Source: Branchiostoma floridae (taxonomy: Eukaryota > Chordata > Leptocardii > Amphioxiformes > Branchiostomatidae). Taken from it: a stretch of DNA of 64,000 bases. A model generated the notes under the pieces. That model did not search any database. It was not told the DNA's origin and saw only the letters and a program-made list of their open reading frames with translations. Positions 1 through 64,000 of the stretch are shown in pieces (the stretch's first letter is position 1; each line of letters begins with the position of its first letter). The stretch is from positions 19,910,692 to 19,974,691 of the forward strand of contig NC_049986.1 in the NCBI RefSeq assembly GCF_000003815.2, in the 5' to 3' direction. A program made the translations under genes and the position numbers.

Positions 1-2124
1 GCTAATTAATATTCATAAGCGGGACCACACAATACGTTAACTTGAAGACTCAGGCCGTACAGACTTCTCGCCAGGATTTTTTCAAAGCGTCGGACAGGGG
101 TCCGGGGGCCGCCGAATGTCCCTGGCGGGGTCCAGGGGCAGGGCCACTGTGGGGGGGACCCAGGTGGGCGAAGCCCCCCCGGAAGCTCTTGCATTTTAGG
201 CTATTGAGAAGGCTTCTTTTATCAGTTTTTTTAGGGCCATATCTACGATAATCGTAGCAGTCACTTATTTCTCTTCAGCAGTTTGACTTTAAAATATTTC
301 GGGTCAAAGCTTCAAAGACAACTAAAACCTCATAAACAACAAACTTTACTTAGCTCAACAGTATACAAAAATATTGTACGGGTTGCCATCCTTAGTTGAA
401 GCGCTTATTTATAGCGCTAGTATCTTCGCTGCGCCGTTAGCCGCCGTGCGACTTTTGTTGACGGTCTGATATCCCTACGTCGCCGCCTCGCTGATATTCC
501 CACGGACATGTTTCAAAAAAAATACCCAGCAAAAAACGCTGTTCTGCGTCAAATTCTATTCTATAAAACTCAGTGTTACAGTCTAAATATTTTGTAGAAG
601 CACCGCTGTAGGAAAGAAGGTCCAAGCAATGTAAAACATCACGTAGCATGAAGTTCGCTGTCAACTGGCACACAGCACATGACTGTTTGAAACTCTAAGT
701 CTAATCAACAGCCGTGTTTGATTGATAGCCGGCGGTCCTATGATGAATTCGGCGAAAGGTGCGTTAGTTAGAAAATCTGCGTTTAGTTTTGATACGTAAT
801 TATAAGTTAGACAGTGGCGAGAATGATTATTTTCTCATCAATATTTCTCTTCAGAATTATTTGAACTTAATTGTACATCTAAACAATTGGCTTACCTGTG
901 CAATGTTTATATGATTAATGATCAGTGTACTGAAATCATGTGTAACGTATGGCTCCTAGTCAATAGATCAGCATTTTCTCTATAGTGACCACCTGTCTAT
1001 AGTGGCCACATTTCCTAGTGCTGTTGTTGTTTGGCATAAACTTTGAACATTTAAATTGTTAGTAACTTTAAACTGCCAGAGTTTCAGCCCAATAAAACAC
1101 TCTCAGCGCCAGGGTATGAACAGACTGACCAGACAGACGAAAATAAATCCTCGAACAAGGTTCAATCGTATCTTCCGGGTCTGGCAGGAAGTTGTTAAAC
1201 TAAAATAAGAATAGGCTCGATGGTTGATTGCATACAAAGTAAAACAGTTTAACAGTTTTACAGCTTGAAGAAAACAAACGCTCCTACAGTACCTGCACCT
1301 GCTTGATAATTATTAAATCGTATGCCCTACTTGAATAAAAAAAGTTCATTGCAATAATAAATGTACCCACATCACAAGGAGCTTATACTTTTTTAAACTT
1401 ACACCTAGTTATCGTACTGAAAATTGTTAATGACATTACATGAAGTCATTCAACAATTTTCAGTCATGATGAAAATTTTCTGAATGGAAGGTGTGATTAT
1501 TGTCATTTTCTGAAAAATAGAAGCAAGCTCTGTTTTTACCTGGAGTCAATTCACAATACCAGTCCACTTTGGGGGATAATGTACTGTTAAGAGGATGTTC
1601 CATTTTTGCGCAGGGGTGATTTGGAACAGTCCAATGTTGCGTGGGAAGGGGTATGGCTGAAATATGCTGTATTTGCTCTTAAGCAAATGTCGGCCTTTCT
1701 AGTTTTAAACAAATCCATCTCTACAATGCTAATGATTCCTAAGGTGCTGTCTTACCTTGATTTGCATATGAGTTACATTTGCATACTAAATATGTTCAAC
1801 TGGTTTTTCCAGTTATATGTATTGTATTGAGTTGTTCTACCACTTCATTCTGGAGATGCTTAAGACTAGTTACTGTGATGGATGTCACTTGAAGAGTCCA
1901 GAAGAAATCTATGGATCTTATCGAGTTGTAGACATTGAATTGTCTTTAATTGAGGCTAAATTCACAGTTTTTATGAAACAGTTTATACAATTTCAAACCA
2001 AAAATAAAATACACTACGGAAAAACAAATATCCAAACATGTGGTCTTACCGGTATGTATCCCCATTTACTACTAGTCACGTACATTTGCAAATTTTCAGA
2101 AGAGGAGATAAGGGTTTAACAGTT

Positions 2125-2224
2125 CACTATTTTGGGTTGTGCAAGTAAGTTTCTTTTGGTGCAAGTTACCTTTGGCTTAACTTGCACAGGTGCAAGTTGA
2201 CTGAAAAGTGTATTTCGAGCCCTG
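2125..2224. repeat. Fragment of a short inverted-repeat element
   Basis: The stretch repeats the phrase 'tgcaagtt' and ends with ATTTCGAGCCCTG. The same terminus closes the element at 60896-61229. No matching left terminus was found, so this looks like a truncated MITE copy. Confidence 0.4.
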
Positions 2225-2389
2225 CTTCATTCTACGATACAAGTAAATCAAAATTGCAATGTTAACATGATATGACTGAAAACATAAGTAGAATGAAATC
2301 ATAAGGCAAATGAATTTGGTTTTACTTTTTCCTCTGACAAGGAGGCTGTGCTTTCACTAGATTGCTCTGTTCGTTTTGTTGGTGAAGAA

Positions 2390-2575
2390 GTCACAATTTT
2401 TGATCAAGGACACAAAATTTTCTCAACTTCCCGCGCATTTTGCTAAATGAAAAAAAAGAACATGCATCACCATAGGTCCCAGTCCTCCCACGGGCCTGAG
2501 CATTTGGCTGTACATCCTGGGACCAAGGGGGATACGGAATACCCCAATGTTGTATTCTATATTTAGTGGTAAATT
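2390..2575 (+). repeat. Dispersed repeat, diverged copy 1
   Basis: This segment shares the phrases 'tcaaggacacaaaatttt', 'cccgcg' and 'gatacggaat...tgttgtattctatattta' with 8620-8765. It is a diverged copy of a family with no visible coding capacity. Confidence 0.55.
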
Positions 2576-2740
2576 AAATGATGTAAAGTACTCGCAAGAA
2601 CTGAGACTAAGTCATTCCCCTTGACGAAGATGTGCTGGTAGACATCGAAAATTTGGGAGGTATGTACTGTACCTTTACAAAACAGTCATCGATTGCAGAA
2701 AATTGTTATAACTGTAAAGTACATGATTTTTGCTCTCCAG

Positions 2741-4085
2741 GAAGACGCAGCTGTTTTGCACCACCTCCTGGAGGCCCTGCAGTCTGGCTGTCCCCCACAT
2801 GGGGGCATCGCTATCGGTAAGTTTTCACCTGTTTGCTCTTCACAATGTTCACTGCATCTTCAAGTAAAAGAAGTCCTCTGTAAAGTGCCTCCTTTCTTAT
2901 AGTTTCTTAATTACCTGACCCAGGGTTGAACTGGCTGATGGCTAACATTTTAACCTCTGACCCAGGGTTGGACTGGCTAATAACTCTGATTAACCTCTGT
3001 ACCCTGACCCAGGGTTGAATCGGCTGATGGCAAACCTTTTACCTCTGTCCCCTGACCCAGGGTTGAGCTGGCTGATGGCTAACATTGTAACCTCTGACCC
3101 AGGGTTGGACTGGCTGATGGCTAACCTTTAACCTCTGTACCCTGACTCAGGGTTGAATCGGCTGATGACTAACCTTTCACCTATGTCCTCTGACCCAGGG
3201 TTGAATCGGCTGATGGCTAACCTTTCACCTCTATCCCCTGACCCAGGGTTGGACCCGCTGATGACTAACCTTTGGCCTCTGTCCCCTGACCAGGGGCTGG
3301 ATCAGTTTATGGCTAATCTTAAACCTCTGACCCCTGACCCAGGGTTGGACCTGCTGATGGCTAACCTTTAACCTCTGTCTCGTGAACCAGGTTTGGACCG
3401 GCTGATAGCTAACCTTTAACCTCTGTCCTCTGACCCAGGGTTGAATCGGCTGATGGCTAACCTTTAACCTCTGTCCCCTGACCCAGGGTTGGACAGGCTG
3501 ATGGCTAACCTTTCACCTCAGTCCCCTGATCTAGGGTTGGACTGGATATTGGCTAACCTTTCACCTATGTCCTCTGACCCAGGGTTGAACCGGCTGATGG
3601 CTAACCTTTAATCTCTGTCCCCTGACCCAGGGTTGGACTAGATGTTGGCTAACCTTTCACCTCAGTCCCCTGATCTAGGGTTGGACTGGATGTTGGCTAA
3701 CCTTTCACCTATGTCCTCTGACCCAGGGTTGAACCGGCTGATGGCTAACCTTTAATCTCTGTCCCCTGACCCAGGGTTGAACCGGCTGGTGGCTAACCTT
3801 TAATCTCTGTCCCCTGACCCAGGGTTGGACTGGATGTTGGCTAACCTTTAACCTCTGTCCCCTAACCCAGGGTTGAACCGGATGATGGCTAAGCTTTAAC
3901 CTCTGTCCCCTGACCCAGGTTTGGACCGGCTGATGGCCATCCTCTGCAAGGCTGACAGCATCAGGGACGTCATAGCCTTCCCCAAGTCCCATGCAGGATA
4001 CGACCCCATGAGCGGGGCTCCCTCACAACTGACTGACGCGGAACTGCAGCCCTTCCATGTCAGAGTTCAATCAGAGTCATCCTGA
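2741..4085 (+). CDS. DARS2: Aspartyl-tRNA synthetase, mitochondrial, last two coding exons
   Basis: The enzyme charges mitochondrial tRNA-Asp with aspartate (class IIb aminoacyl-tRNA synthetase, bacterial-type AspRS). Two exons are visible: 2741-2816, encoding EDAAVLHHLLEALQSG...PPHGGIAI, and 3919-4085, encoding LDRLMAILCKADSIRDVIAF... and ending HVRVQSESS before TGA. A glycine codon is split across the junction (phase 1), giving the continuous IAIGLDRL. PPHGGIA-GLDRL is class II motif 3, with the ATP-binding arginine in GLDR; SIRDVIAFPK and MSGAPS are typical of the AspRS C-terminus. Acceptors are ctctccag and ctgacccag; the donor is ATCG|gtaagt. The N-terminal anticodon-binding and GAD domains lie upstream of the window or were not seen. 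The intron between the two exons is mostly a minisatellite built from the second exon's own acceptor region. I favour DARS2 over a bacterial contaminant because of the introns. Confidence 0.93.
2917..3918 (+). repeat. 48-bp minisatellite derived from the DARS2 splice acceptor
   Basis: About 21 tandem units, mostly exactly 48 bp (a few shorter at the left edge), read ctgacccag-GGTTGGACCGGCTGATGG-CTAACCTTT(A/C)ACCTCTGTCC. The final unit runs into the real acceptor and first codons of the last DARS2 exon (ctgacccag|GTTTGGACCGGCTGATGG). Since 48 is a multiple of three, each unit reads in the exon's frame as DPGLDRLMANL. Many units carry an in-frame TAA (CTT TAA CCT); others are open (CTT TCA CCT). 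Confidence 0.95.
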
Positions 4086-4307
4086 GACTTTGAAGACCTA
4101 TTTTTCCATTCAAGAAGAGTAGGCAGGGATGGAGACAACTTTATCTTCAGTTGGAAACCAACTAACACTCTTCTGCTACTTTGTACTTCTTCCTAATGAT
4201 ACTTCTGTTCTGTGTTCTCATAATGGTGATTTTGCTGCATTTCTGTCTAGAAGTATATTCATGAATAGAATTTGAAGCAACCATTTCAAGTCCCAACTAA
4301 AGATACT

Positions 4308-4338
4308 TTTATTGCAAGATTGTATACTGTACAATAAA
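4308..4338. terminator. Convergent polyadenylation signals
   Basis: AATAAA lies on the plus strand at 4333-4338, about 250 bp after the DARS2 stop. The minus strand has AATAAA at 4308-4313 (TTTATT on plus), about 400 bp after the stop of the minus-strand gene. The two tail-to-tail transcripts would overlap around these signals. Confidence 0.55.
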
Positions 4339-4714
4339 ATCACCACTCCTGTGTTTACATATCACTTGCAAAGTCTTTTCTACACAGAAAAGAAAACATA
4401 TCTCTATTACCAAGTTGAAGTAATGAATATCTTAGCATTTTCCACGCATTTACTTAGCATTTTTCACACATTTAGCATTTTCTACACATTTTTCTTCCCT
4501 AAAACATTAAGGCAGAAACAATTTCCTTCATTCTTTAGGAAAGCTTTTTTTAGCTTTTCTAAAATTGAATTCATAAAATGAATATCTAAAACTACAGAAC
4601 TTGCTTACTTTTACTCTATCTGTACAAAATAGTAAAAAAAAAAGCACCTCAAAGTTATCCATAAAATCAAGTCTGCACTGCCATACTTTCTGCTGGATAA
4701 CTCTATCATAAGAA

Positions 4715-6005
4715 CTATGTATCAAAAACATCTAAACCTACAAAATCCATAACGTACAAATAAAACAAGGATAACTGGAAAGCTACAGAAAGTATGATTA
4801 TACAGTTCCAAACGTTAAAACAGAATCTTTGTCCATAATCACAGTCCAGTGCCATGCCTGATTTCTCTCTCATCTTCGTTGGAGGTCGTTGTAGATGTTG
4901 GGACCCTCTACTTCCTCTTCCTGGCACAAGCCTTGACGGTGCGATGAGGTCCCAGATGGTGGCACCTGTTTCGGTCTCTCCGAGCGTCGTGGTCGACATG
5001 AGACGTTGGAGTTGACGTATCTCTTTGTCCGTGGAAGTGGATCCGGGATCTCTTCTGTTTGAAGCATCTCCGAATCTCGCGGTTGTGACGAGACGTTGGA
5101 GTTGACGTACGTGTGAGTCCGTGGTAGAGTGGCGTGGTGGGCCGTTCAGGTCAAGGTAGATGTTGGGACCCGCGACGTCCTCTTCTTCGTCCACCCGTAA
5201 GCCTCTCGCAAGCCTCTCAGAGGAGGGCCTGCCCCGTGGTATAGTGACCATTCCCACACCGCGTTGCGGTGAGCAGGCGTTAGAGTTGCCATGCGTGCGA
5301 GTCCGAGGAAGAGTGTCCCGGATCCTCTGTGCCTGAGACGTATCCGAGCCGGAGTTGCGTGATGGGCCGTTCAGATCAAGGTAAATGTTGGGACCCGCGG
5401 CGTCGTCCTTTCCTTTGTCCACTCTCAAGATTCTAGGATCCGATGATGGCCTGTGTCCTCTCATACTGGCCAGTTCGGATCGTACACCTTGTCGTTGTGA
5501 GGAAACGTTGGAGTTGACGTATCTGTTGGTTCGAGGAAGTGGATCCGGGATGTCTTCTGCTTGGGTCGTCTTCGGGCGTGGTGGGTAGTACGTGCCGCTG
5601 AAGTCGGCAGGCTCGTCGGACCGTGGAGGTGGATCTGGGGCCTTCGAATTCCCCACCCGTGTTATCCTCGGGCGCTGTGGTCGCGATGAGGCCACGGAGT
5701 TGTGGGGCCTGTCGGATCGGGGACGAGGATCCGGGATGGATGTGGCACCTCTTGGTCGCGTCACGTCTGCGTCATACATGGGGTTTTCCAACCGCGTCGT
5801 TTCCGCATACGGGGCAATGGGTGTGTCGTCTGGGATAAGATCATGTGTGTGGCGGGGAGGCAGGGGGTCCCCCGTCGCAGGGGCTGCAGCCGGTGGCTGA
5901 ATGTTTTGCAGCGGTATGTCTCCGGTAGCGCCGTCAGCATTGCCACGTAAGTCGTCACGCTGAGGTCGTCGCTTTTTGTAGCACTTGCGGCACTTGTGCA
6001 CTACC
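4715..6005 (-). CDS. Terminal exon of an unrecognised membrane protein with repeated YxxL tail
   Basis: A 428-codon open frame runs from a likely acceptor (ttgttctggacag, exon starts near 6005) to TGA at 4717-4715. There is no ATG at its start, so it is probably the 3' exon of a longer gene. It opens with VVHKCRKCYKKRRPQ, a Cys/Lys/Arg-rich stretch typical just inside a membrane span. A proline-, arginine- and serine-rich tail follows, with ENPMYD near residue 74 and two copies of GPNIYLDLNGP near residues 204 and 280. The units also share LPRT...NSN and RVD elements. From about 5130 to 4870 a third unit, ending PNIYNDLQRR, sits in a different frame; relative to the second unit about 41 bases are missing, so the frame shifts. 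In the 428-codon frame the last 40 residues become hydrophobic. I infer a receptor cytoplasmic tail. No upstream membrane or extracellular exon was found. Confidence 0.6.
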
Positions 6006-7390
6006 CTGTCCAGAACAAGCGGTCAATCGTACAGGTGCAGTTAGCGTTGTAGGATTTTAAAACGCCAGTGTGAGTCTAATACTCCACCAAACAGATTTCT
6101 TTGTAGTGAAATGGACCATTGGTATGAGTCATACTGAATCAGGTCCAAATTCAGGTCCGGACCTGGACCTGATCCTCTGGACCTGAACCGGACCTAGACT
6201 TGAATTTTCTGTACCGGTACCCACCCCTACACGTGAAAAAGCGACATTTCCAAATTCACCTCACCTCACCTCACCTTAGCCACTTACAAGACGGAAATTA
6301 GCTTCCCCGACAGTCGCCATCTTAAAATTTAATCTTATCATGATATATATACTTCTTAAGATTCGTGCGGTAGGCTTTCCAACAAAACCCTTTATCAGAA
6401 GATCATCTAGAGCATTTACGAACAATCGTGGAAAAATATTATCATATTGTCATCACTGAGTCTATGAAATAGCCACATTCTTAAAAAGGCAGAGCAACTG
6501 CGTCACACTGAACAAGATATTATCGAGCGTCGCGACAAATTTTGCAACATTTTCGAAACAAAAATATTCGATATTGGTGTAAATGATATAAACATATCTG
6601 TGTGTAAATTGAAATTGAGCAACAAAAGGAAAAAATAACGAGAAAATTTCTAGGTGGTTAAGATAAATATCTTACACAAATAAGTTACTACTGGTCTGTG
6701 AGAATGAGCAAGTGTTATGTTAAGAACAAAAAAAACTCACATTTCAGTTACTTCCTGGTCAACCGCTGATACCAAGCATCTTGTTCGGCATCGACAGACC
6801 GAGTTTTTCTGGAATTCACAAAAAGAGCAGCTCGCGCACAGGTGTACGGCACAGCGTCTGACGTTTTCGGCGGAAGGGCACGCACATTTACATTATGTAT
6901 ACAACATCACCTCACCTCATCGGTACAACATGTCCTTGCAGAAATGGTGGGCCAATCGTACGAAAGCTCTACTCAACAGTATCATACCTGGATATTCTTT
7001 GCTAATATAGATATTCTGAGGTCTTGGATTGACTTAATATTTAATACACAAGATAACTTGGAATAGATTTAATCATACGTTTGGACTTGTTGTTAACGCA
7101 AGGTTAACAAATATGATCAATATATTGTGATAATAATGCAATAATAATCGTTCTTTAAATGAGCTTAACTAATATGAATTGAGGTTGATAAAAACGTCAT
7201 AGTAAAAATGGCGGTTGTACACTCTTTAAAAACAATGCTCGGATGTCTAGATGTTCTTAAACCGTGAAAGGGACGCGAGGCTAGCGCAATCTTTGTCGTT
7301 CATGTTCAGCTTTTGGATCAACTTATTAACCATCATTTATATCTCAATTCAAAGCTTTACACACATTAAAGAAGTGACCCAGCCTATGCA
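6006..7390. other. Spacer or 5' intron, no feature recognised
   Basis: AT-rich sequence with a short repeat of 'cacctcac' near 6258-6276 and the partial phrase 'ttgttaacgcaaggttaacaaat' near 7088-7110, which recurs in the tandem repeat beginning at 7397. Open frames at 6717-7066 have no recognisable domain. A missing 5' exon of the minus-strand gene could be hidden here. Confidence 0.35.
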
Positions 7391-7396
7391 GACATG

Positions 7397-8135
7397 AATA
7401 TTCACAAAGCTAATCACTCAATCGTCTGGAGCTGGCCGCAAAATGCATCAATATTACAGTGGAGGGAATAATACTCATTGGCTGGGTTTGCACACACGTT
7501 TTCGAGACGACCAATTGGACGAAAGCTCTTCTATGGGAATATTCATGAAAAGTTATATTTTTGGTTGTCTTGATATCAAGACACTTTTCCTACCTTAGGT
7601 TACAAAAACCCCTACAAGGCTACTTAAAGGGGAATAGCTTCAATCATGCTTTCTAAGTTGTTGCTATCACACGGTTTACAGATATATTGTCAATATACTG
7701 TAACAAAGGTACGCCGGCTTAACACAAGTTTGAATATTTACAAAGTTAATCACTCAATCGTCTGGAGCTGGTCGCAAAATGCATCAATATCATAGTGGAG
7801 GCAATAATACTCGTCTCATTGGCTGGGTTTGCACGCGCGCGTTTTCGAGTCGACCAATTGAACAAAAGCTCCTCTATGTTATTTTTCATGAAACGTAATG
7901 TTTTGGGTTGTCATTATATCAAGGAAAAGTCCATTTTTCTACCTTAGGATACAAATTTCCCCACAAGGCTACTTAACTTGGATTAGCTTCAATCATGCTT
8001 TCTAAATCGTTGCTAACATAAGGTTAACAAATTTATTGTAAATGTACTGCGACAGCGGTACACCGGCTTAACACAAGTAGTGAATATTTACTAAGCTAAT
8101 CACTCAATCGTCTGGAGCTGGCCTCGAAAAGCGCC
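7397..8135 (+). repeat. Tandem repeat, about 345-bp unit, two full and one partial copy
   Basis: The landmark 'taatcactcaatcgtctgga' occurs near 7411, 7748 and 8098. Between the landmarks the copies share 'ctcattggctgggtttgcac', 'ctaccttagg', 'caatcatgctttctaa' and 'ccggcttaacacaagt'. Unit lengths are about 338 and 351 bp. No coding frame is maintained. Confidence 0.85.
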
Positions 8136-8399
8136 ACCACAGCGGAGGTAATCTTCGATGATTTCCCCGGAATTCCTCTGAAGGAGCAAAACTCGCGGAG
8201 GAGTCTTGAATATTCGAGATTACCGCGTGTTGGTGCAAACACGTCTTTAATTGTCTACCAGCTACTTGTTTGGGGGTAAAAATTATATAATAGTATCGAG
8301 GTCTTTCAGTAGTGTTGAAAGAATTTTCCTGTTAAGTCGAATTTTGGTTGCGCTGTTGACGGGACGTTCCTTTGATTATCATGGTCCTGTCTGCCCTTA

Positions 8400-8765
8400 C
8401 CCTGAGGTACAAGAATAAGACTTATCTATGTCATACCTGTGATTCGAAAACTTTCGATACGGGTGCTCCGGGCCGTGATAACTTTCCGTATCACACAGGT
8501 TCGAAAGTTGTATCACACAGGCTTCCTTCGAGTAAATCGAACTATTTCGAACGGGCCGAATACTGCATGGTTGAAAATTGGAGTACCGGATTCGGACGTC
8601 AGAAATTGCTGTTGTTACAATCTTTTGTTCGAGGACACAACATTTTCTCAGCCCTCCCGCGGGTTGGATCACCCTCCGGCCTTCGGGCGATCCTTCCCGC
8701 GGTCGGGCTGGTACCTCGGGTGATACGGAATGCACCGTGTTGTATTCTATATTTACATTCCTGAT
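8400..8765 (+). repeat. Dispersed repeat, longer copy 2
   Basis: The 3' half matches 2390-2575. The element holds internal near-palindromes (for example 'atcacacaggttcgaaagtt' followed by a second 'atcacacagg') and open frames on both strands with no domain similarity, typical of self-complementary repeat DNA. Confidence 0.6.
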
Positions 8766-8989
8766 TACGTATAATGATAACTAATGGGATGTAACTTATT
8801 CTCGGCCCTAAGTAAAAAAACATGACCACGGCATGTCTAGAACTCGAGAAATCAAACACGGACTTTCCGCTGCAGTACCGTAAAAAGCCGCTGGGGGGCC
8901 CAAAATCTAATCGTCACTGGGTCTCTTCAAGATACCAAATATCAGTACAATCCATCTAGGCGTCATCGAGTTATACTGGTCTTCTACAC

Positions 8990-9012
8990 ACAAACAAACA
9001 AACAAACAAACA
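8990..9012 (+). repeat. (CAAA)n microsatellite
   Basis: Uninterrupted acaaacaaacaaac-type tract. Confidence 0.9.
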
Positions 9013-9149
9013 TATTATATACACACAAACGGCGAAGGTAATAACGAATGCATGTAACGTTTTCTTACATAAAAAAAATGATATAACGTTAAAAGACATC
9101 AAAATACACAAAATGTCAAAATAAGATTCAAGGGCATAATTTGCGTACT

Positions 9150-9560
9150 TTTCTTGGTATACAGTTTTATTTTTTTTAATTTATTGGTTCAGCTGTATAC
9201 ATACAGCCAGGGCTGCCAACTAGCCATAGGTTATTGTCAAGGGCTAACCCTGGTGAAGAATAACATAACATGTTACAATTTGTTGCATTAAACATAGAAT
9301 CATAAAATCACTAGCATTAACTTACATTGTATAAGCAAGACGGTTACAAATTTACATCATATACATATATATACAATCTGTACACATGGAATAATCACAT
9401 TAGTTCACAGAAAATGGATCTCCGAGGGAGCGCCAGGCTTTGGTTTTGAACTTGTAATGTGGTAGCTGCTTGGGTTTCGAGTGGAAGGTTGTTCCATAAC
9501 TGAGTATACAATTTGATTTTTCGTTTCTTAAACATCCCGGCCTGGCCCCGGCTTGGAAAT
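9150..9560 (-). mobile_element. Probable 3' end of a non-LTR retrotransposon
   Basis: On the minus strand a short frame reads LYTQLWNNLPLETQAATTLQ, resembling the WNxLP...A.t...F motif at the C-terminus of LINE reverse-transcriptase ORFs. It is followed by a 3'-UTR-like tail whose plus-strand phrase 'agctgtatacat' recurs near 41420. It is truncated and decayed; the clade is not assigned. Confidence 0.45.
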
Positions 9561-10179
9561 GTGACCCAGCCTAAGGGAATCAAACGGGCACCGGTAATTA
9601 ATAAGTTTGATGCTACAGTAACTATACATTACGCCACTGTGGATCTGGTTGGAGATTTACGTTACCCTCCGAACGGACGATGCGACTCTTTTCTAGTCCG
9701 TCCAGTGTCGGACGCGAATAAGTTTTGTTTCTACTATATTTGAGGATGAATTTGACCTCGACATGAAGATTTTCGATTCCTACATGCAAGAGGTAGGTTT
9801 GGTTGAGCCAAATACTCATACATACATACATGCATGTATAGCACTAGTGAACACCGTAATAGCTCTGACCTCATCGTCCTGGTGGACGTTGACCCCTACA
9901 TGCACCACACCCACTGAGGGGGTCATCGGTCACAGGTGACGCCTTAATCGTGAGCAGCACCGGTCCGTCGTCCACACAAGTTAGACTCAAGTTAGATTCA
10001 CATGTAAGCTGTGTCCAGGACTTTCCATATACGGAGATCTGAATCTCTTCCGAGCCAGACACCGTGCATCACTTTTTCTAGAAGGTATCCAGTGGGGGAA
10101 AGACTGGTTTGGGGCTAGAACTGGGACAGACGAACAAGCAAGCTACTCAGGAAGTAAGGCTATACAGTAGAAGCCGTTT

Positions 10180-13100
10180 AATTGCACACCCAATTGGCAA
10201 ACCTGTTTTAGCGAAGGAGCTGTGTGCTCACAGCGAAGGGGCTGCATGCTTGGCGAATGAGCTGTGTGCTCACAGCGAATGGGCTGCGTGCTGACAGCAA
10301 ATGGGCTACACAGCTCGGGGAAGAAGCTGTGTGCTCACAGCGAATGGGCTGTGTGCTCAGCGAAGTACCTGTGTGCTCACAGCGAAAGAGCTGTGTGCTC
10401 ACAGCAAAGGGGCTGCATGCTCGGCGAAGGATCTGTGTGCTCACAGCAAAGGGCTGTGTGCACCAGGCTGAAGTTGGCCGCCGATTGGTAGCCTAAGATA
10501 CAGCCGCCGATTCGTCATTAGACAAAACATAGGATCCCATTCAGACGCCCATTCGAAGAAACTAAAAATTCCTAATTTCATAGGGAATTGTCTAGGGGAT
10601 TGGTGCAAAAATTGCTCAAATTATGGTTAAAACATGAAACTTGGCATATGTGTTCAGTACAAAAATGGAAACAAGTCTAGGGGTGGAGCCAAAAGAAGCC
10701 AGATCTAGATTTTACATGGCAACTGTTGCTTTTATGAAAAACCTGTTGTATTTTACAGCATATTGAGGGGAACTGATTTTAGGAAAACAAAACAGACTTA
10801 ATGTACCTTTGATGCAGTGTACACTGGATCTATAATGTGGTACTTCTCTCCACATTTTGTGCAAAAACTTCCCCTATACCAAATCACCCAAATTACTACA
10901 TGTAATTTATTCGTCTGTCACATAATGAAATTAAGAAGTTCATACTATTTTAAAGTAGAAAAAAGGTTCAAGTCAGCATCATAACAAAGTGCACCGTGAA
11001 AGAGGTTTCAAGAGTCCAAAATTTGAGTTCACATTTCTCATATTCTGCTGCAACACGACAATAGATATTAGCATGGCTGAAAAGGTTGTGCAGTGAAGTA
11101 TAATTATACCGATTTTTCTTGTTGGACCTGTCCGGTAAAACCGGACGTAAAACAGTGGACCTGATGTTGTACCGATTCGAAAATGAACTAATTATACTGA
11201 CAGGCGTCCACATGTTTGGGGCTTACATGTCGACGCAAATAACAAGAGCGTAGAGAGTTTATAGTCATTTTTACCGAGTACTGTAAATGCATTTACGTTT
11301 GCGGGGATTTAAATTTAGCGGTAGAGGGAAAATGGAGTATTCGCGGTGGTTCTGAGTTCGCGGGTGAACCATCCATGCATGTGAGTACTGCACTGTAATG
11401 GAAAACCCGGCACATTTACCAACCGCCAGTCGGAAGCCACAAATAGTGGTTACTCGGCAAAGGTGCTACAAACGGACAGAACAGTCCACTTTTGACTTTG
11501 ACAGTGCTGGCGTGATCAACTGTTACTGATCCGTAACTACTCTCTTAATACATAGTACAGACAGTACAACTTTCCTACCATGGTGTTATACACGGTGAAA
11601 TGAATAATTACGAACCCCAAAAAAAGTATTCATGTGTATTCACAGCACCTGAGCAGAAAAAAAGTATGTATTATAGAATCTTGTCATCAAGTCACAATAT
11701 TATACAACATAAGTTGACACTACAGTAACACTAAACAGTGATGTTCACGGCGTATGAAAACGACTTTGTTTTGCCGTGGGAATGTTTTAAATATTAACTA
11801 GTCCCACAATCACTTGACTTGTCAGCCATATTTGTCCAAATGGGAATTGGTCGCGATCGGCTATCACATATTTTCACGGCTTGCTATTGTATACTGATGG
11901 TGAAAATGTGGAAAAAAAAGTAACGCAACAAGTTGCAAATTCAACCTGAATGAATTTTTTTAAATACAAAATATTTACAGCCATCTGAATTCCGACAATA
12001 CGCCTCAGATTACGTTTAAACACCCCTGTAACTAAATGGGTAACACCTGAATATACAGCTGACATAACTCTAAATGAACACATCACACGGTCTCTTTTGA
12101 CTTCTGTATTCAGAGGAAGAAGGCACGACAAGTAAACTCTCAGGTAAGGACTCAGCGTTGTGTAGTGTACATTCGACACTGATGCTGCGGTTTCCGCTAA
12201 GATGAATTAACTATGATTTTGTGTGCATTTTTTGACGAAGTTTTAACAACATGCTCACAAAAATGGTATGCTTAGAAATCCAGTAAGGTGTCCGAACTCA
12301 ATATTTGATAACTTCCTGGATCGACTATGACATAGTTTTCATTTTATACGCTTGTGGTTTATAGAATAAAGTTTGATAGAAGCACAAACCGATAGAAAAT
12401 GATCAGGTGTTGACCCATGTTGATGGGACACAAGAACATTTAAGACCAGCAAATCATACATGTGTAAAAGAACAGAGCAAGTATTGTACACGTATTTGTA
12501 AGTCTCGTGACGATCACCAGATGTGGGGGTGTCGTGAGAATATTCAAATTAGATACGCCCTGTATTGTCAACACTATATTTTATATTGTCACCAAAACTT
12601 ATTTTCTTCAAAGATAAATTCTTAAAAGAGACGTACGTCAACAATGACTATATTGTTTGCCAAACCAAAGAAAAAGTCTTACATGTTACTCGTCAAGGGC
12701 GCTACAAACGACCAGAACAGTCCACTTTTGACTTTGACAGTGCTGGCGTGATCAACTGTGACAGTCACTGATCTAACCATATCTACCCACTGATTACTAG
12801 TACAGTAATACTTGTAGTTGTATACGATGGTGTTATACAGTAGGTGTTATGTAGAAATGAATGAATGCGAACTAAATGTCATCATACTTTGACAATGTAA
12901 CGTTATACTACATACATGTTGTGAGAATGGAGTGCCGTAGACGGCACGGGCAGAACACAGAAGGGAAATGTTTGCGGTGGTTTTGAGTTCGCTATGAAGA
13001 GGCCACCGCGAAAACCGCGAATATAACACCACCGCGAAAGAGTCTGCATTTACAGTATATACAGTCAAACTTGATCTAAACAGGCAGTTAATGATGCTTA

Positions 13101-14030
13101 CATTAAAACGCCAGCGAAAGTTTTTAGTATAATACGTTCCCCTCTAGTTTATCAATTAAATCCGGCCCTTAACATTTGATACTTGTATTGAATACGTTGG
13201 TGTATATGCAATCTAAATTCGTATTAAAAGTTCACGGGAGAGGTTTAGATAAGTAGCAGAGTGCTCTACAAGCCATATGGCAGCCGATTTTAGCATCCCC
13301 TTTGCTTGGGTATTTCCTATTAATTAATTCCCCTCTAGCCTCCATAGCAGGCTCTCTATGGCCTTTTTTGGCACTTTTGCTGGCCATTTCTTTTTGTACT
13401 GGGTCACTGATTGCTGGCCTCTCTGTTAGTCGGCCACGTCTAGATAGGTAGCAGATTGCTCTACAAGCCGTATACGTATGGCAGCCGATTTTAGACCAGG
13501 CTGAAGTTGGCCGTCCATTGGGCCTACTATTTGTGCTTAATCGTTGATATCATACTTTCTGTTATTATTTATGTTTATACATACATACATCGGGCGGTAA
13601 CAGACAATATCTAGCAGTTATTGATATCCATTTAAGCTTTTAAAGGAAATTAGGAATTTTTTGTTTCTTCGAATGGGCGTCTGAATGGGATGTTATATTT
13701 TGTCTAATGACGAATCGGCGGCTGGATCGGCGGCTACCAATCGGCGGCCAACTTCAGCCTGGTGCACACAGCCCTTTGCTGTGAGCACACAGATCCTTTG
13801 CCGAGCATGCAGCCCCTTTGCTGTGAGCACACAGCTCCTTCCCCGAGCACACAGGTACGTCGCTGAGCACACAGCCCATTTGCTGTCAGCACACAGCTCC
13901 TTCGCTGAGCATGCAGCCCCCTCGCTGTGAGCACACAGCTCCTTCGCCGAGCATGCAGCCCCTTCGCTGTGAGCACACAGCTCCTTCGCTAAAACAGGTT
14001 TTGTCCCAATGGTCCTTCGTACAATTATCC
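10180..14030. mobile_element. Foldback-type element with about 400-bp inverted arms
   Basis: The left arm (about 10180-10585) and right arm (about 13632-14030) are inverted copies. Each starts near 'taattg', then 'aaacctgttttagcgaag', then an array of roughly 18-32-bp units (agctgtgtgctcacagcgaa / ggctgcatgctcggcgaa), then 'ccgattggtagcc', 'gattcgtcattagacaaaa' and 'cattcagacgcccattcgaa'. The roughly 3-kb interior has no transposase-like frame. It contains a direct repeat pair sharing 'cagtccacttttgactttga' (near 11481 and 12718), a second pair 'ctacaagcc...atggcagccgatttta' (13268 and 13460), and fragments of the 'actgtaaatgcatttacg' MITE family. Long arms with internal subrepeats are typical of Foldback/Galileo-like elements. 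The exact target-site duplication was not resolved. Confidence 0.75.
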
Positions 14031-14788
14031 AGCGTGTGCACGTATGCAAAGTTATCCAGGTGGACCTTAAATGCAGTTACAGTAATTAGACAATGAACAG
14101 ATAGAGAACATTTTTATTGAGTATGTCACAGCAAGTTGTCTGCCAAATCGTAATGCCGGTGGGCGGGCAACCACGTCTCCTTTTGGTGCCGACACAAAAC
14201 TCCTCTCTTTCTGCCTTTTTTTATCGTAAACACTCAAAGGTTTATTGCACTTTCAAGTTTATTGAAATCAAGTCTTCGAACTTTTCATCTATTATTTTTC
14301 GCTTAGAGTTAAACATGGATTGCACCCAGGCTAGTCAGGCCTGACCTACAATCGCGAAGGCGTTGCCATGGACTTTGACCAGATGCGATGTTTTCGTGAC
14401 CTTCGCAACAAAACGTCCCGTTTCTAGGCTACCATATCTTACCGCAGTGTATCAACTGTTTGTTTTTGTGGTCACAAGTCACTGGATCCATCCAACAGGG
14501 AACCGCATCCTTGGTACATTCCCAACATAACGAAGAAACGAACGAATCTTACCGAAATCAATAGAATGAGGGATACCCTTATCTTTTTTTTGCATGTATT
14601 TGCTTAATTTATGTCTCTTTTAACACATTTGGTAAAATTTGCATAGTAAAAGTCTTATGCAAACTTAGACTCCATGACATGTTGGTAATCAAACATAAGT
14701 TAGATACCTTGTGGAATGTTGAAGTAAATAAACTTTGTTCTGGGGGAGTACAATCTTATCTTCACTCCCACAGTACGAAGACGCCAGG
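14031..14788. other. Presumed promoter and 5' UTR of the phosphoesterase gene
   Basis: The stretch between the foldback arm and the first ATG has no recognised gene. The 74-residue frame at 14117-14344 has no domain signature. No clear TATA box was identified. Confidence 0.3.
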
Positions 14789-17700
14789 ATGGACAACAGT
14801 GAGGTACCTACACCCGCGGAAATCTCGGATCAGGACTCAGAAAGGTGAGACGTTGTTGGCATAAAAGGTCCCCCGTAGACGTATATAGAAAATTTTCATT
14901 ACAAAATACAAGGGGGTTACCAGTTATTCTTTTAAAAGACCAGGAGACAAGTTGGTCTACTACATGAGTTGGAACTGTTTGTCTTGAAAAAACGTTGCGT
15001 CCTTGTAAAAGGCACTTAATGCGACTTTCCTCAGCCAATCCAGGTGTAAGAATACATACCTGACCTCTGTTGTGGAGATGGGAGGAGAAGACTGGGTTCC
15101 AATACCCTACCTTAGACACAGTTGGATAACAGCCCACCAACATACGCCTTAAAAGTGCTATGAGACTACTCTAAGGCTTACATTTTAAAGAGAATTGAAT
15201 AAAGAAAACTTTTTTTTCGACAGCCAGGAACAGGTGGAAGACGACCTCTATACACAACTAAAGAAGCACCTACAGTACCTGCGAAGTCGTGTTGGCGCCT
15301 CACCTGATCATGACGCCCAGTTCGCACACCTGAAGATTTCAGACCTCACCGAAGTGCCCCATCCCGACTTCTCCGGAGGAGAGCATCCTGATAACGATGA
15401 CCTTGGCAGCGGTCAAGGTCAAGCAGCGAACAGAGACCACGGCGAGGAGGAGCCCAGCAAGACAGCTGAAGAAGTTGCACCTAAAGAAGTTGATGCCAAA
15501 GTTGAAGGAAGGAACCAACAGCCCGTTTTCGTTGATGAAGAAAACAAGAACCAGAGCGGTAGCGATGCGGTCAACGGTACAAGTGAAGAGGCTGAGGTTG
15601 GAGACAAGCCCGAAGACAGAACGAGTCCCTACAAACTCGTTTGGCAGCGTCAAGTTGGAGAGGCCAACCCACCACGGCCCTACCAACCACCGACCGGGGC
15701 CTATGGGGAAGAAGTTGTCCAAGTTAAGATCAGCGCAGCGTCGGACAGTAAGAGGGAAATCTACGTCTTGAGTGACATCCATCTCGGGCGGCCCCTTGCC
15801 ATCTGTCCCGGCCACTTGCAGCTGGAGAGCGCCCTGTCTCGCATCGTGACGGCGGCGGCTGAAGGGACGGTCCACTCCCTCATTCTGCTGGGCGACATCT
15901 TCGAGATGTGGGTCCAGTTAGCCGCAGAGCCGGCCTGGACGGACCAGGACTTCCTCAGACACTGGAAGACGGACTCCGTCTGCAAGGTCTTCACTCGCGC
16001 CGTGTGCGAGATGGCGGGAGAGCACGGCGTGGATGTGTACTACATCAGGGGGAACCACGACCACGAGATCACGTCTGCCATGGTCCAGGACTTATTCCAT
16101 GGGAAGGTATGGCTCAGTAGTAATAACGACTAGTGAAGATGTGTGCCCAGAATATCCGAACAGCTGTTCTAACACTCGTTCGTTCGAAGGCTTCTACAGG
16201 CCTTCGAAGCTCGAACGAATAGCGCCTAGAACACCGGTTCGAATACCGGAACACATCAGATTCGATATCTTTATGTGTCTTCCAACATATATCACGCTTT
16301 ATATTACTAAATCTGATTGAGATACTTATAGAAAAAATATTAAACTTCATGTGCAATAAAGTAAAACGCTTTAAGATATGTAAAGTTAAACAGAAATTGG
16401 GGCGGAATTCTGTTGGCTCACGTTACGTAATACAATCGCGGTAGTCAACATGAAGAGGTCTGGTGAGAAATTCTGCGAATTCTTCTACTGGAAAAAAGTT
16501 TCATTTTTACTTTATGTTATAGCGTTACAGCATGTGTCACGGTGGCATGGTAAGTGAGTCAAGTCAAGGATCAGGACAGAAGCATGATGTTGCGGATATG
16601 ATTTTACTCAGGACAATCTGGGCACGTCCTACCCTGTCGGCGTCTGTAGCTCGAATCCCCTACCCTGATACGTGTCCCTTCTCAAACCCCTGTACATCTG
16701 CTCCCAATTACTCGGGTGACACTCCCCACACCAGGGGTGATCACAGAGTGATCACGATGTCACCTCGTGACACCTCACCCCTCATTTTTAAAACAAATTC
16801 CACATTGTTGACAGCTGTTATCAATTATTGATTACCGGGACATATTATCATACCATTATCATGAAGATCATCACCGCTTTTCTTTTACATACTTCTATAC
16901 AATACTACTAATTCTTCTACAATGCAGGTCAGCGACATTCCGACATTTACAAAACAACAACAAAAACATAACAATTTACAACAACAAAAGTTCATCAAAT
17001 GGTTGCCAGGTGTCCCGCGCCAACTTCCTCCTCGGCGGCCGGCTTGCGCACTTCCGGGTGTGTCCCGGAACCACAGGAAACGGCAGGAACCCCTCTGCCC
17101 GTCGGTAAGAGGCTTGTCTTGTCCACAGAGGCCTCCCGGCTAGATGCTCCCACGACGACGACTCCTATACGACGTCGGGCCCTCGGGGCGTCGTTGTCTG
17201 CCGAGTCGTGCTGTGGAGTCTCGCCTGTAGAGGTTGGGGTCGGACAGGACAACGCAAAGCAACCACTGACGCACATACACCGGTCTCCTAACCTCGACAC
17301 ATCATCTACGTCTCAACTCAACTCCGCTGCTCTCTCCTCTACCTCTCGACTTAAACATTAACATCTCCTCAACACATAAACACAACAAATAGACTTTCCG
17401 ACAACTACATGAAACGCCGGACACCCCTGACCTGCTATGGAAACATCATACGAACTACACATTACTATCCCGTGGAGTAAACCCCACATGTTCTATCTAT
17501 AACAACAAGTCCATCTCTATCTGTCTATCTTACATCTAAACTGACCCATCTGGTGACTCCCCCCCACTGACTTCCGCCACGTCCACATGGTACTCGCTGC
17601 TCAGCTAATCTATACTGTATTCCTGATAGCACTGACATAAATTATCTAACGTTGGTCGCCTACATTATAACAAATCTAAAACTACTACAACAAAGTACAA

Positions 17701-20700
17701 AGCAAAGCAAAGTAAGTAACAGAACTAGGCCGGTGTGCACGGTGCGTCAATGATACTATGCGAGCCCACCGACCTTCCTCCTGTGTCTCTCTCTGCCCGG
17801 GCCCGCTCTTCCTCCGGTCACCGCCGCGTGGCCGTCCTGCCCTTGCCCTGCTGCCGCGCCCGCCGTGTGGCCGTACTCCGCTCCCCTCGCCGCAGCTATA
17901 GGCCATTACTGTCGCGGTTATCATGATCACAGATCACTCCGAGTCAGTCTGCATCTCTCGGACGACACCCCTCCTGCTTCCTCTCGCTCGCCTCGGCCAC
18001 CGACGCTCGCCCGTCGCCTGCCCCTTGCAATTGCTGGCCTTGCTGGTCAACCCCGCGGGCTCGGTACTCCGGGTCGGCACTCTCTCCTGCGTCTCTGAAC
18101 GCCTCCCGTTTGCCTCTGTCCCGTCCGTTGAACCTGACTCACCCCAGCCGTACTACCAGATGTCACGGTGGCATGGTAAGTGAGTCAAGTCAAGGATCAG
18201 GACAGAAGCATGATGTTGCGGATATGATTTTACTCAGGACAATCTGGGCACGTCCTACCCTGTCGGCGTCTGTAGCTCGAATCCCCTACCCTGATACGTG
18301 TCCCTTCTCAAACCCCTGTACATCTGCTCCCAATTACTCGGGTGACACTCCCCACACCAGGGGTGATCACAGAGTGATCACGATGTCACCTCGTGACACA
18401 TGAAATTTTGTACATTCATATATTTAGTGTTATAGTCTAGGTGATTGGTGCAAAATATAGCTAGAATTGTGCAAAATGTGGTAAAAGCATGGAATTTGGT
18501 ATGATGAATCCTGAATATTACAGATTTTCCCAAACCCCTTTTTATAGGTCCGGTTCGTCCCGGGAATTCTCATCTACAGCATCAGTGTGGACCAGCAGGA
18601 ATATCACATCAGGTTCGAGCACGGCCACATCCAGGACCTGATGAGCACATACTCGTACAAGGACAACAACGGACTCGTCTGCGGGCGGCCCTTTGGGTAC
18701 CATCTCTGCAGGTCAGGGGAAAGCATTATTTACTTAATCATTCTTAAATAATGATTGATTACAATTGCGCCCGTGCTCGCCGGGTATGTAACATTAACCC
18801 CGGCAGGGCTCCGAAGCCACAAATTTGTCCCGATGTACCGCTGGATACCGCGGGGATTACCCCTCGCTGTTTTCACGGGTAGATCTATTTGTCGCAAGGT
18901 CCCGGGTTTATTTTATCTGAGAGTTTTAAAAAACCCTGATATAGCCCGGTTGTCGCAGTGTGTCCCACGTGGCTACGTAAGGGCCACACTCGAAAGTGCC
19001 TCTCCGCAGGAGCCCCCTTTCCGATTTGTGACCTAAGCATATTACTTGTATTTGTGGAGGTGTCCGCCGTAGTTTGAGCGGCGTGCGCCTGGGCTATCTG
19101 TTCCCTTTCTCTTCATCATGAGCAAGTTCTGAGACCACCTTGAGCCTGAGTTCGAGTCTCGGCAATCTCAGACTTGTGTTTGCAATTGATCTTCCGAAGG
19201 TTTAAATCGCAACACTTGATTGCTCTATTTTTTAGGCTCCTACTGGCATTCATGGTGTAAGTCGTGCGTGAACGTGCAACTTTCAAACGGAAATTCCAAA
19301 AAACACCGCCACTGTCATTTATCATCTGTCACCATGTGTGATATTAGCAAAATGTGTTCATGCCGTAGATAGAACACTGTAAAAAGGACTAGGCATACTG
19401 AAATTTTGCTTGTCGTCTTTAACTTAATCATGGTATACGGCAGAAACCGGCTATAACAGTTACCTTTATATGAATTTCTGCTGATCGTGTGTTCCAGATG
19501 TGTCTCCCTACAGATACTCAATGGTCTGCTTGTGGGAGACGGCGTGGACAAATCCATTCAGTGAGTGATTGCTTTATTTTACAATGCAGGCGTAACAGTA
19601 AACAAAACATCTTTCACTTTANNNNNNNNNNNNNNNNNNNNNNNNNNNNNNNNNNNNNNNNNNNNNNNNNNNNNNNNNNNNNNNNNNNNNNNNNNNNNNN
19701 NNNNNNNNNNNNNNNNNNNNNATCCTGACATAACATAAAAAACGCACGTGCCATGTCATAAATATATTTGCCTAACTTCGTATGTGATCATGTTGTTTAA
19801 CGACTTAAAAAACACAGCATATGGGCTATGTTACGCCAAATAACAGTTACTCAAGCAACTGGATATGATTTTGAAAACGGTCAGACGTTCCAGGTGGGTA
19901 GAATTCAGTATCATGCCTTCTGTCAGCGACACTGAGCAGATATGTTGAGGCAGGTATTCTGCACAGTCTGCTCTTCAACATGATTACAAACAACATTATG
20001 CACAACCATGAAATTTATTAAGAGCCAACGTTTCGATGACCCTCTGTCATCTTTGTCAGTTCTATACTGACTGGTTTACACTGCACTGGAGCTAGGTTTA
20101 CTGGTTCACAATGTAATGGGACTGGGTGATGCAGACCCAAACGTAAACGTAAACGTAGTTCCAGTGCACTGGAACATGTAACGCCCAGTTCCAGTACACT
20201 GTGAACCCGTAACACCTAGCTCTGGTCATCGAAACGTTGGCTCTTCATGGTTGTACTTTACCGACCTGATGAAATTATTCACTACTGTTCTTCAACAGAT
20301 CTGCTCAGTGTTACTGATGAAAGGTAGTAGATGAAACATCTGACCGTTTCCAATATCATATATCCATCGGCTAAGTAACTACTATTTGGCGTTCTGTTGT
20401 TTGTTCCAATAACAGAACAGCGAAGGCGCAGTTTCACGCTATGCTGAAGAGCGCAGGACCGGACATCATGAACCTCGTGTGTCTACCTGACATACGGGAG
20501 GAGCTTCTGTCTCTGATGATGGAGCTAGGCCTAGGCGGGAGTATCCATGGCAACGGCGTCATCAGGATGCATGATGGGATGTACGTGCCCGTGCGGAAGC
20601 TGCCGAAGTACAGCTTCATAGAGAGGCTATGTAAACAGGTAATTGTGGTCTGGATGTTTACCTTTAACATTCTCAACGTAGGACAAACCACTGGGGTACA

Positions 20701-22295
20701 TAACCCAACCTACTTGCACAAATACAATACAAGGTACAAGGCCACGTTCATTTATGGTTCATTGGTTCACAGACATCTGGGAGGAAAAATTTAGCTGGCG
20801 GTCAAGATAGAACAGATGGCTGGTAGGAATCCTGCATCTTACCTTCGATTTCTAACATCGGCCTTTCTCGCCTCCTTTGTAGACTTCTCGCACCGCTGGC
20901 TTTTTTTAGGGGAAAGGGGGCCTTGATTCGCGATATTCAAGTGATGATAACAGAGTATCAAAGGTTCTCCAATACTGAGAGAGGAAGTCTCTATGTTGTC
21001 ACTCTCTCTCTCGGCATTAGAGAATTTGAGTCCATGTTGAAAATCGCACATTCGAGCTTTCCCGAAAAGTAAAAGCCAGTGGTGCTAGAAGTCCGCGAAA
21101 GAGGTTATGTCTATCATAAAAGAAATTGAAAACAATCCTTTCGTCTTGAAAACAATCATCCTTTCGTCTTTCACTGTCTCCGAAAAAGAAGTCCAGAGCT
21201 AGCTTTTAGAGTTATGTATACTCTTGTATATTGCTTGCACTGTATGTGCCCTTCCATGTTACCTGCAATTAGCCCACGGACAAAAATTTGCAATAAACTA
21301 TATATATCATTCTGTTTCCATTTCTGTTTTACCTCACCACAGGAAGGTCTGGAGAAAGTCTTTAAGATGTTCCTGGTGTATCTTGACGACTTCTCGCCCC
21401 TGCTGGAGGCCTGTGAGGAAGACGTGGTTGTTACAGGCCACAATCACCACTGGGCCGCAGAGCCGGCTGTGGGGAGGGACGGGAGATCCGTTCTGTCCGC
21501 TAACTCAGGAGCATGGGTGGATGCTGAGGAGGTGCGTGTGCTTTCTTACCGCTGTGAGAATTTAATCACTCTCTCCTTCACACAATTGATCACTCTCTTA
21601 TTCACTCACTCATCTACTCACTCATTCTCACTTCACTCTCTTATTCTCTCAATCACACAATTGTTCACTCTCTTATTCACTCACTCACTCATCTACTCAC
21701 TCATTCGCTCACGCTCACTCACTTGCTCATCAGTTTGCACCATTTTGAAAGTTTTTGCTATGACCCGGCCACACCTGCAACCACCCGAGTCCGAAGCAAG
21801 AGCTCTATCATTAATTTGAGCTAACCAATAGCCTGGAGTCCAGCCTGCCTTGTTAGCTTTCGAAGGGAGGGGCAGCGTCCTTCGGGAGCGGACCAAAGCT
21901 GGATTTTAGGCTATGAGTGCACCAGTCCTTTTGGCTGAAATCAGTCCTGTCAAATTGACTTGTTTTCTCTGCTGTTCTTCATGCAAATTTGACATTACTT
22001 GTCTGACGTCTTAGCTGAGGTTTTGTTTCTATCTGTCATTTTGGATCCATGTTGGGTTGAGGTTATATTGAGATACCCTTTAGCTCAGATCGAGATAATT
22101 TTCGTAACAAATCTTTTATCATTTCTATTTCTTCACAATGTATTACCATGTGAGATGCAAAAATGTGTCGTATTGCAACCCACACTGTAGGTTTCCTATC
22201 TGAGGCTGGTCCCACCAACAAGTCTGGAGGATGGCAGCATAGAAGTTCTACACTATCCCGTTACCATGGCAACGGCTGAGGACAGCAGCAAATAG
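14789..22295 (+). CDS. LpxH-like calcineurin-type metallophosphoesterase, seven exons
   Basis: Coding exons: 14789-14844, 15224-16106, 18548-18711, 19498-19560, 20416-20638, 21343-21531, 22191-22295. All phases join cleanly to give 560 codons. Residues 1 to about 190 are acidic and low-complexity, probably disordered. The catalytic domain carries the metal-binding motifs in order: SDIHLG (D203, H205), GDIFEMW (D243), GNHDHE (N296, H297), FEHGH (H338, H340) and TGHNHH (H496, H498). GDxFExW together with GNHD and HGH is the pattern of bacterial LpxH/YbbF-type UDP-2,3-diacylglucosamine hydrolases, so a two-metal phosphoester or pyrophosphate hydrolase is expected. Substrate is unknown, since animals make no lipid A. 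No signal peptide or membrane span is seen. I know no close vertebrate orthologue. Intron 2 contains an LTR element and intron 4 an assembly gap. PolyA signals follow at 22823 and 22935. Confidence 0.85.
16160..16250. repeat. Imperfect hairpin in intron 2
   Basis: 'cgttcgttcgaaggc' and 'gccttcgaagctcgaacg' are inverted around a short loop. This is probably a small palindromic repeat of unknown family. Confidence 0.5.
16535..18398 (-). mobile_element. Non-autonomous LTR retrotransposon with identical LTRs
   Basis: Two 238-bp direct repeats, 16535-16772 and 18161-18398, are identical base for base on reading. Each starts TGTCACGGTGGCA and ends CTCGTGACA (TG...CA with short inverted termini). 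The element is flanked by a CATG duplication (16531-16534 and 18399-18402). A purine tract, AAATGAGGGGTGAGG, abuts the LTR at 16773 when read on the minus strand, and TGGTAGTACGGC lies 2 bases inside the LTR at the other end, a candidate primer-binding site. So the element is oriented minus. The 1,388-bp interior has no gag, protease, RT or integrase motifs. It sits in an intron of the phosphoesterase gene, antisense to it. Confidence 0.9.
19622..19721. other. Assembly gap (100 N)
   Basis: Exactly 100 N, a conventional placeholder, in intron 4 of the phosphoesterase gene. True size is unknown. Confidence 0.99.
19833..20396. repeat. Inverted-repeat element with nested second inverted repeat
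   Basis: The outer arms share 'cgccaaata', 'agttac', 'ggatat' and 'aacggtcaga' (read inward from 19833 and, reversed, from 20396). An inner pair shares 'aaccatgaa' and 'gagccaacgtttcgatgacc' (near 20006-20044 and its complement at 20224-20255). A third related terminus lies at 23040-23140. All carry phrases of the form CTGAnGAA-stem-GAAAC. Confidence 0.75.
21560..21725 (+). repeat. CACT-rich imperfect microsatellite
   Basis: Irregular runs of 'cactcattctctt', 'ttcactcactca' and 'atctactcactcatt' in intron 6 of the phosphoesterase gene. A similar tract is at 36470-36615. Confidence 0.8.
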
Positions 22296-22822
22296 GGGTG
22301 GACAACAATAGCATGGAATCCAGTCTTGTCACCTTTAGTATGCTTTCAGGAGCCAACAGGACCAGACAACAGCAAACAAGACTAGACTCCGTTTACGCTT
22401 ACATTCAAAAACCGAGACCCGGCCAGGCTGTTTGTGGACACGAGAGATAGAAATGTATATTACATAAAGATTTACACAAATAATGCCCACGACTATCATC
22501 TTTAGGTCTGGTGTAGTTTGGTGTCTTTCATTATTCTTTATTTCACTGTTTTTGTTCCCAAAACCTGCCCAGCCAGGACCCGGTTTGGAAATGTGATGTA
22601 GGCGTGATACTCAAGCTTCTTACCGGTAGTCATTTTCTCTACTTTGTTAACAAATTTGTTTCACTCTCAGACTTTGAGAAACTTTTCAGCACTTCAAATA
22701 TTGATCATCAAATTATGTTTTACCCCCAGTTCTATTGTCATAATAGATTTTAGCTAGTAAGTATGCAGTATGCCATAACTCTGTAATATGGCTGGTTTGA
22801 GTTGTGATATGGCAAAAAAATC

Positions 22823-22940
22823 AATAAAATCATTGTAAGGCATATTAAAAAAAAGTTAAAAAAAAGAAATATCTTAGGATATCAATTTGATAAAATCAAT
22901 ACTCTGACAAGTTTGTAACCCGAAAATGAAGACCAATAAA
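22823..22940 (+). terminator. Polyadenylation signals of the phosphoesterase gene
   Basis: AATAAA at 22823-22828 and again at 22935-22940, about 530 and 640 bp after the stop codon. Confidence 0.5.
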
Positions 22941-23039
22941 GTAATACTGATCCTTGACCTCTTTTTCATCATCTCATCTTGTTGTGATTGCTTCAAAGTA
23001 TTAGTACATATACTTGGCTATATCAAATTGCCATTTTGT

Positions 23040-23480
23040 CTATACGCCAAAAATAGTTACTCAAGCAACTGGATATGGTTTTGAAACGGTCAGACGTTTC
23101 GGATAGAATCCACTATCCTTCGTCAGTGACACTGAAGAGATCTGGAAGAAACAGGTCATTTATACTCTAACTATGAATGAAGACAATTTCAGATGTCCAA
23201 TAGGAAAGATTGTAAGACAATTCAGACTGAAGACAATTTGGATTCCAAAGAAAACAAAGCTAAGCCAAAGTCAAGCTGAAGACAATTTGGATTTCAAAGG
23301 ATAGCAAGGCTAAGACACAGTTAATGCAAATGAGTCAATTAGCTCCTGTTGTCTATAGTAATATTTTACATTGATGTACTTTACGTATAGGACAACAGGA
23401 AGAATAGCCAAGGCCACACCAATGTATTTCCTTGGCCCTCAGATTAAAAAAAAATGCTATACTGGAAGATTTATTTTAAT
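23040..23480. repeat. Dispersed repeat related to the 19833-20396 element
   Basis: The left end repeats 'agttactcaagcaactggat' and 'aacggtcagacgtt'. The right part, 'ctcagattaaaaa...aaatgctatactggaa' (23437-23470), recurs at 63557-63585. The interior has the repeated phrases 'gaagacaatttggatt' and 'aagacaattt'. Confidence 0.6.
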
Positions 23481-23952
23481 ACAAGTATTCATACTAATCA
23501 ATTTCTTATACAAATGTCCAAGTTAAGAAATAAATCGAACTGCTGTGGCCCAAAAGAAATGTCAAGCTAATTGACTATTGTGGATCCAAAAACAGTCAAA
23601 GTCAAATTGCACACACTTCACTTGTAAAAAAACAACAACCCTGGGCCTGATATTTCCAAAAAGGAAAATAAATTTATTCAAATCAAACATGAAAAAAATA
23701 TGCATGTAGCATATCAAGAGCCATAAGTAAACTTAGGTACCTTATGCCTGGTTTCCAATATTGTTTAATCACCTATTGAATGATACAATGGAGATATGTT
23801 TCAATATCAACATATCTGCTATACTTCATTTGAATATACCTGTATTAAAAAGTCAGTAGTCCCATTACCCATAAAATATAAAAGTATTATCCAAACACAC
23901 TTCCACAAGGCAGTTTGATAATTATATCACTACTACATTGTGTGTTTTGTGG

Positions 23953-26894
23953 CTATGTGTAAGAGTAAAATGTTTCTCCCTGCAGTACAATAGTTACACG
24001 GGTCACGTCTGAACGATTTTCGCCCTTGTGTCGTTTCATATGTTGGGTTAGGTTCGACTTGTCCGCTGCCCTATACTCACAGTCTTTGCATGCGAAAGGT
24101 TTCTCTCCAGTGTGTTTAGTCATGTGTGCTTCCAAACAGCTTTTCCTTAGTGCAGAATAGTCGCACAGGTCACATTTGTGGGGCTTCTCACCTGTGTGTA
24201 TCTTAACATGGTTTATGAGGCTTTTCTTGACATGTGTTGTGAAATCACACTCCTCACACTCGTAAGGTTTCTCACCTGTGTGTTTGAACAAGTGTTGGTC
24301 AAGATGGCCTTTCTGCGCAGCAGCGTAGTCGCACAGGCTACATTTGTAGGGCATTTCACCCGTATGCTGTCTCATATGTACATTCAGGTTGGCTGGGTAA
24401 GCCGTCCTGTACCCACACTTCTCACACAGGTAGGGTTTCTCTCCGGTGTGCTTGGCCATGTGCCGCTTCAGGGTTCTTTTCCGCAGAGCCGCAAAGTCAC
24501 ACTTGTCGCACTTGTAGGTTTTTTCGCCCGAATGTTTCTTCATGTGCGAGATGAGAGCAGACCTGTCCGCCGTCCTGTGGCCGCACTCCTCGCACATGTA
24601 GGGTTTCTCGCCACTGTGCTGGGTCGCAACGTGTCGGTCTAAACCGGGCTTTTGAGCAGAAGCGTAGTCACACTTGTCGCATTTGTAGGGCTTCTCTCCT
24701 GTGTGTATTCTCATGTGTTTGATTAAGTCCCCTTTAACGGCAGTCTTGTAGCCACACTCTTCACAAATGTTACGTTTCACTCCTCCATGTCTAAGCATAT
24801 GCAGCTCCAAAGTGGACTTCTGTACAGCAGAATAGCCACACTTGTCACATCTGTAGAGCTCCTCACCATTCCTTGTGGTGCGTGTGAACATGTTAGTGCG
24901 ACTTCTTGGTTCTGTCCGGTTGCCGCCACACTTGCGTCGTTTCACGTGTTGTGTTAGGTGAGACCTGTCAGCCGTCCTGAAATCACAGTCTATACACGTG
25001 TAGGGTTTCTCGACGGTGTGTCTGGTAAGGATGTGACGGGTTAAACCAGACTTTTGAGCAGAAGCATAGTCGCACTGTTCACATTTGTAGGGCTTCTCTC
25101 CTGTGTGTATCCTCATGTGTTTTTCTAGGTCCTTCCAATAGGCTGCACAGTAACCACACTCTTCACATACGTTAAATTTCCATCCCTCATCCAGGTCAAA
25201 AGTGGACTTCTGTGCAGCAGAATCGCCACTCTCATCACTTCTGTAGGGCTCATCACTTTTATGCTTTTTTTGGGGTGAGGGCACGGGAACGTCAGTGCTT
25301 CTTCTTTCTGGTTCTGTCAGGTAACCACGTTTTTCAGCCGTGATGCGTTTTTCACCTGAGTGTCTTCGCATGTGCAGGGTGAAGTTCCTCTTCTTTGCTG
25401 AGGAATAACTGCAATGGGTGCAGTTGTACTTTGTTTTGTCTGAACGTTTTCTCTTGTGCTGCGATGAGTTTTTACTAGTCCTGTCTGCAAAGTCTCCAGA
25501 GTCTGCACCTTCATTTGTCTCTGCTGTAGGAGCCTGAGCATGTGGTTGTGTTGATTCCTCGTCAGTCTGGACAGAATTTACAACGCACGCTTCTTTATCC
25601 TGACGTCCTCTTGTGTCTGTTGTCTGGTCCTCTCTGATGTCTGTCCCGTTATCATCCTGGGTAGAGGCTACACCGTGAGTTTGCTCACATGGACTCTTCC
25701 TTTCCTTGTCCTGCTGCCTTCCCGTGTCTGTTGTCTGGTCCTCTCTGCAGTCTGTTTCGTTATCAGACTGGGTAGAGCCTACACTGCAGGTTTCCTCACA
25801 TGGCCGACTCTCCCTTTCTTTGTCCTGCTGCTTTCCTGTGTCTGTTGTCTGGTCTTCTCTACTGTCTGTCCTGTTATCAGATTTGTAGGGTTCCTCGCCA
25901 GTTTGTCTGGCCATGTTCTGGTCTAGAGCTTTTTTCTGCAAAGCTGCAAAGTCACGTTTGTCACGTTTCTGCAGTTTTTCACTTGCCCGTTTCTTCTTAT
26001 GTGAGGCCAGGGCAGACTTGTCAGCTGTGTGTTTGGTCATGATATGTCGTTTTAAACAGGACTTTTGAGCAGCAGCATAGTCACACTGGTCACATTTGTA
26101 GGGCTTCTCTCCTGTATGTATTCTCATGTGCTTGGCTAGGTCCTTCATATAGGCTGCCCTATACCCACACACCTCGCACACATGAAGTTTGCCTTCCGTA
26201 TGTTTAAACATATGCAGGTCTGAAGTGGTCTTACGTACAGCAGAATCGCCACTTGGGTCACTTCTATGCTTTGTGGTGTGTGTTAACATGTTATTGTCAC
26301 TTCTTGGTTCTGTCCGGTAGCCATGCTTGTGTCGTTTCACACATTGAGCTAGGTTAGGCTTGTCAGCTGTCCTGTGGGGTTTCTTACCAGTGTGCTTGGT
26401 TATGATGTGTCTGTTTAAACCAGACTTTTGAGCAGAAGAATAATCACACTGGTCACATTTGTAGGGCTTCTCTCCTGTATGTATTCTCATGTGTTTGTCT
26501 AGGTCCTTCTTATAGGCTGCCTTGTAGCCACACTCCTTGCAGATGTTAGGTGAACTCTTCATTTTCTTGTTCTTCTGCCTCCCTGCATCTGTTGTCTTGT
26601 CCTCTCTGCTGTCTGTACCGTTATTATCCTGGGTAGAGCCTACACTGCGGCTTTCCTCACATAGATTCTCCCACTCCTTGTCCTGCTGCCTTCCTGTGTC
26701 TGTTGTCTGGTCCTCTCTGCTGTCTGTCCTGTTATCAGACTGGGTGGAGCCTACACTGCAGGTTTCCTCACATGGACTCTCCTTTTTCTTGCCCTGCTGC
26801 ATTCCTGTGTCTGTTGTCTGGTTCTCTCTGCTGTTATTCATGTCTTCAAGACTTGATTCTCCAATGGGATGTCTTGTTTTGTCCATTTGTACAC
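23953..26894 (-). CDS. C2H2 zinc-finger protein A, single long coding exon
   Basis: The exon starts after a polypyrimidine acceptor (cttctgtctcctctcctcaacag). The first ATG is at 26886, giving 977 residues to TAG at 23953. The frame continues upstream through the intron, so a longer N-terminus is not needed. About 18 canonical C2H2 fingers are joined by TGEKPY-type linkers, mostly in the C-terminal half. A two-finger unit (CGYxAAYxKDLxKHMRIH then CDYxxAQKSGLxRHIxTKH) recurs several times. Several further fingers have lost metal ligands, for example DFAALQKKALDQNMARQ. One finger ends in RRKC instead of a histidine. The N-terminal and central spacers repeat REDQTTDTGRQQDKE followed by CEETCSVGSTQ. 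It is probably a nuclear DNA-binding regulator. No KRAB, BTB or SCAN domain is visible. A spliced 5' leader probably lies at 27817-27990. Confidence 0.92.
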
Positions 26895-27816
26895 CTGTTG
26901 AGGAGAGGAGACAGAAGAAATAACATTTAAGATTTAAAGTCAATTTTCCAATTTTGAAGTTTTGCGTGTCTCTCTCTTGCCCGTTCTTGTTCTGTTCAAT
27001 CTTGTCTATGTCCCACTTTATACACAAGAAAAATAGAAAATTAGGTAGCACGTGAGTTCACCTTAGATATTTGCATGTGTATGTAACTTCAATTATGTTT
27101 CCCGCCAATAACTGTGCCCCACAGTAGTACACAAACAATGGACATGTTTGCACTCTCAGCTTTTCTCATAATGCTATAGCTATGCTTGTGCAGTTTTCAC
27201 CATCATCTTCATGACAAATCTACCGATTTAATTTTCACTGCGTAGCATACTATTTCCAAGAACTTACTCATCTCAAAGTTGGGACTTCAAAATTGGGTCT
27301 TTTTCGGCCAATTCTTCAATTTCTTGTACCGAACTTCCCCAGACATAAATTATGATAAAATAACCCCTTGCTCTTGAACTTTTTGCCTGAATAACATTCA
27401 GTTCATGCAAGGAGGTTAAAGATTTTTTTTAACCTCCTTGGTCAGAAGTTTTGGTTAAGACCGCATAAAGCCGGTCACAAATATGCAAATCAGGCGTTTT
27501 GCACATTGTCTTTTGAAAATTTGAGTCGGAGCAAATTTATCACCTGAGTTTTCATGTGGATTGGAACTAGGGTGGGTTTGGTAGTTTTGGTTCGAAGTTC
27601 GGAACAAGTCAAGAGTTTGGAACCTGGTTTCGTACGTCTTCCACCTACTCCCCATTTTGAATAGCCCAAAAAATTATATGAGGTACAATTTCTGCCCCAT
27701 CCTCCATAGTAGAGTAGAGTAGAGATCTTCGCGGTTTAGTAAGCTTCAACAAGAATCGCACCAAAATATAAATCTATTTTTTAAGTTTTCACTCTATGAT
27801 AAACTTACACTCTCAC

Positions 27817-27990
27817 CTGTCTGTTTATGAGACTTTGTGACTGACATGTGTCGGATAATGAACCAAACACACGCAGGGAATAAAGAGTCCACACAGCAAA
27901 CTAAAGCCAGCCTTCAAAATGGCGGACAAACGCATTGAAAGGTCAGAGGTCGCCAATTTGCAGAAACCTGATTATCCGGTTTTGTTCGAC
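27817..27990 (-). promoter_or_regulatory. Probable 5' non-coding exon and promoter of zinc-finger gene A
   Basis: On the minus strand AACAGACAG|gtgagagtg is a good donor, with GT at 27816-27815. Its partner is the acceptor at 26895. Plus-strand AAAATGGCGGAC near 27917 resembles a YY1-type core-promoter element. Confidence 0.45.
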
Positions 27991-29389
27991 GATACCAGGG
28001 GGTCAGGTAACGTCCACCAGGCCTTTCTAGTATGGATCTGAGAATTTGGCAAAAAATATTAGGCAATTTGGCCAGGGTGTCAGTCCACGCTAAGGTTGAT
28101 TTCTAAGGTACTTTCTAAGGTTGCTTTCTTAATTCATCATCATTCTTAATCATATATACAAACAAGTCTTCTCTGCATCATTCTCAGTTTAAAGTTGGGT
28201 TATTGATTTAGGAAATGGCCATATTGATTTGATTATATGGATGCCATTGAAAATGAAATTACTCCCCCCCCCCCAAAAAAAAAGTTGCATTCATTGTGAA
28301 ATCTAAGTGCATAGGAAGGCTGAATAAATGACTAAACACATGTTTGTATACTAAGTCATAGAGTATTAAACTTCATTCATATTTTCCTTTAAACTGGCCT
28401 GGAAGCGACGTTGGTATTCTATGAATGCAGTATCCATTTTCTGATATTTATTTGCAATATACAAATGTATCTGCTTATTTTACAGCTGGTTTGTACGATT
28501 TATTGTATGCCTGAAAAATGTTCTTTGTCGGAAATGCCTGAAAATTGATGTGCCCACAGATGTCATCCATATAATAAAGTCAACATGGCCTTAAAAGATG
28601 ATGAAATTCTTTTTGATTTATTCTGACAATGGCATCAACGTTAGCAAAACACAAGACACAGTCAGATGATGATAAATTTGTATATTTGTGCAATCAAGTG
28701 ATAACAGATGTACAAAAGCACATAGGTTGTCACATTATTCAAGCCTCTGAATAAATGTACTACTAAACTAGACTGATACAATTATAGTTGTAGCAGAATG
28801 TCCTAATTCTAATGACATTGGAAATGATTACTTATAATTATATAAGGTGTGGGTTACACCCAGCCATGAGTCATGGGGAAAATATTACGTACAAAGAAAA
28901 TAGACTCTCACATTAGCCAGAGGATGTTTTTATACACTTTTCAAAAATCTCCTGCAATTCATTTTTCCACATGTAAATAGGGTAACAAGGGCTCTGTGCC
29001 CCTATGCCCTAACCATGCACCCCTACTCAGGGGAGCAGATTCTCTGACAGCCATAAAATTTAGATTGACCAGAAATGCTACTAGGTCAAACAGTTTTTAA
29101 CTGTGATTTGCCTGACAGTACACCCCCCCTTCAAGAATATCTCATTTTGACTTACCAGGGAAGGGTAGAACTGTTTGTTAATCTGAGCTGCTTCATAATG
29201 CCCCCATTCAATCTTTTTAAATACAAACAGTTCTGTCCTGGAATTTTTGTCTTACCAAAAAAGCCTATATCACAGAATCATGAGTGCAAGATTCATCCAA
29301 CTTTTTTTATCACATCAAAGCTCCATGATCACATTCCTTGTACTACTAGTACAGGGTCCTGGGTTCATATCAGAGTACAGGAATTTCTG
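27991..29389. other. Intergenic region with repeats
   Basis: It contains a (C)n(A)n tract near 28264 and AT-rich sequence that probably includes the 3' UTR of zinc-finger gene B. A dispersed repeat lies at 28974-29085. No exon was recognised. Confidence 0.4.
28974..29085 (+). repeat. Dispersed repeat family X, copy 1
   Basis: The phrases 'ggggagcaga', 'ctctgaca', 'cataaaatt' and 'gatgctact/aatgctacta' recur in the same order at 46030-46165, and inverted at 60360-60450. Confidence 0.6.
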
Positions 29390-31841
29390 TCACTCTACCT
29401 TTGGTACATTACTTTCCTGTGTACCATAGAAGTCGTATAAGTCATTACGATCTTGAACCTCTTCCTTTACATGTACCTCTTCCTCTTCCTCCTCCTCATC
29501 TTCAAAATCAACATCTTCATCATCTAGATCACTCCAACTTTCCATCTCCTCCGGATCCTCCTCCTTGCTATCATCATCATCGTCATCATCATCATCATCA
29601 TAGTCATAGTCATCAACCTTCGTCTGGTATAACTTCCCTGTGTAATTTGAGCTCTGGTAACTTGGGTTCCACCTGTAATACGGGTTCTTCTGATGCTTGG
29701 CCATGTGGCGCTTCAGGTACTGTCTACTGACCGTCCTCATCTCACATTTATCACACTCAAAGTACTTGGCTGGATTGTGCGTGGCGATGTGGAGGTCGAT
29801 GGTGTGTTTCCGCGCGGCTGAAAAGTCGCAGAAGTCGCACTGGTAGGGTTTCTCCCCTGTGTGTCTTCTCACGTGTAGGGCCAAGCCTTGTTTATTAGCT
29901 GTCCTGAAACTACACAACTGGCACGCGTAGGGTTTCTCCCCCGTGTGCTTAGCCATGTGTAGGTCTAAACATCTCTTATTGGAAGCAGAGTAGTCGCACT
30001 GGTCACATTTATGCGGTTTCTCACCTGTGTGGGTCCTCAAGTGACGAGTCAAGGAAGTTCCATGCGCAAAGGCGATCCCGCATGTATCGCACAGGTAGGG
30101 TTTCTCACCTGTATGCTTTCTCCTATGAATGACAAGTTTACGTGCCTCTGATGCTTCGAAGCCACAGTCTTCACACAGGTAAGATTTTTCGACCGCATTC
30201 AGTGCGGCAGGTGGGAGAGCGTAGGTGTGGTCCCAGACGTCGGGTGCTTTCCCCGTGTGCTCGCTAAGATGCAGGGATAGAACGATTCTGTCTGGGGTCA
30301 TGAAGTCACACACCCCGCACATGTAATAGTCTTTCTTAGCTGTGTGTTCAGCATTCTGCTCTTCCGTGCTGTCTTTTGACAATACAGAAACGTCATTCTG
30401 ATCACCCGAATCGTCTTTCTCAGTGGTGTGTGTTGCCTTGTGCTGTTCCATACTGTCTTTAGACGATGTCGAAAAGTCGCACTGATCACATTTGTAGGGA
30501 TTTTCTCCGGTGTGTGTTGCCCTGTGAACCAGTAATAGCGAACTGTCTGCCGTTCTGAAGCCGCACCAACACACGTAGGGCTCAGTGTGCTTCAGCATGT
30601 GTTTGTCCAGGAAGTGTTTCTTTGAGGAGGCATAGCCGCACTGGTCACACTTGTAGGGGTACTTGTCTCCTGTGTGTGTCATCATGTGTGTGGATAGTTC
30701 AGACTTATAGTCACACTTGAAATCGCACTGTCCACACGCGTAGATGTAAGGTTTGAAGTCTTTATTAGTTTCACCAGTCCTTTGTAGTGAAACTTTGTTG
30801 TCGCTGGAGTGAGTAGTCATGTGCCTGTCCAGATAGTATTTCTTTGCAGAGGCATAGCTACACTGGTCACACTTGTAGGGATGTTTGTCACCTGTATGTA
30901 CGATCATATGTTTGGATAGCTCAGACTTATAATCACACTTGAAGTCGCACTGTCCACACGCATAGATGTAAGGTTTGAAGTCTTTATTAGTCTCACCTGT
31001 CGTTTGTAGTGGAACTTTGTTGTCACTGGAGTGAGTAGTCATATGCCTGTCTAAGTTGCTTTTACAGGCAAAACAAGTGTGGCATTGGTCACATTTGTAG
31101 GGTTTGTCAGGCCTGGCTGTGTGTATTTTCATATGTGGGGACAGTTGAGATTGATACTCGCATCTGAAGTCACAAAGTCCACATGAGTTGCTTTCTTTTC
31201 TCAGATGCTCACTTATTTGTGGTTTTGGCGCTGTGGGTCTGTCAAAATCCTGTTTCTGAGAAGCAGAGCTTGATTCTTCAGTTCCATGGTTTGCCATGTG
31301 TGGCTCCAAGTCGTATTTTCCGCTTGCAACATCGTTGCACTTGTCTAACTTGTAGGGCTTCTTCCCGGTACACACTTTCATGTGCTGTTCAATAAGGGTG
31401 GCCGTGTATGGTGACGTAAACCAGCACTGACTACACTTGAATTTTTTATGCACCGAATCACTGGGGGGCTTTGTGTCTGTGTGTTCTGCCACATTCCAGT
31501 CCATGTCATCTGTAAGAACCTGTACATGTGATGAGGTACTTTGGTCACCATATGGACTCTCGGGGATGTCAGAATTGTAAGGGTTTTCACCCGTATGCTT
31601 TTTCATGTGTACTGTAAGGTTTGCCATACGACTTGTTCTATATCCGCACTCTTCACAAATGTGGAAAGTCTTTGCAGAGACTTCACTGCAGGTTTCCTCA
31701 CATGGTCTCTCTGTTTCCTTGTCCTGCCGCCTTCCTGTGTCTGTTGTCTGGTCCTTTCTGCTGATATTCCTGTTCCCAGGATGTTCATCAATACGTGTGA
31801 GCAGTACAATAGGAAGAATACTGCTTGGCTTCTCCATCATT
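29390..31841 (-). CDS. C2H2 zinc-finger protein B with acidic C-terminus
   Basis: The ATG at 31840 directly follows an acceptor (aattcttag). The frame runs 816 residues to TGA at 29390. About 15 canonical C2H2 fingers and several degenerate ones are present, including one with the metal knuckle shortened to CWC. The N-terminus shares the REDQTTDTG-like module (RKDQTTDTGRRQDKE...CEETCS) with zinc-finger gene A, so the two are tandem paralogues. Residues of the form SDNKV-LQ-TGETNKDFKPYI followed by two fingers occur twice in succession (about 30630-31050), a recent internal duplication. The C-terminus has ten aspartates in a row and long Glu runs, which could contact basic proteins or act as an activation region. 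Nuclear location is inferred. No KRAB or BTB domain is seen. Confidence 0.92.
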
Positions 31842-32364
31842 CTAAGAATTGAGGAGAAAAAAGAGGAAAAATTGGAAGATCAGCTATATATACGTGTACT
31901 TTCTGTATCTACCTGTGATATTAAAGAGCTGATAAATTTGTTATAGAGTTTCCTCCATTGCTCCTACAACAACAACAATTGTTTATCATATCTGACCCTC
32001 CCAATTCCAATCTTCTAACATATTTGGGTCCCATGCATGCTTTCTTTCCCAATCAGAGGATTTTAATGGCAATCTCACAAAAGCAGAACTGTCATAATTT
32101 CATGGGACGTTGTACAAATTACTACAATCAAATGATTTGTAGGATCAATTTCAATCAAACTCAAAGCTCAGCCTAGCTATATGAACCTATCTCGCTATAT
32201 AATTTCGAATCCCTTGGGCAGCATTCTTTGGCTATATAAAAAAATCCCGTTATCACCTATCCGTTCCTTTTCTAGTGCACAAAAAAGGAACTTTGCGCCC
32301 CTCCCCCTAATTTTTGATGTGCCAGCACGGAAAAGTGAATGATGAAATTATCTCAAGGACTTAC

Positions 32365-32798
32365 CTAGCCACTTGTTAGATTTCCGAAAGCACAGAAATA
32401 TCTTTAAAATGTTGGTTTTGGTCGAGAAAAAAAGAATTCCTTCTGACAAAAATGGTGGCTGCAAGATCACAAAGAATTCTAAGGTCAAAGGTCAAAGTTT
32501 GCAATTTTCGAAACGGTACTAGGTGGCGCTTTTGAGATATCAGTATGTTTATAAAGAGTGCTGTCAAAACAATCCTTCCAACCAATGCATTACGCTTAGT
32601 GTTAAAACTTTATTCAGATATGAAATAAACATTATATGTTTACATATTTAATGTGCCATGAAGCCAAATTATTTGCAATATTTCTAGCTGTAAAATTATC
32701 CCTACCGGTAACACTTGGACCGTTCCAAGATGGCGGGCTAATAATACGAGATTGTTGCATTTTGATCGCTGTCGAAAAGTTTATTTTGTGCGGGCGAA
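32365..32798. promoter_or_regulatory. Divergent promoter between zinc-finger gene B and C6orf136
   Basis: The 5' exon of zinc-finger gene B probably ends at 32365 (minus-strand GGCTAG|gtaagt). The C6orf136 ATG is at 32799. In the roughly 430 bp between, CCAAGATGGCGGGC at 32725-32738 is a strong YY1-type element about 65 bp before the ATG. AAAATGGTGGC near 32448 is a weaker match in the zinc-finger leader. Confidence 0.5.
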
Positions 32799-35700
32799 AT
32801 GGCCTTCCAGCTACGGTTCCTGAAGCCGACCTGCAGCAGCATCGTGCCGAGAACGAGCTCGTGCCGGGTCGGGCGGCATTTCGGCTCGCACGAGGCCCGG
32901 ATCTCCGAGAAACCGTCCTGTGGCGAGCTTTCTAGAACCGCAGAGGTGAGAGTAAAAAGTGTGACCTGCGTTTGAAACATCCCAAATGCGCGGAGGGACG
33001 TTCTTTCTGCGGGGCTGTCGACTTTGTCGACATTTCGACATCTACTGTGTTCAATTATGACGAAAATATCACAATGATTAGTCCTGTTTTCCTCAAGAAA
33101 AGCAGAGAAAGTGTTGTCTGTGTTTTGGCGGGTTCTAAATCTAAGTAAGGGAGGGGGCGGGTTCCGTAACAGGTGACTTGCCATGAAGGTCAGTAACTCA
33201 GACATGTAAAGCGGCTGATATAACGGGCCTGTAGGGCTGATGTAATGTTTTATACAGAGCTATGTCGGTTTTTATAGTTGGGAAGTAGAATTTTGGCGCT
33301 GTCATGCTGGTAGATTTCAAGAATGAAGTAAACAAACATCTCAGATTCTGAGTTCCAAAATGAACACGTATGTTGACCTTAAGAGGTGAGCCTTAAGCCT
33401 TAAGGTCATGGAAGTTACAGGATTAATGTGGCTTAACGGTCTTGAATAAGAGCTATGTACATGTACTATGTGTTCAGATATTCTATCCTGGGATTAGGAG
33501 ACTGAGTGACAGCAAGGACTAGAAAAAGTAATGTTGTGTTTCTGATTATGGCCTCCAATATATTAGCATTAGTAGGTTGGGATTCTCTTGGGGGGGGGGG
33601 GATTTCTTTCTTTAAGGGGGTGGGGAAATACCCCCAGTACGATGAACATGCAAACAAACAAACCTGTTAATACTATACATACTGCCTGTCTTTTTGGTCA
33701 CAACCAGTGTAAGATTAGCTCTTCTGCTCATAAAGTTAAGTTGAGCTAACTGTTAGTGTTTTATCTCTTGTATTTTCCTGCCAGGTTGGTAAGCAGATAT
33801 GTAGCAGCAGTGTCAGTGTGACGGGACACCCACAATGCACCAGTGGCAGGCTGACATGCGCCCTTCCTCCCTGTGGGCTTCAACAAGTCACCTGTACCAG
33901 ACTCGGAACGCTCGTACGCGAAGATCAGAAACTGGACTTCCGTTGTGCAGGAAACGATGGCAGACACTCGCACAGATGGAGTTCTGTGGCGAAAGAACAC
34001 AGTCCCATGTCACTGATGGTTTTACCGGACGGAACCCTTCTGCAACCCTTCATCTTTGTCAGTCCTGGGAAACCTGCCAAAGGAGAGCAAAATATCTTGA
34101 AGGAAACTGTTGAGGAACCTTTTCTTTCATCTGCAAATGGAAAACACAAGTCAAATAAAGAGGCAGGCTCAGAAAAGGGGTATTTTGACTCTGATATTGT
34201 TAATGAGACAATTTCAAGTCTGTTAGCTCAATTTGAGGACATTTTTAAGGACAATGTCATCGCTAGGGAAGTACAGAAGGTGACGATGTTGCCGTCACAA
34301 CAGCTGCTACCATGGCAACAGGACAAAGCCGTGAAATCTGGAGATGTTATAGGGGATATGGACGTCATGATGTCTGTGGAAGTTAAAAAACAGGAGAAGA
34401 GACATGAACTTCAGATGACCTCCGACAACAAGGTCACGGGACCGTCAGACAACAGAGTAACGGAGGAACAGTTGGCAGAGGTGCGCGCCAAGCTGGCTGA
34501 ACAGGTGAGCTTGAGTTGTTTTTAGTTGTTCGTTCACTAGGATAGCTTTCTGACATCCACACTTTTCAGTTTTTTGAGGTATGCACCCATGAAGTTAACA
34601 TTTTTTTTACCAATTACCAATTTGCCAATTACCAATTTGATTTTAAAAATGACTTTTGAAAGTCAAATTTTGTATACTAGTACCTTATTATTATATCTTA
34701 TGGTAGCCTTATTTCAAGTTCTTGCCAGGTTTTTCAGGTACACTTTTAAACTCCTTCAATAGATATTGTATATAAGTCACCATAATACCTGTAAACCTTA
34801 GGCTGAAGTGCCCAGTGTTCTGTGGGTACATTGAAACCATATGTTCTCCCCCTCCCCAGATGCCACAGTTCTTCCGTGGTAACCATGACTACAGAATGTA
34901 CCATCCTGACGTGGTCTTCATCAACGACTTCCTCAGTATGACCACAAAGTAAGTTTGGTTCCTTTTTGTGTTCAATTTTGTAAGTATTTGTGTGTCCTTT
35001 CTGTAGCAGTTCACTCCAACACATCAAAGATATATGTACTTGAAGTTGAAGTGCTTTTGGTAATTGGTAGGTAAGAAGAAGAAAACAGAAATTTTTGTGC
35101 TGGTTTGAGTTCACTGAGCCTGTGAAGCAGTCATCATGAAAATTGTGAACATATAAAACATATACTATAGAACATACAAGCATTTCTGCATTTACTGTAT
35201 TTAATTTGGCTGCATGTCATTTAAACAAATAGCATAAACTTAATGCTATCTATTGCACTTCCCTTTGATGTGGCATTTGATGATTTTGACAGAGGCCGTA
35301 CAACGTACCAGGCGGTCCTGATGTTACTGAGGCTGGCTGCGTGGATCTACTACGCAGATGTACGACTGGAGGTGCTGAAGCTTACCCACGAGGTGCAGGA
35401 TGGTACGGTCCAGGCTCGCTGGCGTGTTCATGGCCTCCCACTGCACCTGCTGATGCTCAGGTTCTGGAGAAAGGACAAGTCTGGACTCTACAGGTGAGGG
35501 GAGGAATCTTAAGGTGGGAGGGAGTGTCTTAAGGTGGGAGAACTTTAGAGTCTCTTTGTGCAAACCTTCAGCTGTTGGGCTCCAAAATTTATATTGGTTG
35601 TGAAATTAAACCGGGGGAAGATTAAACAAAGTTAACATGATTATGTGGAAGACAAAAATGGGATAGGACAAGACTGGACTACATACAAGTGATAGGTAAA

Positions 35701-36783
35701 ATTTTTGGTCACTCAAACATGGAGGGAACAAGCACGTCACCGGAACGTACTGCGCCTGCGCGAAAAGTATAGACATGCTAAACCTTGCTAAACCCCCGGT
35801 TTACTAAAGGGCCGCATTTAAGAAAGTATGTGCGTATATAAGGGTAAAATCCCGTGTACGTTTTACATGAAACCATGTCTCTAACATATACTGTGCAACA
35901 AGCGGGATTTCAATGCAATGTTGACCAAACCAAGCCCCAAAACACCAGGGTTCGCGCAGGCGCAGTACGTTCCGGTGACGTGCTGAGGGAACAATGCTAG
36001 GTGATCCCTTTCTGCAATTTCAGTTTCTGTCAGAGTTTGAAGTTTAACTCCTTGTATTTCCAGATCGATCGATGCGTTCTCCATGTTTACTGTGGGGCCG
36101 GATGGACAAATCACCAGACACCACTGCTCAAAGGTTTGTCTCAAATATAAGGTTATTATGTATGCATAGTACAATGCTAAACTTTCTACCAACACAAAGG
36201 TAAACACGGATCAAATTTTCATTAACCACTGTCAGGATCAATACTGAGGAAGGCGACAGTGGTCGTTGAAAATTTGATTGTTTTGGAAGAAAGTTTAGCA
36301 TTGTACTATGATCACTACCAACACAGATGAGCTTCCATGATAATGAATAAAAGTAGGTCCAGATTACTAGATTCTATCTTGCTATTTAGTTATTTCTTCA
36401 GTCACCACTTTCATCATTCATTTCTTAGATAATACAGACCAGTAGACCCAATTCCTTTACCTTCCCTCTCTTCCTCCATTACTTACTCAATCTTTCACTC
36501 ACTCCCACTTTTCATTCACTCGTTACAACCAACACGTGCAGTCACTCGTTCACTTTTGCTGCCTCCATCTATCCATCCAATCCTTTATTCTTTCACTCAA
36601 TCACTCATTCCCTCTGTATATCCCCAGATGATGCCAGACCCAGGGAAGTACCGGCGTGTGGTGAGCCTGTGGGAGCGCATAGTCGGCCTGAGAGTCCGCC
36701 CAGCCGCCACACTCAGCATGGAACCCACCTCTCTCTCACTCACTGCGCCGAAGGGGTCAAAGGCAGCCGGGCAGGTGTACTGA
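32799..36783 (+). CDS. C6orf136: C6orf136 orthologue (DUF2358), probable mitochondrial protein
   Basis: Coding exons: 32799-32945, 33785-34504, 34860-34948, 35293-35493, 36064-36133, 36628-36783. Phases join cleanly to give 460 residues. The first roughly 35 residues (MAFQLRFLKPTCSSIVPR...) are basic and nearly free of acids, like a mitochondrial presequence. The long second exon is poorly conserved and hydrophilic. From residue 290 the DUF2358 region begins: FFRGNHDYRMYHPDVVFIND, RLAAWIYYADVRLEVLKL, QARWRVHGLPLHLLMLRF, SIDAFSMF, RHHCSKMMPDPGKYRRV. I recognise this as the vertebrate C6orf136 domain by the same order of motifs (HDYSLY..DVEFIN; ARWR..GLP.HLLFLRF). Molecular function is unknown. 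Upstream it shares a divergent promoter with zinc-finger gene B. Confidence 0.9.
35722..35993. mobile_element. Mutator-like MITE with 34-bp TIRs and 9-bp TSD
   Basis: The 254-bp element at 35731-35984 has perfect 34-bp inverted ends beginning AGCACGTCACCGGAACGTAC and ending in a TGCGCCTGCGCGAA motif. It is flanked by the 9-bp direct repeat GAGGGAACA (35722-35730, 35985-35993). A 9-bp TSD is typical of Mutator superfamily elements. It lies in intron 4 of C6orf136. Confidence 0.88.
36165..36310. repeat. Short hairpin element in intron 5 of C6orf136
   Basis: The arms 'catagtacaatgctaaactt' and 'aagtttagcattgtactatg' are inverted. An inner pair 'atcaaattttca' / 'tgaaaatttgat' surrounds a loop reading CTGAGGAAGGCGACAGTGG. 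Confidence 0.85.
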
Positions 36784-37031
36784 GTCTTGGGGACATTGTT
36801 GATGTAAAACTGGTCAAATTTAGGCTCAGAAAGATGCTGAATTCAGGCCTAGGAAGAAATGTTATGTCTCCTGGTCAAGATCTAATACCTGAGAAAGAAA
36901 TGAGATTTATCTGTTTGGTGCATCCAATAATCTGACTTTTTTTCTAGCATTGGGATGGGAAACAATTAAGTAGATTAACATACCCATAAACTTAGGCCTG
37001 CAGCTGTCTAAGGCCAATGGCTGGTACAGAA

Positions 37032-37130
37032 CCGCCACACTTAGTATGGAGCCCACTTCTCTCTCACTCACTGTGCCCAAGGGGCAGGGCAGACGGGCAG
37101 GTGTACTGAATTATCGGGACATTGGTGATC
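37032..37130 (+). pseudogene. Duplicated end of the C6orf136 last exon
   Basis: About 100 bp resembling 36704-36803. Both contain CGCCACAC, 'ctctctctcactcactg', 'gggcaggtgtactga' and 'gggacattg'. The copy begins mid-exon, has no acceptor and lies about 330 bp downstream of the original, in the likely 3' UTR. Confidence 0.8.
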
Positions 37131-39322
37131 AGGGTTCTAACCAGCTTGTTGGTGAATGAAGTTTCAGATGAAAAATATTTTCTCTGTATCTTTACTCTAA
37201 AGCTGCCATGATTTCATTATCATTGAGAAAATGTCTGAAGTCTATATTAAATTGGACCTTGTCAGTCTTCCAGCATCTTTCACTCAGTGGAACTGATCTA
37301 CTGATTCTACTGGAAGCTGTCAACATAAACATTGTCTCCTTTGCTGTGAAAAGGCAACAGAGAAGAAAATCAAAGGATGACAAAATAAGTTGAAAAAATT
37401 AAATGCACAGTCTGTGATAATGGTAAAATAGGTAGAATACCTCTGGCATTCTAGTATTTACAAATCTGTCATACTGGGCACTGTATTGTGTTTACCAACT
37501 ATATACCAACTCCTGGAATTCTATGTTGTTTTGTTGCGTACAAAAACAAAACTAATAAAAAACCCCGAATTATTAAGCAAATCTATGTGGGTATATTGAC
37601 ATTTTCTATACAGTCTTTCTACAATGTAGAACAGTAGTATGTTTTTTTTGTATAGCAAAAAAAGTGTACATGCACTTTAAGATGGTATAAAATTGTCAAC
37701 ATTTGACTATACAAAACAATCTTGACACTGTTATTGAACAATATGTGTCACACATTGTATCATTCTATCAGTAGTTTGGCACATAGATATCAGGTGATTT
37801 TTTTTCTGCAAGTTCAAGTGATGAAAGAAGTTTGAAGTGCATAGAATGTACTTTGCGTGTATGGTATATCTTTTTTATTAACAAAATATGGCCTGCAGTC
37901 CCCAGCTATGTAACTAGGGGGCAATTTTGCTGCTTGCAGTGCTTGTGATCACAAGATTTACCAATCGTAGTACATGTACGTAGCTCTGCTTTTGGCCACC
38001 CCAGTTAAGTATAAAGTGTCTCACATATGCACATGTAGTACTGAAACAGGGTAACTGCAAATGTATAACATATACACTAGAGTTGTATATCTTACCTACT
38101 GTATCTAATGATGATTACAAAATCTATTCTGTTCTGTTTTGGGGTGATTTTATTTTTTCAGATCCAGCCACTGTTCATGATACTAATTTCCCTCCTCATG
38201 CAAAATTAAGTCCCCACATACAATTTTAAAGTACATGGATTTACAGGAAGACCTTTACATTTAAGGGAAACAACTTTGAGAGGTGAGATGAACACAAATT
38301 CGCACTTAATCTAGGATGAAATAACTTGCACAATCAGTTTTATATGTCACTGCCTCTTTGAGGGTCTCATACTTCATAGTATGTTATATACTGGCAGTGA
38401 CAAAGACACCACTAACTTTCAGTCTTAAGTACCTGCAGTTTGGCGCCGAATTGATTTTGTTATGGGTTTAGACAACAGGGAGGAGGTTGGACAGAAAATG
38501 CTGGCATGGCTGACACTTACAGCTGCTAGATGAAATGTCTTGGAAGTATGATTCTCATTTGGACAGAATGATATGCATGGATAACATGTATGGCTATGCT
38601 GTGGATTGTACATTTATGGTTGTATGTGAGAAGATATATATGCAGAGATAAAGTTACACCATGGTAAGGATGTGACAGTTTTTGTATTTTTACCTAAATA
38701 ATCTGGACTGTTACAAATAAAAGTATGAAAGATTGTCTGTGTCATGATCTGCTTTTTTATTTCTGTAGCATTCTGATTGGACCTTGTATGGTACATCATA
38801 AATTTTTCTGACCGGTACACCTAGTTGGAAAGATTCAGAAAGAACTTTCCTCCTACTAGTATCTGCCAGGAGACATTTATCAATTGACTGTTAGAAACAA
38901 GTTTATGTAAATCATGCTTGTTTAAAATCTACAAAAAAAAAGAATAATCCAGATAAAAAGATGCAGCTTTAGGGAATGTGTTTAATATTTCTTTTTGACA
39001 TAATTGAAACACAATAAAATCTTGCAAATGTTCATGTCTTGCACAATACAAAATGTAACTTTCTCAAGCAACTAGTATACGATTTTGTTACAGGTTGCAT
39101 CAACTATCTTTTTGTCCTTGAAAGATAGATATTACCTGAAATATCTCTGTTCACAAAATCTATCCAGATGCTTGAATAACATTAGTATTGTGTACATTAC
39201 AACATGTACCTTTATGTCTAACCTACATCAGCGTAATAATATGTTCATGATTGTCATTATTCTCAATTTTGGAGGAATTTTCCTGAATTTGACTCTTACT
39301 TCTAAAAGAGAGCAAACTTAAA
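37131..39322. other. 3' UTR and intergenic DNA
   Basis: AT-rich, no exon seen. An hAT-like terminus, CAGGGTTCTAACCAGC, begins near 37133 without a visible partner. AATAAA near 37554 could serve C6orf136. Another AATAAA is near 39014. Confidence 0.4.
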
Positions 39323-42300
39323 TCAAGCAATTCTCATAACGAGGCAGTCCTCGTGAATGATTCCCTGCGTGTCCATCCCGCCATACACCAGCAGCATCGT
39401 CACCTTCCCATCATGCACTGGACCAATCCCAGCATGCTCCTCTGACCCTGAGGCTGCTGCACGACCTTGAGCTGCTGCTGTGACCTTGGGAGCAGCTTCC
39501 TCCGGCAGAAACTGCTCCGTAACGTCCAATATTGTCGGCTTACTGCTCGCCTCTTCCGCGCTAGGAACTAGTTCTTCAGAATCTGCATTTTCTGACTGAC
39601 TGGAATTTGCTGAAGGAGGAACACTGGGTTCTGTTGCCACAGTTTCTGTTGCCACAGTTTCTGTTGCCATGGTTTCTGATGCCATAGTTTCTGTCTGTTT
39701 TGCATCACCTGCCTCGTTTTCTGGACCAGTGTTCTGTTCTTCACTATCCTGTCCACTGGCACAATGTGTCAGTGATGCGGTGCCCTCTCCAGAGTTTTTT
39801 GGAGCCCCCGATCCCGATGAACCGGTCCCACCCACAGACAGGTGTATGATACATGCCCCATGGTCCAGCCTTGGTCCGGGGGGTGGGCCCTCAGGTCTCA
39901 GCTCACTCCACGTCAGTCTTTCTACAGGAAAAAAACACAAAACAAGGTGGTGAATCTGATGAATGATGTACATGAAAAAGCTAATTGCTTTGAAAACTAT
40001 TTCAATGAAATATTATGAATACAAAACTGTTATATAAATGTTAACACAGACAATATGGCTGTATAGAGTATCTACATTGCCTTAGAATGCTCATTACTAG
40101 GACATCCCTAATCAAAATCCAGTGAGAAAATGGGTATAAAAAACATGTTAAGTGCCTTTCCTAAGGGCACAACATTCAGCCTGCTAGGGATTTGAACCCT
40201 GAGCCTTCAAATCCTATTGCAACAACCCTAACCACAAGACTACCACCATAGTCCATACAACACTCACCAGTGTTGAGGACATGCATGGAGTCCAGAGCTC
40301 CCTCCTGGTTCATACCCCCAAACATGTACACCAGAGAACCATGCACCACAGCTGTGTGCGCCGCCCGGGCGGTGGGGACCGGACCCTTTGGCTTCAACCG
40401 CTTCCATTTCTTTGTGTCTGTTGAAAAAACAGAATGTTTGTAATTTTGATTCACTGGAAAGAGATATGATGGTTAATGCCATTTGAAATGCTTGTCTTTG
40501 TCATAAACTACATTTTGTACCTGGGGCTTTTGTATGCTAAGTTTTTAATTGTATAAGATGCCTTTCTAGAATAATAGTAGTGCATACTATCAGAACGTCT
40601 GACTCTTAGAGTCAGAGAGACTAGAGAATAACTTAATTCTAAACTGACTACAACAGAAATACGATAACTTGTGTGTAACTATGTAAGAATGTAAGACCAC
40701 AAATTAGTTTCAACTTTTAACATATTCAACATTGTCAAGGGGAAAAGGAGATTGTATTTGAAATCATATCAGTCAACAGAAAATGCATATTAACTAGTAG
40801 AAAAGATGTACATGCAATAATAAAAAAACTAAAACTATTAAATAGAGTTTGAAAAATCATTCAGTCCAAGGACTTGATACAAATCTAGAACTCACCCAGA
40901 TTGAGAACGTACAAGTCGTCATAGAACGTGACCCCTGACATGCCCCCGTGTACGTACAGCTTGTTGCCGACGGCAACCATCACATGACCATGGCGTGGTT
41001 TGGGCGGCTTGCCCTCCATCTGGGGCTGGCTCCAGGTCAGGGTTGCTAGGGAACCAGATGTAAACAACAAACAGTTGAATTCTGCATCACAAAATGTTTG
41101 ATCAACTAGTCTACATGCTTGAGTATACTTAAATATGACATTTAGTTCACATGAGAATGATTTCTTGGTTCTCGTATTTTAAAAGAGGCAGTGCTTGATG
41201 AAATATTCACATGACAACAGAGTTTGAGGGGCAAGTCGGTACTTTGGTGCACTCTGTTGTCATGATTAGAGAATGTCTAATGTTTTCTGTAGGTAAAGCA
41301 GAATCTCTGATTGGCTGACAGCTGGTTAGAGGCCATGTTGAAACTTTTTAAGTTCTGTTAAACATAGCCTCCACAAGGTATATTGTATTTATCTATTTAT
41401 TTGTCCATTTATTTGTTAGTGTAGCTGTATACATGCATGGTGTAGGCCACAGGCGAGGCTCTGAGTATACACTACGAGAATAAATCATCACACACCTGCA
41501 TCAAAGACATGGAGTTTCCTGTCTTCTATGGGCTCGGCCCCCGTCTTGCCCCCTCCCCACACGTACAGCCTGTCCCCCCGGTGGGATGTATAGTGACAGG
41601 TGCGTGGGGAGGGCGGGGTGCCCTGCACATCAGCTGTGGTCCAGGTACCTGTCCCTGTAACCAAGCAGAATACAATGTTACTATGGCAACATGGCAATGA
41701 GATAGCACAGATATGTTCAACTGTGGCCCAGGTACCCATCTCTGTACTAGTACCAAGAAAAGGTACAATCATCAATACATAGGAGAAAGTTGCTAAAGCA
41801 GGAATTAGGATACTGTAAATTTGTTTATTTTGGCTGGGACAGGAAAGGAGGTTCTTGTAGAGTTTTCAGTTTCTGTTGAAAAAATTCTTGAGTAAAATAC
41901 TATAAATGTATTTAAGTTTGCAGGGATTTGATTTTGCGGAAGTGGGGAAAAAGTGGACTGTAGCTAGTACACACCTGTATCTAGCACCTGGATGTTGTTA
42001 AGGTTGCAGCCCTGCTCTGCCCCTCCGAACACGAACACCTTGCTTGGCTGGCTTTCAGGTGTGAAGCAGGTGTGTTCATACCTGGCCGTCAGCCCCGCCC
42101 AGTCCGGCTTCTCCCATGTGTACTTGTCTGATGATGGGAGTGAACAATGTATGTTAATACTTCGATGAAGGTTAGACAATCAGGTGATAAGGCCACCCAA
42201 TTCATTTGTTGCTTCTCAGATTTTTTCAGGTTTGAACAATGTATGTTATTTGTTGGTTAGCAGTATCATGAATTTTTTTATACAAGTTTGTGCCTGGAGG

Positions 42301-42922
42301 CTATTTGCAAGTATATGGTAGACACATATGTAGGGTGCATGCATTTGTACATGTTGCATGAAACAACTAGAGTTGTACCTCAGTTTGGAGAGTAATTTCT
42401 TTATCATGGGCCACATGACTTTTTCTGGTCATGTTTATCAGGAGTTCTATTTTATACCATTTTCTCTATCTGCGAGACATTAAGAAAACGATACCCATAT
42501 AATAGAAAGCCTGATAAAAACACCTAAAAAAACGTTAAAAAACAACTGGGGCCTAACCTTTGCTTGGAGAGTATAACAGAAACAGGGATATGCACTGCCC
42601 GATACACCATTTGGTGTGGGAAGGTCACTTCTTAACTCTTGTAAAACTCTAAACATAAGATCTAGACCACCATACCAACTGTCATCCATTTAAAAACTTA
42701 CCTAAGTCCAGCACAAAAGTATCAGCAAACGGCCCGCTGGGGTTGGCACCTCCGACCAGCACCACCCTCCCACTGCCCCCCACCCTGGGGAGGTACGTAC
42801 AGGTGTGCCCCACCGTCAGGCTGGGCCCACCACCCCCTGGGGATAGGACATACCACATCCCCGGGGCAGGGGGGTCCGTCAGGGGCAGCTCCAGTATGGG
42901 GTGGAGCTCCATGCTTTTTCTC
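39323..42922 (-). CDS. RABEPK: Rab9 effector protein with kelch motifs
   Basis: Coding exons in transcript order: 42912-42702, 42127-41975, 41654-41496, 41045-40896, 40417-40268, 39921-39323. All introns are phase 1, giving 473 residues. RABEPK (p40) binds Rab9 and assists endosome-to-Golgi transport. Each exon encodes one kelch blade, recognised by R.xH(T/A) then VxVxGG and LDLG/LDT: VVLVGGANPSGPF, VFVFGGAEQG, LYVWGGGKTGAEP, LYVHGGMSGVTFYDDLYVLN, VYMFGGMNQEGALDSMHVLN, LLVYGGMDTQG. The exon with the ATG has an acceptor just upstream (ttttttttccag, 42922), so a 5' non-coding exon must exist. The last blade is split by an insertion of roughly 120 residues, rich in Ser/Glu and containing repeated ETMATETVATE. 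Human RABEPK has a shorter insertion in the same place. The start of the third coding exon offers two acceptors six bases apart. Confidence 0.93.
40145..40262 (-). mobile_element. tRNA-derived SINE
   Basis: Read on the minus strand it has an A-box-like TAGTCTTGTGGTTAGGG and a B-box-like GGGTTCAAATCCC, then 'ttgtgcccttaggaaaggca'. The last phrase is shared with 63915-63945. It lies in intron 5 of RABEPK. Confidence 0.7.
41380..41485 (+). repeat. 3' end fragment of a LINE-like or SINE-like repeat
   Basis: T-rich 'tatttatctatttatttg' followed by 'agctgtatacatgcatggt' and 'ggcgaggctctgagtatac', resembling the tail near 9175-9260. Confidence 0.45.
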
Positions 42923-43472
42923 TGGAAAAAAAGAAACAAAGTCAATGAAGGTTAGACATCCAGGTAATAAGTAAGATAGGCTGAATAGCAGTTACTCAAG
43001 CAACTGGATTCTAGTACATGAACTTTGAAGCCAATTCCTTACTAGTAAGTAAATGCCACTTGGCACACAAAAACAAAGGACAATTGGTCAGGAAAACAAA
43101 CTTTAGGTTATAATTAAGGTATAATCACATGAAACGTAAGATTGATTTGACATATTCATAGTGAATCTATTTTTGCAGATTTGGCAATGACAGTGTCACA
43201 ATCAAACTGCCAATCATGATATAAGTACTGTACATATGTAGCCCTCCCTCCTCCAAAGACTTCAAGGGCACTTGCCATTAAATTTGTTTGCCTCTGATCT
43301 TTGCACTTAGGACTTGTAGCCTTCATGTGATCTAAATGGCAAACAAACAAGTCTGTTTCAGTGTTTGAAAAGAAAACCAAGGTCATCCAAAAAACCATCA
43401 ACAACAATACTGCTTGCCAGGTACGGTACCCAAGTCTAACAGGTGGTCTAACTTGAGAGAACCCAAGACACC

Positions 43473-43613
43473 ATGGGTGCTGACTACAGGGTTTTTGCTG
43501 CAACTTTTCTGACAGTGGTCCTGAGTGTTTCTGCCTACAAACCTGTTATACTTCTACATGGCATCTTTGAGCCAGCATCTTCAATGAACGCACTCCAAGA
43601 CCTGGTTACAAAG
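43473..43613 (+). CDS. PPT2-like first exon V1
   Basis: 47 codons: signal peptide (AATFLTVVLSVSA), then YKPVILLHGIFEPASSMNAL and a C-terminal K at the donor AAG|gtatgg, phase 0. It lies 561 bp from the RABEPK ATG in divergent orientation. It is the most upstream of seven such exons that could splice to the shared acceptor at 51392. Confidence 0.75.
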
Positions 43614-44472
43614 GTATGGTTTTTCACTTGTATTCATTCATTCTCTCATTCCATTTTTGTCAACCGATTTGCTGCTTTGTTTATCACACCAAGTACATTG
43701 TTTTTAATTTTCTACCTTGACCACCATTGATGTCAATGGACCCACATTGTTTGTACATAAACATGTACCTACACTCGGCTACAGTTATACTAATAGAAAT
43801 AATATTGAATCACCCATAATGTGACATATATATACTATATATATAATATAGTAGTCAGGTAATTTCAACAAAAGGTTCTCAGTCCTTGGTGGTCCTTACC
43901 AAGTCTTTTTGATACAGGGTTGTCCTATTACATCTGTGGAACTTTGTAGTCTCTATAGACTGACTACCCTGGTTATTGCTAAGGGAGTTTTGCTACTAGA
44001 GGGTGATTGGTCCTCCACAAAGAGGGGAAATGCTAACCTTAGGTTGGACTTACTCCCCCGGCCGATTTCCCAATTTTTGCCAAATTCTACGATCCACGCA
44101 CCCCCCCTTGGAAGGCCTGCTGGTGGCTAGGAACTTCAGGGCAGGGGGTCTTATCTCCCTTTACTTACCAGCCAGCTGATATGACTGTTCTCCAGACTTT
44201 GTTCTTTGACCCTTTAACTCAGATGCTCCACCTTACTTGTTTGGCAAAGATGTGTCTTATTTTTGTTGAGTGAGCAATGCTGCAAGGTACAGCTTAAAAT
44301 GATCAAAAACTCTATCTATTTGCCCATAACAATTCCTCAATGTCATTTACGTCAACTTTTTTTTTACGAATCTTTGATATTTGCAACTTTCCTTTATCAC
44401 AAATAAATGTCATATTTTTGCTGTCCACAACAAAATCAGCATTTTCTCCTAAAAAAGATCATCAATTACCTT

Positions 44473-44717
44473 ATTACTGTAAATGCCTAGAACTAGCTAG
44501 TAATCGACAAGTTTGCAGGGATTTAACTACATGGTAGGGACAAACTCTCCAGAGCATTTGCGGTGGTTTGAATTTGAAGGTCGCAGTTGAAACAAGGGCA
44601 GGCAGAGAACAGAACATGCATTTTCATGGTGGTTCTAATGAAGTTATCGATAAATAGGTCACTGTGGAAACCATGAACAATTTAAACTAACGCAAAAATG
44701 TCCATGTTTACAGTAAT
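44473..44717. repeat. MITE with ATTACTGTAAA termini
   Basis: The element starts ATTACTGTAAATG and ends CATGTTTACAGTAAT. The interior phrases 'gcagggattt' and 'gcggtggttt' recur at 11283-11360, 12970-13060 and 41904-41945. Confidence 0.75.
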
Positions 44718-44841
44718 CCCCCTGCTGCTGGTCATGAGGTGGCCTTTGGTACCAAATTTGTTTTGGTCATGAGGCCAGGTCGTTTGTAAACTGATATCAG
44801 ACTTCAGAGTCCACTACAGCCAAATTTGAGAGTTGTCCAAC

Positions 44842-45015
44842 ATGGCTGCAGATGTCAGGTCACACCCCCTTTTTGTGAGGCACCTACTTGTTGTTCTGTT
44901 ACTGGTGTGTTCAGCTAGGTACCAAAATGCAGCCGTGTACAAACCGGTGTTGATCATCCATGGTATATTTGATGCTGTAACGGACTTGGACGATTTGCAG
45001 ACCATGATAGGAAAG
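44842..45015 (+). CDS. PPT2-like first exon V2
   Basis: 58 codons with hydrophobic signal HLLVVLLLVCSA, then VYKPVLIIHGIFDAVTDLDD and LQTMIGK at the donor AAG|gtactg, phase 0. The 5' context 'cactacagccaaattt...ccaac-ATG' matches V3 and V4. Confidence 0.75.
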
Positions 45016-45333
45016 GTACTGTAACAGTTATGATATCAACCTTAAAGTTTGATATTTTAGCTTTCCTACATTGTAAACACAGTAGTAGTATTTTTGCTGT
45101 CCACAAAAAAAAGAAGAAGAAAAAAAAATACAATTCAGCATCTTCCCTAAAAAAAGATCAACCAATAACTAATTTCTACCTGGTAAGGTGCCCTGGCCTA
45201 GCAGTGGACTAAACTAACTTGAGTGGCCTTTGGCATCAAATAAATTTATTTGGGTCAAGCAGACCGAAGGTGTTCAGTGGACTAAGATGAGACATTCAGA
45301 GTTCACTACAGCCAAATTGACCAACTGACCAAC

Positions 45334-45507
45334 ATGCCAGCTGGGAGTTCCAGCTTTCATCCCTCTGTGAGGCAACTACTTGTTGTTCTGATACTGATGT
45401 GTTCAGCGCCGTGCCAAAATGCAGCAGCGTACAAACCCGTGTTGCTTATCCACGGTTTATCAGAGCGCGCAGCGGATATGGAAGGTTTTCAGGACCTGAT
45501 AGGAAAG
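45334..45507 (+). CDS. PPT2-like first exon V3
   Basis: 58 codons with signal QLLVVLILMCSA, then AYKPVLLIHGLSERAADMEG and FQDLIGK at the donor AAG|gtaatc, phase 0. The ERAADMEG segment is nearly shared with V4, suggesting recent duplication or conversion. The usual Phe after HG(I/L) is replaced by Ser. Confidence 0.75.
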
Positions 45508-45772
45508 GTAATCTCAGAATAATTATCTACAGATTACCTACTAGTAACCGACTAACTTTGTTTCTGCTAACTTTGACATTTCGATTTTCCTTCATCCAGT
45601 ATTTTTGCTGTCCACACAAAAATATTGTACAATTTAGCAGCATCTTCCACTTCAAAAATTAACTGTCTCTATCTCTGCCCATTGTCACCAAATTTGTTCT
45701 GGTCAAGCGTGCCAAAGTCCTTAAAGCACACTCATATCAGTGTCCACCACAGCCAGATTCTAACTGACCAAC

Positions 45773-45943
45773 ATGTCAGGGAGTCTGACTCTGAGGCTGA
45801 GCTCTTTTATGATGAGGCTGCTTGTTGTTCTGTTACTGGCGTGTTCAGCTCAAAACACCTCAGCGTACAAACCTGTGATGATCATCCATGGTATATTAGA
45901 GCGCGCAGCGGATATGGAAGGTTGGAAAGACATGATAGAAAAG
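45773..45943 (+). CDS. PPT2-like first exon V4
   Basis: 57 codons with signal RLLVVLLLACSA, then AYKPVMIIHGILERAADMEG and WKDMIEK at the donor AAG|gtagca, phase 0. Context upstream is 'caccacagccagattctaac'. Confidence 0.75.
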
Positions 45944-46029
45944 GTAGCATTTTTTTTTCACATCTACCATAACCAGCAGGATGTATTTTATTTTTAGCCA
46001 GGCATGCATCCGGGCGTCCTTTGGACGAA

Positions 46030-46165
46030 CTGTTTTACAAAACATAACAAACTGGAACGCACTGGATGCCTTAGAGTAATTAAGACACCCCTTACCTTGG
46101 GGAGCAGACCCTCTGACAGGCATAAAATTCTGAGAGACCAGGCCGGGATGCTACTACAGCAGGTC
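46030..46165 (+). repeat. Dispersed repeat family X, copy 2
   Basis: Shares 'ggggagcagaccctctgaca', 'cataaaatt' and 'gatgctact' with 28974-29085. Confidence 0.65.
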
Positions 46166-46194
46166 ACATGATTGGTACACATGTACATAGAATG

Positions 46195-46262
46195 ACAGGA
46201 TTCAAACCAAGGACCTCTGGGTCATGTACGCTGCAGTAACACCAGCACAACCTCATGAAAGA
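46195..46262 (-). repeat. tRNA-SINE-like fragment
   Basis: On the minus strand it reads GGTTTGAATCC (B-box-like) preceded by a decayed tRNA-like body. Confidence 0.4.
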
Positions 46263-46423
46263 GATTTGTTACAAGGGCACAAAATCATGGGACTTTGTGG
46301 GATCTCCCCCTCAAAAAATATCATCCCTTATCAGACAGGGCACTAGTACTTGTAAGCAGTTATTGTCTTCCTGCTGAAGTGGCCTTTGGCCCCAAATTTG
46401 TTGGTCAAGCATTAATGTCCAAC

Positions 46424-46606
46424 ATGTCGGCAACTTTTAGGTCTCATCCTTGTCTTGTGGGACAACTAAATGTAGTACTTGTTGTTCTATTACTGGTATG
46501 TTCAACTCCGTGCAAAAGCACCGTAGCGCACAAACCCGTGTTGATCATCCATGGACTATTTGGGGTTCTAACAGGCTTTAGTGATTTGCAGCACATTATA
46601 GAAAAG
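46424..46606 (+). CDS. PPT2-like first exon V5
   Basis: 61 codons from ATG 46424; an in-frame ATG three codons upstream is possible. Signal LNVVLVVLLLVCS, then AHKPVLIIHGLFGVLTGFSD and LQHIIEK at the donor AAG|gtaacc, phase 0. The conserved Tyr of YKPV is His here. The upstream block 'gtggcctttggccccaaatt' matches those before V2 and V3. Confidence 0.72.
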
Positions 46607-46984
46607 GTAACCTTAAGTTCTTTGTAGAACAACCCAAGTCATTTAGAATATTCTGTTTTTCAGTCTTATTACATGTAGGACGTCATATTAGTATATATGG
46701 CTGCTGGTTGAGCTACTTGTGCCTGCATGGCGTAATGGCAATTTTTAAAGGTATATAACACACATTTGATGACGTCATCAGCCATTCTGAGTTTTGATTG
46801 GGTGAAGTTGCAAATGGAAGAAAGAAACAGAATGCAGCCAGCAGGCCAGCAAAAATAACATGTTTTCCTTCAGAAACATAAAAAAGCCCGATGAGTGTTT
46901 CTAACTGGAGTGATACTACCCGATGTACCCTTCTCTACTCATACTGAGTCATAGTGTGAGTTTAAATTAGTGGCAGTTGCCAAC

Positions 46985-47161
46985 ATGTCAGGTTTTGGGT
47001 CCTACCTGTCTTGTGTGGTGCTAGTAGTAGTACATGTCTTCTTGCTACTGCTGCCTACAAATCAGTACCAACATGCCACGGCATACAAACCTGTCCTAGT
47101 GTTTCATGGAGTACTCATGGATGTTGTGGAACTTCAGTCTTTTCAAGATATGATAACGAAG
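46985..47161 (+). CDS. PPT2-like first exon V6
   Basis: 59 codons with a long hydrophobic signal (VVLVVVHVFLLLLP), then AYKPVLVFHGVLMDVVELQS and FQDMITK at the donor AAG|gtatgt, phase 0. It has the best consensus donor of the seven. Confidence 0.73.
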
Positions 47162-47633
47162 GTATGTAGCAATCAGGATTTTTACAGGGTAGTATAGGGG
47201 GCAGTGTTGAGTATAGGGGGCATCTTTGTATGGCAATCAAATACTAGTAGTCATAAGATAGTGCTTGTTTGGGGGTCAGGGAAATCCGCCCCCTGTAACG
47301 TTTTTGAATTTATAATAGTAATATTACTTTCAGAAACACTAGTACTATTCCCTGCATTTTGAAGTGCTCAGTAAGATAGTGAGTGAAGGCCGAATGTTAT
47401 CGAATAAAGCCAAAATGTTTTACCTTAAAGCTTTGTTACAAAACAAAAGAAAAATCCCCTAGGCTTAAAACAGCATTTCAAAATGGTGGCAGCTGCTCTA
47501 AACCTGAGAAACCAAGTGTGAGTATAAGCAACAATGGTCAGCAGGGCAGTTCACAAGTATGTTGATTAAGTACCTGGATACCAATACCTTGATACCACAT
47601 ACAGGAGAGAAGGTATCATATAAACATGTTTCC

Positions 47634-47805
47634 TAGTCTCCAAGCAGACCCTACGGTGCCTTAGAAATAGTATCAAAGCTGGCAAGGTACCAGGTGCCCG
47701 GTGCCCGTTTGACTCCCTTAGCCGGCTATCTCCCTTTGGCCGGCTATACTCCTTTGCCAGCTTTGATATTGTTTCCAAGGCACCGTAGGGTCTGCTTGGA
47801 GACTA
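47634..47805. mobile_element. Mutator-like MITE, family T, copy 1
   Basis: The inverted ends TAGTCTCCAAGCAGACCCTA and the complement at 47786-47805 continue about 45 bp inward. A 9-bp direct repeat CATGTTTCC flanks it (47625-47633, 47806-47814). The interior repeats 'agccggctat'. Confidence 0.88.
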
Positions 47806-47973
47806 CATGTTTCCCACATGTTTATATAACTACGCCCCCTTTACCATGGGACCTGTTTTACATGGTCTGGAGATAGTTTGATCTGGACATCATTTCTTTT
47901 GAAAACAGTGTTTAAATCTATTGACAATACATAGAACTTTGATAATAACTTGCATTCATGTAACGGTTTCTAG

Positions 47974-48592
47974 ACGACTCGGCACCTGAGACAACTCGGC
48001 CCTAGTCGGCACCATACTTACTCGGCACATAACTTTTATATTTTGCACTCGAAGAATGATAATTCTATCATTCCGGCAGCATAATAAGTGACATAAGAAT
48101 GTAAAAATCAATCTCACCCTATGAGGTAACGTTTTAGATACAAATTTTTAGGATACAAGATCGTCCAATTCCAAAACATGTTGCGGGCCCCGCCGGCGAC
48201 GCCATTTTTAGTTGTTATATCGGCGTTCTTTCACGATGTCACTCTACTTCTCTTCTACTATGACCGTGTTTGCAAGTACGTACAAATGAAAATAGATGTA
48301 ATAAGCATTTCAATATATTTTGTTGGTCATAGATTACAACTGTCTGTGGGTTTCAAAAACACGTTGAGATGACTGATCTGATATAGACAGAGCGTCGGCC
48401 GCGCCGTTCAAAGTTACATTGAAGTTGAAGTGACGTTCAGAGCCTCAAAATGTCCGTAAAATTGTGCCGACTGTATGACTTACAAGTTATTGCAGTGAGA
48501 GAAATGTTTTGCAGTTAAAATATTGTGAAGGTTTGTGAGAAACGCAATTCCCAATTGGCTAGGTGCCGAGTCGTCCCAGGTGCCGAGTTGTC
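47974..48592. repeat. Inverted-repeat element with ACGACTCGGCACCT ends
   Basis: The left end alternates 'gactcggcacc' and 'acaactcggc'. The right end is the inverse ('gccgagtcgtcccaggtgcc'). About 620 bp, no convincing coding frame (a 64-residue frame at 48178-48372 is unrecognised). Confidence 0.75.
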
Positions 48593-49282
48593 CTGATAAT
48601 CACAAATTCTATGATACTTGGTAATTTTGGTATCTTGAGTTTGATTTACCCCATACTTGAATTTTTGTTCTATTTATTCTCGTGCGGCAAAATCACGAAA
48701 GATATAGATTGGTGAAATTGAACTGGATCGGTCCTTAATTTGACATTTTCTAGAAAGAACTGAAAAACTGGTTTCCGCACATTTTACATGCTTCCGGCTG
48801 CCCCCCTCCCCATTGGTGCTTTTTGTCGATTAAAAATCTTTTAGCTGACTAAATCTACTCGCTATTGTGTTTGGTTTACTTATAGAAAGCCTATAGATTA
48901 AACCATACTTACGGTATAACTGCCAAGTGTTCCAAGAGTTCGCTAGAAGCAAAACTCTTGTCGTCAAACAAAACAGACGGAGAACTCCATTTTGGAACGC
49001 GCGCGGTCTCCAACAACAAATACTGTAAACATGGCCAAGAATTTGGTGCCAACAAAATTACGTAATGATATAAGAGAATAAAAGTTTAACTTACAATTTT
49101 TACAATAACTGACAACTAAAATGATTAATAATTCTTTTTTTATCAACCATTCTGTGAAATTTTATTTAAAAGAATAAAATTTACATAAGTCATTTTAAAA
49201 AAACTTTCTCAACATTCGCACCGAGCGAATAGATTGCTACTTAAACTCACTATATTTCGGTCACGATAGGTCAACAACAAAC
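48593..49282. other. Region upstream of PPT2 exon V7, probable promoter
   Basis: No exon is seen. A GC-rich patch 'ggaacgcgcgcggtctcc' near 48995 and 'acatggcggcggggtgcg' at the V7 start suggest a CpG-type promoter for the conventional PPT2 transcript. Confidence 0.4.
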
Positions 49283-52200
49283 ATGGCGGCGGGGTGCGTA
49301 AAAGTTTTCCCCAAATTCGTCCTTTCGTCGTTCCTGGTGCTTCTCTCCGCGTTACTGGTCCAAATCAGGGCCTACAAGCCCATAATCATCATACACGGCA
49401 TATTCGATCACGCCAGTACCTTTGACAACTTCAGCGTCGCGATCAAAAAGGTTCGTAACATGCGTTTTTTGAAGGTTAGACATCCTGGTAAACAAACATG
49501 ATCGTAACGTTGACATGATAAATGTTTACCTGCACATAATTTGGGAAGCAAATTCTTCTTCCTTTTCTGCTTCTCCAAACAAATAAGGTCAATGTGCGCT
49601 GGACCAGATGGTTGTCATGTCACCATGGTTACTGGTAGAGTAGCAGACACCCTGTCCTGTGGTGTTCGATATTTGTAGAATGCAGCAAGCCGCAGCATTC
49701 TGCAGTGGCGTCCTCTCTCCGAAAGGAGGAGGAACGCCCGCCTCACCTTCTTTTATAAGTTAGTTAACAACAAGATTAACATAGACACACAGAACCTACT
49801 GATTCCGACCCAAGGGCGAACCCGAGGCAGCCATCAACATAAGTACAAACCAATCTTTGCAAGAACAGACACATACAAGTACTCATATTTTCCTAGAACA
49901 ATTCCGGAGTGGAATTCCCTGCCTGGTGCGGTAGTAAGTGCTCCCACAGTTGAGAGCTTCCGCGCCAGGCAGGAGGGCTGCCCGCCCTAACCCGGGACCT
50001 CAGCTCCCCCCCTACTTTGCCCCTTGCGGGGTTATATGGGGGTAACCCATGATGATGATGATGATGATGCAAGTGAGTCAGGACAGCTAGAGAGCTAGCT
50101 CATATAGTTAAATTAAGCGTGTGTAAGGTTGTGTTTCACTTTCAGAAAAGATAAACAGATCTAGAGCAGAAGTTTGTTAGGCCAGACAATTTGAAGGTTA
50201 ACATTATGTATCTGTTTGCAAGTCACAGTTACCTATCTACTTGTCTTCAATGATATGTCAGCTATTCATATTCGCACCACAGTTGTCCGATCCAACATCA
50301 TGCAACTTTGACTAGAAAACTGTCACTTTAAATGTAATGTTGTGTAGAAATGTAGAAATTAGAGGGGCGAGTAGGAACAGAAAGAAACCAACATGCCGGA
50401 TCGAACCCGGGTTGGCAGATTACCAACCAGCAGTGAAACCACTGTGCTAGAAAAGGCTGATCAGCCATTTCACACAGCTGTTTGACACTTCTTACACCCC
50501 CCCACCCCCACACTGTTACAGTTGTCTTGTCAGCTATTGGTAACAAAAAAGTTGTAATTTGATATTACAACTAACATCATATGATTTGGGGGACATTTTA
50601 GCTACTGTTCTATAGCTATTTAGCCCAATCATTTCAGGTTATTGTCATTATTATCATCAATGATCTAGGTATGACGTTCCAATAGGTGTCATGTACCAGA
50701 AACGTGATGTAATCATCAAGGAGCTTTTATCAGAGCTCCTTGGTAATCATGCATGACTCTTTCCAAATTTTTTATTTAGAAGCTATGAGTTGTAGTAATT
50801 TGTCCATGGATAGCAGCTCAGATAATCTATTACATGTACACTTCAAATGATCTTAAAATCGATTTCAGATCCCTGCAAAACAATATGCAAAACAGTGGAT
50901 TGACATGGCTCCTAGTCTATTAATCAATTGAAATTGTCAGGAACACCAAGGAAATCCTGGATGGAATGTGTTTGGAGAGACATTAAAACGTGCGGTCAGA
51001 GTGACAGGGGTGAACCCACTGGACAGAGCAGCATGGAAGTGCAGTGTAAAAACTAACAGACTGTTGCCTACCCGAGTCAGGGACCCCATCAGTAGTATAA
51101 TCAAATACTGGATAGAACTACTATTGGCGCTCAGTTCAGTTCCATTCATTTCATCCTCGTAGTATGAGGTGCCACGAAGAATGCCGCTCCAGACTTCTTA
51201 ATCCAGCATGGCGGCCAGCAGATCGCGGTCCTTATGATAATAAATGAATGGATCTGTTGATAAATCTGGATCTCTGGCACCAATGTGACCATCATCGATG
51301 AGTACACATTTGTTCATACTGTATCACGTGCACATTCATTCCAATTAAACAGATGATCCTGCATTAGTAATGTTTTTCTCTCCCCTCTCCAGGCCCACCC
51401 TGGCACCAATGTGACCATCATCGATGAGTACACAGAACTGTTCAGCCTCTATCCCATGTGGGAGCAGGTCAGGGGGTTTCAGAAGACCATGGCTCCCATC
51501 ATGCAACAGGCCAAGGATGGGGTGCACATTATCTGCTATTCTCAGGGTCAGTTATAACACATTTAGTTTCTTTGCAGTAATAAAGATTTTCAAGTTTTGA
51601 ACCAATATAAGGAAAAATCATGATGTATTTTTACTTTGACATCATTCTTAGCCTAATATTGTACATGTGTATTCTTATAATTGAAGTTATTTGGTTTGAG
51701 TTTTCAATGAAAAGTTCAAGGAAACCATAACACAATACAGTTTGCCCCCGTATATACTCACTGATGCTGCATATTGGTACAATTCCCTTTATATCACTTT
51801 AGATTCTCGTGTGGCAACTTATTATGGCATCTGGTGGAGTTATGAGAGTAACTGTTGATGTTACCATGAGTACACAGATTACTTAATTCTGATATACCGG
51901 TCTTGATCACATTTCTTTCAGTCAAAAGGCACTGTTATTTTCCTTGTAAGACCAACAGATATATTTGTCATATGACAAAATTCTGTTGTTTGATTGTTTG
52001 TATGACAGGTGGCCTTATATGTCGAGGTGTTCTAGAGTCGATGGACGACCACAACGTGGACACCTTTATTTCACTGTCTTCTCCACTCATGGGGCAATAT
52101 GGAGGTAAAACTGCAACATCTTATTGCTTTATCTACATGTGTATCGTTCATTCAAATCTAATTGACTAATTTCATGTAAAATCAAACAAGGATAATTGGA

Positions 52201-54852
52201 GAAAATGGAGATGCTCTACATAGAAGAGAACAAAACACTGTGTTTTATTTTAAATTTTAATTTAAATCTGATTTGATTGCCAAACTGCTCATAAAAAGGA
52301 TAGAATTTGACAACTTTATTCTTTCAGAAGATTGATTTGAGAAAAAATCGAACAAAAGAACTCCATTTGCTTGCAGTGGAGTGTGTTCTATTTAATTGAT
52401 GGAAGCCTGTGTGATACAACTAAGAAGCCCGATATGGAAAATAAGTTCCAGTCTGGAACACTTGTATCGTACATTATCACGACCCAGGTATGACATAAGC
52501 ACATACATATATCATCACTAATAATAATGATAATATTATTATATCTTAAGGCATGAGTACTAGTGTCAGGTGATAAAGTTGCTCTGCTATTTATTTTTAT
52601 TTTCTTGATAATAGAGAGAGAGAAAAAAAGGGGGAAAAACATCAAACATGTGCCAAATCTGATTATCATGCCTTTTCCCTCCCATTGCAGACACAGAGTA
52701 CCTGAAGTATGTGTTTCCCCACTATCTGAAGGAGAACCTGTATAAAGTAGCCTATACTTCCTATGGACAGGACATCTCCATCAGTAACTACTGGAACGGT
52801 AAATATGGACTGTCTTATTAATTTCAATACAAGTTCTATAATTACTGTGAATAAGAGATGCTGTACGCAATGTTCACATATATCTAATGTACTTGTTCAG
52901 CAAATTTCTGTTGTTCAAGCTAACCTTTAGTGTATTTCTTTTTTGTCATTAACACTAGAAGCAAACCATTTGGTCAATGGAAGATGAGCCCATGATTATG
53001 TCTAGATACATGTACATTATACACATTGGTGTATCAGGAACCTGCAGCTGGCCCTTCGTCAAACACTGCTCTAATTTCCTGCTTACATTGTTGCAAGCAT
53101 GCTGACAGTTCTGTGCAAGAATATGACGGTCATGGATGGATGCCATTAGTATATAAATAATCAATGATTTTGTTGTTTATGTTGTTTACTTGTTTACTCC
53201 CCAGACCCCCACCACCAGGACCTCTACAAGGAGAACAGTGTTTTCCTCGCTGTTTTAAACAACCAGACGGCCAAAAATGACAAAAGTAAAGGTAAGGGTA
53301 CTGCAGAGATACAAATTACGTTTAGTCTGTGTAATGCAAACTCTGCTATCCGGAGCTTGTAGCCTCCTCCCCGCGGAGCGGCAATGTAGGATGGGCCTAA
53401 GAAGCGCGATTAAATCAGGCTAAGATTACATTAATAAATCTATCAACATTCATCATTATATATATGAATATCACTCTGATTTGAGTTCACCATATATTTG
53501 GTTTCTGTTTTTTCAAAGGCATGATATGAATGCAAATTTATATTCTGTATGATTTTAATCTGCAGTACTACTTCTACTATTCCAGGAAGAGTAGTAATGT
53601 ATCACTAAGGGAGATTCTGATAAACCAAACCAAATTACCCAAAACCAAAAAAAACTATGGAGGTTAAAATCTTATGATTTGCCAAAACCAAATAAATGAA
53701 TTTGCTGTATTCAGGGTAAGACAGTACAAGCTGTGTTGTGAGCTGGAAACTGATGAATTTTCCCATCACAGACTGTTTTTTTTTCCACCCCAGAATACAA
53801 GAATAACTTCCTCAAGCTGAAGAAACTGGTGCTGATTGGAGGGCCAGATGATGGTGTCATTACCCCCTGGCAGTCCAGGTAGGAACTGCAGCCTTGTCTG
53901 GTTGTTCATAGGAATACAAAAATGATCTGAGCAGACTGAACTAACATGATGCTGATAATATTAATGTTGAAAGCTGTTAATCATTGTTCTGTGTTTTTTT
54001 TTTCCAGCCACTTTGGTTTCTATGATGACAATGAGACAGTGGTGGAGATGAAAGAACAGGAGGTATGTCATCCTTTCCTGGCTCTGTCATTCCATTTTCA
54101 AAGCCTTTTCACACCTTGGCCTTTGGACCAGGGCTGTCTCCAGGACCCAGGACGTAAATTTGCTTGTTGGAAAAAACTCTCAGAAAATCGAATGAGAATG
54201 ATTGTATTTTCCTAGGCTCAAAATGACACACTTCATAATCATGCAACCTAACATGATGAGCTCCCAAGCAATGAGATGGCACTGATTCATTCATTCATCT
54301 AATGCTTTGCAGCACTTCTCAGCTGATTCAGGGTTGGACAAGTTGTAAAATTCACTTGTCCTATTAGGCAAGTACATATTAAAAGATTTGCTTGCCCGAA
54401 ATATTATTAATTGAATAACATTTTTAGATATTTTTTCACTAACTGTCTTCCACTTTGAAATGGAATTCTTTTATTTTTGGCTCTGTTTTTCTGTGTTTAC
54501 CAATGCTTGATGCCATGACTATGAAAGGTAACAAGAATATCAAAATCTTTCTCATGGAAAAATCTTACTTGTCCAATCAGGCAAGTGGGGTAAGACTTGG
54601 GGTAGGACTTGCAGTTGCCCAATCAGCATTTTCACTTGCCCTGGACAATTGGGCTAATGGACTTGTCCAACCCTGTGATAACATATTGTACACTTCTCTT
54701 CTCTGTAGGTGTACCAGAGGGACTACTTTGGGCTGAAGACCATGGATGCGAGGGGAGATGTCACGACGTACGAGATCCCTGGGGTTCAACATCTCAATTG
54801 GCACAAAAATCTCACAGTTTTCAACGACTACATCGAAAAGTGGCTTACTTGA
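49283..54852 (+). CDS. PPT2: Palmitoyl-protein thioesterase 2-like lysosomal hydrolase (V7 plus shared exons)
   Basis: Exons: 49283-49450 (V7), 51393-51546, 52009-52104, 52691-52798, 53205-53291, 53794-53878, 54008-54062, 54709-54852. Phases join to give 298 residues, the usual length. PPT2 cleaves thioester-linked acyl chains (S-thioesterase) in lysosomes. The signal peptide is followed by [13 protein letters not shown] (oxyanion strand). The nucleophile S106 is in [25 protein letters not shown] and [13 protein letters not shown] are typical PPT2 segments. The acid is within [11 protein letters not shown] (D223/D224) and H283 is in NWHKN. The N-glycosylation motifs NVT and NQT are present. 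The V7 exon has a weak donor, AAG|gttcgt. Six other first exons upstream, all phase 0, could replace it; nothing else in the window could complete them. Separate decayed gene copies are an alternative explanation for the extra exons. Confidence 0.93.
49670..50066 (+). mobile_element. 3' end of a CR1/L2-like non-LTR retrotransposon
   Basis: A frame reads [20 protein letters not shown] then [20 protein letters not shown] and SFRARQ, the C-terminal motif of LINE ORF2 proteins. A short UTR follows with 'ccccttgcggggttata', and it ends in (GAT)n. It lies in PPT2 intron 1. The UTR phrase recurs at 63793-63808. Confidence 0.8.
50386..50458 (-). mobile_element. tRNA-derived SINE fragment
   Basis: On the minus strand 'ctagcacagtggtttcactg' (A-box region) is followed by GGGTTCGATCC (B box) 30 bases on. 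There is no cloverleaf with closing acceptor arms, so a functional tRNA gene is unlikely. Confidence 0.6.
50937..51240 (+). mobile_element. Decayed LINE ORF2 3' relic
   Basis: One frame gives [17 protein letters not shown], and the next part (frame broken by a stop) resembles a conserved DR.AWK region, as at the C-termini of many non-LTR retrotransposon RT proteins. Stops and frameshifts show it is dead. Confidence 0.6.
51268..51305 (+). repeat. Partial duplicate of PPT2 exon 2
   Basis: 'ctggcaccaatgtgaccatc' plus 'atcgatgagtacaca' is identical to 51402-51433 in exon 2. It lies about 130 bp upstream, without an acceptor. Confidence 0.85.
54329..54675. mobile_element. hAT-like MITE in the last PPT2 intron
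   Basis: The inverted ends CAGGGTTGGACAAGT and ACTTGTCCAACCCTG bound about 347 bp with several 'acttg(t)cc...caggcaagt' subrepeats. The CAGGG start is hAT-like. No clear TSD. Confidence 0.7.
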
Positions 54853-55745
54853 TCTTCCAAAAGATCATCTTTTAAAACAAGGCACCTTTTACATGACATA
54901 GTGCCTTTTTTTATATGGCAAGACGTAACACACCTTGTAAAAGTAATCTCTGCAAATTGTCAAAATCTAACTATACAAGAAAACTACATCGAAAAGTGAC
55001 TTACCTGATCTTGATACAAGCTCTCAGGACAACAAGTATAATTATAGAATATAACGGGGTATTCTGCCCAAGGTATGGCCCAATTGCACCATATCTATAT
55101 CATGCCAACAGAGGAAACTCAAGTTAATCACACAAAAAATTGCACATCGCGTGAACAACTTTATTCATCAAATGAACAAAAGAACAAACGGCATGCCAGT
55201 TTGTTTTGAGAGCACTCTGTTCAAATTTTGACAGTGGCGCTTGTGGTAGGGTCATCTTTTAATCCACTGTATCATTTAAAATCACATGACATATTATCTT
55301 TATTTGGTAAAATGTAACAAACCATTTCAAAGCTCTCTATGCAAGTTGCCAAAATGCCTATGATGTGAAATAGCATAAATTAGAATGCTTGCAAATGTCT
55401 AAAAAAATATTACAAATGTCTTCCACTGCCATTTACAAAATGTAGTATTTCAGACATGAATGAACTTTATACTATGTGATGTTGTAGCAGGTTAGTTGCA
55501 ATATATGTACCACTCCATTGTTATAACATAAATATAATTGGGCTGGGGAGTATGTATCAAAAATGAGTAACTACTACATCAAAAAGTGGCTTAGGTGATA
55601 TTTGGGTAAGCTCTTAGGGTCTTTTCTTTAAACAATGTGGTAGGACCACTGATTTTACATTTTTTTATTTTGCAAAATGTAACAAAACCACATCAAACTT
55701 ATCTCAGCAAGTTTTCAAAATCTGAAGTACTGGTGGTTCAAATCA
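54820..55745 (+). repeat. Tandem copies of the PPT2 last-exon end and 3' UTR
   Basis: The exon end 'actacatcgaaaagtggctt' (54829) recurs as 'actacatcgaaaagtgactt' near 54985 and 'actacatcaaaaagtggctt' near 55571. UTR blocks with 'gtaacacacc/gtaacaaacc/gtaacaaaac' and 'tgcaaattgtcaaaat'-like phrases occur near 54925, 55315 and 55680. The copies have no acceptors or long frames. Confidence 0.75.
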
Positions 55746-56542
55746 AAATATCCGGGGATGAAATTTTTGTAACAAAAAAAAAAATTCTTCCAACAGTTAC
55801 CACGACACTATCACTTAACTTGCACAGTTTTACAAACCTGACAAAGAATCTTGCCAATTTTTGCTGATTTGAAACATTTGTTGAAGTAAAAAATAATTTA
55901 GGAGTGATATTTTGATGCTGTTTGTATATATATTGATGCGCACAACAATATTCATAATTTTATGTCATATATGATGCTAAATCAAATTGGTTGCAGTGCT
56001 TCCAGCTTTTATCAATAGAAAGTAGAAATTAAACAAATTGTTTGGAGTAATGTTTGATTCAATTACAGTATAATTATTCTTACAGTTTAGGGATACTGAC
56101 CTCAAAAGTCAAATGAGAAAACATTGCAGCTGGGCAACGTATTTGCTCTGCTTGTTGTGAGGATTGTTCCTTTTGTTAAATACCTTGTCAGGGAATGTTG
56201 TATAATTGTTTGGTTGTTCTATGAAATTATTTACATGTAGTTATAAAAAGTTTACTTAGGCCATACAAATTTAATTTGTTGGTTGTTGAATTTGAAAAAG
56301 AATAATACTGACCTGGAAGTTCAACATGAAAACAATGTATTTCTGGGAGTGAATCCTGGCAGTCAAGTTTTCCTCCCTGTTCTGTATTTTCAAGATGTCT
56401 TCTCTCTAGATTTTCAAGTTAAGATGTCAGAGAAATAAGGCAAGACAAATAAGGTGGTGTGTGGCCTTAATACTCCAAGGTAATGGATGTTCTTAGAACC
56501 ACTTCTCATACACTCAGGTTGACTGTAATTGTTGGTTGTTTA
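55746..56542. other. Intergenic AT-rich DNA
   Basis: No gene or clear repeat recognised, only poly(A)-rich and oligo(T) tracts. Confidence 0.4.
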
Positions 56543-56905
56543 TAGTTTCCAAGCAGATCATATGGTGCCTTAGGGATAGTATCAAAGCTGGCCAACGAGT
56601 ATAGCCGGCCAAAGGGAGTCAAACGGGCAAGAGTGCTGGATATCTGCATCTGTATCAGATTCTATACGGCTAGTATAACCGCCATGCGGCGTAACACACC
56701 AGCTTGACAGGCACGCGGCGCGGCAGCAGCTGGTTATATTACACCAAAGGACCTGTCACACCTAACTTTTGCAAGTTTTAAAATCCTAAAGTACTGACCT
56801 ACCAGTACTTCAGAATTTCTAAACTTGCAAAAGTTAGTACTGGCTATACTCCTTGGCCAGCTTTGATACTATCTCTAAGGCACCGTAGGGTCTGCTTGGA
56901 GACTA
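56543..56905. mobile_element. Mutator-like MITE, family T, copy 2 with an insert
   Basis: Ends as in the 47634-47805 copy (TAGTTTCCAAGCAGATC... and inverse). The flanks GGTTGTTTA and GGTTGTTTC match at 8 of 9 bases. The interior contains extra DNA, including a second hairpin whose arms share 'aacttttgcaag' and 'cttgcaaaagtt' (56764-56835). Confidence 0.82.
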
Positions 56906-58005
56906 GGTTGTTTCTAGACTAAGGAGTGAAACACTGCTGTGCAATAGACGTAGGTATGAGGTACCTATGACAGCTTCCATTGGATTGTTCACAAAGTGAT
57001 TACATGCATTGGATAGAAAATGTCTCGAGTGCCTTGTTTTTATTGCCTTTTAGTTCTTGATATACCAGTAGCCCTGATATGTGTGCAAGATGTCGGTAGC
57101 TTGAGGTATGAATCTACTCTTACAATTGCACATACCAGTAGTCCTGATATGTATTCACATGGATTGTTTATTTTAAATTCCATACTGTACATTATTATGT
57201 AATGTGTACATTCCAAGATAAGTATGAAACTCATGGCAAAGTACAGTTTTCTAGTACACAGCTTTACTGAACACAGCTTACAGATGTCTTTATCAAATGT
57301 TTTATTTACACCGTCAGGGTTCTCAGCATGTGGAACAAAAGAATGCATCCAAATTTACTCCCAATACACTAGATATTTATACGAGCAGTGATTGTAAGAT
57401 AACTATTTCAGGATGTTGCTATCAATATAAACTATACAAAACAACTCTGGAAACCTCAGTATCACAGATCCTGATATGTTGCCATGCATGTACAAGGCCT
57501 AACACAGCCAATTTTGTTTAATTTGGGAAACCCTGAAAAAGATATACCTATATCCCCAAATCAAAGTCTACACCAAATATCTATAGACTTTAATTGGATC
57601 ACTGGTAGTTAGTCAAAGTATACAGAAATTCAAAAGCAGATAATCATGTTACCTTAATGATCATTAGATATTATTTGCTCCACAGTCAATTTCAAAGACT
57701 AAAGGATGATAGAGACCATTTCCAAATCACCTTTCCAATACGCTTCCTTAGATGTCCCTTCAAGTTTGCTATCTCTTTCACAACTTCTCTTTACATTTAG
57801 GAATGTACATTGTATATTGTGTTATTGTAAGAAACCAAGAGATGTGACATACATTTGTCATTGTCACAGTGGCATTTTTAACACCTCTATACAGTCTGAC
57901 AGTGTCTTTCAAATAGCAAGTAATTTTCAAGCAGATGTTAGTGTGGAAAACTACTTTTTTTTGCCAGTCCTTTATACAGTTTTAGGTAAAAAATCTGCTT
58001 GGACT
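56906..58005. other. Intergenic DNA and DHX16 3' UTR
   Basis: TTTATT at 57301-57306 gives a minus-strand AATAAA about 700 bp after the DHX16 stop. No exon is seen. The long plus-strand frame at 57706-58224 overlaps the last DHX16 exon in antisense and is not supported. Confidence 0.4.
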
Positions 58006-63190
<5,185 letters not shown>

Positions 63191-63540
63191 CTGGAGACAG
63201 ATCAGAACAATAATTCTCAGACATTGTCAAGTTTTTTTAAAACCTGTCTTACCTTTGATGGTCAAGGCATTGAGTCTAAAAATACTGTATCGTATGTACA
63301 AGTACTAACAAGCTTCACAGTATATGAAAAAAAAATCAAATGCCATTCACACAATGACAGAACTAGCAAAATAACAAGGGAAGCATGCTCCTTTTAACAA
63401 AACTGAACTATTTCACACAACCATATTGTACACTTTGCATAACAGACTATCAGAATGTTTTCTTCTCAGTGATACTTTTAAAATCAAAACCATATTTTGA
63501 TTTATAGAGTGCTATAAAACATTGGTCAGGCTACATCAAA

Positions 63541-63590
63541 ATAATTTCTTGGTTCTCAGATTAAAAAGAAAATGCTATACTGGAATATCA
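63541..63590 (+). repeat. Short dispersed repeat shared with 23437-23470
   Basis: 'ctcagattaaaaagaaaatg' then 'ctatactgga' matches the segment near 23440 closely. Confidence 0.6.
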
Positions 63591-63624
63591 ACATGAATAT
63601 GTCTGTGGGGAGAGTCTGGACAAT

Positions 63625-64000
63625 GGTATTTATTTTTATTTTTATTTATTGCCAATGATACAACTCATTACACGGATCTGCCTAGGCAGCTTTGGGCTGG
63701 TAGCGGCAGATCCACAGAGATACAGACGAACATACATCATCGGTCGACATGATCGCACATGTTCGCACATGTTTACACACGACGGGGTTATACCGCCCCT
63801 TGCGGGGTAACATACCCTTTCATATGCGCCAGGTCTCCCGTCCGGGTGAATGATGTAAATCACCGTGAGCCGAAGCTAGGTACTCATTTTCACCTGAGTA
63901 TAGTGAGGAAAGCCGTGTAAAGTGCCTTTCCCAAGGGCACAAGATCGGTAACACGGCAGGCGGATTCGAACCCGCAACCTCTCGGTCACGGGGCGAACAC
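63625..64000 (-). mobile_element. Composite SINE/LINE-tail element, cut by the window edge
   Basis: T-rich start 'tatttttatttttatttatt', then a body with 'ccccttgcggggtaac' (shared with the LINE tail at 50019-50035), 'aagtgcctttcccaagggca' (shared with the SINE at 40145-40262) and a minus-strand B box GGGTTCGAATCCG near 63962-63974. It looks like a tRNA-derived SINE carrying a LINE 3' tail, probably mobilised by that LINE. Confidence 0.65.

What the first reader, a model, noticed from the sequence alone, without database searches (positions are those of the whole stretch)
43473..54852. Seven tandem first exons feeding one PPT2 body: a possible variable-first-exon system
Exons V1-V7 (43473-43613, 44842-45015, 45334-45507, 45773-45943, 46424-46606, 46985-47161, 49283-49450) each encode a signal peptide plus the YKPV(I/L)..HG strand. 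Each ends in Lys at a phase-0 AAG|gt donor. Only one set of exons 2-8 exists downstream (51393-54852), starting in phase 0. The exons differ strongly from each other yet all stay open, which suggests purifying or diversifying selection rather than decay. The arrangement recalls clustered protocadherin or UGT1 loci, where alternative promoters choose one first exon. I know of no such report for a palmitoyl-thioesterase.
Basis: partly seen in the sequence, partly recalled or inferred. Interest (0 to 1): 0.92.

Follow-up and report, generated by a model that had tools for sequence, protein, structure and literature searches.

The report
Seven alternative first exons for PPT2
In what looks like an amphioxus genome, one thioesterase gene has seven intact but different starting exons lined up in front of a single shared remainder, so it can probably make several versions of one enzyme, a layout best known from vertebrate detoxification and nerve-cell identity genes.

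Summary
Seven tandem exons (V1-V7) each start with ATG, encode a signal-peptide-like N-terminus plus the first strand and oxyanion-loop segment of PPT2, and end in Lys at a phase-0 AAG|gt donor. One downstream set of seven exons completes a PPT2 that aligns with solved human PPT2 without a gap at the junction. Genome searches found no second PPT2 body; searches with three of the seven V exons found no V-like exon elsewhere better than E 6. No broken V copy was found in the window. Neutral decay fits poorly: 3 of 20,000 simulations kept V2-V5 intact, 0 of 20,000 all seven. Deep branches show purifying selection, but V2-V5 do not differ from omega 1. Best reading: a multiple-variable-first-exon gene working like UGT1, with V7, beside a CpG-rich stretch, as probable housekeeping start. 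Transcription of V1-V6 and their splicing to 51393 are inferred, not shown. A new member of a known architecture; the searches made turned up no such report for this gene.

The parts
43473..43613 (+). V1, 47 codons: signal-peptide-like N-terminus + YKPVILLHG segment, AAG|GTATGG donor
44739..44841 (+). upstream block shared by V2, V3 and V4 (a 35-nt part also before V5); candidate promoter-proximal sequence
   Evidence: part has one further match on contig C6
44842..45015 (+). V2, 58 codons, AAG|GTACTG donor
45334..45507 (+). V3, 58 codons, AAG|GTAATC donor
45773..45943 (+). V4, 57 codons, AAG|GTAGCA donor
46424..46606 (+). V5, 61 codons, AAG|GTAACC donor
46985..47161 (+). V6, 59 codons, AAG|GTATGT donor
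47751..49750 (.). CpG-rich stretch (o/e 0.90-1.42 in 500-nt windows) in front of and over V7; possible constitutive promoter, perhaps bidirectional
   Evidence: the role is inference
49283..49450 (+). V7, 56 codons, AAG|GTTCGT donor; probable housekeeping first exon
51274..51308 (+). 35-nt exact copy of positions 51400-51434 of exon 2, just upstream of the acceptor; not an exon
51393..51546 (+). exon 2 (phase 0), best-scoring acceptor of the body; encodes CYSQG
52009..52104 (+). exon 3
52691..52798 (+). exon 4
53205..53291 (+). exon 5
53794..53878 (+). exon 6 (GGPDDG)
54008..54062 (+). exon 7
54709..54852 (+). exon 8 with the C-terminal His and stop

Best explanation
This is one PPT2 gene with a tandem array of seven alternative first coding exons and one constant body (exons 2-8). 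Shown from sequence: seven intact initiating exons, one body found, compatible phase, no decayed copies found. Inferred: transcription starts in front of one V exon at a time. The cap-proximal V donor joins the strong acceptor at 51393, and downstream V exons are removed with the intron because they have no clear acceptor of their own. Each mRNA then encodes a secreted or lysosomal PPT2 with its own signal peptide, first strand, loop after the HG oxyanion motif and first helix, on a common catalytic body (Ser, Asp and His all in exons 2-8; assignment recalled). V7, beside a CpG-rich stretch, is probably the constitutive ancestral start. V1-V6 are older and younger duplicates under other control, giving tissue- or substrate-specific forms.
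For: Exact anatomy, 7 of 7. V7+body aligns with human PPT2 without a gap at the junction; all seven have the same 27-residue mature length. One PPT2 body found in the 513-Mb assembly and V-like exons essentially only here. No broken copies found. An in-frame stop 3-55 codons upstream of each ATG and A at -3 in 7 of 7; best acceptor-like scores upstream are ordinary. Hydrophobic positions kept while loop and helix positions vary. M0 omega 0.45, LRT 22 against 1; deep branches 0.15-0.21. Neutral retention of all seven 0 of 20,000, of V2-V5 3 of 20,000.
Against: No transcript data. Within V2-V5 omega does not differ from 1, and the deep branches are saturated, so their omega is rough. V donors score 3.8-8.9 on an approximate matrix, V2 and V4 lowest (3.8, 4.1); the best GT site of a random 250-nt stretch has median 5.8, so the donors alone prove nothing. 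No TATA or initiator match within 250 nt of V1-V5 and one TATA-like site at -233 of V6; no element common to all found; the V1-V6 region is CpG-poor. Among V2-V4 the upstream block is about as similar as the exons, and V2-V3 intron flank aligns at 73%, so exon-only conservation is not seen there.
Confidence: 0.72

Rival explanations
1. Only V7 is a working first exon; V1-V6 are duplicated exon-1 fragments that are silent or decaying.
For: Only V7 has a CpG-rich promoter-like stretch; V2-V5 omega near 1; some donors weak.
Against: 6 of 6 keep ATG, frame, donor and length of the mature part; simulated neutral retention is 3 of 20,000 for V2-V5 and 0 of 20,000 for V1-V6; no disrupted copy found in the window; deep branches constrained.
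Confidence: 0.15
2. A mixture: V7 and some of V1-V6 make full PPT2, while others are used for regulation only or make short secreted peptides by intron retention.
For: V frames run on past the donor for some codons, e.g. V1 to 43730 and V5 to 46627; uneven donor scores.
Against: All seven keep the same phase-0 Lys donor and 27-residue mature length, which short peptides would not need.
Confidence: 0.1
3. V2-V7 are mutually exclusive internal exons rather than first exons.
For: Some acceptor-like sites lie upstream (V4 score 9.0 at -173, V1 7.3 at -162, V5 6.7 at -85), above the weakest of the body's seven acceptors (6.4).
Against: Every ATG has an in-frame stop 3-55 codons upstream; acceptor scores are like random 250-nt stretches (median 6.4) and all below six of the body's seven acceptors (10.2-16.9); each V encodes a signal-peptide-like start.
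Confidence: 0.03

Closest known systems
UGT1 cluster (vertebrate UDP-glucuronosyltransferases)
   [quoted passage not shown]).
   Different: UGT1 variable exons encode a whole acceptor-recognition domain; here the variable mature part is only 27 residues. The families are unrelated. That paper calls the UGT1 organisation vertebrate-specific, while this genome appears to be a cephalochordate (inference).
Clustered protocadherins (Pcdh alpha and gamma)
   Same: Variable first exons arrayed before constant exons (PMC1885805, section 3), with promoter choice (PMC7811963, passages).
   Different: A thioesterase, not a cadherin; the upstream block tested is not shared by all seven V exons; no evidence of stochastic or per-cell choice.
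GCNT2 (IGNT) cluster
   Same: Multiple variable first exons in tandem in an enzyme gene (PMC1885805, abstract).
   Different: Unrelated enzyme; larger variable exons (recalled).
PPT2, human (1PJA)
   Same: Whole protein incl. catalytic motifs; best solved match E 1.2e-106.
   Different: No array of coding first exons is known to me in human PPT2 (recalled; one search found no paper with 'PPT2' and 'alternative first exon').

Membership tests
PPT2 (PF02089) | family profile over most of the protein and closest to PPT2, not PPT1 | tested here: met
   PF02089 E 4.3e-74, residues 33-279 of 298; 1PJA 359 bits against 74 for PPT1
PPT2 (PF02089) | catalytic Ser-Asp-His motifs | tested here: met
   YSQGG, GGPDDG and the C-terminal His region align with 1PJA; the residue assignment is recalled
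Multiple-variable-first-exon gene | tandem array of homologous coding first exons | tested here: met
   7 exons
Multiple-variable-first-exon gene | one downstream constant exon set, compatible in phase | tested here: met
Multiple-variable-first-exon gene | variable exons lack 3' splice sites | tested here: inconclusive
   no acceptor-like site stands out; V1, V4 and V5 have sites scoring 7.3, 9.0 and 6.7 within 250 nt, random median 6.4
Multiple-variable-first-exon gene | own promoter before each variable exon | tested here: inconclusive
   CpG-rich stretch only at V7; shared upstream block only at V2-V5
Multiple-variable-first-exon gene | mRNAs joining each variable exon to the constant set | not testable with these tools
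   no RNA data held
Clustered protocadherin / UGT1 as families | cadherin or glycosyltransferase domains | tested here: not met
   the protein matches PF02089 and DUF676 only; it resembles them only in layout

The most novel reading that the evidence does not exclude
A promoter-selected cassette system in an invertebrate chordate that swaps the signal peptide, the oxyanion-side loop and the first helix of a lysosomal or secreted thioesterase. It would give one locus seven enzymes with different destinations or acyl-substrate preferences, the recent members V2-V5 being diversified by selection rather than drift.
Probability: 0.3. Interest if true: 0.78.

Novelty: new member of a known kind. Interest (0 to 1): 0.58.

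Why it matters
Among coding variable-first-exon arrays, UGT1, GCNT2 and UGT2A were described as vertebrate-specific (PMC1885805, section 14). A seven-member array in PPT2 of an apparent amphioxus would be an independent origin in another enzyme class. Because the swapped part is only 27 mature residues beside the oxyanion hole, it would be an unusually small natural cassette for testing how that segment sets thioesterase specificity. It also bears on PPT2, whose natural substrates are poorly known (recalled).

Tried and rejected
Second PPT2 body elsewhere: not found by full protein, body alone or Pfam family. Besides the window, the family search gave a locus on C2 near 13.90 Mb (PPT1-like by eye) and two loci below the cut-off (C2:25.27 Mb, C7:25.10 Mb); tblastn of the body at E up to 5 gave no match in the two, and by eye they read like other alpha/beta hydrolases.

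Remnants of whole-gene duplication: tblastn of the body finds nothing between the V exons; the one hit between V1 and exon 2 is chance-level, on the minus strand at 49503-49556 (E 4.6). The only body fragment seen outside the exons is the 35-nt exact copy at 51274-51308, from the repeat search.

Exon-only conservation among V2-V4: did not discriminate. Upstream 110 nt 62-73%, exons 68-74%, farther upstream 28-41%, downstream intron 41%, 46% and, for V2-V3, 73%.

Universal promoter element: none found with the V2 core, which scores 19, 14 and 17 of 31 at V1, V6 and V7 against a background mean of 15.1, maximum 21, in 227 pieces. Other motifs were not searched beyond TATA and initiator. Part of the block also matches one place on C6, so it may be a dispersed sequence.

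Literature, exact phrases only: 'palmitoyl-protein thioesterase 2' + 'amphioxus' 0 papers; 'PPT2' + 'alternative first exon' 0; 'palmitoyl-protein thioesterase' + 'variable first exon' 0. Searches listed 1, 2 and 2 papers; of these PMC3338513 has the terms only in its reference list, PMC7811963 was seen in passages, the two in the listing only. (28 papers, 20 listed) was seen in the listing only. Zhang, Haws and Wu 2004 on multiple variable first exons is not held.

Structure prediction was not used: a spliced product is not read letter for letter from the DNA, and I did not want to test that rule.

Full report
Where it is. The window lies in G000:C8:19910692-19974691 of a genome of 513,431,437 bases in 431 contigs. 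A paper passage bears only on B. floridae having 19 chromosomes (PMC12373286, passages).

The exons. Seven of seven V exons are exactly where stated, with lengths 141, 174, 174, 171, 183, 177 and 168, all multiples of three, open, ATG to AAG, followed by GT. The body has seven exons, 51393-54852, with AG before each and GT after the six internal ones, in phase 0 at entry, ending in TGA. V7 plus body gives 298 aa: PF02089, E 4.3e-74, and closest to solved human PPT2 1PJA, E 1.2e-106, with no gap where V and body meet.

More than chance. A simple grammar of the mature part, derived from the seven, occurs seven times in six frames of 64 kb, only in the V exons. A protein profile built from them finds seven significant hits, the weakest 1.9e-17; the next (E 0.064) is an overlapping frame at V6. 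A DNA profile finds the same seven, with nothing else below E 0.8. Whole-genome searches with V3 found all seven here and one E 6 hit elsewhere; with V6 they found six of the seven, missing V7; with the V7+body protein they found four of the seven. The other four V exons were not used as queries, so sensitivity for very divergent copies elsewhere is limited. One PPT2 body was found; the other PF02089 locus above cut-off, on C2, is PPT1-like by eye.

Initiating exons. Each ATG has an in-frame stop 3, 4, 7, 10, 16, 28 or 55 codons upstream, and A at -3 in 7 of 7 (V2-V6 may share this by descent). Best acceptor-like sites within 250 nt upstream score 3.3-9.0, median 5.9, against a random median of 6.4; body acceptors score 6.4-16.9, the highest being 51393. 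Donors score 3.8-8.9, against 5.6-11.2 in the body and a median of 5.8 for the best GT site of random 250-nt stretches (approximate matrices from memory). N-termini have hydrophobic cores (Kyte-Doolittle 2.55-3.45 over 11 residues) and candidate cleavage sites by a crude rule; no dedicated signal-peptide predictor was available. Pfam finds no family over its cut-off in the V exons alone.

Variation. In the 27-residue mature part K, P, H, G and the final K are invariant. Residues 6-8, 11, 18, 21 and 24-25 stay hydrophobic, while 12-17, 19-20, 23 and 26 vary widely. There is no indel in this part in any of seven, whereas the signal region has several. Identity to 1PJA there is 7-10 of 27; V7 and V1 score best by BLOSUM62.

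Selection. With two ratios the deep branches have 0.15-0.21 and branches within V2-V5 0.82-0.85, not different from 1 (LRT 0.4-0.8); in the mature part the recent value is 1.04-1.53, also not different from 1. Deep branches are saturated, several near the upper bound of the fit, so their omega is rough (pairwise values). Neutral simulation from V2 with nucleotide branch lengths: V2-V5 all open in 252 of 20,000; with ATG and GT also kept, 3 of 20,000 (30 and 0 with branch lengths times 0.75 and 1.25); all seven 0 of 20,000; V1-V6 0 of 20,000. Indels were ignored, which favours the null. So passive decay is unlikely, but the kind of selection on V2-V5 is open.

Promoters and neighbours. CpG observed/expected in 500-nt windows is 0.90-1.42 over 47.75-49.75 kb, covering V7 and its upstream side; 0.11-0.52 over V1-V6; 0-0.66 over and around the body. 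Other stretches of the window are CpG-rich too (e.g. 5-9 and 61-64 kb), so this marks unmethylated-looking DNA rather than a proven promoter; G+C at V7 is only 0.37. A TATATT lies 32 nt before the V7 ATG, but a stricter pattern finds no TATA box there. A kelch gene on the minus strand, RABEPK-like by a probe from memory, has its likely ATG at 42912, with an acceptor-like TTTTTTTCCAG just upstream of it (by eye). It therefore probably has a 5' exon farther right. The nearest CpG-rich candidate is the V7 stretch, in which case V1-V6 lie antisense inside its 5'-UTR intron; this is inference. V2, V3 and V4 share about 105 nt upstream, V5 a part of it. V3 and V4 share an exact run of about 25 nt in the mature part, a hint of gene conversion (alignment).

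How it most likely works. Promoter choice selects the 5'-most V exon; its donor joins 51393; later V exons go out with the intron. That is the logic described for UGT1 and Pcdh (PMC1885805, abstract and sections 3 and 14; PMC7811963, passages). Inferred: promoters, splicing and distinct enzyme properties.

Novelty. It works like a variable-first-exon gene and meets the two testable anatomical criteria; the acceptor and promoter criteria are inconclusive and the transcript criterion untestable here. It is not a member of the UGT or Pcdh families. Three exact-phrase searches of the paper library that pair PPT2 or palmitoyl-protein thioesterase with amphioxus or with a first-exon phrase returned none.

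Noticed in passing
39323-42912 (-): Kelch-repeat gene (Pfam, one exon scanned), RABEPK-like by a remembered probe, facing V1 head to head, with an acceptor-like site just before its ATG; its 5' exon may lie beyond V1-V6.
   Followed up: partly
51274-51308: Exact 35-nt copy of part of exon 2, 126 nt upstream of the original.
   Followed up: no
47634-47805: Inverted repeat, 52-nt arms 94% complementary, 68 nt apart, like a small mobile element, between V6 and V7.
   Followed up: no
42162-42191, 42942-42971, 49466-49495: 30-nt direct repeat (67-87% to the reference), one copy just after the V7 donor.
   Followed up: no
44736-44790 and G000:C6:14351902-14351956: Part of the block upstream of V2 also matches one place on another contig (82% over 55 nt).
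   Followed up: no
45991-46133 and 60392-60512: Two stretches 68% alike in opposite orientation, one between V4 and V5: perhaps an old dispersed repeat.
   Followed up: no
23953-31879 (-): Two long open frames of 1034 and 829 aa; the second scans as C2H2 zinc fingers, the first reads like zinc fingers by eye; AT skew -0.26 at 24-28 kb.
   Followed up: partly
61543-62682 (-): Helicase exon (Helicase_C and HA2_N) in CpG-rich DNA, tail to tail with PPT2.
   Followed up: partly
15189-16133 (+): Open frame with SDIHLG, GDIFE and GNHD motifs, like a metallophosphoesterase (motifs recalled).
   Followed up: no
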